Shown piece after piece: positions 1-64,000 of a DNA stretch of 64,000 nt. The translations under genes and the position numbers were made by a program. The stretch's first letter is position 1. The number at the start of each line of letters is the position of its first letter. This DNA is from Amphiura filiformis (Eukaryota; Echinodermata; Ophiuroidea; Amphilepidida; Amphiuridae), in assembly GCF_039555335.1 (NCBI RefSeq), contig NC_092640.1, positions 35,520,784 to 35,584,783 of the forward strand. Reading direction: 5' to 3'. The notes below the pieces were generated by a model. It ran no database searches, was not told the origin of the DNA, and saw only the letters and a list, made by a program, of their open reading frames with translations.

Positions 1-324
1 TTAAGGGGTACTACACCCCTCGATAAATTTAGTGTCTAATTTTGCATTTTTCTCAAAAACTAATAACACAGTGGTAACAAAAGTTATGTATATTATAGGG
101 GCAAGGAATCCAATTACTACACTGGAATTTCAGTGACCCAAGACAAGCGGTACCTTATTTCTTATCATAAATAACGAACCGCTTGTCTTGGGTCACTGAA
201 ATTCCAGTGTAGTAATTGGATTCCTTGCCCCAATAATATACATAACTTTTGTTACCAGTATGTTATTATTTTTGAGAAAATGCAAAAATAGTCACAATTT
301 ACCACAGGGTGTAGTACCCCTTAA
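1..324. mobile_element. Palindromic MITE with TTAA target sites
   Basis: The whole interval is a near-perfect inverted repeat. It opens with TTAA then GGGGTACTACACCC and closes with the reverse complement followed by TTAA. The arms match for over 120 bp around a short AT-rich centre near 150-175. TTAA target duplication is typical of piggyBac and Kolobok transposons; the terminal GG fits the 5'-RG ends reported for Kolobok better. No transposase is present, so it is non-autonomous. The window begins exactly at the left TTAA. Confidence 0.85.
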
Positions 325-1142
325 ATTTATAAGCTTAAAAGTAAAAGTTTTGGAAGTTAAATTACCAGATGCAGTGAAGATTTTTCTGGGGAAATATATT
401 AATTATTTAATACTTCTGTGGTCTGTGCTGTACATCAAGTATACATGAGGCATGAGCGATCCAACATAAATCCAACAATTAAGTCCATTTTCATCACAGA
501 ATTTAATTGTAGAAATTCTTATCGCCCCCATACACTGTTTAGCAAGTGCAGATATAGGTAGTGTATGTGCGATGTCCGTGATTCGAAAGTCACATAAAGC
601 CGTTGGGGCCGTGTTCAGGAGGATTCATCCCTGTGCACGTTAAAGTGTCAGAGCTGTTCGAAAAGAGAAGGGGGACCATCCCCGATTCCGATATCAGCAA
701 TCAATCCTAGGTTTCAGGATCGTGCATAGGTAAAACTACTGTGCACGTAAAGCCAGTGCGAGTTATCTTCGTTTATATGAAGTCAGCACTAAAAAGGGAG
801 AAAGAAAGAGCATGAACGCAGAAGTGATCAATACACAATCACGCTGATTGACATTGAGTTGACTGATCAATGGGAAGACATTTGACCCGCCGCGGTGATC
901 ATCGGCACATCAAGCTTGCCTCTACTGCATGATCAATAATTAGGTATGCTAGGCAAACCTTAGTTAACACATTTGCCAGTCAGCCAAATTCGCCTAAAAC
1001 ACAATACATATTGACATAGAAATTTAAAAGAACAGGTAGGTCAAGGAAACCTACATAAATTTGTTGTCTCTACTTCACTTGACCCAAATATATGATTTAA
1101 TTATTGTAATATAGACCTATATATACATAAGTTTGATCTTGT
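325..1142. other. Intergenic stretch with a probable interspersed repeat
   Basis: No gene is visible. The 541-815 part, with paired GTGCACGTTAAAG and GTGCACGTAAAG motifs and a purine-rich end (AAAAGGGAGAAAGAAAGAG), looks like a dispersed element rather than unique DNA. I cannot assign a family and it has no second copy in this window. Confidence 0.35.
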
Positions 1143-1495
<353 letters not shown>

Positions 1496-2071
1496 ATGAT
1501 GATGGTGATGAGACACTCGCATATGGAATTTAAGAGGGATTTTGATAGCAGTTCCACATAGAAAAGCTGCTATCATCATGGGACTAAGATCTAGAAACAC
1601 CACCGAAATGCTGTTTTGTTAGCTGAATCTTTTTGATGAAAGTCAATCTTTGACAAGATGTAACTTTGCTACAGAAAGTGCTTTGACAAAAAGGTTTTCA
1701 GTTTTGGCTTTCTTTACTCACTTTAATTTGATATATAAATTGATGCAGTTTGGTGGCAAATTTGAATTCACCTAGCATACCTACAATAATTACCAGTGAG
1801 TATGTGGACCACAGACTGAAGTATTAAACATTTACTTTATGTTTTTAAGCTTATTGTTTTTGTGCACCATTTTAAATATTGAATATTCAGCTAGATGTTC
1901 AGCTATAAATTGATAGTAATAAAAAGAATGCAGAGACTCAGAGGAAGAAGAAAGAGAAATACAAATGTGAAATTCCTTTTTGCCTGCATACATGTACTGT
2001 ACAGCTTTGAAATTTGAAGAGTAAACACTAAACAATCCTATGGTACCATTTCCATTTCAGAAATCTATACT

Positions 2072-2220
2072 ATGTCGCATTCGGATGTGAGAAAAACTAG
2101 CCGTAAAAGGAAACACCAGCAGAGCCTCAAATTTTCTACCACTGTTGATTTTTTGCCTGATGAGTTGCTGATTGAAATATTATCATATCTTGATGTACCT
2201 GAAAAATGCTATGCAGCAAG
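2072..2220 (+). CDS. fbxl12-like: FBXL12-like F-box/LRR protein, exon 1
   Basis: First coding exon of the gene completed by the exon at 4222-5032. An acceptor-like TTTCCATTTCAG ends at 2060, so a 5'-UTR exon probably lies upstream and the exon is 2061-2220. ATG at 2072 is the first in-frame Met after that acceptor. The exon encodes a short basic N-terminus (SRKRKHQQ) and most of the F-box (FLPDELLIEILSYLDVPEK). It ends in AAG followed by the donor GTTAGT, leaving two bases (AG) of a split Arg codon. Reading on past 2220 gives an unrelated tail, which is intron. The F-box binds SKP1 in SCF ubiquitin ligases. Confidence 0.85.
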
Positions 2221-2784
2221 GTTAGTATTTTCTTATTCATTTCTTGCTTGTACAGGTACACCAGGCCTCCAAAAACCGCGGGAATGGCGTTCCCAGAAAG
2301 TACTTGAGGTTGCAAGTAAATTTAATTTAAAAAAAAATAAAATTTTTCAAAGTTTTCGGCGACTTGGGAGAACCACTGGACCTATTATGACATTTCAGTA
2401 TCATTCACAGTTAATTTGAAAAAAAGAAGAAAAAAATCAGAAAAAATTTTACGAAAAAATTACAGTTTTTATCCTGATTATGCAAACCATTAACTAATGA
2501 CAAAAAACTGACAACATTGTTGGAAATTTGTGACTTTTGACAGTAATGCTTCGAAATTTTAAGTTGTGTTTTTTGTGGAAAAGGGTGTAAATTTTTATAG
2601 AAAAATGTTCCAAAATAAGGCTCAGATTGCATGAGAGAGCATCTAAACCCCGGCCGTTAGGACTTCGCTCTCGTGATGTCCGCTACGCGCACATAGGCCT
2701 ATTTCACAGAAAATTTCCAGCAATTGTCATCAAGTTCCCAAACAGCAGAAAATTTTCTGGAGGCCTGAGTTACACCCTGGCCCT

Positions 2785-2900
2785 GTCACCCATCAGTCCA
2801 AAAATCTAATTGAAAAAGATGTCAACCCTAACCCTAACCCTATATTCCGAACCCTAACTTCAATTAGATTTTCGGACTGACGATGGTTCGGATTGACCGT
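2785..2900. repeat. Inverted repeat with telomere-like loop
   Basis: CCATCAGTCCAAAAATCTAATTG (2788-2812 region) pairs with CAATTAGATTTTCGGACTGA after a loop holding three and a half CCCTAA units. It is too short and too degenerate to be a telomere. A similar arrangement, CCCTAA repeats inside an inverted repeat, recurs near 24420-24540. Confidence 0.5.
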
Positions 2901-3293
2901 GTTTCGTACTAACAGTGAGACCCCGCTTGTACAATGAAAGTTTGGGAAATGCCTAATACACTGCCATTGGGTATTCCTGGCAGGGCTAAAAATTTATTTT
3001 AATAAATTTTTTCTTAAAAGAATCAGGTAATTAATTCTCGTAAAAGATCTTTCCAAGTTAGTTTGCGTCTTTGTGAAATTTGCATGAATCAAAATTGATT
3101 CTCCAAAAATCAAGATGCAATACTATAACTTGATTGTTTTAATCTGTTGATGATTCTTGCAGGATAAGTTTGTAAGAATCAATAAATAAACTAGCACAAA
3201 GTTTTCACTATCTGAATCAATATATTATTGAAAAATAACACTTTGGTGTTTTGCAAAAGTTCATTCTACAAATCATATACTTTGAAAACTTGC

Positions 3294-3755
3294 TTAAAGC
3301 CATATTATAACATTTGCTGAGGAGGACGCCCTCACTGATTTTTTTAAATTCATTTTTTTTACACGATAATATTGTACTTTATTAAACCAATATACCCTGC
3401 AAAAATCAAGACTCTAGGTGCTGTAGTTTTGTCAAAATCCGAGATTTTGAATAAAACGCAGGCGCTTTATTATTACGATGGATTATTAGTCCAACGCGTA
3501 CACGATGTTCATAACACACAGTACGTACACGCCGTGCGGGACGGTGATCTACATAACAAAGGGTCGTACCATAACATGACTGAAGGAGTGGTACGTATTG
3601 GCGACATATGCGCTGGTAGTAAATTCCAATTTTCTTTGCTTTGCCGTAGTTGTTCGGCTCAAAAATAAAAGGGATATATCTGACAGTAAAACTAACATTT
3701 TATGGCAAAGAAATGCTAATCTATTTTGTATGGAAATGTTATAATATGGCTTTAA
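3294..3755. mobile_element. TTAA-flanked MITE in the F-box gene intron
   Basis: TTAA (3294-3297) is followed by AGCCATATTATAACATTT. The reverse complement of that sequence ends immediately before a second TTAA (3752-3755). Terminal inverted repeats are 18 bp or more and identical. The element is 462 bp. The 98-codon open frame inside (3372-3668) shows no family resemblance and is probably chance. The 5'-AG terminus and TTAA target fit Kolobok-type elements. Confidence 0.85.
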
Positions 3756-4221
3756 TTTATTGTTGTTAATGAGTTATGTATGTTTTACAAAAGTGTTGTT
3801 GTTTCAGCCCTCTTTACAACATAACTCAAGAACCACAGGATCTACAAAAGTATCTGTGTATTTGAATTCTTCTACACACTCGTTATGAATTGAGCAATTC
3901 AATTTTGCTAAAGCTCACTACCATCGCAAGATGCTATGGACTACTTTTTTCTGCTGCTTCGACCAACAATATATCGTATACCCTTAAGAAGAAACCTTTA
4001 TTTATGCAAAATATAACAACCAAGCATCAGCGCTGGTTGGGGAACAACATCACATTTGTGTAGTTTTCACTTATTTTTGCCAGTGACATGATAGGCAGGA
4101 TTCTTCAGAGGGCAAAAACAGTGAGTCAAAAATATTAATGAGCAGGCTCAGTTCTTCATAATAACAATTAACATGATTAATGTGATGTTTTTTTGGGTTT
4201 TTTTTCCAATTTATGTTGTAG

Positions 4222-5032
4222 GGTGAGCAAAAGATGGAACAAACTTGTACAAACCGAGTCCTTGTGGAGGCAAATGGATCTAGTGCATATGAACATCAAT
4301 TTGAGGAAAACATGGCCGAGTCTTCAACAGTACTTCATGTCTACTCTTACATCTCTGTGTATAGGGTATCCTCATTACAACCACAATCACACAATGTTGA
4401 CGTATCAAATTATGATGGATATCGGTGAAGTCTGCGTGAAGCTGACCAGTCTATCATTAAATGGACTAAATCTTGTAGAAGTGCACTCAGATTCATTGCC
4501 AAATAGTTTAGTTACACTTACGATCCAAAAATGTTATATATCACGACATTGGCTACTGGCAGCTGCTGAGGCTGGAAATTTACATACGCTTGAAGTGTTG
4601 AAAATGAAGTATGTTCAATACAAACATTCATATCATATGATGCTGTGTTCATTGGAAATGTGGGCATTTCCAAATCTACAAAAATTTTCCCTTATTATTT
4701 CGCCTGGACCATGGAATAAAGTTAATTGTTGTCAGGAGTTTTCTGAATCTCTGACAAAAGAATGTCCCAAATTACACACCCTTGAGTTGAGTTACTGTAG
4801 GATTGGAAATAAATGCATGCAGTTGTTTTCGGAGAATTTTAGCAATAGTTTGAAACATGTCCATCTGAAGAATTGCTGTGCTGTTTCTAAAGCTGGTGTG
4901 CTTTATTTGAAGAATGTTTCATCTCTAGAAACACTGCATGTTGTAGGATGCTTTGATGTTGATGAAAAGGGGGAGGAGAGTATGAAAGGCCATTTTAATG
5001 GAGTAGATTGCAAGTTTATTTCAGGCCCATAG
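4222..5032 (+). CDS. fbxl12-like: FBXL12-like F-box/LRR protein, exon 2 (terminal)
   Basis: The acceptor TTATGTTGTAG ends at 4221. G4222 completes the Arg codon split from exon 1, so the join reads CYAARVSKRWNKLV, the normal end of an F-box. The joined protein is 319 aa. After the F-box comes SLWRQMDL, then leucine-rich repeats with recurrent LxxLxL and xxC motifs (LTSLSLNGLNL, LHTLELSYCRI, LKHVHLKNC, LETLHVVGC) up to the stop TAG at 5030-5032. From memory of the family, the WLWRxxDL segment, the SLPxxLxTLxxxxCxIS segment and the length near 325 aa match vertebrate FBXL12. FBXL proteins act as substrate receptors of SKP1-CUL1 ubiquitin ligases through the LRR face. No disabling change is seen. 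Orthology to FBXL12 is likely but not tested by a tree. Confidence 0.86.
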
Positions 5033-5363
5033 GCAGGGGGGTGCAGGAGTGTGACACACCATAAATATGCAAAAGGTCTGCTTTGTGTATAAAAAATTGC
5101 TAAATTGGGCCAAAAATGTCAAAAGTTTAGATAAATATACCCCAAATCATGAACTTTCAGTGAATTTTGTCTAAATATATTGCAGAGGGAATAAAGGTAC
5201 CGGTATGCAATGGCCAGAATGAACTTGAAGATTAGTCTTGAAAAGGTCAGCATTTGGGAGATATGCACCCCACGATAAAATCATGGCTACAAGCCTGGTT
5301 TATTTCCATGAAGTAAAGCGTCAACAATGTTGACTCAACATACTTTGAGTTTATAGCAGCTTA
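5033..5363. other. 3' flank of the F-box gene
   Basis: Presumed 3'-UTR and flank. GATAAATA and AATAAAGG near 5130-5195 could be poly(A) signals (AATAAA at 5190-5195). No other feature is seen. Confidence 0.4.
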
Positions 5364-5525
5364 TGCAAGCATCAATGTGAAGGTTGAACATACCCACCTC
5401 AAGCCTCGACATATTCGCTGTCGATTCAATGCCGATGATTGAGGTCATGCTTTTGTTTGGTCAATCATCGGCATTGAATTAACATTGAGGTGATTATAGG
5501 TTCAAGCTTCAAATTGAAGCTTGCA
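5364..5525. mobile_element. Foldback element
   Basis: The ends are imperfect inverted repeats of about 27 bp (TGCAAGC at the left, GCTTGCA at the right). An inner perfect 18-bp stem (5425-5442 with 5461-5478) has an 18-nt loop. The nested symmetry over 162 bp suggests a small foldback MITE. No target duplication could be fixed. Confidence 0.6.
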
Positions 5526-5534
5526 TTTATCATT

Positions 5535-5815
5535 TAGGCGCAAGAATCTGCCGTGTGAGTGCTTGGAGGCACGAGTTTGAGTCCTCATATAGTAATTATT
5601 CTGTTCATGTTAAAAAAAATTGAGGTTGCTTAAGATTTACTGGGACAAGGAATTTGTATTTTAAGCTGTTGTCCAGGTCTACCTGTTCGAAACTCAATTA
5701 AGCTGACCCTGGTTGTAATGGTGTAGGCTGATGGTAGGATGATTATGGTTCTGTGCCTGTATAGAGCTGTGTCCCTGAATTAATTAGAACTAGCGATTAC
5801 CCGTCTTGCGCGGTC
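5535..5815 (+). mobile_element. Possible tRNA-derived SINE
   Basis: GAGTTTGAGTCCTC near 5574-5587 resembles a pol III B box, and a weak A-box-like GTGAGTGCTTGG lies about 20 bp upstream. The body continues with TGGGACAAGGAATTT and a TG-rich tail. It ends near a GC-rich motif, CTAGCGATTACCCG, that recurs in a better form near 9668. The call rests on the B box only. Confidence 0.35.
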
Positions 5816-5969
5816 AGAGTCTTTCGCGGTTTGTAAATTTTTTATATTTTGTGAACATGTAAATGTTTTATTTAATGTGATTAATGGTATGAGAGGAGAT
5901 TATCATTTAGAAATATAATATGTAGTATCCTTTCCATATAAATCAATGGCTTGAAATTGCAATTACATT

Positions 5970-6455
5970 GTGATCGAAGCAAGTCTTCTTGCCACCATAT
6001 CATATCCACCGTGAGAAGTCTTGCCCCTGTTTGATGCTGGCCGCCCTGATATTTAAGATTTTTATGCATTTACAGTACTTTTTAGCCCATTTTGGACAAA
6101 TTTGTTGTACCTTTTGGCAATTTTTTACCATTTTCGTCCAAGTTTGTCCCCACCTTGAAATGTACCTTGCCCCCCTACAAAAGTCCTGGCTACATCACTG
6201 AGCAGATGAACACAATTTTATTCAATTCCCTCTTGGCCCCCTGTGGTATGCTGGCTGACCTGATATGTAAGATTTGTATGCACGCATTTGCTGTACTTTT
6301 TATTTGTTAGCCCATTTTGGATAAATTTGTTGTACTTTTTACTTTTTAGCTCATTTGTGACAATTTGCACCCCCCCATCGAAATTTGCCTTGCCCCCCTC
6401 TCTCTTTCTCTCTCTGAAAAAGTCCTGGCTACACCACTGTGCAGATGAAACAATT
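5970..6455. repeat. Two diverged tandem copies of a ~240-bp unit
   Basis: Each unit begins near TCTTGCCCC/TCTTGGCCCC, passes through CTGATATxTAAGAT and TAGCCCATTTTGGA, and ends AAGTCCTGGCTACA-CACTG-GCAGATGAA. The units are about 5970-6212 and 6213-6455. Non-coding. Confidence 0.7.
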
Positions 6456-6563
6456 GTATTCACATTTCCTTACATTCTGTTTCATATTATGAAGTTATTA
6501 TGATCATACAATGCTGATAACATGTAGCATTACCACAAAGAGCAGAGTAGGCCTATTCATGGT

Positions 6564-7165
6564 TAGACTACTCCGTAGTCCACTTGCCCATTGTCATGAT
6601 TGTGCATACTCTGGATATTGCATTTAAGCTTAAAACTCAGATTTAATTAATTTGTGCACAATTGATAGATTTTCACAACTGATCATCTTTTCAGTCACCG
6701 TACTCCCTCTGTATGTTAGCTTCCCAAGTGGACTACTGACTTTGGATTGCTGTTAACATTTTTAACATGGGACTCTATGGAGAGTTAGGCCAATTTCTGG
6801 CCTAACTAAAATTGGTCATGATGTAATGCATCTTTAAATGAATCTGGCTTGTGATTGGTCGCCCAGATCTCGTTACTGTTTAAATCCTCCCGACACGTAA
6901 TCGCGGCGCTTTTGTGCTGGCGCGAAGTTGGTGGATGAACATACGCATCTAGCGCATACTGTACCACCATGCTTAGTCTTGTGGTTAGATTTGATTGATA
7001 AACAAGTATGATTGACAGTGTGTTTTAGAGAACGAAGTCCCAGGGTAAAGTTCTGCTTAAAAGTGAAAGTCCATAGTCCATTTTCAACTCGTAATAAACT
7101 GGCAGATTCTAAAATTAGAATTGTTCAGTATTGAAATGCCATTATAGTAATTTGGCCAATTTTAG
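6564..7165. mobile_element. Truncated copy of the 38453-39292 TIR element
   Basis: It starts with TAGACTACTCCGTAGTC and aligns co-linearly with 38453 onward, including GATTGGTCGCCCAGATCTCG and AATTGTTCAGT. The 3' terminus with TAGTCTA is not found, so this copy is truncated or degraded at its right end. Confidence 0.7.
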
Positions 7166-9262
7166 AAAAGATCCATGTCGATAAATGAATTTCCTCATAT
7201 GGTCGAATCCAACCAAAAGTGTCCACGGGCCAAAAATAAAAGTCCGAAATAAAAATGTCTCCACAATTTTTTCCTTTTGCCCATTGATCGATGACATATT
7301 GGCCTTATAGGAACCAAAAGTGCCATTACTAATCTTGAAAAATAACTCCAGGACGTGTGATAGTAAATGTGATACCAAAACCCAATGTTACCTACGAATA
7401 CCACTAGGATGCTTTCACTATCGCAATACTAATCAACCTAAAACAAATGGAATATTCCCATTAACGCTTTTTTTTTCGTGTAATGTAGACCACAGGGTGT
7501 CAGGAAAATGCTAGCTCAACCAGAAAATATTTGTTTTTATTTTTATAACGCGATCAATATGATCTTAGTCAATTTATGCTAGTTTATTTTTGAAAATGAA
7601 GTTTAGGTCAGTTTCTGTATTTTATTTATCAAATGAGTATGAATCAATTTACACATTGTATAAGAACGAGTAGGATATATGTTTTCAAGAATATTAGTAA
7701 TTATACGCATACACCTAACGCTTTATACAATGAAAAGGTGAAGAAACCCGGGTATTCGTAGGTAACATGACCGGGTAACATGAGCGATTTAACAATATCT
7801 ATATTGAGTTTAGAGGTTTAAATTTTGCTATTATGGTAATGAATTAATAAAATGGTAGTTTTAGATCTCTTTCAGATGGTACGTCCAAATGAATAAATGC
7901 TATTACCTAAGATCAAAAAATTTTTGATGCTTTTAGCAAGATTTTGACCACTTCATTTTGATATACAAGTAGTTAATCAGCAATTTTACATAATAAATAA
8001 TTGTTGAATGAATCCGTATATGGGTAATAATAGCGTCCTGGGGTACCGCTTAAAGTTTTTGACAATTAATTTCCTTTGGTAGGGACACTTCATTACACAT
8101 GTCATGTATTATGCTGTATTCGTATGTAACATTTCAGTATTTGTAGGTAAGAATTAGACTTTTGGTGGATATCGCAATCAAAACTTCATTTTATAAAGCA
8201 CTTTGAATGTATTATTTTCTTTATGTGCGTTTATTGATACTTTAGACCCTATCATGTATTAATAATGTCGGTTCACAGCGGTTGAAAGAGGATTGAAGTA
8301 AGAAACAAAGGCACTAAAGTGACTTTAATTTGCTTAATTGCACACAAATCGCTTAAAACCGTTATTGCAGACTTGTGAAGTCCATCTTGGAGTCAGTTAC
8401 GCCTTGTGGCCTTTCGTTTGAGGGCAACTACAATTAGCTTTATACCAGGGTCCATCACTGTGTTGTCTAGATCATGAGACAATGAGAACAGTCGTTTTTT
8501 CCATGGTATTCGTAGGTAACCTTAGCGAAAACGTCAAAAGTTACCTTCGAATAAATCAATTTGGACACAAATTACTCAGAAACCAGAAGGTCGGTAAACA
8601 TTTAAATTGAACACATGACAGTTGACAAATCCAAGTATTTATCCCCTTCTAATCTTCTTTGAATCTGATTTTTCTTTCAAATGAGCAGACCGTCGTCTAT
8701 TTCAGAACATGTTTAAGCCGTATTCACCTTTGCATAGCGGGCATGTATGTGAATTCGCAACTTTCATTGACATATGATTTGATAGCAAACATACAGGCCT
8801 TCGTTATGTACCAATATGGGCATTGACATGAATAGCGGTGTTTCACAATACTGTCATGATGTCAAATTGTATTCGTAGGTAAGATTCGGTTACCAAATTT
8901 ACCTACTGAATACTTGCTTTTATTGTTGACATCTCAGAAATATTTAAACGCAGGCTATTGAAACTTGGTAGAAATAAAGAGTGTATTACCCTGCACCTAT
9001 TGCTTAACTATTGTTTACTATTCTCTCACTTTGTGGAAATGACACAGCTTTTTACATGTATTCGGAGGTAATGCATATTTTTTACCAAACCTACCTTTGT
9101 GCCATTTAGAATTTCTGGCAGCTAAACACAATAATAAAGATGTCCGAATGCAATGCATTTCAATATTGGACATATCAAAGCTTGTATCAATTAAGCATTT
9201 ATTAGTGATTTCCATTTTTAAAGATATATCTAGTGCTATGAAAAATTGTATTCGTAGGTAAT
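7166..9262. repeat. Region with a recurrent GTATTCGTAGGTAAC motif
   Basis: Close matches to GTATTCGTAGGTAA occur on the + strand at 7752, 8116, 8137, 8506, 8869, 9058 and 9248, and in reverse orientation at 7387, 8541 and 8899. The + strand spacings are close to 364, 390, 363 and 379 bp, the last split in half at 9058. The DNA between motifs does not obviously repeat. No gene is visible. It may be a very old tandem array in which only the motif is still recognisable. Confidence 0.6.
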
Positions 9263-9667
9263 GTAAAAAATACCACTCAAAAAAATTATCACAAAAAATT
9301 CATAATTATGTACAAATATGTGAAAAATTGAACAGGCAATCTTTGAATACACACCTTTCAGGAAATCAATTTAGATTCAATCCAATGACTTCTTTTCATA
9401 ACTGATTTAGATGTTTTTAAAATACCTTAAGAAATATTTTGAAAAAATGGGTAAAAATAGCATGTTTTGGGGTCTCTGTGTCTAAGTTTTTCACAGAAGG
9501 GGTCTTATTATATATGGCGCGAAGCGTATGATCAAGGCGAATAAACACAATACAAAAACGAATGCCAATTGATTAATACTTTTAAGTTATGGCCCTGAAC
9601 ATGCCGTGTACACTTTTCGTTGGATTCGACCATATGCTTCATTTATCCAAATTGTTTAAATTATTAA
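9263..9667. other. AT-rich sequence without recognisable features
   Basis: No open frame, repeat or motif could be supported here. Confidence 0.5.
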
Positions 9668-9706
9668 TACTAGCGGGTACCCGCGCTTCGCGCGGGCCCC
9701 CGCTAG
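9668..9706. repeat. GC-rich perfect-type hairpin
   Basis: CTAGCGGG and CCCGCTAG flank an inner CCCGCGC-TTC-GCGCGGG stem, giving about 17 paired bases with a mismatch pair. It stands out in an AT-rich context and resembles shorter hairpins at 20975-21002 and 29300-29330 that end other repeats here. Confidence 0.6.
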
Positions 9707-9904
9707 ATGAGTAAATGGGAGCGGTTAGTAAACGGGAGCGGTTAGTATAAACGATGGAAATGGTAATCATGGCAATTGGTATCGCTTTTAACAGCTCAAT
9801 TATTGCGCGGTTAGTGATGTGGTAGGCCTACCATTTGTTGCCTCTACTTTGCAAACGACTTCCTTAGCATAAAATCTTTTGCGTAATTTTTGTACCAAAC
9901 ACCC

Positions 9905-10110
9905 TGTTGACTTATTTTTCTTTGTCTTTCCTTTTTTCTTTCAGTTTCTCTCTCTCTTTCCTGCGTTCCATTTCTCTTTCTTTTTCTTGCTTGTTCACTC
10001 TCTCTCTCTTCTTTCTTTCTTTTTGTCTATTTTTTCTTTGTCTTTCCCTGTCTTTCTTTTCGTTTATCTCTCCTTTCTCTCTCTTGCTTTCCCGTTGTTT
10101 CTCTTTCTTT

Positions 10111-10206
<96 letters not shown>

Positions 10207-10235
10207 TCGTTCTTTCGTTCTTTCGTTCTTTCTTT
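9905..10235. repeat. Pyrimidine-rich tract with (TTTC)n microsatellite
   Basis: A C/T-only stretch leads into roughly 25 tandem TTTC units (about 10104-10208) and a GTTC variant end. The open frames seen in both directions here (Phe-Leu-Ser and Lys-Glu-Arg repeats) are artefacts of the tetranucleotide. Confidence 0.9.
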
Positions 10236-10690
10236 CGTTCCTGTATACATATTGTACATGTGGGTTTCTGGCTCATATTTGGCCAAACTATAAAAAGTGC
10301 CCATTTTTGCGGCCTTCGTGCGAATTTGTTTCACTTTTGCACGCATGTATTGTGGCCGTTTCTTTCTTTCGTTCGTTCTTTCTTTTAAATTTGTTTCTGT
10401 TTCATCAAGTAGGCCTAGGCCTATAGCAACATTGGGTTTCAAGATGGTTGAGTTACATATAGGCGTAAATTCCCGGTGGTGGGGGTTTGATAAGCCTAGG
10501 GCAATGGTCCATACAATCACCCCCAAGCTGACACCTGTATACATGTACATGTGGGTTTCTGACAAAATTAACCTCATATTTGGCTAAAAAAGTCACAGTG
10601 CCAATTGTTGCGGTCTTCGTCGTGCGAATTTGTTCCACTTTTGCACCATATAATTCACCATTTTAGCTTCATTATGGCCATAAATTAATC
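10236..10690. repeat. Two copies of a dispersed module
   Basis: CCTGTATACAT-GTACATGTGGGTTTCTG followed by TTTGGC, TTGCGG and GTGCGAATTTGTT occurs at about 10240-10360 and 10534-10680. Related text (TTTTAGCTTxxTATGGCC) recurs at 35130-35230 and inverted at 39320-39470, so this belongs to the same dispersed family as the large palindrome at 35-39 kb. Confidence 0.65.
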
Positions 10691-10694
10691 TGTC

Positions 10695-10915
10695 GCCAAA
10701 AGGTGCTGGATTCACTGTAGGCCTATTTCAAGAAATTGATTTAAACGCATCCCATCCCCCCGGGCCCATCCCCCATGTCAAAAGAAACCTACGCCATCGT
10801 TAATGTTGCCAAAAGGTGCCAGATTCACTATTAATATGCCTACTTCTAAGAAATGCTTTTCATCCCTATCCCCCAATGTCAAAAAGAAATCTACGGCGCC
10901 ATTGTTGAGATATAT
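10695..10915. repeat. Tandem pair of ~108-bp units
   Basis: CCAAAAGGTGC-GGATTCACT, AAGAAAT, CATCCC and ATGTCAAAA-GAAA occur twice in the same order (about 10695-10803 and 10806-10915). Non-coding. Confidence 0.6.
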
Positions 10916-11197
10916 CATACCATGCTAATCATTCAAGCCTAGGCCTACCTTAAAATCTTCGGAAAGTCATCACAAAAGAAGTTTCCGAAAATCATCATAA
11001 ACGAATGCAGTTGATTTATTATACGGTTGCAGTTCCTCTTTAATAGTATAGATATGGTGTGTGCCCGGGGGTGTGTGAAGCCTTTCTGAGGCTATAAACA
11101 TCGGGTCCTCAAAAATTAAAAATTGTTTTGTTTAAGTGCTACTGCCTGTTTTTATGGATTTTTGAAGATCGCTCATAAATCAGTAAATATAGGCCTA

Positions 11198-13725
11198 AAG
11201 CGAGCTTCAGACTCCGTATTGTACGTACAATATTGTATGTACAATACTTTTCGTGACGTCAAAAAGTATTACACGTGCAATAAATATACGTGCCACGGCG
11301 AGTTGAATCATATTAAATAAAGCAGTATTCAGACTTTTTATTGTACGTACAATATTGTATGCAACATATCTACATTGTTTAATCTATTGCCATTCTATTT
11401 CCAGTAATGTTTAAGTTCTAACGAATGTTTGATGACCTAAAATCGATAATATATTTCTACTAGATATTACATGTAACATATTATCGATTTTTCGTCATCA
11501 AACATTCGTTAGAACTTAAACATTACTGGAAATAGAATGGCAATAGATTAAATAACGTAGATATGTTGCATACAATATTGTACGTACAATACTCGGAGTC
11601 TGTGGAGCGCTTAACGCGCGATAACCCTGACGGTTCATTGTTTGCTAAATCCAAGCGAGGTCACCAGAAAATCTATGCAAGAGAAATTTCTACTGCTGCT
11701 GATGAAAAATCCTAGAGTGCGTTTGGAGGTTTTTTCTGCACTTTACCAGTAGGCCTAATAAATTCATAAAAAAAATCAAAATCAAATAAAGATTTAGGGC
11801 GAATGTTTTTACTCACTGCTCATCTGATCCACTTTCCCAGGAAACTAAACACCGATACTCCTTAGTTTTTCCCTGACTTTCCAGACATAATTATGAGTAA
11901 ACATCAAATTTAATGTTTACAAAACAATAAAATATAAATGTATATACATTCGTTTGCATTTTGTACATAAATATTAATATTAATAATGTACAAACATTAA
12001 AAAAGTGGCCTAAGAGTATGTCTATTTTTAATCATATACTAATTCCGCCATAACATGCCCAAACATATTTTATATTATTTGAAATCGTGTATGGAACCCA
12101 AATTCCAATCAAAAATAAAAACAAATTTGTTATCAAATACACTAGGCCTATACATTGTATTACAGGAATTTAATAGATGGTGCATTTTAATAAATAAATA
12201 GATTAATACTGGTAATGGACGAGAAATATTTCCACAGAGCCAGTGGATAAAGAAATTAATTAAAATTAAAACAAATTAAATGAGAAAATGAAAGCAAGGA
12301 CATTTTGTGAAGTATTGTTTTAGAATGCGAAGGAGTCCTAAATGTTATCCTGGCCCAGGACACTGATTAATGTAAATTCGATCCTTATAGCATTCAACAT
12401 TTTCAATGTGATTTATGCCTATTTAATAAAATTCCGAAATCTGATGTATCAACGTTGTATCGTGCACAAATTATGATTCGAGACTATTTCATTTGAACAC
12501 GGTTGTATGGATTTCAAAAGATCGGTCATTAATAGATATCGATTAGAGAATTACAGCAAGAGGCTTTGAGGATGCCGTAATGCTCTTGACAATCAACCAA
12601 TCAGAGAGACATATTTCAGAAATATATTCGTAGAATTGAAACTCTTTCAACTCTGAAATATATATTTCAAGTAATCTCGTTTCACATTTAGCAGCACTCT
12701 GGCTTGCAATAAAGCCACGAAGGGGCGGTAATGCTAATGTACGATTTCAGTCAAATATTGATGCAAATATACGATTTCGGTCAACTATTTGGCTATCCTT
12801 TGCCCAAAATTATGATATGTTTATTGGTAACAACAACTCTTAGGAGCGTTTTCGAGTAATTTTAGCGAAATAATGAGGTAAAATAAAAGAAAACCCTCTT
12901 ACAATTTTGGACGCTTAACTGTGGTGTTCTAGGGGAATTAAAATATCACAATTAACAAGTTTAATTCAAAATCGTTGTCCTACAAGCACATGTTAAATGG
13001 CTCGATTCATATTAGGTATAAGTTGGGACATTGTCAGATTGTGTGAACATTACAAATACAAACAATAAGGTTGAAAAAAAAATAGCAATTTAAAAATGAT
13101 TTTAAAAGATCGTCTATTTTGTAGCTTTATGACACTGAATAGACCAAATATCTGCCTCTGGCGAAAAAAAAAAATGTTTTCCATGCTGATTTGTTTTTGT
13201 AACAAGTACCGTATGTCATTTCAAAAAAAAAAAAAAAAAGGCGGATATTACTTTTTAAAAACCTCAACGCATTACTATTAATACGCCTATAATTAATGAA
13301 AAAGTATAGAAGGCGTTGCATCCGGTTCTGATGAGGGGGAGGGGCACAAGCCGTTTTCGGCAGTTTTCCTATGGGATTTTCTAAAATTTCAGATCAAGGA
13401 GGGGGGGGCTTCCGTGACCCTATAACGCTACGGTTACTGCATTAACACGTGTATGGATGTATTGTGATGATCATAAGTAGGCCTATAACATACACCATCA
13501 TAACATGCCTCAACGATATCAATATGTAAAAAGGTGTTGCAAATTCATAACACAGCGTGTTATAATGTAACGAATGCTATGCCAAAACTTTAAAAATATC
13601 AGTATCAATAAAATCAGAACCAGAATAAATACATGGCCTACAAATAATACTTTTAAACTGACTAAATCAATATATGACTAAATATCAGTATAAATGAATC
13701 TCTAAATCAATTAATCAATCAGTAA

Positions 13726-13764
<39 letters not shown>

Positions 13765-14135
13765 ATAGGCCTAAATAGATAAATCTATAAATAAATAAGA
13801 ACTGAATGTGCCATTTATATTATTATTACAATTTTAATATTATTAATATTAGTATTAATATTATTAACTTTAAAAATGTGCCCATTGATTATATAATAAC
13901 TCAAGTACAGTTGAATACAAGAAGACATTAAAAGATGTTCATCATTCCGTGCACTCACTAAATTTACCACTCTTAGAAATTTGGCAACTCCGTATCAATT
14001 AAGCAACAAATGATTGTAGCAAAATATATATTTTCCCGATACATACTATTTATTGCATGTGCAATACTTTTTGACGTCACGAAAAGTATTGTACATACAA
14101 TATTGTACGTACAATACGGAGTCTGAAGCGCGCTT
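11198..14135. mobile_element. 2.9-kb element bounded by 87-bp terminal inverted repeats
   Basis: The left end 11198-11284 and right end 14049-14135 are reverse complements over 87 bp with only a few mismatches (key text CTTCAGACTCCGTATTGTAC). The right end is followed by TTAA (14134-14137 overlaps the end) and the left is preceded by CTAA, a likely decayed TTAA target. The interior has no transposase, contains a nested foldback element (11330-11602) and a short (TAAA)n tract (13724-13767), and is otherwise AT-rich. It looks like a non-autonomous DNA transposon. Confidence 0.75.
11330..11602. mobile_element. Foldback element related to the surrounding TIR element
   Basis: CAGACTTTTTATTGTACG at the left is mirrored by CAATACTCGGAGTCTG at the right. 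The arms match for about 115 bp through a centre near 11462-11475. The outer 45 bp are the same TIR sequence that bounds 11198-14135, so a small family member lies inside or beside a larger one. Confidence 0.8.
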
Positions 14136-14638
14136 AAGTAAAGTGACCTACCACCATTTAGCTGAAATACTAATCTTTCTTAGCATGTAAATTATTTCCG
14201 TCGACAACAAATGAAGCACTTGCCTAAAACTCGTTGAAGCAAAACATTAATCAATGATATTTTTAGGGAGTAATTTTCCAAACCACAATAGCTCTAAGCC
14301 ATTGTGTGTGTCCAAGGCCATACTATTTTTGTATACGCGGCACAGTAGAATAGCTGTTCATTTCACCGATTGCCCTCCCATGTTAATCCAGATGACAAAA
14401 TGTTAATTTAAAGTCTCATTGCAACTGAATTTTTATTTTTACTTTTCGGACCTGGCTTTGAGTAATGGTGACACTTACCATGTTTACAGTAAAAATGAAA
14501 ATTATATTCCAGACACCGTCAAAATGTCAAACTTTTTTTTTGTTTTGTATTGTTTTGAAATAATTAACTGCAGTTCATTTATTCAACCTCATAACAGGAT
14601 CATACTTAAAAAATTTACGATGAATGAACAGACGTTCA
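14136..14638. other. No recognisable feature
   Basis: AT-rich. A 104-codon open frame beginning at 14419 shows no domain, has poor composition and runs into the next MITE, so it is not called as a gene. Confidence 0.5.
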
Positions 14639-14951
14639 TTAAAGGAGTATTTCGTGATCCTATAGGATCCTCTTTTTATGACATTTTTCAGTACATATCC
14701 ACGAAAAAAGCATATTCCCAAAATTTCAGTTGATTCCGATTTTGCGTTTGCGAGTTATGCATGATTATGATTTCGTTCTGGTGCACCAGAATGAAATTCA
14801 AATTTTGCGATATCTTTGCTAAACGAATTAATCTGCAAGAAATATTTTGTACATAAACATTATGTAGCCAGAGTATTCCAGTGATATAAAAATCTCAACT
14901 TTTTTGAGGAAAGTGGGGGATGAGGCTGTGGATCACGAAATGCCCTTTTAA
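14639..14951. mobile_element. TTAA-flanked MITE
   Basis: TTAA (14639-14642) is followed by AGGAGTATTTCGTGATCC. GGATCACGAAATGCCCTT precedes TTAA at 14948-14951. TIRs are about 18 bp with two to three mismatches. Total length is 313 bp with no coding capacity. It is a third member of the TTAA/RG-terminus class in this window. Confidence 0.8.
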
Positions 14952-15863
14952 ATATTGAAAAAACACAAAATTACTCATGCCTAATTTGCATAATAATATC
15001 ATAAATACATAATTAGCTGTAATTACCTAATTTGCATAATTAATTACTTTTTGTGTATTTTTGTTATCAATTGAAAGAACTTTGTATACATATGTGTGCA
15101 AAAAAACCGCACCTTTATATCATGTACGGTTTTCTATTGGCATCAATTTTGCATATTAATTAGCTGAACTTGGTCATTTTTTGAGATTTAATTTATCTGC
15201 AGATTGGCCGAAATTGCTAAAATAGTATATTTGGTTAATTTATTATAATTGTTCAATGATAGATTTTTAAATTTTGTTTTCTGTAACGAAGTCAGGAAAG
15301 ATAGGCATTTAACATGTGATATTTAAATTAACGCTGCTTTTCAAGCAAGCGTCCAAATAAACCTTCAAAATCTCGAAATGTGCCAATTTTGTCATTACAG
15401 CCATTTGTGGCTAAGATTTCATTCCATCTACGAGCATCTTTAAATTGACACTACATCACAATGCATTGACCGATTTCAATTCTGTTTTTTGATTTTTGAT
15501 GCTTTAATAAAGCTCAATAATGTAGGAACATTAAATAATGTGTTTTTGCTGCAATTATTTTTGAGGTGATATGTCTACTTATAGGTATGAGATGTTCATG
15601 ATGGCAATCTTGACCTACAAAAAGGACATTATGAGATGTTGACAATCTCCCAAAAAGGACATTTCATCCTTTTGAGTAAATGTTGACTTTATTGATGTGT
15701 GACTAATTAGGTGTTCATACACAGTCCCTGGTATTATATAATACTGTGTGATTGTATAATAGGTAATTCAATGACCATCCAGACTACAGGCATAGTAGCT
15801 TCACACCAATGCCAAAACAGAAGGCCAATTTCAGGCTATTCCAGGCTATGTCAACATTAGTGT
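14952..15863. other. AT-rich stretch without genes
   Basis: It contains repeated TAATTTGCATAAT-like words (14975-15045 and near 15160) and two AAAAAGGACATT words (15617-15665). Nothing larger is supported. Confidence 0.4.
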
Positions 15864-17005
15864 ATTTTATTTATTTATTTATTTTATTTATTATGCTTCA
15901 TCACTGGCTCATATACAATTACAAAGATAAATATATTATATAAATATTGCACATACTAATAATCAAGACAAAGTAAAGAATAAAATGCCAGCGAAAAGAA
16001 TGGGACAAACGGGTGCAAAATCACCTCTAGGACCATCCCACCTTTCGATTTTTGAAAACAAATTATTGGGAAAAAAACCCATCACAGCCCCATCCCAAAT
16101 TAAATAAGCCTGCAATTCGAGCATCTGCAGTAAGAGCTCCAAGAGCATGTTTTCAAAGAACAAAAATTTTGAGTAAAATGAGAATTCAAAATTCAACCAC
16201 CCCGGATTTGAAGGAAGAAAAGGAACCGGCTGTCCTTGTAGACAAAGGCATCTGATTCCAAAGCTGCACAATGCGATTAAAATAAAAAGTCATATGCGCT
16301 TCGGTTTTGCAACGTTGAATTTTGAGTTTAAATGGATCAGAAGATAATCTAGTGGTGGGATGGTCCTTCCCATTCCCTTGGCTGAATTTAACATAATTAT
16401 TGACATTAATATCATAGTGACCCTCCCTACATCTGTAAAAAAATCACTTTTGTCTCTCCTGAGAGTAAGGGGAAGTAAGTCCAAATTGGTAAGCCTCTCC
16501 TTATAATCCTGATCAGGATAATGTAAAATGAATTTGGTAGCTCGTCTTTGGACTCCTTCCAACATTTGGATGTTATGTTTGGATGTACCGCTCCAAAGAC
16601 AGCTACCATACTCAAGATCACTCCTGATCAGGGAACTATAAAGAGTTCTGGTAACTTTTACTGGGGCATTGAACCCTATACTGTACGCATGATCATGCCC
16701 ATCTTACGATTGCATTTTTTGACAACTAAACTTGTGCCCAGACAAGTTTAGTTGATATGCATGATATGTCGACACCCAAATCTTTGATGGTATCAATTTT
16801 ACTGAGAGTTGTGCCATTCATATTGTAATCAAACAGGACGGGTTTCCTGCATCTTGTCAAGGAAATGACCTGGCATTTGGAAGGTGAAAATTAAGCTCCC
16901 AGGTATTACTCCAATTGACTAGTGCATTTAAGTCTGACTGAAGCTGCTCACAATCTGAAGGTTTTTTTACATTAATAAAACACTTAGCATCGTCGGCAAA
17001 TAAAG
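15864..17005 (-). pseudogene. 5'-truncated, decayed non-LTR retrotransposon (reverse transcriptase 3' half)
   Basis: Read on the - strand, the sequence starts inside a reverse transcriptase at the catalytic FADDAKC motif (16980-17000). It then gives DLNALVNWSNTWELNFH, DLEYGSCLWSG near 16590-16625, and LEGVQRRATKFIL...RLTNLDLLPLTLRR (16430-16565), the usual C-terminal region of jockey/CR1-like LINEs. The last coding text is near 16190-16270 in a different frame, so frameshifts are present. The 3' end is a TAAA-type tail seen on the + strand as TTTATTTATTTATTT (15866-15893). It is a dead insertion truncated at its 5' end. Confidence 0.85.
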
Positions 17006-17615
17006 CAATCTTAGAATATTGTGTATTGTGTTGGCGTGAAAAGTTTTAGCATGCAAGTGCGCTGCTAGTGCCTTTGAAACTAATTAACATAATTTGACAC
17101 CCTTAACGTAAACAAAAACAAAATTGGACGTTTTATTGGGGTGCGGACAACTTTACTCTACGCAACGCAAAAATCCGTTTTCCGAAATAATATAAAACGT
17201 AGTTTTTAGCCTTACCAATTCGAAAAACTCAGTAATTTATTATAGATGATTAATATAAGTGTGTCTTGGCCCACAGTGGTCAGTGAATTCCTGTCAAGTA
17301 TGCTGAGACTTGTGTGATCGTGAATGTACATAGGGCACTAAGCACTGTGCCTTTAGTTCCACAGCAACAACTAATTTGTTAAAGTAATTTCTATCCAATT
17401 TCCCCATAGTTTAACTTGAAAACAGGTAGAAATGGGTTAAGTCCATTGACATTTGAGAGCTTATTTTGAAAATTGGCGACAATTTAAATGATTGACTATA
17501 ATTATTGAAATAATTAAATAGTTAATACTTTGTGTCTAAAACTGAATGCATACAGAATATACAATATTAAGATAAATTTATTTCCATAATCCGCATATTT
17601 AAACTACTAAAAAGA
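17006..17615. other. AT-rich stretch without genes
   Basis: No coding region, repeat partner or motif was recognised between the truncated LINE and the mariner-like element. Confidence 0.45.
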
Positions 17616-17617
17616 TA

Positions 17618-18625
17618 CAGGGTGTCCCAAAAAAAGAGGCCCCTCATTTTGCCCTCTATTTCTCCTATTTCTGACAAGTTTATTAAATATATTTTGGTAT
17701 GTAAAGAAACCTTTAATCGTTAGCTTTAATAAACCAAAACAACTATTTCAATCGGCTCACAACTTTTGAAGATATGCCCTTTTGAATAAAAGTACCCGTT
17801 TTTCACTCTGTCCACGGATAGCAAACAGAGTGGTTGGGATGGTTCATACTATGGAGTGGCCTGCACGATCACCAGACCTCACACCACTTGATTTTTTTCC
17901 TTTGGGGCAAAATTCAAGATCTTCGCAAACGTATTACTGGCGCACAAGGATGGTACGCAACGCAATTGATGTAATAAGGATCAGGGCTAAAACTATTATT
18001 CGCCATGGAGGCAACCAGGTAGAGGGCCGTGCAACACAGTGAACTCGCTTCAGAAGAACCAAAGACAAACCAAACAGACTTTTAGGGATACCCTTTATCC
18101 TAAAAAGAGAAATGACTTATGTTGTATATAAATAAAAAAAGAAGCAAGAAACAACAAAGTAAGAATGTAAGAAACATAATAAAACAAAAAGGCATAAATA
18201 ACCAAGAAAAAAATAAGTAGTTGCAAGTAAAGCAAAAGATGTCCCATTCGGCATCCATTTTACACACAAACTAATGACACTATTAACAAAATCCATTGCC
18301 CATAAACCCACCGGTAAAGCCCATTCCATTTTTAAATTATTTTATAAAGTTATCATTGAGGAATGTTTGATATTCATGTATGGTATGTTACTCCTTTTCA
18401 ATCTTTCAAGTAGCCAAACCTTCTCCGTGGACAGAGTGAAAAACGGGTACATTTCTTTAAAAGAGCATATCTTCAAAAGTTGTGAGCCGATTGATATAAT
18501 TGTTTTGGTTTATTAAAGCTAACGACTCAAGGTTTTTATACATACTAAAATATATTTGATCAACTTTTCAGAAATAGGAGAAAAAGAGGGCGCAATGAGG
18601 GGCCTCTTTTTTTTGGGACACCCTG
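17618..18625 (+). mobile_element. mariner-like element with ~200-bp inverted ends
   Basis: It is flanked by TA dinucleotides (17616-17617 and 18626-18627). The ends begin CAGGGTGTCCCAAAAAAA and are inverted repeats extending about 200 bp, through GTGAAAAACGGGTAC-type text. TA target and CAGGGTGTCCC ends are typical of Tc1/mariner elements. Only a remnant of transposase remains (see 17782-18042), so the element is non-autonomous. Confidence 0.88.
17782..18042 (+). pseudogene. mariner transposase C-terminal remnant
   Basis: The frame contains EWPARSPDLTPLDFF, the conserved region of mariner-type DDE/D transposases just before the last catalytic acid, at about 17850-17896. After it the frame breaks: the expected LWG and following helix text continue in another frame (IQDLRKRITGAQG). 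The N-terminal DNA-binding domain and the first two catalytic acids are absent. It lies between the inverted ends of the enclosing element, as expected for its own degraded transposase. Confidence 0.8.
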
Positions 18626-18627
18626 TA

Positions 18628-19404
18628 TAATAATACTGTTATAAGCATGGAGGAGATGGCCAAAAGGCGAATGAGGCTAGATGTTTATGTAGTCACCCCT
18701 TCAAGAAAAGAAAGTTAACAAATACATGTAAGGCTTTGATATAAGTGGTGCAATTGCATCCCATATGCATGTTCTCCTCGGGAGTGTGAAAACGTCCAAG
18801 ACATTCACTTGAAGAAGACTGCAAAACCCATGGGAAATATAAATGCGAGTATTGGATTCCTTGACTTAATTTCTAATAAGATCAATGTATTAATATTAAG
18901 AAATGCACAGAAGTTTTTGAGTTAGATGGCTAAAACTGGGTGGCGTTAAACACGGTTGGTTGATGACATGCAGAACTGTATTTGTTTTGAACACTGAAAT
19001 CTTGTTTGCATCTTTACAACGGGTAGACACTCGTATAATGGCATTAACATATCATAAAAATTAGTAACATATAGCAAGGAAATTTTCTATCTACTTTTTA
19101 TCATGATGAAATGAAGGGAATGATTCATATTATTTGGCTAACTTTAATTAAAGATATATGTAAGTAGCGCCCTCAATTTGCACTTAAATAGACAGTTTAT
19201 AGAATAAATGTTACCACAAAAAGGCAGAAAAAGATAAGATAAACTAGAAACCACAGTTGTGTTTGACCAAACACGAATATCTATGCCCGTGACCACACCT
19301 AACCCCCTTCCCCTATTCACAAACGAAAACTTGGTGAGCACCATGTGAAACCCCTTGTTTTAAATTTTCATTTGATATACATGTAATGCTCATAACACTA
19401 GACT
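18628..19404. other. No recognisable feature
   Basis: AT-rich; no convincing open frame, repeat partner or RNA gene. Confidence 0.45.
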
Positions 19405-19965
19405 GGCCCACACTCTCACTCTCTCTAATACCCTACCAAGCCTTCACTCTCATTTATACCCCACCAGACCATCACTCTCTCTAAAACACCACCAGACTGG
19501 ACCACACTCTCTCTGATACCCCCCCACCAGACCCTCACTCTCTCTTATACTCCACCAGACACTCACTCGCTCTAAAACACCACCAGGCTGACCCATACTC
19601 TCTCTAATACCCCACCAAGCCTTCACTCTCTCTTATACTCCACTATACACTCACTCTCTCTAAAACACCACCAGACTGGCCCACACTCTCTTATACCCTA
19701 CCAAGCCTTCACTCTCTCTTATACTCCACCAGACCATCACTCTCTCTAAAACACCACCAGACTGGACCACACTCTCTAATACCCCACCAGACCCTCACTC
19801 TCTTATACTCCACCAGACACTCACTCGCTCTAAAACACCACCAGGCTGACCCATACTCTCTCTAATACCCCACCAAGCCTTAACTCTCTCTTATACTCCA
19901 CTATACACGCACTCTCTCTAAAACACCACCAGACTGGCCCACACTCTCTCTTATACCCTACCAAG

Positions 19966-20042
<77 letters not shown>

Positions 20043-20195
20043 ACTCCACCAGACACTCACTCGCTCTAAAACACCACCAGACTGGCCCACACTCTCTAAT
20101 ACACTACTAAGCATTCACTCTCTCTTATACCCCATCAGACCCTCACTCTCTCTTAAACACCACCAGACTTGACCACACTCTCTCTTATACCCCAC
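19405..20195. repeat. Compound minisatellite with (CT)n core
   Basis: Variant units of CACTCTCTCTNATACxCCACCAGxC and CTAAAACACCACCAGRCTG repeat across about 790 bp, with a higher-order period seen by comparing 19430-19680 with 19680-19970. A pure CT run lies at 19972-20039. The Arg-Glu repeat open frame on the minus strand is an artefact of this tract. Confidence 0.88.
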
Positions 20196-20419
20196 CCCTT
20201 AACCAACCACACCCCTTGTCAAATCATGACTACCTATTGAGGTGGTCCAAGGAACCAAAATCAAAATGCCTACACATTCCCTTTTAAGGGAGTTTTTGTC
20301 AAGTGATCAGTTTCCTTGACGTACGATTCAGGCCGTTATCATTGCAAATACAGGTAGCTAACAAAATGCGGCCTATTGCGCTACACTGTGTTAATAGTTC
20401 GTACCTAATTTGCAGTTTA

Positions 20420-20905
20420 AAGCCTTTGAACTTTGACCTCTGGGGTTGCGGCTACCACCGAATACATCTAGGGTTATGGGCCATCATTTTACACATATTG
20501 CTCCCTGTAGCCCATGACCTTTGACCTCTGGGGTCGACGTTACTGCAGAAAATATTTAAGGGTCATGGGTCATCATTGTACGAAGCATGAACCCTGAGGG
20601 CGCTATAGTTCTTGAACTAAAGCGGTTTAAAAAATATTGCCCCCTGTAGCCTGTGACCTTTGACCTCTGGGGTCGAGGCTACCATAAGTTACTTTTAGGG
20701 ATCATGGGCCATCATTATACTAAGTATGAACCCTGAGGGCGCTATAGTTCTTGAGCTAGAGCTGTTTGAAATTTTACACATATTGCCCCCTGTAGCCCAT
20801 GACCTTTGACCTCTGGGGTCGGGGTACCCTAGGATGTTTCTGGGGGTCATGGGCCATCATTGCACCAAGTATGGGCCCCGAGGCTACTTAAGTTCTTGAG
20901 CTAGA
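20420..20905 (+). repeat. Tandem ~140-bp repeat carrying DR1 nuclear-receptor sites
   Basis: About three units share TATTGCYCCCTGTAGCC, TGACCTTTGACCTCTGGGGT, CATGGGYCATCATT and CCCTGAGGGCGCTATAG. Each unit contains TGACCTTTGACCT, a perfect direct repeat of the nuclear-receptor half-site with one-base spacing, at 20515, 20654 and 20800; a one-mismatch version lies at 20427. A related copy is at 28700-29300. Confidence 0.8.
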
Positions 20906-20974
20906 GGAGAGCAAAGGACTGATCTTGAGAAGGAGAAGACGGAGAAGCCGAAGACTAAACACAACAAATACAAT

Positions 20975-21318
20975 ATCTATGCCCCGTTGCACGGGCATAG
21001 ATAAAAATAAAATAAATGTATATATTTATATAGCGCTTTATACCGGAAACAGCCTCAAAGCGCTTTACATTTATTCCACCGTCATTAGAATATGTCGGAA
21101 CCACGTTTGCTGCCTACAAATGGCACAGGGTTCATCAGTACAACGACTGCGACTACCCCTAACAGCTTCCCATTGTACCTGGGTGGGGTGTGGCAAGGGA
21201 GGCAAAGTGCCTTGTCCAAGGGCGCAACACGTTTGGTGGGACGGGGACTCGAACCCACACACGTCAAGTAAGCTCTCAGATATAAGTCCAAGGCCGTAAA
21301 CACTGAGCCACCGTGTCC
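20975..21318 (-). mobile_element. tRNA-derived SINE
   Basis: On the - strand the element starts with a tRNA-like head: GGTGGCTCAGTG (A box, about 21302-21313) and GGTTCGAGTCC (B box, 21245-21255), 47 bp apart as in tRNA genes. The body ends with AAAGCGCTTTATA-like text and an AT-rich tail with TATTTATTTTATTTTTATC. A 10-bp hairpin (ATCTATGCCC/GGGCATAGAT, 20975-21002) sits at its 3' edge. The acceptor stem does not pair properly, so this is a SINE rather than a tRNA gene. Confidence 0.72.
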
Positions 21319-21457
21319 TCTAAGATGAAAAATTTGATTAAGAAAATAAAATCTAAGTTAAAAATAGCTAAGAAAACTTATATTAGTGTGATAGGCTAGC
21401 TGCTGGTATTATTTAAATGTCTAGAATTGCAAATTATGCAATGTTTTCTTAGAAACA

Positions 21458-22785
21458 TTAAGGGGTGGGGTATGAACGTTTATTTATTGTGGGACATTAG
21501 AGCACATCAGACATATTTAATTGCATTCTGAATACGAAGTTCTGAAATGAAGTAGCAAACCTTTTTAAAAAATTGTGTGAACATGGCCTTAGGCTTGTAT
21601 TTGGCCAATGTTGCAATCAAAATTTTAGTTTTCAAATGTGTTTATATAATTGAAATGCTGATGAAATTTCTTACTGTATCAATTTTAGTGTGTTAAAAAT
21701 CTTCGATTGTTTTATAATTTGAGAAATATGTTTATTTAATTCAAATACTAAATGATGAATTTTCTTGTTATGTAAATTCTATTGTGTCATAAATCTTAAA
21801 CTATGTAAATTATTTAGTTTCCAAAACATGTCTTTTATGCTGTATTTTGGCAAGTATAATGGAAATCTGAAATCTGAAATTTCTTTCTTGAAAAAATTCT
21901 GAATTCTGAATTTTATATTTGATAAAAACAATTTGTAGTTAAATTTGATGCGCTGTGTTGGTTATGTATTTTATAATATGTATTTTATAATATGTAAAAT
22001 ATGGGTTAGTTTCCCCATTTTAAATTCATGATTGTGTATGCTTATATATTTATGTATCCTATGTATTTAAATATTTTGTTTCATTATTTTAAGGTATTTT
22101 ACTGTATTTTTATGTAACTCCTGGGCCTCATGGAAGAACAGAGGATACCTTAAAACATCCACTGAATGAGTAACCCAGGCAAAAGAAGAAATAAAACAAA
22201 ACAAACAAACAAACAAAGAATGTCCTACTGATATCAAATAATTTTGATTTTTTGAAATTCGCAATGTAATACACATTTTATGGCAAATGATTAAAAATTG
22301 ATATTTTTGATATTTAACAGTACTCGAAGTAAAGTTTATAAATCTGATGATTTATACTTAAAGCCGACGATCAATTGAAAATTTTGACCTTTCGTATTGA
22401 AGATATGGATTTTTTCCCAAAACACCAAAAAAATAGGTCTTTTGGGAAAACAAATCCATATCTTCAATATGAAAGGTCAAAATTTTCAATTGATCGTCGG
22501 CTTTTCCTCCGAGCTACATAAATCATTAGATTTATAAAATTTACTTCGAGGACTGTTATTATATCAAAAATGTGAAAAATATAAAATTTTTATAATTTGT
22601 CATAAAATTTGCATTATTTGTCATAAAATTTGCATTATATCGTGAATTTCAAAAACTGAAAATTATTTTATATCAGAAAGACATTCTTCGTACATTCAGA
22701 ATGCAATTCGATATGTTTGATGTGCTCTCGTGTCCCACAAAAAATACTGTCGAAACGCTCAAAACGCTCATTCCAGATCCCTTAA
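21458..22785. mobile_element. TTAA-flanked palindromic element interrupted by a LINE tail
   Basis: The left end is TTAA-GGGGTGGGGTATGAACG and the right end CGCTCATTCCAGATCCC-TTAA. The body has long inverted arms (TGTGGGACATTAGAGCACATCAGACATAT mirrored at about 22700-22740) around a centre near 22415-22445. An intact 674-bp relative is at 42656-43329. By comparison with that copy, 21540-22217 is an insertion. Confidence 0.85.
21540..22217 (+). mobile_element. 5'-truncated LINE 3'-UTR inserted in the TTAA element
   Basis: It is absent from the 42656-43329 relative, where GAATACGAAG continues directly into AATGTCC. The inserted text is T-rich, ends with CTCCTGGGCCTCATGGAAGAAC and an (AAAC)n/(CAAA)n tail at 22195-22216, and the target AAG or GAAG is found on both sides. 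These are the marks of target-primed insertion of a LINE 3' end. Confidence 0.7.
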
Positions 22786-23262
22786 TAAATGTCACATCAA
22801 ACCGTGAAGATTTTGTGGTTGTCAATTTGGACGGTGTGTGTATAGCTACATTTTAACGAAAATCTCATTTAAGACATTAAAGAGCTTGCGATTTCCAAAC
22901 GTACGTTTCAAACGCCCTTGCAGCTATTCAAAATACCATCACATGAGAGTGATTTTGAATAGATACACGGGCGTTTGAAACGTACGTTTGGAAATCACAA
23001 GCTCTCTATTGTTGCGGTGAGCTCTCGATATATTAAGGAGTACAAAATGCGATCTGGTACAAAGAAATAATTATTCATTTACTCAAACCACTTCCTTGAA
23101 ATAGTTTTTGCTATGCAGTTGTGTTGATATTATTCAGCACTAAGTTTTGGATTTGAAAAAAATGTCCTGTTTTGTCAAATGAAGCACATCCAATCTTATT
23201 GCTATAGTTGAAACTTATTGGCAATGAAAATAAACATTTTATATTTATTATAATTAGAGAGG
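22426..23262 (+). repeat. Segmental duplication, copy 1
   Basis: The interval (right half of the TTAA element, a foldback element at 22881-23005 and 240 bp of AT-rich DNA) is repeated nearly base for base at about 25515-26345, 3.1 kb downstream. In both places it runs directly into the 324-bp satellite. Confidence 0.9.
22881..23005. repeat. Foldback hairpin
   Basis: AGAGCTTGCGATTTCCAAAC and its complement flank CGTACGTTTCAAACGCCC and its inverse; arms are about 37 bp, followed by a second inner pair (CTATTCAAAAT/ATTTTGAATAG). The copy at 25975-26098 is part of the segmental duplication. Confidence 0.8.
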
Positions 23263-25435
23263 GCGGCCTATCTGCTGTGTCATAGCATGACATCAGTCAA
23301 TATGAGACATTAAATATTAAATGCGAGGATCCAGAGGATACATGCCTGAGAAAATATATAATAATTAAAGAAATGGAGCTCAGACAAACTGGCATTATAA
23401 TAAAGGAGAGAAAAAATCAGAACCGTTCGGATTCGAACCAGCGTGCACTAACGATTACATGTCGTTCAGCTCACCACCACACGCCATAACAGCTCATGGC
23501 GGATCAGCCGGCGAATTGAACATGTAATGATTTTATGATAAGGATAATGAACTGAGTGCAATGCATTCGTCAAGATAATCGCACGCGCCGTGGAGTTATT
23601 GCATTTAGCTCGAGAGCCGATAGGCTCAAGAGCTAAATGCAATAACTCCATGGCAAGTGCAATTATCTTGACGAATGCATTTGCACGAGTACATTATCCG
23701 TCATACACTTTGAGTGTAGGCCTATTAAAACAATAGGCAATATTAATTGCTGCATTCATTATATTAGTTTTAATATTAGGAAAATATCTTACATTTTAAA
23801 AACACCGTCAGGACATTGACCAGCTACGTAGCATTTAACTGGTAAAGAAAATCAATCCCTGTATAACTTAGCTATCAATGGTATCGATTGCGCCATACGT
23901 CATACTTTAGTAACTTATTCACGCATGGTTTGTAACCAATTGACTTTATGTTGTGATCATTTAGAGCACTGAACCAGTTCTCCTGGAAACGATCGATTTA
24001 GATGTCCGACTAGTACTACGGTGAATATCAACTGGACTTTATAGCTCTATAATTTGAACTTTAAAATCTACTTATATTAAAACACACGACATTGGGATTT
24101 AACAATTTGTTCAGTATTATCATAGGCCTTCAAACACATGTGTTTGAAGGCCTATGGTATTATAAAGCCTGATCATGATATTATGCGCTAGTGTGTGTTT
24201 CCCGGCCCGGCTATGTTATTTTAGATATAGGCCTACATGTATTTCATTTGTAAAATGCTGAATATTTTGCAATGGTGTCATCTTGTATAATTATGATCCA
24301 CCTGTTTTTGGCCCTTTTTAATTAATAGAAGCTCGATTATTCTCATTTGATGTTTGATTTATTTGAGGTCATTAATCATAATTTATGACAATGATCTTTG
24401 CACGAGCGATTGCCGAATAGGGTGCAACTCTACTAGTCTTATTACAAGACTGCCCTACCTCAACCCTAAACCCTAACCCTAAACTCCGTAAACGAGGACT
24501 GGACTCACGTCTAGCGAGTTGCACCCTATTCGGTAATTGTACCCTATTATAGAACACCGTTTGTAACTATACCATTTTAACACCACAGAATGTATATTCG
24601 TACTTTTTGATGGTATATATATCGAACAGACAATTATATAGTTATGTGACCTCTGTGTCGAAAGCGTCACCTAACTCTACTATATGGTAAATGTGAAAGT
24701 AGTATTTCTAGTATTTGAGCGTGCACGTATTATCTAGAATCTATTGTTTAGCGTGCAGGTTTTAGATAATGCATTGTTTAGCGTGCAGGTTTATATAATT
24801 TGGGCTGTGGAGGGTAGTTCGCGAAAATAATGCACGGGAGAAGAATACATAACGATGAATAGAAACGGGCACTAGAAGTGTATTCTCTCGTAAATGTCCC
24901 ACGGCCAATGTAAATTAATTATAATTAGAGAGGGCGGCCTATCTGCTGTGTCATAGCATGACATCAGTCAATATGAGACATTAAATATTAAATGCGAGGA
25001 TCCAGAGGATACATGCCTGAGAAAATATATAATAATTAAAGAAATGGAGCTCAGACAAACTGGCATTATAATAAAGGAGAGAAAAAATCAGAACCGTTCG
25101 GATTCGAACCAGCGTGCACTAACGATTACATGTCGTTCAGCTCACCACCACACGCCATAACAGCTCATGGCGGATCAGCCGGCGAATTGAACATGTAATG
25201 ATTTTATTCTCTCGTAAATGTCCCACGGCCAATGTAAATTAATTATAATTAGAGAGGGCGGCCTATCTGCTGTGTCATAGCATGACATCAGTCAATATGA
25301 GACATTAAATATTAAATGCGAGGATCCAGAGGATACATGCCTGAGAAAATATATAATAATTAAAGAAATGGAGCTCAGACAAACTGACATTATAATAAAG
25401 GAGAGAAAAATCAGAACCGTTCGGATTTACGAGAG
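23248..25435 (+). repeat. 324-bp satellite, forward copies (interrupted)
   Basis: Monomers begin at AGAGAGGGCGGCC. One monomer is split into 23248-23536 and 24884-24926 by the element at 23537-24880. The next starts at 24927 and another at 25251, exactly 324 bp apart; the last is truncated near 25435. Read on the - strand each monomer has GTGGTGGTGAGCTG and GGTTCGAATCC, resembling pol III A and B boxes. Flanking bases do not form an acceptor stem, so this is a SINE- or tRNA-derived satellite, not tRNA genes. Confidence 0.9.
23537..24880 (-). mobile_element. 1.34-kb unclassified element with 3-bp TAT target duplication
   Basis: It interrupts a satellite monomer: TTTTAT before and TAT-TCTCTCG after, where intact monomers read TTTTATTCTCTCG. 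The inverted copy at 51356-52701 is flanked by ATA on both sides, the same target on the other strand. One end is GATAAGGATAATGAAC, the other AACGGGCACTAGAAGTG; there are no clear TIRs. Inside are a 69-bp-arm hairpin next to one end (23544-23698), a perfect 36-bp palindrome (24121-24156) and CCCTAA repeats inside an inverted repeat (24410-24545). Confidence 0.8.
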
Positions 25436-25514
25436 AAAAAATCATTACATGTTCAATTCGCCGGCTGATCCGCCATGAGCTGTTATGGCGTGTGGTGGTG
25501 AGCTGAACGACATG
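25436..25514 (-). repeat. Inverted satellite fragment
   Basis: A short piece of the 324-bp monomer in reverse orientation (ATTACATGTTCAATTCGCC onward) is joined to a poly-A run, then to the second copy of the segmental duplication. Confidence 0.75.
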
Positions 25515-26345
25515 TAATAAAAAAAAATAGGTCTTTTTGGGAAAACAAATCCATATCTTCAATATGAAAGGTCAAAATTTTCAATTGATCGTCGGCTTTT
25601 CCTCCGAGCTACATAAATCATTAGATTTATAAAATTTACTTCGAGGACTGTTATATATCAAAAATGTGAAAAATATAAAAATTTTATAATTTGTCATAAA
25701 ATTTGCATTATTTGTCATAAAATTTGCATTATATCGTGAATTTCAAAAACTGAAAATTATTTTATATCAGAAAGACATTCTTCGTACATTCAGAATGCAA
25801 TTCGATATGTTTGATGTGCTCTCGTGTCCCACAAAAATACTGTCGAAACGCTCAAAACGCTCATTCCAGATCCCTTAATAAATGTCACATCAAACCGTGA
25901 AGATTTTGTGGTTGTCAATTTGGACGGTGTGTGTATAGCTACATTTTAACGAAAATCTCATTTAAGACATTAAAAGAGCTTGCGATTTCAAACGTACGTT
26001 TCAAACGCCCTTGCAGCTATTCAAAATACCATCACATGAGAGTGATTTTGAATAGATACACGGGCGTTTGAAACGTACGTTTGGAAATCACAAGCTCTCT
26101 ATTGTTGCGGTGAGCTCTCGATATATTAAGGAGTACAAAATGCGATCTGGTACAAAGAAATAATTATTCATTTACTCAAACCACTTCCTTGAAATAGTTT
26201 TTGCTATGCAGTTGTGTTGATATTATTCAGCACTAAGTTTTGGATTTGAAAAAAATGTCCTGTTTTGTCAAATGAAGCACATCCAATCTTATTGCTATAG
26301 TTGAAACTTATTGGCAATGAAAATAAACATTTTATATTTATTATA
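25515..26345 (+). repeat. Segmental duplication, copy 2
   Basis: Nearly identical to 22426-23262, including the TTAA element's right half and the foldback hairpin. Only scattered one-base indels separate the copies, so the duplication is recent. Confidence 0.9.
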
Positions 26346-26604
26346 ATTAGAGGGCTGTGTCATATCTGCAATATGAGACATGTAAATCGAGGATCCAGAG
26401 GATACATGACATCAGTCAATTCGAACCAGCGTGAGATTACATGTTAAATATTAAATGCGAGGATCCAGAGGATACATGCCTGAGAAATGCCTGATATATA
26501 ATAATTAAAGAAATGGAGCTCAGACAAACTGGCATTATAATAAAGGAGAGAAAAAATCAGAACCGTTCGGATTCGAACCAGCGTGCACTAACGATTACAT
26601 GTCG
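26346..26604 (+). repeat. Scrambled satellite monomers
   Basis: Satellite words appear out of order and partly doubled: GAGGATCCAGAGGATACATG occurs twice within 80 bp, and TCAGTCAAT is joined to TTCGAACCAGCGTG. The second half is a normal forward monomer piece ending in the inversion junction near 26605. This may be replication-based rearrangement or a local assembly error. Confidence 0.7.
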
Positions 26605-28055
26605 TTCAGGCTCACCGCCATGAGCTGTTATGGCGTGTGGTGGTGAGCTGAACGACATGTAATCGTTAGTGCACGCTGGTTCGAATCAACGGTTCTGATT
26701 TTTCTCTCCTTTATTATAATGCCAGTTTGTCTGAGCTCCATTTCTTTAATTATTATATATTTTCTCAGGCATGTATCCTCTGGATCCTCGCATTTAATAT
26801 TTAATGTCTCATATTGACTGATGTCATGCTATGACACAGCAGATATAGGCCGCCCTCTCTAATTATAATTAATTTACATTGGCCGTGGGACATTTACGAG
26901 AGAATAAAATCATTACATGTTCAATTCGCCAGCTGATCCGCCATGAGCTGTTATGGCGTGTGGTGGTGAGCTGAACGACATGTAATCGTTAGTGCACGCT
27001 GGTTCGAATCCGAACGGTTCTGATTTTTTCTCTCCTTTATTATAATGCCAGTTTGTCTGAGCTCCATTTCTTTAATTATTATATATTTTCTCAGGCATGT
27101 ATCCTCTGGATCCTCGCATTTAATATTTAATGTCTCATATTGACTGATGTCATGCTATGACACAGCAGATAGGCCGCCCTCTCTAATTATAATTAATTTA
27201 CATTGGCCGTGCGACATTTACGAGAGAATAAAATCATTACATGTTCAATTCGCCGGCTGATCCGCCATGAGCTGTTATGGCGTGTGGTGGTGAGCTGAAC
27301 GACATGTAATCGTTAGTGCACGCTGGTTCGAATCCGAACGGTTCTGATTTTTTCTCTCCTTTATTATAATGCCAGTTTGTCTGAGCTCCATTTCTTTAAT
27401 TATTATATATTTTCTCAGGCATGTATCCTCTGGATCCTCGCATTTAATATTTAATGTCTCATATTGACTGATGTCATGCTATGACACAGCAGATAGGCCG
27501 GCCTCTCTAATTATAATTAATTTACATTGGCCGTGGGACATTTACGAGAGAATAAAATCATTACATGTTCAATTCGCCGGCTGATCCGCCATGAGCTGTT
27601 ATGGCGTGTGGTGGTGAGCTGAACGACATGTAATCGTTAGTGCACGCTGGTTCGAATCCGAACGGTTCTGATTTTTTCTCTCCTTTATTATAATGCCAGT
27701 TTGTCTGAGCTCCATTTCTTTAATTATTATATATTTTCTCAGGCATGTATCCTCTGGATCCTCGCATTTAATATTTAATGTCTCATATTGACTGATGTCA
27801 TGCTATGACACAGCAGATAGGCCGCCCTCTCTAATTATAATTAATTTACATTGGCCGTGGGACGTTTACGAGAGAATAAAATCATTACATGTTCAATTCG
27901 CCGGCTGATCCGCCATGAGCTGTTATGGCGTGTGGTGGTGAGCTGAACGACATGTAATCGTTAGTGCACGCTGGTTCGAATCCGAACGGTTCTGATTTTT
28001 TCTCTCCTTTATTATAATGCCAGTTTGTCTGAGCTCCATTTCTTTAATTATTTTA
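26605..28055 (-). repeat. 324-bp satellite, reverse array
   Basis: Four and a half head-to-tail monomers in the opposite orientation to 23248-25435. The anchor TCAATTCGCC occurs at 26921, 27245, 27569 and 27893, exactly 324 bp apart. Monomers are almost identical, so the array is young or homogenised. Each carries the tRNA-like A/B boxes on the + strand here (for example GGTTCGAATCC near 27000). Confidence 0.93.
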
Positions 28056-28059
28056 TATT

Positions 28060-28480
28060 TATGAATTTATTTAGGAAAAGGCCAACAAGAGAGACCTCAC
28101 CTCACAGTGGCTTAGCATCATAGGGGCATGGGGGATTGCTGAAAACGGCTCGTGGGGGTGGCACTCGACTTTGGAAGTGACGGGGATGTGCGGAAAGCAG
28201 TACGAAACTAGGGGTCTTTCAGTGAGAACCTAGACACCGAAAGGGGGGGGGGTCTTTCAGTGAGAAGGTCCCAAAACAAGGGGAGAGGGTCTTTCCGTGA
28301 GACTGGGAAAAATCTGACCAAAAAAGGGGGTCATTCAGTGAGACTGGGAAAAATTTTGGTCACGATATAAAAGTTGATACAAAATTTTCAAAATTTATAA
28401 AAAATTGACAGATTTTGACAAATTTGAAGAAAAATAATGAAAAAAGGGCTATTATCAGAAATTTTCCCGAAATTTTTGAA
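28060..28480. repeat. GGGGTCTTTCAGTGAGA-type repeat
   Basis: Several imperfect copies of GGGTCTTTCAGTGAGA-CTGGGAAAAA occur at 28200-28370. The opening GGGGGTGGCACTCGACTTTGG resembles the ends of the elements at 34333-34998 and 53769-54309. Non-coding. Confidence 0.6.
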
Positions 28481-28499
28481 CAGGAAAACAAAAACTAGA

Positions 28500-29335
28500 G
28501 GGCCTTATTTTTGCACACAAATACGGCTATACCCGCACGTTATCGGTGTACACAAACTTATAGTCCTTATTTACTGAGGACTTAAAATAAAGAAATTAAA
28601 AAGTCGCCCAATTGGGCGGAAAATGTAAAAAGTGGTAGACCAAGTCACAAGCTTTAAGGTTGCACACTCGTAGCACTTAAAATAAAGAAATGTTTTAGCG
28701 TTTGGGGCCTTGGGCCCATATTATATACACATGGGGCTCATATATACATATAACAGTATAATGCTAAAGACCTATAAGTGTACCAAATCTGAACTCTGTA
28801 GCTACTTTATTTGCTGAGAAACGGCCGGCCCTTTGTTTAACATTTCGGCCTCTGGGGCCCCTAGCCTTAAACATCTGGGGCCAAAATGGACAAAAGGCAT
28901 ATTTACAAGTTAGGGCCTATAAGTGTGCCACATATGATCCCTAGTGCCCTTGTAGTTTTATAGCTAGACTCGTCAATCTGTTGCCCCATGTTTGTAACAT
29001 TTCGGGCCCTGGGGCCCATAATGTATGGGGCTCATGTATACTTGTATATATAGAGTACCCTTGGGGCTATCAGTGAGTCAACTCAGGGCCCTGAGGCTTT
29101 CATTTGATGAGAAACAGCATGCTTTGTATGGGGCTCGTGACCTTTGACCTCTGGGGCCAAGATGGGCAAAGGATACATCTACGGGGTAGGGCCCATAATT
29201 GTACCAAATATGGGCCCTGGGGCCTTTGTAGTTTTAGCGCTAGCCTTGACGGAATGATGTGCTTGATGACGGAGGATAATAAACCACAGGATAACAATAT
29301 ACCCGCCCATGCATCGCATGCGGGTATAACAAGGG
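28500..29335 (+). repeat. Dispersed relative of the DR1 repeat
   Basis: Repeated TGGGGCCC, GGGCCCATAxTxTAC and TTGTAGTTTTA words match the 20420-20905 family. TGACCTTTGACCTCTGGGG is present at 29138-29155 with a perfect DR1. Like the 20-kb copy it ends with an ACAATAT plus hairpin (ATACCCGC/GCGGGTAT, 29299-29327). Confidence 0.65.
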
Positions 29336-30975
29336 GTAATTGGGTGAGAGGGTGTTCAATAAAACAAAAGAGGAGGTCATTGGATGATTCAATTATTTGT
29401 GACTAATTAGCTAGTCTCCTTCACAGGCCCGAGACTACGAATTGGCTTGCGATGAGTCTGAACTCCCAAATTGTCGTGGAATCTAGGCCTATGAGAAAAG
29501 GAAATTTCCTTATAAGGCCCCAAACTTAATTTCAGGAATTAAAAGATTAGATTACCATAAAAACGAAACAGTAATCTTTAGTAGGGACATATGCAACTTG
29601 TATATAGATATTCAATCTTCTTTTGTCAGTCTACATTTTATTTCACTAAATCCACTCACTCTGCCTTCTAAACCAGACACATACATTGTAACGCGATTGG
29701 GTATCACAAATTGGTAGGCCTATATAAGATGTACAGTTAATATTCATATATTCCTTTTTACACACAAAATATTTGATTGAAAACCCACCCACTTGGTTAT
29801 TTCTAAAGGATGCAGGCTTCCTAAGCCTGTGCATTTAGGCCTATTCTAACACTTTTAGAAACGGGTCAGCTTGGTGCACTGCATCAATTGTGGATTTACT
29901 GCGTCAGGTAATCAATAAATTGAAGCGCCCCACACCGACATCGCCTGGGTAATAATTACTTTGTACAGCAGAGACACTAAAATCAATACCCGGGATCGAT
30001 ACACGTGAATGTGCTATGCACGATTTGATATTCAGACGAATGAGACGATAAATCTTTGGATACCGGGGTGAAAATGATGAATATATCTCGTAATTTTTTA
30101 AAATTCAAAAGCAAAGCAGCCATATTGTTTTGCTTGCACTTGAATATATGTGTTGAAATGATATGATAGTAGTTAGCTTGCGTATTGAAAAAGAACCGTA
30201 CGCATTGAGCTCAAAAACTGACAATAATTCTGATTTTATAGCGCAGCGTAGGCCACTTGTGGAGGCAGTCTAAAAGCAGATGACCTCATGGCGTATACCA
30301 CGCTCACTCACACACAGAGAGGTCAGTCGTCACCAGGCTATTGTCAATAGCCTTAGTCGGATGTCCCTCGGCCCATTATGCATCTCAAAACTATTAAACA
30401 GGTCGGAACAAAATGGCCATGCGTGGCTGTGCATGCATGGCGATTTCCGCCATGAAGATATCGGGGCGATGGGTGCACACCAGTAAATCGGCCCCATTGA
30501 CTTTGTGTACAAACAGGGTCCGGGAAAACGTCATTTTCTTGACTCCAGAGCGACTTAGTTCTTCAAAACTTACCCTTTCTGCAAGTTGAAGGTCAGATGA
30601 AGACATCCATTGTAGAAATTATATATGGAGTCCAGCATTTTTTCCAGAAAATGCCGACTAGATCACCCTATAGCCCATGCAGCCTACGCCACCTATAAAT
30701 TACGAATAGCTTGGTGTTTCTGAAATGTAACACATTTTGAAAGTTTAGCCAAATCGTCATAAAAAGTCGGATCCTGCTCATTTTTCACAGACAATCTATT
30801 TCCCAGACCTAAATGAGGAATAAATATGAATCAGGGGCTAACAGTTGGGTTTTAAGCCTTTTCTAATGTATTTATTTTCTCCCAGGGTGTAGGAGACTTG
30901 TATTTACTGGTGTGCACTCCGATGACACTGTGCGCCCTAACTATAGTGAATAATGCGGCACTTTAAACCGTGACA
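29336..30975. other. Mostly unique sequence without a confirmed gene
   Basis: 29336-30240 is AT-rich with nothing recognised. 30240-30700 is more GC-balanced. On the - strand it contains ATG at 30606 followed by a short open stretch and a good donor (GAAAG-GTAAGT at 30571-30577), which could be a first exon, but no partner exon was found. Confidence 0.3.
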
Positions 30976-32046
30976 TCCCGCTATCTCTAAGGACCGCTAT
31001 TTCTATGGTTCGCTATCTCTAAGGTTCGCTATCACTAACGTGTAAAGTCTATGGAGATCAGAATCCCGCTATCTCTAATAGAGAAAAGGGTTCGCTAATT
31101 TGGAATAATTAAGGTTCGCTAGTTCTAAGGTTCGATATCACTAATTTTAAATAAGGTTCGCTATCACTAATTTAAAATAAGGTTCGCTATCACTAATTTT
31201 GAATAAGGTCCGCTATCACTAATTTATTGAAGGTTTGCTATCTCTAAGGTTCGCTATCACTAATTGCAATAAAGGTCCGCTATACCTAAGGTTCGCTATC
31301 ACTAATTTTGTTTAAGGTTCGCTATATCCCTAATTAATTAAGGTTCGCTATCTTTAAGTTTCGCTATCACTAATTTCAATTAAGGTTCGCTATGCCTAAG
31401 GTTCGTTATCACTAATCTTAAATAAGGGCCACTATCTCTAATTTTAAATACGGTCCGCTATCTCTAATTTCAAATAAGGCCCGCTATCTCTAATTTTAAA
31501 TAAGGACCGCTATAGCGAACCTTATTTGAAATTAGAGATAGCGAACCTTATTTGAAATTAGAGATAGCGAACCTTATTTAAAATTAGAGATAGCGAGCCT
31601 TATTTGAAATTAGTGATAGCGAACCTTAGAGATAACGAACCTTAGAGATAGCGAACCTTAGAGATAGCGGACCTTATTTAAAATGAGAGAGAGCGAATCT
31701 TGGGGATACCGGGATTGTTAAAATTAGAGATAGCGGACCTTATTTAAAATGAGAGAGAGCGAACCTTAGGGATACCGGGATTGTTAAAATTAGAGATAGC
31801 GGACCTTATTTTAAATTAGTGATAGCGAACCTTAGAGATAGCGAACCTTCAATAAATTAGTGATAGCGGACCTTATTTAAAATTAGAGATAGCGAACCGT
31901 ATTTAAAATTAGTGATATCGAACCTTAGAAATACCGAACCTTAATAAAAATTGTAAAGGTATTGTGGAACTTGTTCGTAATTAGTGATAACGAACCTATA
32001 GGGATAGCGAACCTTAGAGATAGCGGTCCTTAGAGATAGCGAACCG
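30976..32046. repeat. Inverted minisatellite built from GGTTCGCTATCxCTAA
   Basis: From 30976 to about 31508 the unit GGTTCGCTATCACTAATTTxAAATAA repeats in forward orientation. From about 31517 to 32046 it repeats in reverse (TTAGAGATAGCGAACC). The switch point CGCTATAGCG lies at 31508-31517. Units alternate between a bare 18-bp core and a core plus AT-rich spacer of 31-37 bp, with CTCT/CACT and GGTTCG/GGTCCG variants. There is no open frame and no flanking gene that would explain it. Confidence 0.9.
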
Positions 32047-32895
32047 TCGCCCTTTGAACAACATGCTAATTTTAGTGCCAGTTCCATGTTTGATTATCAT
32101 GTGGATTTTTTTACAAGTCTTAACAAGAATTTAAACGAATTGTTAAACGTTTGTAAAAAATACCAATTCCTCTCCAAAAGAATAAAAACAGGGCATGTTA
32201 TTCAAAATAACAGTTAAACTAAAATTTGGCAAACATGAACATGTGATGCGAGCCGCTGGCAATTGGAAATGTATTGCTCATTTTCATTATCCTAACCAGC
32301 ACGTATTTCAGGGATTTTCCCCGTAGCCTTCCGCACAATTCATAAAATACATACACTTATATATATATATATATATATATGTATAGTCTTAATAGTCCAA
32401 TAGATTTCCGTAAACATTGTGCAAACCATGTTAAATTTGCCATATTTGGCAGAGACACAGTACTTATGGAGCTAATCATTAGGCCAAAAAAACCAAACAA
32501 GTTTGTTTCCTGTAGCGCGCGCATTTCGTTTTTGACGGCTTATTTTGCGCATTAGAATTTTTTTCACTTACAAAGGACCCCCCCAAAAAAAACAACCCGG
32601 AAAATCGCAAAAAAATAATATAAAACACTACTGGAGAGAACATTTACACATTACACAAACGAGCGTAGTGATAAACTACTGGAGAAAACATCACACATTT
32701 TTATAAATACCTTTTTTAATCTGCAGGTTGAAAGGGGATCATAAATATTCTTGATTATGAAGAAATACAATTTTTTTTTTGGGTGTCGGAGAGACCCACT
32801 GTAAATTCCCATTCCAATTTGCAGTAAAAAAGTTGTTTTTTTTTTATTTCAAGGCATGGCATTTGACTTTTTAGACCTGCTATACAGGAAACAAA
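32047..32895. other. AT-rich sequence with a short (AT)n run
   Basis: TATATA run at 32358-32382; poly-C/poly-A run near 32578-32592. No gene supported. Confidence 0.45.
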
Positions 32896-32899
32896 CATG

Positions 32900-33300
32900 T
32901 TTTTTGTGGAAAAGGTCATTGAACTTTTACACGGGGGTTAAGTTCAAAATTACGCGGACTTGGTTAAAAATAATAATAATTTATTCGTCTAGTCATAAGG
33001 ATTCAGAACAAGTTAGTTTGACGTATCTACGACTTACGGTTATAGAGTTATGGACAAATAGGTAACATTGTGAAGTCATAGGTCGAATTTTGGCTTTACA
33101 GGGGACGAAATTGACGTCACAATATTACACTTTTGCCCATAACTCCGTAACCATACGTCATAGACAGGTCAAAGTATATACCTTTTCTGAACCCTTATGG
33201 CCAGAGGATGACGATGATGTGAATTGTGAGTACGTTTGAATAACTTTGAACTTGACCGTCTGTACAAAGTTCAATGACCTTTTTCCACTAAATGAGGGGT
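32900..33300. repeat. Imperfect inverted repeat
   Basis: GGAAAAGGTCATTGAACTTT (from 32909) is mirrored by AAGTTCAATGACCTTTTTCC (33269-33288). A second inner pair, CATAAGGATTCAGAA and TTCTGAACCCTTATGG, lies at about 32994 and 33198. About 400 bp in all, probably an old foldback element. Confidence 0.7.
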
Positions 33301-34332
33301 GCTGTTGAAATGTCTCCATTTAATCACCTCTATGAAGTACTATTACTCTGCCAAATACGGCAACTTTAACACGATTTGCACGATTGTAGTGCCTATGAAC
33401 TGAAATCTCTTGAACTACAAGTTTCTTTTATTTATACAACTATCTGATTACGTGGTTCGTCATTATTCGCTTTAACCCAAATTGGTTCGTACCGTGCGGC
33501 TGCGTTCAATAGTTAATAAGTCAGTATCGGTGTTTAATATTGGGAAAATCACGACAGCTCTGGTATCAGTTGATGGTATAGAATTATTATAAAGAAGGTC
33601 AGTATTGTAATATATATATACATAGGCCTATATCAAAATTATATAAAGTTTAATTGTATGTAATAATTTCATTTCCTGCAATTTAGGGAGTGTTCATAAA
33701 TACCCGGGGGGGGGGGGGGCGGGGAAAAAGGAAGGGGACAAAAAAAGTTTAGGACCGTAAAAGAGGGGGCACCAAATAAAGTTTTTATGTGTTTCAAAAG
33801 GGGGGGGGGGCAAAAAGTTTTCTGCTTTAAAACCCAAAATATCTGCGCGCTTCGCGTGCATTGAGACGCTCTAGATATCACTTTTAATTCATCACAGTTC
33901 ATGGGTAAGTTTTGGTTTTCAATGGTTTTGTTTGAATGTTGGCACTTCGTGGACGTAGTTCTATCAATATAACATTAAAGATGATCAGTGACATGCAACA
34001 TCATGCACTATTAATGTATCCTATGATGGTTGCAGAGCCTCAGTTTCAGCCTTTGTTGTTACTACGTTTTGTACAATGAGGCTACTAACTACTAAATCAC
34101 AATCTGGGTAGGTATGGGAAATACTGGTATTTTATTATAGAATTTTATATCTCTACATAGTAGGCTACAAACATGGTTGTGCACCAATCTGGTCCAAAAC
34201 AGGGAAAAATACAACTAAATCAAGAAAATATTGCAAATTAATTGAATTTCTTTGCACGTAAACTGCGCACTTAAGTTTACTATTTCTCATGCGGAATAAT
34301 TTTGTTCACATAGGCCCATGGCCGGTAAATTA
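33301..34332. other. Non-coding, with G-rich repeat 33688-33860
   Basis: GGGAGTGTTCATAAATACCCGG followed by G runs and AAAGTTT words (33688-33830) is another copy of the G-run module found at 35500-35655 and 36190-36340. The rest shows nothing recognisable. Confidence 0.5.
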
Positions 34333-34998
34333 ACTCCCGGGTGGCGGGGGCACTTCAATTTGAAATGGATATAGGTGTAGGGCTGGCACTTTCACAGTAA
34401 GGGGCATTCTGTGAGAGCAAAATGTAAAAAATATGGGGTCAATGGGTGAGAGCATGATTTTTGGCATTCGGTGAGAGCAAAATGTAAAAAATATGGGGTC
34501 ATTGGGTGAGAACATGACCTTTTTTTTTAAAGGAACCTTTGGGTGAGAGCCGAAACAGCGCCACAGAAACCTCGAACATCTAATTTCTCGTTCTAAATGG
34601 CTTTAAATTTCTTTGTTTTTTCAAAATAAGTAACAAAATCAGTGATAGATGAAATTTGTTGTTCAAATTGAAAAATAAGGGGTCTTCGGGTGACAGAGCA
34701 TGTGTTTGTAAAAAAATATGGGGTCTTTGGGTGACAGCGACGCCGAAAAAGGGGGTCTTAACAGCCCTACATACGCGTCACTTTCAAAGTGGGAGTGCCC
34801 CCCCCCCCGGGATAAATGTTCAAATTAAACTTGTAAGGGTCTTCGGGTGACAGATCAAATGGAAAAATAGGGGTTTTTCTGGTGACAGAGCATGTGTTGG
34901 TAAAAAAATATGGGGTCTTTGGGTGATAGCGACGCTGAAAAAGGGGGTCGCAACAGCCCTACATACGGCGTCACCTCCAAAGTGGGAGTGCCCCGGGG
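34333..34998. repeat. GGGTGAGAG/GGGTGACAG repeat with inverted ends and an internal tandem duplication
   Basis: CCCGGGTGGCGGGGGCACTT (34336-34355) is mirrored by AAAGTGGGAGTGCCCC (34786-34801). Inside, AAAAATATGGGGTCxxTGGGTGA repeats. The last ~180 bp (34655-34815) is duplicated at 34833-34998. Similar ends occur at 28148 and 53769-54309. Confidence 0.7.
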
Positions 34999-36449
34999 GA
35001 TTTACCACAGAACAGAGTGAGCACAGACCCGGGTGCCGCGGTTTTAGGGGGCAAAAACTGAAGCCTGTGTATGTGCATAGACCCTATAAAGAATGGTCTA
35101 TGGTATGAATGTGTGCGATTTTGACCAAATTAATCTCATATTTGACCATTTTAGCTTTTTGCACAAATGTGTTCCAATTTTCACAATATTTGACCATTTA
35201 AGCTTCTATATGGCCACATTTTTTGCGCGGTTCGAACGCATTTGTACTATCAAAATAGCCACGGATCCAAATTATGCTGCCTCCAAATCCCGTATTTCAT
35301 TTATTCCTGTCAAATCAGACAAACACCCTGATTTGGGACAAATCTAAATTTAGTATAAAATGAAAATGTCCATGTGGTTATACATGCGCAATTGTCCCAC
35401 CGTATCGGGAATGTTTCAAAATTTTTTGTCCCTCAGTGACATGTGACCCAGATACCACACCACTGGAAACAACACTAATAAGTATAATGTTTGTTATACG
35501 ATAATTATTTTTTTTGGGGGGGGAGGGGGGTCAAAAGTTTTGTCTGTCACAAGAGGGGGGTCAAAAAGTTTAGCGGTCCATCGAGGGGGTCAAAAACTTT
35601 TCGAGCGAAAAAATTGAGGAAAACCGGCCCCTACCAAAGTATTAATGAACACTCCCTTAACATGTTATGTGAGGTGCACATATTCATTGGTTACCGGCAT
35701 ACCTTACTTCCTGTTAAATAAAATGCACTAAAAAGGCTTAGTTCGGAAACGTCGTAATATGCAGTAACATTTTCATACCGAAATGGGGGACAAGCCTTTT
35801 TGGCAAGCCATTTTGAAATTTATCCACCCGGTGAGGACATATAATTATTGCGTGAGCACCTTTTTTTTTAATATGATATATTATGATCAATAATAACTGG
35901 CTCCCGGAACTGGCTGTATGTTACTTACGCAGTATAATGTGGGTCTATCTGGTGTAGCACCTGATATTAAATATGTTTATGATGTTTGACTTTGTTCACT
36001 TGTTGTATAGCAAATGACTTTGGTGTGACCCCGAGCGTGACTCGTGATATTTTATTTGTGGTAACGTAGTGTATACATTTTGTACATTAAGGGCCACTAC
36101 AGACTTTTTAATTGATGTAGAAATATTCGATGTAGAAATATTTGGTATTTAATCTATTTCCATTATATTTATTTCGATGGAATTTCTTTAGGGAGTGTTC
36201 ATTAATACTTTGGTTGGGGGCTGGTTTACCTCAAATTTTTCGCTCGAAAACTTTTTTGACCGCCCTTTGATGGACCACTAAACTTTTTGGACCCCGCTCT
36301 TTTGACAGACAAAACTGTTTTGAACCCCACCCCACATTATCGTATAACAAACATTATACTTTATATAGTGTTAATTGTTTCCAGTGGTGTGGTATCGGTC
36401 GCATGTCATTGAGGGAGGAAAATGTTTGAAACATTTCCGGTGGGACAAT

Positions 36450-38337
36450 CAGTGGCGGATCCAGGATTTTTGAAAAGGGGGGGCACAAACTTAGAATAAT
36501 CGGCGCGGCAGCGACGTACGTCGCGCGCTTGCGCGACACAGGGGGGTGTCTGAGGGGGGATGTGCCCCCCTCAGAAGTGAGAAACTTTTACACAATAAAG
36601 ACCTAATTGAAGCCATTTGGTGGACTATTTTGTCACTATTATTGTGTACAATATTTAATTTTAAAAAGGGGAAAATTTGTGAAATGACAGTCCAATTGAA
36701 GTCATTTGTCGACAAGTTTTCACGATTATTGTGTAAATTATTGCTTTATAACTCTTGGTTTGGGTGACCAAAGCAGAAGCGAAAAGGGTAACTTCCTTAT
36801 GCATACTCGACTCAGGGGGTGTCTGAGGGGGATGTGCCCCCTGAGAAGTGAGAAACTTTTGCAAAATGAAAACCTAATTGAAGCCATTTGGTGGACCATT
36901 TTGGCACTATTATTGTCTAAAATTTTAATTTGAAAAAGCCGAAAATTTATGAAATGACTGTCCAATTAAAGTCATTTGTTGACAAGTTTTCACTATTGTG
37001 TAAATTAACTATTTTAAACTGTTGCGATTTGGTAGTTCACAGCATCTTGCGGGTAGTGAGATTTGGCCAAAATTGCATTGATCATAAACATGATAAAGTG
37101 TACGGATGTCCAAAACAGAAGCAAAAACGGCTACCAGAAAAATTTTGCAAAATGAAGGTCCCATTTAAGTCATTTGGTGCATATTTTTACACTATTATCA
37201 TTGCTTTAAAGGCCCAGTCAGTGATTTGTTCATCCGGACGATCGTAAAAATCATCAAAATTCAGATTTTGGTACCTTTGTCATTGTCATAGATGTGCTAA
37301 CATAGCCTGTGAGTGGTTCAGCCGAAAGCCGTGCATTTAAGACAAAATAAGACATTTTACACAAATCTGTATTTTTTGATACTGACAGTATCTAAATTAG
37401 CTAGGCCTACATGTATTTGAATGGGGCTTCAACTTCGTCAGTACTGCTGTTTTCTTCGTTTTGTGCCAAATTTGTCATTTCAAAAATACCAAATGACAAT
37501 TTGAATGACTTATCCTTCACTTTTAAGCAATTTATAAACAATTTAAATTGTTTTACACTTGCGCTGGGATCACTGAATGGGTCTTTAACTCAATTTGCAC
37601 AATTTTAACACTTTATTGGACTTAGGCCTACTAAAGCATGCACAGATTGATGTTGAAGTCAGCAATCAGCATTGAGTCGTCTTAATACAAATGTTGGTGA
37701 CAAAATGTGACGGGCCCTGCGTCGCGGGCCCGCAGTAATTTCACAGGCTTTTGGGCAGAGGACCCGCCTTCAAGCAATGCCTATAAATTAATAACAGATA
37801 ACATGGATAAGAAGGCTTGGGCCTACTCAATTACGTGCAAATATTATTTTTCTCTTCTTCTTCATTTCTCTCATTTTCACAGCTTTTCGCCCCTTCTCTT
37901 CTCTCCTTTCCTCATTTTTTTAGCCGCGAAGAGGGGGCGGGCGCACGGGCCAGTGTGCCCTTCCCCCTGCCCCGCAACTGGTCCAAAACAGAAGCCTAAG
38001 TGGGCACTTACTTATCCATATGCGGAGGGAGGGTGTCTGAGGGAAGATGCACCCCCTCAGTATTTGGAAGAAATTAAAAATAAAGGCCGAATTAAAGCCA
38101 TTTCATGGACCATGAAAGGGGACATGGTCCGGGGTGTGCCTCTGCATGGATCCGCCATGGCATGGGAGGCCGTTTATCGCAATTTATATCTTCCATAAAA
38201 CATGTAAAAATGCAAAGCCAAACGAAGGGGTTTTTTTTGGGGTTTTTTTCAACAAAATTGTAAAAAAAAATAAAAAAATAGGACCCTCGAAAAGGGGGGG
38301 CACGGGCCCGGTGTGCCCATGCCTGGATCCGCGCCTG
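36450..38337. mobile_element. hAT-like non-autonomous element with perfect 8-bp TSD
   Basis: GGGACAAT is present at 36442-36449 and 38338-38345. The ends are CAGTGGCGGATCC and GGATCCGCGCCTG (13-bp TIRs with two mismatches). An 8-bp target and CAGTGGCG-type ends are typical of hAT transposons. The interior has direct repeats of about 265 bp (36546-36750 against 36810-37010, with a weaker third copy near 37130) and no transposase. Confidence 0.88.
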
Positions 38338-38452
38338 GGGACAATTGCGCATGTCAAACACAAGGAATACTTAATTTAGATTTGTCCCAAATCAGGGTGT
38401 TTATCTAATTTTACAGGGATAAATGAAATAGAGGATTTATTTGGAGGTTCAT

Positions 38453-39292
38453 TAGACTACCCCGTAGTCCACTTGCCCATTCTGCATATACTCTGGGTAT
38501 TGTATTTGAGCTTAAAACTCTGATTTAATTAATGTGTGCACAATTGATAGATTTTCACATCTGATCTTTTTAGGGACCCTACACCCTCTGTTTGTTAGGT
38601 CCCCAAGTGGACTACTGACATTGGATTGCGGTCAGAGATGCTTAACACGGCTGTCTATGAGCTTCTATGGATGAGATTGTCGGAAATCTGGCCTACTAAA
38701 ATTGGCAATGATGTAATGCATCTTTAAATGGATCTGGCTTGTGATTGGTCGCCCAGATCTCGTTATGGTTTAAATCCTCCGGGTACCTATCATTACCATT
38801 AATAACTACATGGTACACAAGTCTGCCGCCATTGTGTTGTGTAATTGCATGAACGCGTCACTAAGTGCATGAGCGCGTATTGTATTTGCTTGCGGTTAAA
38901 TTTGATTGATAAACAAGTGTGATTGACAGTGTGAGTGTCAGGGACTTTGCCCACTCAAAATCCCGTTTAAAATTGATAGTCCATAGTCTATTTTTAACCT
39001 GGAATTTCGCGATTAATAAACTTGCAGATTTTAAAATCAGAATTGTTCAGTGAAGTGCCAATACAATTATGACATTATGATAATTTATGTTGCATTCAAT
39101 AATATAAGCCTACGTACACTTTACTTTTACTGTCACTAATATAATTATATAAACTTATTCATAACAATTTTATACTAGTTTATATTTTGATGTAATAAAT
39201 ATCAGTATTATAATTTCGAGTTCAACTGAATGCTTTCATCATACATTTATAGCATGCTTTTATTTATCAAAAATAGACTATGGCATAGTCTA
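38453..39292. mobile_element. TIR element with 8-9-bp TSD
   Basis: GAGGTTCAT occurs at 38444-38452 and 39293-39301. The element begins TAGACTACCCCGTAGTC and ends GACTATGGCATAGTCTA. A 9-bp target would favour Mutator-like elements, 8 bp a hAT; the ninth base cannot be assigned for certain. A truncated relative is at 6564-7165. No coding capacity. Confidence 0.85.
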
Positions 39293-39490
39293 GAGGTTCA
39301 TAGGCAAAGCAGCATAATTTGGATCCGTGGCTATCAGGATAGTACACATACGCGCGAACCGTGCAAAAGAATTGGCCATATTGAAGCTTGAATGGTCAAA
39401 TATTGTTAAAATTGGAACTAATTTATGCAAAAAGCTCAAATGGTCAAATATGAGATTAATTTGGTTAAAATCACACACACGTATACAAGC

Positions 39491-39857
39491 ATCAGTTATG
39501 GCCCCTACGACCATTAACACCTGGGCCTGTGGTAGCTTGCGACATTAAAATTATGGATTTCGTTCTTATTTCAACTGCTTTCATCAATATAATGTAAATT
39601 GAGTTTTGTTTAATACCACCATTCTTTCCCAAGAATATCAGCATTTTCAGATACAAGAATTGTTTTCTGTAATCTATGTCATTGTTTTAATTAATATTGT
39701 CTTGTACAAAAGTTCTTGTTTCCAAATATTCTTCTCATAGTTCGTATTCAACAAACAAAATGAAATAACAAATTGAAAATAAAATGTGTAGTTTACAATA
39801 GGCCTAGGCTCACACCTTCTCAGACCCATCCACACAATAAATAGGTAAATAAAGTAA

Positions 39858-39924
<67 letters not shown>

Positions 39925-40039
39925 ATGCTACTCACATAACTTAAAATAATGTATATATATATATAATGATAGGTTACAGGTTATGGTATTTTTTCATGCG
40001 CATGATGTAAATCATAGGTTACAAATTATGTTCTATTTT
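39491..40039. other. AT-rich sequence with (TAAA)n microsatellite
   Basis: A pure TAAA run of about 17 units lies at 39857-39926, followed by a short TATATA run. No gene. Confidence 0.7.
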
Positions 40040-40849
40040 GCAATTATCATTGCCATAAATTATGATTAATGAACCTAAATAAATCAAACATCAAATGAGA
40101 ATAATGGAGCTTCTATTATTAAAAAGGGCTAAAAAAGGGGGACCATATACAAGATGACATCATTACAAAATATTTTGCATTTTACAAATGAAATACATGT
40201 AGGCCTATATCTAAAATAACATAAACACGCCCGGGAAACACACACTAGCGCATAATATCACAATCATGCTTTACAATACTGTACAAATCGTAAAATTCCA
40301 CTGTCGTGTGTTTTAATATAAGTAGATTTTAAATTACAGAACTATAAAGTCCCGTTGATATTGTTATATAAGTTTATTTTCTCATCTCCATTCGTCATCG
40401 TACTAGTGGGACGTCAAAATCTATCGTTTCCAGGTCAACTGATTCATGCTCTCTGTGTTCGGAACCACGATAAAAATGATCATAAAGTCAATTGGTATAC
40501 AAACCATGCGTGGATGACGTATGGCGCAATCGATACCAAGGATAGCTAACTTATACAGTGATTGATTTTCTTGACCAGTTAAATGCTACCTGGTCAGTGG
40601 CCTGACGGTGTTTTTAAAATTTAAGATATTTTCTCTAATATTCAAACTAATATAATGAATGCAGCAATTAATATTGCCTATTGTTTTAATAGACTCAAAG
40701 TATATATGACGCATAATGTACTCGTGCAAATGTATTCGTCAAGATAATCGCACTTGCCATGGAGTTATTGCATTTATTTAAATGCAATAATTCCACAACG
40801 CGTGCGATTATCTTAACTAATGCATTGTACTCAGTTCATTATCCTTATC
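40040..40849 (+). mobile_element. Third, internally deleted copy of the 3-bp-TSD element
   Basis: It aligns with 51850-52701, from CATAAATTATGATTAATGA through GTGTGTTTTAATATAAGTAG to the terminal CCTTATC (40843-40849) followed by ATA, the target seen in the other two copies. It is more diverged, lacks the 36-bp palindrome, and its left part is largely deleted or decayed. Confidence 0.75.
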
Positions 40850-40852
40850 ATA

Positions 40853-41611
40853 AAATATATATTTTTTAAAGGATCACACACACTAAAAATGGCAATGAAA
40901 AACGCAGCACAAACCACATTTTGATCACGAATTGTCTTCACTTGAAGCAAGAATTAATTTTGAAACGCGAAATGTTATTGTTAGCCACAAACTGACCAGC
41001 TACTCAGTGCCTACAATTTGAATTGAAATTAATGGGAGTTTAAAAGGGAAAAACATTTACCAATTTCCTATTATAAGATCGTACATTATGGCTTTAACCC
41101 ACAGGATCAAAGTATTTAATGGGAAATTTTAGACATTGTTTTGTATTGTATTTTAAAAATAATGATGTAATAAATAAAAGTTTACATTTACACCATAAGA
41201 AATGATGCAAGGAATCCAACTAGCACAGCAGATTTCTGAAAAAATGAGCAGTTTTTGATTTAAATCAAGTTTTTAAGCGTTTACCATTTTTGATAAATAT
41301 ATGTTAATTTCTTTCTTAAATTAACTATTTCACTTTATCCCTAATGCTTCTACAACTTTTAGATGCAATTAAATACCTCTATGATGTTTTCCCCGTGATT
41401 TTACCACTCGTTTTCTTTGGAATTTTCACATGCAGAAACACGTTTCGATTTTGTGTAAAAACCTCAAAGGATTGAGCATGTCAAGCATTCATTATTATGG
41501 GGTAGGCCTATATCATGCAGTTCTTGGAATTAAAAAAATCGATTTAAATTTTAAAAAAATCAAGGAATCGTGAGCAATACTTGTCCACTACCATATACCC
41601 TACTTAATGTA
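40853..41611. other. No recognisable feature
   Basis: AT-rich. A CAAGGAATCCAACTAGCAC fragment near 41210 faintly recalls the 1-324 element. Nothing else supported. Confidence 0.4.
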
Positions 41612-41699
41612 TATAGGGTGTCCCAGACAAAAATACCGGGTGAATTAAATTGAACATAAGTCGAGAAATAGACATTGGAATCAAAAAAATTACACTGTA

Positions 41700-42005
41700 G
41701 CGCGTAGCGAATTTGATTGTGCATCATATGTGATGCGATCAAGCAAAATCATTCGGAACTCGGAAATATTGATTTCCAGATATAGGCATACAAAGGAAAT
41801 ATTTCCTTTTGTTTCCTGTTTTTTTGGAAACTCTTTAAATTGCTTATATCTTTGGAACTGGTTGATTTGGTTGAATGGTGTTTTCTGCAAAATCCAGATT
41901 TGTAAATGCTTTTTACTATCCTATAAAAAAAACTGAAAAATTAATATTTCAGAGTTCCATCTGATTTTGCTTGATCGCATCACATATACTTGTACGCAAA
42001 TTGTA
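41700..42005. repeat. Internal palindrome
   Basis: ATGTGATGCGATCAAGCAAAATC (about 41729-41751) is mirrored by GATTTTGCTTGATCGCATCACAT (about 41964-41986) with flanking partial symmetry. It may be a separate foldback insertion or a subterminal repeat of the host element. Confidence 0.65.
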
Positions 42006-42655
42006 TTTGATTCGGTTGACTGGTTGCGAAGAAATCAACGATTACATAATGCGCGCATCATCAACAGGCGCTTTTTGCATACTCGCTCACCCCTTCCTAA
42101 AGTTTGTGTATCTCATTAAATCTATTCCCCATTATCTATTTTATAATCCGACTATGTTATGCTATTTATGCTTTCACTGATGATATATGAAGATGAACAA
42201 CTTGTCTGAGAAAACTTTAATTTTTGTAATTGCAAGCTTCCCAGCTTTAATTCTTTATATTATGCAAATAATTATTTTATATTTTCACTTTCCAAACACA
42301 TTTGAGCCAAGAATGACAATGATCAAGTGGTTACAGATTTACGTGTGATTTCTGATACCATGCACTATTACGATGAAGTTTTAAAAGACTTAAACTTTGC
42401 ATTACAATTTCTTGGAAATATTCCAAAAAAATTAATGTGTGTGAGAATTAGTTTTTTTGGCCAGCTGGGATTATTTATGGAATAATTCTTTATGCAACGA
42501 TTATATCAACATTATCGAAAAAAAAGTATCGAGCGTCATCTTACATGCATGTTTTCAGTTTTTCAAATTTGAACAAACCCTAATAAAATATTTCGCAAGA
42601 AACAGATTGTTTAAAAAACCCAAAAAGGATTTCAACGAACAAAATATAAAGCCCA

Positions 42656-43329
42656 TTAAGGGAAGGGGTATGAACGTTTGGACAGTATTTATTTTGGGAC
42701 ATAAGAGCACATCAGACATATCGAATTGCATTTTGAATACGAAGAATGTCCTTCTGATATCAAATAATTTTGATTTTTTGAAATTCACAATGTAATACAC
42801 ATTTTATGGCAAATCATTAAAATTGATATTTTTGATATTTAACAGTACTTGAAGTAAACTTTATAAATCTGATGATTTATACTTAAAAGTGTATGTAGGT
42901 GGGATGAAAAGCCGACGATCAATTGAAAATTTTGACCTTTCGTATTGAAGATATGGATTTTTTTCCCAAAACACCCAACATAAAATTAGGTCTTTTGTTT
43001 TAGAAAAATCCATATCTTCAATACGAAAGGTCAAAATTTTGAATTGATCGTCGGCTTTTCATCCCACCTACATACACTTTAAGAATATATCATTAGATTT
43101 ATATAATTTACTTCGAGGACTGTTATATATCAAAAATTTGAAATATATCAAATTTTTATAATTTGTCATAAAATTTGTATTATATTGTGATTTTCAAAAA
43201 TGAAAATTATTTGATATCAGAAAGACATGCTTCGTATTCAGAATGCAATTCGATATGTCTGATGTGCTCTCATGTCCCACAAAAAAAATACTGTCGAAAC
43301 ACAATAAACGCTCATTCTAGATCCCTTAA
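42656..43329. mobile_element. Intact TTAA-flanked palindromic element
   Basis: TTAA-GGGAAGGGGTATGAACG at 42656 and CGCTCATTCTAGATCCC-TTAA ending at 43329. Long arms fold around 42970-43010 (CCATATCTTCAATACGAAAGG and its inverse). It serves as the uninterrupted reference for the copy at 21458-22785. Confidence 0.9.
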
Positions 43330-43808
43330 ACATTAAAACAACTTGTGCCCATTGTGTTGAAGGATCTTTCTTTCAAACTTGGAATGAAGTGAACTGACGC
43401 ATACGTTATGTAATCGCTCATTTCTACGCAATCTGTCAACCGATTCAAGTACAACTAGCGTATAAGATGCATAATAAGATGGTCTACATGCTGCTTTTTA
43501 ATTTTTTTAAATTTTGATGCTTATTTCTCGACGTATGTCCAAAGTCATTCACCCGGTATTTTTCGGGGACACCCTGTATCAAGTTTCATGAAAATCGGTC
43601 ATTACTTTGTAGTAAACATGGTAAACATGGTAAAGGAAACGTTGGAAAGTAACTGTTAAAGTTGTTACGAACGAGCTTCTTAAAGGAAGGATATAATGAT
43701 TTCATGAGTTTTGATTCGCAGCTAAAAAGTAAAGGGTTATTATTATTATTTATTTAGTCACAAATTTCTTATATATATATTGCGAATGATTTCATTTTTC
43801 ATATACAG

Positions 43809-43996
43809 AGAATGGAAGATGAGTTTCAATTCGAAATATCGCAGACGGGATCGCAGAGGATACTTTTACCCTGAATTCGATGAGGATTTAAGCAGTAGGC
43901 ATGGTAGGGAAGATCACATAACCCGCCCTTGGAAAGATCTCCGAGATTTGAATTCTTCTTCGAATTCTTCTTCTTCTTATTTGAATTCTGATTCAG
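43809..43996 (+). CDS. Macro-domain gene copy 1, Ser/acidic-rich exon
   Basis: Acceptor TTTTTCATATACAG ends at 43808 and donor GTGAGT starts at 43997. The last part reads DLNSSSNSSSSYLNSDSG, with one base left over, which matches the phase needed by the macro-start exon at 53107. The paralogous exon at 55035-55130 shares both splice sites, the upstream 200 bp, and the words YPExDEDL and EDHIT. The frame that is open here begins EWKMSF; in copy 2 the start of the exon is best read as MEDGESEF, so an indel separates the copies. There is no known domain; it looks like a disordered linker N-terminal to the macro domain. Confidence 0.45.
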
Positions 43997-44011
43997 GTGA
44001 GTATTTGAAGA

Positions 44012-44253
44012 CCTGAGCGCAAGAAGACCGTAAGTCCACTTGGCCCCTCAACATGTATACACTAAAGTTGGGTTTAGTTTCGTATAGTTTGGTAATGTTT
44101 TATACATGTTTAGGGGCCAAACAAATCTTTCACAACCTTTCATGATGTTTTCACCGTGGAACATGTATTAAACATTATAAAACCATAAGAAACTATACGT
44201 AACTTTAGTGTATACATGGGGCCAAGTGGTCTTACGGTCTTCTTGCGCTCGGG
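44012..44253. mobile_element. Foldback element in the macro-gene intron
   Basis: CCTGAGCGCAAGAAGACCGT (44012 onward) is mirrored by ACGGTCTTCTTGCGCTCGG ending near 44253. Inner arms continue (CCACTTGGCCCC and GGGGCCAAGTGG; ATGTATACACTAAAGTT and its inverse). It begins 15 bp after the donor of the 43809-43996 exon. Confidence 0.85.
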
Positions 44254-44802
44254 TCTTTATTACATTAGGCTAATGGTATTATTTCATATAGCCAAAAAGG
44301 TGGACATTTTTTGTAAAAAGCTGTTTTTTTTTCAGGAATAGGTGTAGAAACATGTGTACTATCACTGACAAAAACTCCCCGCAAATCCCCCGTGGGCGTT
44401 TTTCAAAATCCAAGATGGCGTCCAAAATGGCTGCCATTTTCATATTTTTTCATAATTTCCCAACCATACTAGCTAGAAACACAAATAAGGTATCCAAACA
44501 TATGTTTTGAGGTATGAGGAATATTTATAAATCCATATTAAGAAGATTCAACCCTTTCAAGTGTCCAAAATCCAAGATGGCGTCCAAAATGGCCGCCATT
44601 TTCATGTTATTATCATAATTTCCAAACCATACTAGCTAGAAACACAAGTAAGGTATCTACACATATGTTTTGAGGTATGAGGAATCTTTATAAATCCATA
44701 TTAAGATAATTCAACCCTTGCAAGTATCCAAAATCCAAAATTTGCCGCCTTTCCAAATCCCGGATCTGGATTTTCAAAATCAAAAAGTCAATTTGAGACC
44801 AA

Positions 44803-45430
44803 ACTAGGGCATTCTGGGGTGGCAACTTTTCAGACCAGACCATAGAGCAGTTCTTGATGCGGACACTGAAAATATCAGGAGGAATGACACATGGACGGGA
44901 CATTACAGACAGCACATTGACCAAATGGGTTCATGCTCTTCCTCGATGTGCTTCTATCTGTGACACATTGGAGCAGTTTACTGGAGTTCACACTGGCACA
45001 TCAGAGCAACACAAAGATCTACAGAGTTCACAGGTAAGAGACACCAAGGATCGCGGCATTTTTGAAGAATGGTTAAATGCTCATCTACCGTTTGCTGGTT
45101 ATGAGTGCCTTGGGTCGTCTGCTGAAATCGTTCACAGAACACTATGACTTGCCACAGAATTGCCTCTTCGTAGTAGACGGTGGTCACCTACTTCGACATG
45201 CAATTTGGTCTAAGTCATCCAGACCATGGTGTTTGTCTAGCTTACACTTCACTTATCCTGAATCAATATGGAGTCCAGACCACTGTTGTATTTGATGTCT
45301 ATCATGGAAGCAATACATCCACAAAGCAAGAAGAGCAATGTAGAAGAGCTGAAAAGTGCACATCGAGTGATATTATTTGATAAGAGCATGCCTACCACAA
45401 CAACCCAAGCTGCATTAGTAACAAACTTGA
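44803..45430 (+). pseudogene. XPG/FEN-like transposon protein, N-terminal part (broken)
   Basis: In frame from about 44803 the text reads FWGGNFSDQTIEQFLMR, then GGMTHGRDIT, TKWVHALPRCASI and TSEQHKD. This matches a widespread metazoan family of uncharacterised, transposon-associated proteins that I recognise by its TIEQxLMRSxK...GGxTxGRG signature. The frame breaks near 45147. The next parts lie in other frames: CLFVVDGGHLLRHAIW (about 45164-45212), then GVQTTVVFDVYHGSNTSTKQ and QCRRAEK (45270-45360), which is the N-region of an XPG/PIN nuclease fold, followed by LFDKSMPTTTTQAAL. At least two frameshifts are present and a LINE interrupts it after 45430. The rest resumes at 47716. Confidence 0.75.
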
Positions 45431-45945
45431 CTTACTTGACTTAACTGTACAGGACGTTGTGTCTCTTTGCCCTCTGCCGAGTAAGCCTCTTCCATTCAGT
45501 GTTGTCTGTTGCTTGTGTCTTTGCTTCATGTGGGGTCAATCCCAAGTCCCTCTGAATTTGGTCCTTCCATCTGGTTGGTGGACGACCTGGTGGTCTTGTC
45601 TAATTTCTTGCTGACGTCATTAATGTAGGCTTGGTGGGACTCTGATGTTGAGACTCTGTCTGATGGAATTGTTGCAGATTTTATCAAGTAGGGAATCACC
45701 AAGCATTGCCCTAAGGCATCGCATTTCAAAAACATCCAGTCTGTGTCGATCGGATTAACGTAACACCCAGGATTCTGACCTATAGGTGGCAATAGGGAGG
45801 ATGAGCGATTGGTAGATCCTCACTTTCAGCGATCTGGTGATGTCATGGTTAGACCAGATGGTATTTTTCAATCTACCGAATGCCCAGGCTGCCAACTTTG
45901 TGCGATGTTTAATATCCTCTTCTACTGAGGCCGGGCACACTACTA

Positions 45946-46922
45946 CACTGCAAATGTTCCCGAACACGTGACGCCTCTCAGACGCGTCCGAGGTGTTCAT
46001 AATTGTCTCTTTAGAACACTAGTGTATTTGAAAATATGATAAGCCTTGCACATTAGTGTTCTTTTAGTATAATGTAGAACACATAGTATTGATCAGACGT
46101 GTCACAAGTGTTCTGAATGATTACATTGAATACTGGTGTTCAAAAATGGAACGCATGAGCAGATAGAGGCGTTGGAGAGCTGCGACGTGTCAGCGAGAAA
46201 TACACGGTGCTCCTTTGAAGGAGGGATATAAGTAACAACAACAACAACAACAACAATGGCGATGCAACGTGAAACGCTTCCGGAAACGCTATAACAAACT
46301 GTCTTTTCCAAGACAAATGGGATGATAGTGAGAGTAAATTCGAAGGACTTAGAGAAGAATGAAATTCAGGGCAACTTTGGGAGCGACTCGGAGCCGTTGA
46401 CAGCGATGAACAAGCATAGGAGAGACACAAGAGGGTGACTATGGCCGAGCGATTTTAATCGCATTAAAATGCGTTGCGCTGTCAGCTGCGGGAGATACGA
46501 TCGGCGAGGGTTCGAGCCTTGGGCTTGCCTTAGGTGAAAACTCTCTGATTTCATCGGAATTCTTCGGAACACCGCCATTTTCTTGTTTATACTACCATGC
46601 ATTTGTTTATTGTCGAGTAATGAGATTTTGAAAATGTATAAATAAAGGTTGAACACCAGCATTCTGAAAATCAATGTTTGAACACGTGTCATGTGTTAAA
46701 AAACCGTTACATTTCTTTCATGTGTCCGAGGTGTTCATAGATAGTAATTTTGAACACCAGAGTTTAAAGGATTAGAACATGTAACACTAGTGTTCTGAGG
46801 TAATAACACCTGTGTTCTCTACATTAACACTAGTGTTCTCTAAATAAGTTGAACACGTGTCATGTGTTAAAAAACCGTTACATTAATGAACGCGTTCCAT
46901 GTGTTCTGGCCAATTTACAGTG
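45946..46922. mobile_element. 977-bp TIR element inserted in the LINE
   Basis: The ends CACTGCAAATG and CATTTACAGTG-type inverted termini are flanked by TA (45944-45945 and 46923-46924). LINE coding sequence resumes on either side: FVFLG before and CPASVEED after, reading on the - strand. The interior is full of GTGTTC/GAACAC words, often as ACACTAGTGT palindromes (46700-46860), and carries a SINE-like block. Confidence 0.75.
46435..46525 (+). mobile_element. tRNA-like SINE head
   Basis: TGGCCGAGCGATT (A-box-like, about 46442) and GAGGGTTCGAGCC (B-box-like, 46506-46518) are spaced as in a type II (Leu/Ser-like) tRNA with a long variable arm. The stems are too degraded for a functional tRNA. 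A CAA-repeat tract (46234-46255) lies 180 bp upstream. Confidence 0.5.
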
Positions 46923-47715
46923 TACCCAGAAAGACGAAGTTATTTACTAAAATGGCATCTGGTTCAGCATGATATCTCTTGGATCGTCAGATATGATCTT
47001 AGTTGGGTTAATTTTCATTCCCCAACTGCTGCATGCTTTCTCCAAATCATTAGCGGAGATTTGCAGGTTCTCAAAGTTCATATCAATGATTGTGGTGTCA
47101 TCTGCATATCGGATGTCACCCATTTGCACACCTGAGCCTAGATTTTGGACGTCCTTCATAACAAACTCCAGATATATATATAGATTGAAGAGGCATGGTG
47201 AGAAAAGACATCCCTGTCTAACACCAACTAGAACTTCAAACCAATCGGCGATCTTTCCATTTACCACGACTGAGCATTTGGTTTGCTCATACATTTTTGC
47301 AATGAGGTCTACTGATCGCAGACATTTCCACAGGACTTCCCTCCATCTGTCAATATGGTGTCAAATGCTGCTTTCTACAAAATTCCAGTGTATTGGAATG
47401 CGTCTTTCTTTAGCCATTTCAAAGATTTGGCGTACTGTAGACTTCATCTGAGGTGCCTCTGGAACTCCTGAATCCACACTGTTCCTCTCTCAGATGGTTA
47501 TCTACAGTCTGTTGTATTCGGTTAAGAACCTACAGAATACTTTTATTGGGATTGACAGGAGGGTAATAGTTCGGTAGTTGGCTGGGTCCAGTTTATCGCC
47601 CTTTTTGTACACAGTGGTTTAGATTTTTACTCCAGTCTTCGGGGGTTGTCCTTCAGCCTAGGCGGTGTTGATGACATTTGTTGAACAAACAGCGACTTAT
47701 ATATGATATACTTAT

Positions 47716-48293
47716 ATGATCAGTGAGAGGATGCGTATGGCTGGAATTCATGTCATCCAGGCTGAAGCAGATGCCGATACATTGATTGTGTCCACAGCCC
47801 TTACAGTAGCAGAGACAGAGGAGCTACCAGTTGTGGAGGTGGGTACAGACACTGACCTACTTGTGATGTTGGTGTCCAGGGCAAGTTCAACAATAGCCTA
47901 GATACCTTCATGAAATCTTGCAGTAATCCTGAGATAGCGTTCTGAGTAAATGATTATCCAGCAAGCATTGGGAGATACCAGGAACTACGTGTTGGCACTT
48001 CATGCCATCACAGGGTGTGATACAGTCTCAGCCATCTATCGCCGGGGAAAGCGTAACCCTTTCAACATGGTACACAAGAAAGGCAAAGATGACTTCCTAG
48101 GGACCTTTGCGTACAGTACGAGTAGGCATGATGAGGTACAGAAATAAGGTGAAGGCTTCATCCTTCAGCTTTATGGGGCCAGCAAATATGATTCACTTAA
48201 TGAGTACCGCCACATGGTGCCTGGATGTAAGCCTGATGGATGCAACACTATGACATGTAGTTGCAAGAAACTAGGTCTTCACTGTACAACATT
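47716..48293 (+). pseudogene. XPG/FEN-like transposon protein, middle part
   Basis: Continues the 44803-45430 pseudogene after the LINE. RMRMAGIHVIQAEADADTLI...VVEVGTDTDLLVML (47725-47870) is an XPG internal-region signature: an Ala/Glu/Asp cluster followed by a TDTDLL acid pair. NYVLALHAITGCDTVSAIY (47980-48035) and NPFNMVHKKG follow after a stop and frame change, then a TAA at 48144-48146, and FILQLYGASKYDSLNEYRHM on the far side. PGCKPDGCNTMTCSCKKLGLHC (48215-48280) begins a CxC cysteine cluster. A 211-bp MITE enters after Cys-Thr-Thr. Confidence 0.78.
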
Positions 48294-48504
48294 CAGTGGC
48301 GGCGCCACGGGGGGGGGGCATGGGGGGATGCCCCCAGTCAGAACTCTTGCCCCCCCTGTTGCCCCCCCCCAGAAAAAACCCAAAATTACGAAAATTTCCA
48401 CTTTTTACGGTAATTTTGCGCAAACTTTGTTGATTTTGCCCCCCCTGAAATTCACTTTGCCCCCCTAATGCCCCCCCGAAAAAAAATTTCTGGCGCCGCC
48501 ACTG
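48294..48504. mobile_element. 211-bp hAT MITE with perfect 8-bp TSD
   Basis: ACAACATT stands at 48286-48293 and 48505-48512. Ends CAGTGGCGGCGCCA and TGGCGCCGCCACTG are perfect 14-bp inverted repeats, followed by G- and C-runs. It lies inside the Cys-cluster region of the XPG-like pseudogene; removing it and one TSD copy restores the frame across the site. Confidence 0.93.
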
Positions 48505-48618
48505 ACAACATTGTGCAGACAATGCAGTGGCTATACTTGTTGCAACACATCATCAAAGAGGACAATGAAAATGAAACAGCGATCACAGCTGCTGAAGGCA
48601 CAGAGCCGGCTGAATTTT
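48505..48618 (+). pseudogene. XPG/FEN-like transposon protein, C-terminal Cys cluster
   Basis: After the MITE the frame resumes as LCRQCSGYTCCN, completing the pattern CxC...C...CxxCxGxxCxN seen at the C-terminus of this transposon protein family. It then runs through a basic region to a stop near 48619. It probably binds zinc or DNA; this is inferred from cysteine spacing only. Confidence 0.7.
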
Positions 48619-48622
48619 AGAA

Positions 48623-49542
48623 TTAAAGGGCAGGTCTATTGCGAAAACAACACCATATCATTGGCAAGCTAATATTATGAGGACAATGAAAATAACTCCT
48701 TTTTTTGAGAAAATAAGACGTTAAAATTGATATTCCGCAAAAACCAACTTCAGCGGTGAGTTCCTTCGAACGAGACAGATTTGGCCTAGAAAAACGGTGA
48801 CGTCATGAAATGAGATGTGCCCGCTTTGAGAAAGGGACTATAAACGCTCTCAATGGACAGAACGTATACTGTTGTTGTTCACAGAAAAAAATTCCAAATT
48901 AAGTATTACAAATTTAATGGTTTTTAAACATATGGATCAAATCAGCCGCTTCTTTTTTATATATTAGACAATTGTGATATTACGATTCATATGTATATCA
49001 ATATCATGAGAAATATTAGGCCTAAAAATAAATACATAATTTGAGCTTAGAATTTCATCTGAGACTAGCATATAAACCGTGTTAAGTTCACAAACTCATG
49101 TACATCTGATTTCCCTGTATATTGCAACGCAATAGTTTCAGTTGGATGAAATATTACAAAGCGAACGCATAGAAACAATACTGTGCTTGCTTTGTTCCCG
49201 AAATGAGAACAATGGTGTGCATATTGTTATGCAGCATTGTTATGGTAAGTGATAGTACAACTCTTTGTTGCTAATGTCAAACTTGTCAAAGTGATTGTGA
49301 TTGTATGATGAGAGCGTGATATAGTGCCCGCTTCATTTACCTACGTCATCAGCCAAACGGGGGGAGAACACGTACGCTTCAAACGGGGGAAGAACACGTA
49401 CGAGGCTGAACTTTACCCACACAATTTCTCCTTTTTCAGGAGAAATACGCACAAAAAATTGCAACAAGTGTCAACTTGTAATGTAATAATTATTCTCTTC
49501 GAATAGAGATAAACTTGTTTTTGCAATAGACCTGCCCTTTAA
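48623..49542. mobile_element. 920-bp TTAA-flanked element
   Basis: TTAA-AGGGCAGGTCTATTGCGAAAA at 48623 and TTTTTGCAATAGACCTGCCCT-TTAA ending at 49542. TIRs are about 25 bp with one or two mismatches. The interior shows no transposase; two copies of AACGGGGGxAGAACACGTACG lie at 49356-49401. It sits just after the stop of the XPG-like pseudogene. Confidence 0.88.
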
Positions 49543-49671
49543 AGGTATTTCATAACTGGAGCAACGTACCTCTTTAACCACAAATTTTCAATCTGATGCC
49601 ATTTTTAGCCAATTGAGTTAGGTTTCTATAGTTGGAGGTTTCATCCAAATCGTATGGCTCCAGATGCCCTA

Positions 49672-50364
49672 CCAAGCAAACACAAAACGTTTTCGACATC
49701 ATTCGCAAAAGGTATAATAAAAGGTTGTCAGAAAACGTTTAAATGTCGGGTTATATAAAGGGTACATTAATTATATAAAACGTTTTCATAACATTAAATA
49801 ACATTTGTTGGCAATTTACTGCACAGCAAACACAAATGTTTTACAGAAAACATTTAAATGTCGGGTTATATAAAGGGTATAAAAACGTTTTAATAACATT
49901 CCAAAAACATTTTTGAAAACTTGGTACAAATCATTCTAAACAGAATAATATTTTGGGGTTGAAAAAATATTTTGCAAAAAATGTTTGCCCAAAATATTTA
50001 CAATAACGTTTTTAAAATGTTTTCACGACCTTTATATACCCGACATTTAAATGTTATTAAAAAGTTTTGTAAAAAACGTTTTAAGAACATTTTGTGTTTG
50101 CTGGGTGCAAATATTTTAACATAATGTTATTTAAGTGTTGACAAAATATTTGGCCAAAAAAGTTTGCAAAAATATTTTACAATGACATTTCGAAAACATT
50201 TTAAAAATATTGTTGTAGTGTGTTTTCATACAAAACGTTTTAAAACGATTTTATGACCTTTATATAACCCGACATTTTAATGTTATTAAAACATTTTTAC
50301 CTAAACCAAAACCCAAAATATAACTTATTTAAAACGTTTTAAAAACGTTTTTGTGTTTGCTGGG
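49672..50364. mobile_element. CCCAGCAAACAC-type MITE, copy 1
   Basis: It begins CCAAGCAAACACAAAACG and ends CGTTTTTGTGTTTGCTGGG. The interior is full of AAAACGTTTT words and GTCGGGTTATATAAAGG, which occurs in both orientations. The inverted relative is at 55748-56438. Flanking TA on both sides could be the target site. Confidence 0.8.
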
Positions 50365-50885
50365 TAGTTTGGTCTCAAATTGTGATTTTTAAATTACAGA
50401 TCCGGGCTTTGGAAAGGTGGCAAATTTGGGGCGTCATTTTGGATTTCGGATACTTGCAAGGGTTGAATCATCTTAATATGGATTTATAAAGATTCCTAAT
50501 ACCTCAAAACGTTTAGATACCTTACTTGTGTTTCTAGCTAGTATGGTTTGGAAATTATAAGATAAGCATGAAAATGGCGGCCATTTTGGACACTTGCAAA
50601 GGTTGAATGATCTTAATGTTGATTTATAAATATTTCTCATACCTCAAAACATATGTTTGGATACCTTATTTGTGTTTCTAGCTAGTATGGTTGGGAAATT
50701 ATGAAAAAATATGAAAATGGCGGCCATTTTGGACGCCATCTTGGATTTTGGAAAACGCCCACAGGGGATTTGCAGGGACCTTTTACCAGTGATTCTATAC
50801 TATTCCAGAAAAAATCAGCTTGTTACAAAAAATGTCCAGGTTAAAACTAATACTATTGGCCTATATAGCGAGTCCATGGTTTTCA

Positions 50886-51355
50886 TTCTACCATCAGCCA
50901 ATGGGAAGCCTTGATTGTGTCCGTTTGTCTGCAATTCGCATGCGCCACACTCTCAGCGGCAATCGGCGAGACAGTATGAAACTAGCAAAAACGGTTCAAT
51001 GTTAATACAAATCACCCACTCATACTTCAAAGAATTTGGAGATAACATTGTACCAGGCAAACAAATAATGTGTGATTTGCATAAAAAATAGATTCCTATT
51101 TAAATCATCGTTTTCACTGATAGCTACTGATCGCATTGTCCCCTTTTAATTTCGAGCCAAATAAATGAGGTTAAACGAAGATAATTTCATTCCAGCGCCT
51201 ACAATGCGTGTATTTAGCTCGCCGATTATTATTATCATGATTATCGGGAGCTTCACGCAGCTGCTGGGATTAAAACAAGACGTTTAAGACGAAAGCGATA
51301 CACACACAGTTTATGCGTCAAGTCGACGTACACTATAGTGCATTATGCGTGTATA
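50886..51355 (+). other. Macro-gene intron, duplicated segment (copy 1)
   Basis: 50893-51060 (AATGGGAAGCCTTGATTGTG onward) is paralogous to 56838-57010, which marks the host intron between TE insertions. The remaining 300 bp has no recognised feature. Confidence 0.75.
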
Positions 51356-52701
51356 CACTTCTAGTGCCCGTTTCTATTCATCGTTATGTATTCTTCTCCC
51401 GTGCATTATTTTCGCGAACTACCCTCCACAGCCCAAATTATATAAACCTGCACGCTAAACAATGCATTATCTAAAACCTGCACGCTAAACAATAGATTCT
51501 AGATAATACGTGCACGCTCAAATACTAGAAATACTACTTTCACATTTACCATATAGTAGAGTTAGGTGACGCTTTCGACACAGAGGTCACATAACTATAT
51601 AATTGTCTGTTCGATATATATACCATCAAAAAAGTACGAATATACATTCTGTGGTGTTAAAATGGTATAGTTACAAACGGTGTTCTATAATAGGGTACAA
51701 TTACCGAATAGGGTGCAACTCGCTAGACGTGAGTCCAGTCCTCGTTTACGGAGTTTAGGGTTAGGGTTTAGGGTTGAGGTAGGGCAGTCTTGTAATAAGA
51801 CTAGTAGAGTTGCACCCTATTCGGCAATCGCTCGTGCAAAGATCATTGTCATAAATTATGATTAATGACCTCAAATAAATCAAACATCAAATGAGAATAA
51901 TCGAGCTTCTATTAATTAAAAAGGGCCAAAAACAGGTGGATCATAATTATACAAGATGACACCATTGCAAAATATTCAGCATTTTACAAATGAAATACAT
52001 GTAGGCCTATATCTAAAATAACATAGCCGGGCCAGGAAACACACACTAGCGCATAATATCATGATCATGCTTTATAATACCATAGGCCTTCAAACACATG
52101 TGTTTGAAGGCCTATGATAATACTGAACAAATTGTTAAATCCCAATGTCGTGTGTTTTAATATAAGTAGATTTTAAAGTTCAAATTATAGAGCTATAAAG
52201 TCCAGTTGATATTCACCGTAGTACTAGTCGGACATCTAAATCGATCGTTTCCAGGAGAACTGGTTCAGTGCTCTAAATGATCACAACATAAAGTCAATTG
52301 GTTACAAACCATGCGTGAATAAGTTACTAAAGTATGACGTATGGCGCAATCGATACCATTGATAGCTAAGTTATACAGGGATTGATTTTCTTTACCAGTT
52401 AAATGCTACGTAGCTGGTCAATGTCCTGACGGTGTTTTTAAAATGTAAGATATTTTCCCTAATATTAAAACTAATATAATGAATGCAGCAATTAATATTG
52501 CCTATTGTTTTAATAGGCCTACACTCAAAGTGTATGACGGATAATGTACTCGTGCAAATGCATTCGTCAAGATAATTGCACTTGCCATGGAGTTATTGCA
52601 TTTAGCTCTTGAGCCTATCGGCTCTCGAGCTAAATGCAATAACTCCACGGCGCGTGCGATTATCTTGACGAATGCATTGCACTCAGTTCATTATCCTTAT
52701 C
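51356..52701 (+). mobile_element. 3-bp-TSD element, inverted full-length copy
   Basis: Reverse complement of 23537-24880 with very high identity over about 1.35 kb, flanked by ATA at 51353-51355 and 52702-52704. It includes the 36-bp palindrome (52080-52115), the CCCTAA-type tract (51755-51785) and the terminal hairpin (52545-52696). Near-identity with a copy 27 kb away in inverted orientation indicates recent activity or duplication. Confidence 0.88.
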
Positions 52702-53106
52702 ATAATCTCGCCAATCGTATTATTTATCATAATTATTGGCAGCGCTACACGCAGCTGATGGGATGTACAAACAAGACGTATACTAGAATCACGAGGTGAA
52801 CTTACACACTACTCAAAAAGAATGTATCAACACTGCAGATCGTCTACATCAGGTTAATAATTGTTTTATATAGGCAGTGAAAATGCTCCGCCAGAACTGA
52901 TTGTCCAAATTGACTGCCTCGGTTCAATACGCATCATACGGCCACACATTCAGATTTTCTTCATTGAAGCTAACGAGTAATTAGGCCTATATAAAATCAC
53001 TTCATTACCTGATTATGAACACCTAAAATCAGACATGGACACCTTCCGATAAAAGGTGTTTGAATGAAGTTCGTTATTAACATGTATCCAATTTTTATAT
53101 TGTTAG
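52702..53106 (+). other. Macro-gene intron, duplicated segment (copy 1)
   Basis: 52830-53106 is paralogous to 57450-57782 (AAAAAGAATGTATCAACACTG, GAACTGATTGTCCAAATTGAC, CATACGGCCACA, TTCATTGAAGCTAACGAG). It is well conserved up to the acceptor. Confidence 0.8.
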
Positions 53107-53756
53107 ACATTGACAGCTTTACATCGGGCTTCCAAGATGATTTTTCTAAGGTGAGCTTTCCAGCAGCAGGAGCCTCCTCAGTTACATCATTGGTAACCTT
53201 TGTTTCTAGAGATACTGTTTCTACTAAAGAAAAGAAGATAATTACACTGAAAAGGGGTGATATTGCAGCCATTGGCGTCAATCCCAGGAGGATATATCAA
53301 ATGCCCCCCCCCACGTTTCGGCAAATACTTCCTTGGTCTAAATAGGCTACTGTAAAAATACTGGCAATATTCGTATCATACCTTAATTTTTGGCTAAAAT
53401 AGAATAAATTGTAAATTTTTTTCGCGCTCTGCGCGCACTTCATCCATTAAATTTATTTTCTTCCCCCTCCCCTACCTCCTCCCTCGACACAAAAAATCCA
53501 GGCACGCCACTAGAAATGAACTGCAACCTGCTTCATTTTTCGATTTTTTACAGCTAATATTCTATACAATAGTGTAAAAAGTATCCACCAAATGCCTTCA
53601 TTTTGACGCCCATTTTCTAAAAATTTCCCGCGGCTGAGGGGGCGGGCACATCCCCCTCAGACACGAGAGACATGTGTCGCGGTCATATTTAAGACAACTT
53701 GTGTACCCCCACTATCAACTTACTTCGGGTTGACGCCCTTGATTGCAGCTGAAAAT
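53107..53756 (+). pseudogene. Macro-domain gene copy 1, macro-start exon split by a MITE
   Basis: The exon consists of 53107-53269 plus 53750-53756. Acceptor TATTGTTAG ends at 53106. Reading from the phase-1 junction gives DIDSFTSGFQDD, then VTSLVTFVSRDTVSTKE and IITLKRGDIAAEN, where RGDI is the first strand-loop of a macro domain. It matches exon 57783-57934 with six extra residues. A 472-bp MITE interrupts it after Ala-Ala, and the donor has decayed to GTGACT. The exons that should follow (the rest of the macro domain) are not found before copy 2 begins near 54840, so this copy cannot make a full macro domain. Confidence 0.8.
53270..53741. mobile_element. hAT-like MITE with perfect 8-bp TSD in a macro-gene exon
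   Basis: ATTGCAGC is at 53262-53269 and 53742-53749. Ends CATTGGCGTCAATCC and GGGTTGACGCCCTTG are inverted with few mismatches. Removing the element and one TSD rebuilds an exon that matches the intact paralogue at 57783-57934. No coding capacity. Confidence 0.92.
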
Positions 53757-53768
53757 GTGACTACATGC

Positions 53769-54309
53769 CGAGGGGGCACTCAACCTTTAAAGTGACGGTA
53801 TGTGCCTGTCAATAGGCCCCCTTTTTTTTTTCGAATATACCGAATAACCCCCTTTTTTAAAAAAAGCCATAACCGATGACCCCCTTTTTTAAAAATGCCA
53901 GACCCGATGACCCCCTTTAAAAAAAAACATACCCGATGACCCCTTTTTTTTAGGTCCGGCTACCCAATAACCCCCTTTTTTTCTAAAATTGTATCATAAA
54001 AATACCACGAAATAATGCAGAAACTTTCAAATCTGTTGTATTTGTTTTGTAAATCGGCAAAATTTGGGACGAGAAATAGAATTTTGCTCCATTTTTTCCC
54101 AAAAATTTTCTAAACGATGACTCATTTTTTGACATTTTATACCCAATGACCCCCATTTTTCGCAATATTATACCCAATGACCTCCTTTTTAATTTTGTTT
54201 GTGCTCAATGACCTACTTTTCTTAAAACAACGTTTTGTACCGATAGGACCCTACTTTGGAACGCTGGTAGGCACATACCCGTCACTTCTAAAGTTGAGTG
54301 ACTCCTCCC
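53769..54309. mobile_element. TIR element with CCCCCTTTTTT-rich interior
   Basis: CGAGGGGGCACTCAACCTTTAAAGTGACGG at the left is mirrored by CCGTCACTTCTAAAGTTGAGTGACTCCTCCC at the right; the interior repeats GATGACCCCCTTTTTT. The same element type occurs at 28148 and 34333. It lies in the intron just after the broken exon; paralogous intron sequence resumes at 54322-54385. Confidence 0.8.
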
Positions 54310-54848
54310 AGAACAATAAGGAGAACGTGTTCACTGCAATGTTCCGTTTCATACCCCCTCCCCCAAAATGCATGTTGAGAAAAAGCTACGAATTATTAAT
54401 GTCACCGAATTACGTAACATGATTATGCGCTTCATAAAAAAATGCACTGAGCTCGGTAGTTAAAAGTAATGCTAAAAATAGGAGGGGGTCATAGTTTTTA
54501 CAGCAAAAATAGGGGGTTATAAAATTATTAAGGATTGTCGACTCAAAATTTTCACAGGCAACGCTTGCATTCTTTTAACTAAGACGTGGTGTGAATGCCA
54601 TTGAGAAGATCTGATATCTGCATACAGAGAAATGGTGGCCATACCCTGATGGCCATGTGGGAGACTTATCTGTCAACTACTGTAAAGAAAGTGGTTAAAC
54701 ATGAGATTGAATGTTGCTTTGAGTTTGAATAGGATCCTTAATTATTTTTAATTAACTAATTTAAATCTACCCCTTCAGCTTTACAGGCAATACTTTAGGC
54801 TACTTGTCTCCAACCCTACTTAACTTATACTTGGTCCTTGTTTCGTGG
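54310..54848 (+). other. End of macro copy 1; possible small exon
   Basis: 54322-54385 matches the intron at 57950-58015 of copy 2. Further on, 54628-54732 follows a CATACAG acceptor and is open for 34 codons (NGGHTLMAMWETYLS..., ending FEFE-stop). No counterpart is seen in copy 2, so it may be an exon of the locus or chance. Confidence 0.3.
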
Positions 54849-55034
54849 TAAAGAAAACGTTGGAAAAGTAATTGTCAACGTTTGTTACGAACTATTCTAA
54901 TGGAGGGACATGACGATATCATGAGATCCGAATCGCAGCTAAAATATTAAAATATTACTATTATTTTTATTACTCATTTTGGGCAAAAATTTCCCATTTA
55001 TTCATATATTGCGAATGATTTCATTTTCATACAG

Positions 55035-55130
55035 AGAATGGAAGATGGGGAGTCAGAATTCAATTACCCTGAATCAGATGAGGATTTATATACTAGTAGT
55101 AGGAAGATCACATAACCCACCCTGAATCAG
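55035..55130 (+). CDS. Macro-domain gene copy 2, acidic first coding exon
   Basis: Acceptor TTTTCATACAG ends at 55034 and donor GTGAGT begins at 55131, as in copy 1. From ATG at 55038 it reads MEDGESEFNYPESDEDLYTSSR. Compared with copy 1 it then lacks about 10 bp and shifts frame; EDHITHPESG lies in the frame that has the right phase for the next exon. About 90 bp of the Ser-rich end found in copy 1 is also missing. The 200 bp upstream and the donor region are paralogous to 43590-43808. The ATG may be the true start of the protein. The frame break means either a pseudogene, an unrecognised alternative exon, or a sequence error. Confidence 0.45.
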
Positions 55131-55152
55131 GTGAGTATTTATACATGATTCT

Positions 55153-56828
55153 CATTTTGATTTGATTTCATTTTATTCGGATCTCCATATTGCACATACA
55201 ACAATACAAGGTAAATAGATATAAAATGCATTAAGATAAATAACATAATACACATAAAAAAAGAAAACAAGGAGATATCACAGGATAGCCCTTAAAGCCC
55301 AAAGGCTTATTTCCGAAGGGGTCCTTTATACATAGAAGGGCAAAAGGCATAAATAAAACCAAAAACATACGAATAAATAAATATATACAAGTGAATATTA
55401 AAAGTAAAAAAGTATTTAAACATGATTAAAATCATTAGAAACTAAATTTGGTTAAAAAGATGAGTTTTTACAGACTTTTTGAAACTTGGTTTATCAGAAA
55501 TTTATTTGATTGCACTTGGTAAGTTGGCCCAATCCTGAATGGCATTATAATAAAAAGAGCCAGAAGTGATGGTAGTGGATTTTGGAACACGAAAATTTTG
55601 AGCACTGTTTCTAGTACTGTATTGGAGCACGTTTGAAACTCAAAGTACAAGAGCAGAGCATAAAATTTTCTTGATATTTTGATCAAGAAACTTTGCCTGT
55701 CTGTAAAGAAATTTGAGTCTAGAATTTACTTTTTTTTATGACATCAACCCAGCAAACACAAAAACGTTTTAAAAACGTTTTAAATAAGTTATATTTTGGC
55801 TTTTGGTTTAGGTAAAAACGTTTTAATAACATTAAAATGTCGGGTTATATAAAGGTCATGATAACGTTTTAAAACGTTTTGTATGAAAACACACTACAAC
55901 AATATTTTTAAATGTTTTCAAAAATGTTATTGTAAACTATTTTGCAAACATTTTTGCCAAATATTGTGTCAATACTTACATAACATTATGTTAAAATATT
56001 TGAACCCAGCAAACACAGAAATGTTCTTAAAATGTTTTTTTCAAAACCTTTTAATAACATTTAAATGTCGGGTTATATAAAGGTTATGAAAACGTTTTTA
56101 AAACGTTATTGAAAATATTTTAAGCAAAAATTTGAAAAAAAAAATATTTTCAACCCCCAAATAACATTCTGTTTAGAATGTTTTGTATCAAGTTTTCAAG
56201 AATGTTTTTGGAATGTTATTAAAACGTTTTTCTACCCTTTATATAACCCGATATTTAAACGTTTTCTGTAAAACATTTTTATTTGCTGAGCAGTAGATTA
56301 TCAAAACATGTTTTTCAAGGTTATGAAAACGTTTTACACTCTTAATATACCCTTTATATAACACGACATTTAAACGTTTTCTGATAACCTTTTATAACCT
56401 TTTGCGAATGATGTCGAAAACGTTTTGTGTTTGCTGGGAAGACCCATTTCTTCACTATTCAAGCATTGGTCAATAGTAAGACCTAAGTATTTAACTGAGG
56501 GAGTAGCATGAATTGTTTGCCCTTCACACTCAATGGTATAATTTTGCCAATTCTTCAATTTACGTTTTGTTCCAACAAGAATGAGTTCTGTTTTACCCAT
56601 GTGGAGAGACAGTTTGTTATCAATGAGCCATTTGTTACAGTTTTCCAGATTTTTGCTAAGCTGCTGCCCAATTTTTAACGGATCTTTATCAGAAACCAAA
56701 AGAGCGCTATCGTCGGCATACTGAAGGAGCATACAATCAACACAGTTGGGCATGTCGTTCACGTAACAAAGGAACAAAATGGGACCCAAGATACTCCCCT
56801 GTGGAACTCCACATGTTACATCCATTAT
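55153..56828 (-). pseudogene. Jockey/CR1-like LINE in the macro-gene intron, interrupted
   Basis: On the - strand, 56370-56825 encodes CGVPQGSILGPILFLCYVND (RT motif B), LLQYADDSALLV (YADD near 56703-56722) and VKYLGLTIDQCL. After the MITE at 55748-56438 the C-terminal part continues in shifted frames, with FRVPKSTTITSGSFYYNAI near 55535-55600. The 3' end at 55153 is an AATAAAATGAAATCAAAT-like tail read on the - strand. It is 5'-truncated just before motif B and not functional. It entered copy 2 after the duplication, since copy 1 lacks it. Confidence 0.85.
55748..56438. mobile_element. CCCAGCAAACAC-type MITE, copy 2
   Basis: CCCAGCAAACACAAAAACG at 55748 and CGTTTTGTGTTTGCTGGG ending at 56438. 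It is inverted relative to copy 1 (49672-50364) and carries the same GTCGGGTTATATAAAGG words. It interrupts the LINE reverse transcriptase just after the YLGLTID region. Confidence 0.85.
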
Positions 56829-57782
56829 CCCATGTCATAACCAATGGGAAGCCTTGATTGTGTCCGTTTGTCTGCAATGCGCATGCGCCACGCCGCTCAG
56901 CGACAATCGACACGACGGTATGAAACTAGCAAAAATTGTCCAATGTTAATACACATCACCCACTCATACTTCCGAAGAATTTGGAAATGACATTGTACCA
57001 AGCAATACTGCTTGTACAAAAATGACCTTTGTTCTGAAGAAGGGGACAACCAGTAATTATCCCGATCAAACACTAAGACATGGATTGGAAAAGTCATCTC
57101 TCCAAACATGCGCCAAACGACCACGAAAGATGCGCGGGTATAACTATGAAAAAGGACTCGAGAAAAGCAGCCACCAAAGTGCTACCCGTCCAAAAAACAC
57201 CACTTCTATCTGGTCTTCTATCTGGTGTGAACTAATGGTGTGTACATGGTGTATGGGTGCTTTAATGAGAGAAAGGGTAGATTCCATCGTCAATGGTGAT
57301 AACAGTGCCCGTAATAAAATGTAGACTTGGATCACATGGGTAGATTGACAGGGGGCCATAGTCAGAAAAGATAAGTTGTAGTTGTATTGGGACAGGTAGT
57401 ACAAATTGATAATTGCTCTGGAGAATCATGAACGGTCAGGACGGAGAGGTACTAGCATCATGAGGTGAATTTACACACTCCTCAAAAAGAATGTATCCGG
57501 GAATGTATCAACACTGTGAACGAGGGCAATTAATTAATGATGCCTAATCCGTAAACCGTACATGGAGAACTGATTGTCCAAATTGACGGCCTCGGTTCAA
57601 TACGCATCATACGGCCACATATTCAAATTTTCTTCATTGAAGCTAACGAGTAAATATATAAAATCACCGTTCTTTACCTGATTAAGAACACCTAAAATCA
57701 GACACTGACACCTTCCAATAAAAGTCGTTTGAATGAAGTTCGTTATTAACACGTCCCACGAACCCAAAATTTATATTATTAG
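56829..57782 (+). other. Intron of macro-gene copy 2
   Basis: 56838-57010 and 57450-57782 are paralogous to 50893-51060 and 52830-53106. Between them, 57022-57324 is a 100-codon open frame (Lys/Ser-rich, with LEKSSLQT and LEKSSHQS as an internal repeat) that has no counterpart in copy 1, no recognised domain, and is not needed for the exon phases. I leave it uncalled. Confidence 0.6.
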
Positions 57783-57934
57783 GCTTTGGCGGGTTTACAT
57801 CGCGCTTCCAAGATGGTTTGGGTTATCCAGGAGCCGCAGTTACATCATTGGTAACCTTCGTGTCTAGGGACACTGTTTCTACTAAAGAAAATATGATAAT
57901 TACACTGATAAGGGGTGACATTGCTGCTGAAAAT
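57783..57934 (+). CDS. Macro-domain gene copy 2, macro-start exon
   Basis: Acceptor TTATATTATTAG ends at 57782 and the donor GTGAGT begins at 57935. The exon starts in phase 1 and ends in phase 0. It encodes FGGFTSRFQDG, then VTSLVTFVSRDTVSTKEN and MIITLIRGDIAAEN. The last residues join to VDIIVNSTG of the next exon to give RGDIAAENVDIIVN, the canonical opening of a macro domain (GDI...VDxIVN). The region before it has no domain I recognise. The exon is intact here, while its paralogue at 53107-53756 is broken. Confidence 0.78.
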
Positions 57935-58802
57935 GTGAGTATATGAGGATATCGTGTTCATTGTAATGTTCCGTTTCATGACATGAATAGACTCGACCAA
58001 AAAATGCATGTTGAAAAAAAAAGGCTGCGGCAGTGGCTTAGCGTCATAGGGACAACGGGGGTGGGGGGGGGTGAGGAAAATTGCCAAAAACGGCTTTGTG
58101 GCGTGCGTGCAGGACAAACGGAAAATACCTTTCCGAGAAAAACGCGTTTGAAGGATATGCTACTAATAACATAGTCAGTACTCCAATATTATCTCTCAGT
58201 GGACCGATTACATTTGAAATTGAAGTTAAAGGATTAAACTATAAAACTGTAACTTTTAAAGGTTCAAAAGGAATAACTTTTACAGGATATGTCTAGCTTT
58301 AAACTTATACGCCACTATGTGAAACGGAAGATTTGGGGGTTTCGGCGGATTTTTGAAGCGTAAGTCGCACATACGCCACTATGTGAAACGGAAGATTTGG
58401 GGTTTTCGGCTCGTTTCTGAAGCGTACGCCACATTATTGACGGATGATGTGCCTAAATGTCATGAAATCCGATTTTCGCCGTTTCACATAATGGCGTATG
58501 TTGATCGTACGTCAGTTTGTGAAACGGAATATAATGTATTCTTACGGGATTGTTAACATAAGTCAATTAATTAATTAACGTTATTTATTAATTAAGTATA
58601 GTTGAGCTTTCTTACTTGGTATACTGGAAGAACTTGATATATAAAACCGTTGGGCAAAATTTCATAAAATTGACCAAAATCACCGTACGCCACTATGTGT
58701 TGCGACCCACGAACTAACTCTATTTGCCTATAGGAAAAACAACAACAACTTAATACTCCGGCTTCGAGTTTAAAAAGCGCATGTTTACAATATTCGTTGT
58801 AG
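57935..58802 (+). other. Macro-gene intron with a repeat block
   Basis: 58020-58110 resembles the repeat at 28110-28160 (CAGTGGCTTAGCxTCATAGGG). 58300-58520 holds ACGCCACTATGTGAAACGG twice and once inverted (CCGTTTCACATAATGGCGTA), with a further partial copy at 58684. An open stretch at 58150-58296 (TPILSLSGPITFEIEVKG...) ends in a stop and has no splice sites that fit the macro-domain phases. The acceptor TATTCGTTGTAG ends at 58802. Confidence 0.6.
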
Positions 58803-59042
58803 GTGGATATCATCGTCAATAGCACTGGAAGGAGTATGAATCTCAACTCAGGCGGCATCTCCAAAGCAATATCAACTGCTGGTGGACCAGACCTTCAATA
58901 CAACTGCACCCAGGTGTTGCGACAAATGGGAGCCACCTACGTGGCGGTGGGAGACTGCATTGAGACAGGACCAGGCAACCTCAGGTGCCAAAATGTCTTT
59001 CATACTGTGTGTGAGAGATACCGTGGATCAACTTCAGAGACG
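58803..59042 (+). CDS. Macro-domain protein (PARP14-type), central macro exon
   Basis: Acceptor TTCGTTGTAG, 80 codons in phase 0, donor GTATAT. It encodes VDIIVNSTG, NSGGISKAISTAGGPDLQ, then GDCIETGPGNLRCQNVFHTVCERY. These are hallmarks of macro domains, which bind ADP-ribose or mono-ADP-ribosylated protein: the conserved Asn of VN, the GG loop, and xGNLxCxxVxH. With 57783-57934 before and 59690-59909 after, it builds a complete domain of about 170 residues. From memory, the closest relatives are the macro domains of the PARP9/14/15 group, which act in ADP-ribose signalling and innate responses in animals. No PARP catalytic domain is visible; the gene stops soon after the macro domain. Whether it binds ADP-ribose is an inference from conserved loops. 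Confidence 0.87.
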
Positions 59043-59689
59043 GTATATGTTCTTAAGATGATTATTATTTTGTCCCCTATCTTATGTCATTGAGTATCAA
59101 TCGTAACGAAAATTGTGAGATTTAAACTATTTATTGGTAAAGTTAGATATACTGTGAAACATTAAAAGTAAAGGTATTGACGTTTCGGTTTTAATTATAA
59201 TTTTAATAATTGAATTAGGGAATAAACGATAGGAATTTTAATTTTGACTATCCTCTACCGTGTGATAAACGACAGGCAGGTCCAATAGTGGAAGCCGGCG
59301 ATAAAAATATTGGACCTGCCTCTCGTCTATCATAGGTAGAGGATAGTCAAAATTAAAATATTATCATAATAACTGTAAACTATTTTTTGAAGCAAATATT
59401 AAGTTACCCTCCCCTTTTTCTAAAATGAATGAAACTTGTTACAACTTCACACCTTTTGTTGTGCGTACTGCTAGTGCGTGCGAATATTCCGCACTGCGTC
59501 TACGCATACAACGCGATACATACGTGCCCCTCTATTACGCGATATCAACACTCATGATGACGTGGGGTCATCTACGGGCTGATAGACGACACCCAAAATC
59601 ATGCGATTGTCCAATCAGATTATGTGTATACGTAATAGACCACTCCCACTGACTAAGAATACACAATCCTTGCTTGTCTTTCCTTTCAG
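59043..59689 (+). other. Macro-gene intron with a foldback element
   Basis: 59235-59359 is a hairpin element: TTTTGACTATCCTCTACC and GGTAGAGGATAGTCAAAA at the outside, AGGCAGGTCCAATA and TATTGGACCTGCCT inside. The remaining sequence shows nothing else. The acceptor CTTTCCTTTCAG ends at 59689. Confidence 0.75.
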
Positions 59690-59909
59690 ATTCTAAGATC
59701 CCTTCTACAGAAAATACTTCAGGAGGTGACCAAAAGGCTGTCGATCTATAGCCATCCCAGCACTTGGTACGGGGAACTTCGGTTTCCCACACAATGTAAC
59801 AGCACATATCATGTATGATGAAGCCATCAAATTCTCTCGACAAAACCCGAGAGGGTCACTCGCTCACATTCGCTTTGTTGTGTACCATCAAGATCAACTT
59901 ACAATTCAG
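59690..59909 (+). CDS. Macro-domain protein, second macro exon (one frameshift)
   Basis: It starts ILRSLLQKILQEVTK in phase 0 from the previous exon. It then continues, after a one-base shift at the AAAA run near 59732-59735, as GCRSIAIPALGTGNFGFP, the second phosphate-binding loop of macro domains, followed by MYDEAIKFSRQN and HIRFVVYHQDQLTIQ. The IPALGTGNFGFP loop and the HIRFVV...IQ ending closely resemble PARP14-type macro domains. The exon length (220) is one base too long for an open frame, so either this is a true frameshift or a homopolymer error. Donor GTTTGT. Confidence 0.8.
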
Positions 59910-60081
59910 GTTTGTGTTGTTGTACTCTTTATGTTAAACTTTTTGGGTGTAGGTTGTCACTGCTCAAAAATAAAATCAGGTGGTTCAAGCATAGCCCTAG
60001 CTGCTCCTGATAAAGTAGCTGATCGATTATTTATTACTTGATATCAAAATGTATCAATATCATTCGTTGTGTCACTCATAG

Positions 60082-60372
60082 GCATTTGAAGATGAGATGC
60101 AGAACCTTCTCCAACAATGGCCTGCCCGAGCATCTGGGTCAGGTCAAGTGGCTACAACGGCGGTCCCAACAAGAAGAAAGAAGTTCTCAAAATTAACACG
60201 AGCTGGTTATCCAAATCATTATATGGATGAGACGCAGAACTGTTTTCGGCAATCGCCTGCCCGAGCATATGGATCCAGTCAAGTGGCTACAACAGCGGTC
60301 CCAACAAGACGATCAATGCAATCACGAACGAAAGCTGGTAATCAAAATCATTATATTGAAGCTTTTTTGTAA
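60082..60372 (+). CDS. Macro-domain protein, terminal exon with duplicated segment
   Basis: Acceptor GTGTCACTCATAG ends at 60081; phase 0. It begins AFEDEMQNLLQQW, which matches the way PARP14-type macro domains end (xQAFxDEx). Two tandem copies of a ~45-residue segment follow, each with SPAR/WPAR, GSxQVATTAVPTRR and a NHYxxE ending. The stop TAA is at 60370-60372. The tail is basic and low in hydrophobic residues, so probably disordered. The two repeats are close at nucleotide level, indicating a recent internal duplication. Confidence 0.7.
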   Translation, partial: AFEDEMQNLLQQWPARASGSGQVATTAVPTRRKKFSKLTRAGYPNHYMDETQNCFRQSPARAYGSSQVATTAVPTRRSMQSRTKAGNQNHYIEAFL

Positions 60373-61724
60373 ACTGTATACAGTTTGTCCCAAAAACAAA
60401 ATGTAACACTTTGTGTTGTGCATCATAACCTTCAAAGAACATTACCTGCAGCCCAATGCTTTAGATATTTATGTTATACAGGGTGAGTCATAAAAAGTGC
60501 AATAGAGCAAATAATCTATATTTACGTGAGAACCAGGTTGAACTTTGATAGATGCCACGTCCAATAGTCACCTGTTGTGAAAAAATAAGTGAATCGCAAC
60601 TATCCTTTTACGACGATAAGTAAAGGTTGTGATGTGCCCTGAGTAATTTAATTTGAGGATTTGGCTGTGTTTACAAAGTGACACGAGTGATGGCGGTGTA
60701 GGGGAATTCCCCTCTGAAATTGAGCAAAACAAGTTGAATCATATCTAAGTTGGAATATTTGGAACCCCCCCCTGAGGTTGTAAAGTGAAGATGATATCAC
60801 AGGATTTCCCTCAGGAAATGATGTCATGTGAAAGGTTAATGTTATAATTAAGGCTTGGGAATTTCCAAGATGACATTTGACTATTAATATTTGGGATTTC
60901 CCCCTGCTTGGTATATAAGAAAATGGAATCACAATTATTCACAGTTGATAGTGTTGATCTGGGCTAGATAGCTAATATGCTTACAGTCCAATTCCTTCAA
61001 AGAAAGGAAATTGCAAACAAGAAATATTTTATGTAGCCAAAGTACTACTATTTGCCAGTGTTGTCGGAGAAGATCTAGACTACGTCAAAGAACGTACTTC
61101 TTCCAAGAAAGGAATATATTCTTCTGGTGTTTTTATTTCTATGCAACTGTCAAAATAAGTGGGGAAAACTGCATCGCAGTCCTGCTTCCTGAAGATATTG
61201 TGTGGAAGGTGGAAATAGCACCAATTTTGGAGAAAGCAGCACAAGGAGTAAAGAGATTTGGAGAACTGCGCAAGGAGTTTAGTATTGGAGAACGGCGCAA
61301 AGAGTTTAGTATTTGGAGAACTGCGCAAGGAGTTATAAACGTGTTTGGAGAACGACGCAAGGAGTTTAGTACTTGGGAGATCACCATTTTCGTATGAGGA
61401 TTTTATACGCAAGGATTTATAAGTGCAAGTGTACAATGGACTTCGCTGATTTTCGCAGGACAAGCGAATAAGGATATATATTACATCAGTCGTCCAGAAC
61501 ATTGCAAGAACTCTTTATGATCACCAAGAAGAATGCTGGCTAAGTACTAAATAGTTAAAGAGTGGTCATATTTGATTATTGTGTATGAGTATTTGTTGTC
61601 ATATATTGTACCAATCATAACGTGCTTTCAATTAAAGACTTTTGTTAGCTTAATCAAACAGTGTATTTGTGTTGTGTAATATTATATATTATAAGACAAT
61701 ATGGCATAATGTGACGTTCATGAT
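60373..61724. other. Non-coding: LTR-like sequence and a 32-bp tandem repeat
   Basis: 60478-60500 has a lone ACAGGGTGAGTCA mariner-type end with no partner. About 60627-61660 resembles a solo LTR: GGTATATAAGAAA (TATA box, about 60918) and a late CAATTAAAGAC poly(A)-like signal near 61630, but no clean TG...CA ends or target duplication were found. Inside, 61246-61385 is a run of about four imperfect 32-bp units (GGAGAACxGCGCAAGGAGTTTAGTA). The open frames across it are products of the repeat. Confidence 0.4.
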
Positions 61725-62070
61725 AAACATATTCGACGAGCGTGCCCCGAATGCCACAAAACCCCTTGCCATATTGTCTTATAATATATAGTATTATATT
61801 ATATAATGAAATGTTTGGAATAGGCATAATACGTATGTAAACATATTCGACGAGCGTGCCCCGAATGCCACAAAACCCCTTGCCATATTGTCTTATAATA
61901 TATAATATTATATTATATAAAGAAATGTTTGGAATAGGCATAATACGTATATAAACATATTCTACGAGCGTGCCCCGAATGCCACAAAACCCCTTGCTAT
62001 ATTGTCTTATAATATATAATATTATATTATATAAAGAAATGTTTTGAATAGGCATAATACGTATATAAAC
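61725..62070. repeat. Three copies of a 114-bp tandem repeat
   Basis: AAACATATTCGACGAGCG starts units at 61725, 61839 and 61953, exactly 114 bp apart. Because 114 is a multiple of three, the - strand stays open for 166 codons with a repeating MPIPNISLYN motif; there is no start context or domain and I do not call it as a gene. GACAATATGGCA and GCCATATTGTC form an inverted pair at the left edge. Confidence 0.9.
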
Positions 62071-62155
62071 ACAGTTATATTTACCTTTATATTCAGGTAT
62101 ATTTACCTGTATAATGTGTAATATTTCGTGTGTATTACATGGAGGACCGACCAAT

Positions 62156-63588
62156 TATTGACCTCTTCTAGTTCCTTGTTAATGAGATTAAATTTAGATA
62201 TAATATCTGGGTGTGAATAGGTAATAGTAGTGTCGTCTGCAAACAAAACAAATTCTAGAACAGAGGTAGTATTTACAATATCATTAACATACAGTATGAA
62301 TAGTAATGGGCCTAAAATCGACCCATGAGGTACACCACACGAAATGCTCATATAGCTGGATTTACATGAATTGTAATATACATATTGTTTCCTATTATAC
62401 AAATAATCTGTAAACCAATTTAATACATTTCCCCTGAACCCATAATACTCTAACTTGTATAAACAAAATGCTGTGATCAATTGTGTCGAAGGCTTTAGAC
62501 AAATCTAAAAATATTCCTGCTTTAGTTTCATTATTTTCAACTGAAGTACTGATTTTATCAACTAATTTCAAAATTGCCATATACATAGAATGATTATACC
62601 TAAAACCAAATTGTTTTGCATTTAAAATATTGTATTTATTAATGTAATTCATGCATCTGTTGAACACTAGTCTTTCAAGAATCTTTGAAAAACATGGAAG
62701 AACAGAGACTGGTCGATAGTTGGAGAACACGTCATGACTATCCTTCTTGTAGATAGGGATTACTTTTGCAATCTTCAATTCATCAGGGACTTTTCCAGTA
62801 GTAATGGAAATATTAAAAATTACAGTGAGAGGTATTGATATTTCATTTGCTATCCTTTTGACAACAAAATTGCCTATATCATCATGACCGGCACTTTTAT
62901 TTTGGTTGAACTTATGTATAATCTTTACAATTTCCTCTTTTACAACTGGTTTCATTTACATGCTACTATTTGATGGTGTTTTCAAGTAATCATAATAGTT
63001 CTTCCCATCTGTAACTATTGTGGATGCTAATTTTGGCTCAATGCTTGTAAAAAAGTCATTAAATTCGTCGGAAATCATTTGAGGATCTGAGATCACATGA
63101 CCTAATTGTGTACTTTTGAATTGAGTTTGAATATTACTTTTCTTATTACGGCCAATGATATTATTGATTATTTTCCAAGTTTTTCGTAAATTATGCTTTA
63201 CTGTTTCAAATTTCCTTTTGTAATACTCCCTTTTAGATTTTCGTATTAAACTGTTTAATTTGTTTCTGTATTTCTTGAATGTATTAAGCCTTTCATTACA
63301 TGGTTTCTGTACATACCTCTTATACAACTTATTTTTAGTATTTATGCTTTTGAGTAAGCCTCTGCTTATCCAGGGAAGTCTTGGTTCTCTTTTGTTATTG
63401 CACTTATATTTTTTCATAGGTATACATTCATCATATATTTTGGTGAAAACATTCACAAACTTATTGTAACAATCGTTAGCATCATTGTTATCTAGCTCTT
63501 CATTCCAGTTTACAGAAGAAAGTTTTTGTTTCAAATGTTCTATATTATCCGGACTGTGATTTCTTTTAAAGAAATAATTACTATTCAT
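62156..63588 (-). pseudogene. Jockey-like LINE, ORF2 RT with frameshift
   Basis: On the - strand from 63588: a Lys/Asn-rich connector between endonuclease and RT (LPWISRGLLKSIN, YYKRKF), a stop or break near 62956, then [35 protein letters not shown] and [15 protein letters not shown] (motif A), a one-base shift at a TTTT run near 62465, then [28 protein letters not shown] (motif B) and VLFADDTTITYS (motif C). Coding text ends at about 62156 in mid-domain, so the 3' part is missing. It is inserted into another LINE (63596-64000). The few lesions suggest a fairly young copy. Confidence 0.88.
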
Positions 63589-63595
63589 ATATTAA

Positions 63596-64000
63596 TATAT
63601 CAGTTTGAAGTTTGTTGTCAAGATTTCTAGCCATATCGTCCACAGTGATGACAAGTTGTGACTCACAAGAGTGTTGTGCTCTGAATCCATGCTGGAAAGT
63701 GGATAATATTTGGAATTTCTCCAGGTGTGACATAATATGAGAAAATAGAATGTGCTCGAATAATTTACAAGATACTGATGTCAACGACACAGGTCTATAG
63801 TTGACAGGGATACTCTTGTCACCTTTCTTAAAAATAGCTGTTATATTTGCTAATGAGCCAGTCGGCAGGTACATCACCTGTATCAAGCGATTGTTGAAAA
63901 ATGTGACTCAGCGTTGGTGCAAGTTCTTTACTTAACTCTTTCAAGATCGCAGACGGAACACCATCAGGGCCACTTGCTTTCTTTTGATTAATATTACTAA
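63596..64000 (-). pseudogene. Second jockey-like LINE fragment, cut by the neighbouring LINE
   Basis: On the - strand from the window edge: KKASGPDGVPSAILKELSKEL-type text, then a frame change near 63870, ITAIFKKGDKSIPVNYRPVSLTS, HGFRAQHSCESQL and LDNKLQTDILI, where the next expected residues are the motif A aspartate region. It stops at 63596, exactly where the other LINE begins. The element continues beyond the window. Confidence 0.85.

Follow-up and report, generated by a model that had tools for sequence, protein, structure and literature searches.

Does this locus of Amphiura filiformis carry a whole PARP14-type macro-domain gene in two tandem copies, one destroyed by transposons and the other keeping a complete macro fold, as a preliminary description of the DNA proposed? 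The question was addressed in a stretch of 64,000 nucleotides, hereafter the window. Our main reading, to which we assign a probability of about 0.6, is that the 5' part of a gene with one macrodomain was duplicated in tandem, that transposons were inserted in both units, and that the downstream gene is disabled as sequenced. The exon model on which this reading is built is a putative one, deduced from reading frames and splice signals.

A tandem duplication at the locus

When 54846-60500 was compared to 43300-54845 with blastn, five homologous blocks were found: 43628-43821 and 54846-55047 (141 bits), 43866-43929 and 55064-55123 (57 bits), 50898-51060 and 56841-57005 (210 bits), 52781-53269 and 57450-57927 (391 bits), and 54316-54384 and 57943-58020 (46.4 bits). 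All five lie in identical order and on the same strand between 43628-54384 and 54846-58020, and the ungapped identity between the copies is 78 to 88% (four aligned stretches). The top score in 100 controls with local shuffling was 35.6 bits, as against 46 to 391 bits for the five blocks. Eight of the 13 blastn rows (39 to 72.5 bits, some scoring above the smallest true block) were excluded, since they fall within 49734-50351 and 55761-56378, which belong to one repeat family in opposite orientation (90% inverted match). The tandem duplication, in the sense of collinear homologous segments on one strand, is real, and the common order of blocks described earlier holds.

Unrelated dispersed repeats could have come to lie in the same order by chance, and the region is indeed rich in repeats. 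We consider this very improbable: five blocks follow one order, the boundaries of exons 1 and 2 match, the frame of exon 2 is identical in both copies, and in a self-comparison the three largest blocks pair exclusively with each other (the two small blocks are below its cut-off).

The donor of exon 1 is CAG/GTGAGT in both copies. Splice signals are compatible with exon 1 ending in phase 1 and exon 2 in phase 0, in agreement with the phases previously suggested; in copy 2 the phase of exon 1 is only nominal, since that exon is closed.

Table 1 Features of the duplicated locus in window coordinates.
Feature	Position	Strand	Remarks
DNA upstream of exon 1, copy 1	43628..43808	+	within 141-bit match to 54846-55047
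Exon 1, copy 1	43809..43996	+	acidic/Ser-rich; one frame open up to donor; phase 1 at end
~6.5-kb DNA element, copy-1 intron 1	44301..50838		long inverted ends, 44301-44806 vs 50838-50365
Conserved intron block, copy 1	50898..51060	+	210-bit match; 98% over 51 bp; a CCAAT-box-like word and an NRF1-like word
Young repeat insertion (1.35 kb), copy-1 intron 1	51353..52705		99.7% identical to 23533-24883, opposite strand
Conserved intron block 5' of exon 2, copy 1	52781..53106	+	part of 391-bit match
Exon 2 of copy 1, portion before MITE	53107..53269	+	macro-domain start; tblastn with copy-2 exon 2: 68.6% identity, E 2.5e-15
hAT-like MITE within copy-1 exon 2	53270..53741		472 bp; target-site duplication and inverted ends
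Final homology stretch past exon 2, copy 1	54316..54384	+	46.4 bits to 57943-58020
DNA upstream of exon 1, copy 2	54846..55034	+	within 141-bit match to 43628-43821
Exon 1, copy 2	55035..55130	+	closed in all three frames
Nested repeat, copy-2 intron 1	55747..56441		90% identical to 50365-49669, opposite strand
Reverse-transcriptase fragment, copy-2 intron 1	56373..56834	-	RVT_1 E 2.3e-14
Conserved intron block, copy 2	56841..57005	+	210 bits
Conserved intron block 5' of exon 2, copy 2	57450..57782	+	part of 391-bit match
Exon 2, copy 2	57783..57934	+	152 nt; phase 1 to 0; donor AAT/GTGAGT
Final homology stretch past exon 2, copy 2	57943..58020	+	46.4 bits to 54316-54384
Exon 3	58803..59042	+	240 nt; phase 0 to 0; first part of macro domain; alone Pfam Macro E 1.8e-9
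Exon 4	59690..59909	+	220 nt between two phase-0 junctions; second part of macro domain; broken frame
Exon 5	60082..60372	+	macro-domain end; tail with imperfect tandem repeat (135-bp spacing); stop

The upstream copy

In a tandem duplicate of a whole gene, every exon should be traceable in both copies; here exons 3-5 were found a single time. A tblastn of exons 3 and 5 and the latter part of exon 4 over the window gave no second copy (the initial part of exon 4 was looked for elsewhere at the DNA level only), the blastn comparison above gave none either, and none of the three plus-strand frames of 43997-54845 gave a Pfam match. The lack of downstream macro exons in copy 1 had been recognised from the start. 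The flanks outside the duplicated unit share no homology, with nothing above 23 bits after 54384. Since copy 1 has no trace of exons 3-5 and the homology ends soon after exon 2, the duplication appears to have been a partial one of the 5' part, and not that of a whole gene which transposons then destroyed. Copy 1, with exons 1 and 2 only, was probably never a whole gene; possibly it was once whole and exons 3-5 were deleted later.

Of the proposal that transposons destroyed one copy, what stands is that a MITE splits exon 2; the copy itself is a 5' fragment, with no homology past the start of intron 2. The MITE, already placed in this macro-start exon by the preliminary description, is bordered on both sides by the target-site duplication ATTGCAGC (53262-53269 and 53742-53749) and has the inverted ends CATTGGCGTCAA and CAAGGGCGTCAA. 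It thus has the 8-bp target-site duplication and short inverted ends of a hAT-type MITE, from which we take it to belong to the hAT superfamily, and in part it matches 36546-36676 and 36819-36945 at 72-73%. The MITE is followed by the 3' end of exon 2, with the donor GTGACT instead of GTGAGT. Intron 1 of copy 1 measures 9.1 kb and consists for the most part of inserts, including the 6.5-kb element and the 1.35-kb repeat, which bears out the transposon-filled intron described before; the 6.5-kb element contains further repeats and a reverse-transcriptase fragment (RVT_1, 46950-47360, minus strand). Transposons had been ascribed to copy 1 only, but intron 1 of copy 2 also holds an RVT_1 fragment, putatively of LINE type, and a nested repeat.

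Within a conserved part of exon 2 comprising 29 codons, picked after the alignment had been inspected, synonymous changes exceed replacements per site (6 of 22.0 versus 3 of 62.7; p 0.009 in a Fisher test with counts cut to whole numbers). This suggests constraint for some time after the duplication and counts against our main reading. Over all 47 aligned exon-2 codons there is no difference (synonymous 6.5/34.7, replacement 13.5/102.2; p 0.57).

Exon 1 of copy 1 is open and ends in a consensus donor in phase 1, the phase in which copy-2 exon 2 begins. The locus could accordingly be one gene with alternative 5' ends, in which copy-1 exon 1 is spliced over ~14 kb to copy-2 exon 2 and the MITE-damaged exon 2 is skipped. 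Such a gene is improbable, as it requires the splicing of a long repeat-filled intron and its product would still be truncated by the frame shift in exon 4 described below. That the half-duplication gave a second promoter and first exon, with the exons 1 of copy 1 and copy 2 serving as alternative 5' ends of one, perhaps functionally truncated, macro protein, seems to us a very slim chance.

The macro domain and its affinity to PARP14

The spliced copy-2 protein, with the frame break bridged by X, matches Pfam Macro (PF01661) over the entire profile (positions 1-118 of 118; E 3.6e-20, 72.5 bits, with a gathering cut-off of 22 bits), which bears out its assignment to this domain. Exon 3 by itself scores 38 bits against the profile, and the unspliced plus-strand frame gives E 2.9e-13 and 50.2 bits in two stretches; exon 2 alone, from either copy, has no Pfam Macro match.

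In a ranking of PDB chains, chain 3q71 of the antiviral protein PARP14 came first (97.7 bits, E 8e-27) and shares 61 of 168 aligned residues with the bridged protein. The sequence of 3q71 recurs in chain 3vfq as its second macro domain, and we take it to be macrodomain 2 in the PARP14 numbering. Two further PARP14 chains, 4abk (67.6 bits) and 3q6z (63.6 bits), are followed by PARP15 (63.2 bits), PARP9 (58.3 bits), a bacterial deacetylase (57.9 bits) and MACROD1 (41.5 bits). Within this PDB sequence ranking the macro domain is nearer to PARP14 than to MacroD or macroH2A (97.7 versus 41.5 and 37.3 bits). Exon 5 matched no PDB chain up to an E of 1. A search for relatives of exon 3 yielded 17 pattern matches in viral contigs, none of them confirmed, and 111 in prokaryote genomes, one of which was confirmed, in Paraflavisolibacter caeni (33% identity).

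Besides this Macro domain, no Pfam domain was found at E up to 0.01 in the three plus-strand frames of 37602-43798, 43997-54845, 54845-60402 and 60373-64000, a frame-wise scan in which intron-split domains could be missed and exons outside the window are invisible; DNA before 37602 was covered solely by tblastn with the exons of the locus. None of the three frames of 60373-64000 encodes a C-terminal PARP catalytic domain, and the PARP14 layout of three macro domains with N-terminal RRM/KH domains was not found in the three frames of the other three stretches. PARP14 has that layout (PMC13224862). The locus differs from it in having one macro domain and no PARP catalytic, RRM or WWE domain in the plus-strand stretches from 37602 to 64000, as well as in its tandem-repeat tail and broken frame. 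Thus, in the name 'PARP14-type macro-domain gene', macro identity and PARP14 affinity were retained, while no other PARP14 domain was found in the scanned stretches; as judged by these sequence comparisons, 'PARP14-type' is valid for the macro domain only.

Damage in the downstream gene as sequenced

The complete macro fold attributed to copy 2 was not recovered. Exon 1 has no open frame despite its consensus donor and good acceptor, and exon 4 encodes ILRSLLQKILQEVTKRL and, in a different frame, RSIAIPALGTGNFGFP. At 220 nt, with a phase-0 junction on either side, exon 4 shifts the reading frame within the macro fold. No single unbroken reading frame crosses the whole fold, as two frames are needed in exon 4; when the first exon-4 frame is continued without the bridge, it covers only positions 1-91 of 118 of the Macro profile (41.8 bits). 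Both copies are damaged as sequenced. Rescue of exon 4 by a programmed frameshift or an intron was considered and rejected, as there is no gap between the frames and no recognised slippery site (by eye).

The exon-4 shift may be a sequencing or assembly error. If it is, copy 2 would be a live gene, with a non-coding exon 1 and translation initiated at the exon-2 methionine (MIITLIRGD) or in an unseen exon. Exons 2, 3 and 5 are open, the last up to its stop at 60372, the proposed junctions carry splice signals, and the bridged protein has the full-length profile match and the identity to 3q71 given above. A live copy 2 nevertheless needs two separate defects to be harmless or unreal, and the well-formed splice sites around a closed exon 1 also speak against it; we regard it as unlikely.

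Proposed history and related duplications

As the collinear homology shows, the segment duplicated in tandem comprised exons 1 and 2 with the DNA upstream, intron 1 and the beginning of intron 2; it now spans 3.2 kb in copy 2, inserts included. Under our main reading, exons 3-5 would have remained attached to the downstream unit only, and from where the homology ends the upstream unit would have been a 5' fragment from the outset. Unshared transposons then entered both units, one of them within exon 2 of the fragment. In the present sequence the downstream gene is disabled as well, by the closed exon 1 and the frame shift in the macro core; if translated, it is predicted to give a truncated macrodomain, in which a complete ADP-ribose pocket is not expected. 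The likely mechanism is an unequal exchange or slippage during replication, after which selection was relaxed. By analogy, the intact ancestor most likely bound ADP-ribose, as is reported for PARP14 macrodomain 2 (PMC9477163, PMC10470015).

PARP15 and PARP9 are described as partial duplicates of PARP14, and PARP15 as lost in several lineages (PMC4038475, PMC13224862). The locus resembles them as a partial duplication in the same family; however, PARP15 and PARP9 kept macro and catalytic domains, whereas at the locus the duplication is confined to the 5' end of a gene with one macro domain. PARP14-like duplicates often lie near each other, as reported for clustered lancelet genes and sponge duplicates (PMC4245714, PMC13224862); those were counted as proteins, whereas the upstream unit of the locus has two exons only. 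Tandem and partial PARP14 duplications and losses have already been published (PMC4245714, PMC4038475, PMC13224862), and the PARP14-like family is known for fast turnover and has been linked to host-virus conflict (PMC4038475). The locus adds to this family an ordinary example of a partial duplication in tandem, with decay, and leaves the general view unchanged. It also shows that a frame break can hide in a gene judged complete by eye.

Other scans of the window

Two words in the conserved intron block are presumably NF-Y-like and NRF1-like motifs. The former has four exact matches in the window, a count reached by 8 of 100 shuffles, and the latter eight matches with up to two mismatches (reached by 21 of 100), so that neither is in clear excess. 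Since neither word is clearly commoner than in shuffles, the block is only a lead as a promoter. A bacterial promoter scan was discarded as not applicable to an animal, and tRNA and Rfam scans gave 0 matches. Within the block 5' of exon 2 there is a candidate hidden exon, for which no donor was seen and whose copy-1 peptide has no Pfam match; its two versions, 52893-52983 and 57566-57656, are 96% identical, with two third-position changes and one replacement (by eye).

Macrodomain and its affinity to PARP14

When exons 2-5 of the downstream unit (copy 2) were joined with an X at a frame break in exon 4, the product matched the Pfam Macro profile (PF01661) over its entire length (E 3.6e-20). 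An unspliced frame also matched Macro, in two stretches (E 2.9e-13), and the match is therefore independent of the exon model. Chains of PARP14 came first when solved structures were ranked by sequence: 3vfq, with two macro domains (1.1e-45), 3q71 (8e-27; identity at 61 of 168 aligned positions) and 5o2d (1.1e-25), followed by PARP15, PARP9, bacterial and MacroD chains. The preliminary description of a PARP14-type macrodomain is in line with this ranking. No PARP catalytic or other domain was found in the three plus-strand frames of 37602-43798 or of 60373-64000, a search that an intron-split domain could escape. Exon 5 includes two imperfect tandem units (60091-60359) with a spacing of 135 bp and matched no solved structure at E 1 or below.

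Tandem, probably partial duplication

The window self-comparison and a sensitive pairwise comparison identified five collinear same-strand blocks between copy 1, the upstream unit, and copy 2. The top score of 100 local shuffles was 35.6 bits; thus, the doubling of upstream DNA, acidic/Ser-rich exon, intron pieces and macro-start exon that had been proposed earlier is borne out. The two small blocks were absent from the self-comparison, which used a stricter cut-off, and 8 of the 13 rows of the sensitive comparison (39 to 72.5 bits) were excluded as a repeat family present in both introns in opposite orientation. Ungapped identities of four aligned stretches (83.5, 87.6, 86.4 and 78.3%) are compatible with a single duplication event.

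Collinear blocks (bits, sensitive comparison) and inferred exons of the two copies, in window positions
Feature	Copy 1	Copy 2	Strand	Score (bits)
Block 1	43628-43821	54846-55047	same	141
Block 2	43866-43929	55064-55123	same	57
Block 3	50898-51060	56841-57005	same	210
Block 4	52781-53269	57450-57927	same	391
Block 5	54316-54384	57943-58020	same	46
Exon 1	43809-43996	55035-55130
Exon 2	from 53107	57783-57934
Exon 3		58803-59042	+
Exon 4		59690-59909	+
Exon 5		60082-60372	+

No homology was found in the flanks upstream of 43628/54846 and downstream of 54384/58020 (top scores 19.3 and 22.9 bits). For exon 3, exon 5 and the latter part of exon 4, tblastn over the window (E up to 10) gave a single location each (remaining rows at E 0.057 or more), and the first part of exon 4, sought as DNA only in both comparisons, had no second match. 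The three plus-strand frames of 43997-54845 contained no Pfam domain (E up to 0.01). Since homology ends at the flanks and exons 3-5 were not found twice, copy 1 is most likely a 5' fragment that never carried the remainder of the macro fold. Judged from sequence, the locus would most likely be a tandem partial duplication rather than a whole copy gutted afterwards, and this reading takes the place of the transposon-destroyed copy proposed earlier. A later deletion of exons 3-5 with their surroundings from a once-whole copy 1 would also leave them untraced, and is a less likely possibility.

Passages in published work describe PARP14-like duplicates as frequent and often near each other on the chromosome (PMC4245714), PARP9 and PARP15 as having arisen from PARP14 by partial duplication (PMC13224862), and repeated birth and loss of PARP14/PARP15 (PMC4038475). 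A decaying, partial, tandem duplicate fits this turnover.

Two short stretches are highly similar between the copies. A 91-bp stretch (52893-52983/57566-57656) in the presumed intron just 5' of exon 2 is 96% identical, more similar than exon 2 itself; a possible reading is ELIVQID.LGSIRIIRPHIQIFFIEANE, then a stop, and the copy-1 peptide had no Pfam match. A 51-bp stretch (50898-50948/56841-56891; 98% identity) has a CCAAT-box word together with an NRF1-like palindrome and is a possible intron-1 promoter, with word counts not clearly above chance.

Damage, insertions and selection

Copy 2 is damaged as well. Its exon 1 has a stop in all three frames; one frame of copy-1 exon 1 is open. Exon 4 (220 nt) is flanked by two phase-0 junctions and holds ILRSLLQKILQEVTKRL and RSIAIPALGTGNFGFP, each aligned to PARP14 in the structure-sequence search, in different frames between which an intron could not fit. 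With the first frame continued, the Macro match reaches no further than position 91 of the 118 in the profile, and its score falls from 72.5 bits (X bridge) to 41.8 bits. The closed exon 1 and broken exon 4 argue against copy 2 being the complete macrodomain gene initially described; with one sequence at hand, the frame break may be a real lesion or an assembly error.

Copy-1 exon 2 is interrupted by a 472-bp MITE flanked by ATTGCAGC on each side, and a second inverted-end element (~53764-54311, by eye) follows next. Copy-1 intron 1 contains an element of 6.5 kb whose inverted ends are long, as well as a 1.35-kb repeat that shares 99.7% identity with 23533-24883. Copy-2 intron 1 also has a reverse-transcriptase fragment with a nested repeat, so insertions are not peculiar to copy 1. 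Apparent remnant coding pieces lie within the 6.5-kb element (44797-48260, +); 44797-45144, the sole piece checked individually, had no Pfam match. Imperfect direct repeats of ~65 bp (51222-51285 and 52709-52779, by eye) flank the young 1.35-kb repeat.

In the 29-codon exon-2 tail, 6 synonymous changes and 3 replacements separate the copies (dS 0.34, dN 0.05; Fisher p 0.009, counts cut to whole numbers). This tail was picked after the alignment had been inspected, and the p value is therefore at most a hint of past constraint. The 18-codon head has 0.5 synonymous and 10.5 replacement changes (p 0.09) as well as in-frame indels, and over all 47 codons the two classes do not differ significantly (p 0.57).

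Other features of the window

Two open frames on the + strand each match one half of an F-box-like profile: 2018-2416 covers profile positions 2-25 and 4181-5029 covers 24-46, with weak leucine-rich-repeat matches after the latter. Together they probably belong to an F-box/LRR gene with an intron within the F-box, at scores under the Pfam cut-offs. Near-identical repeats in both orientations are densely clustered at 22427-28060, with units spaced ~324 bp at 26615-28060; the cluster may represent a satellite or young elements nested in one another.
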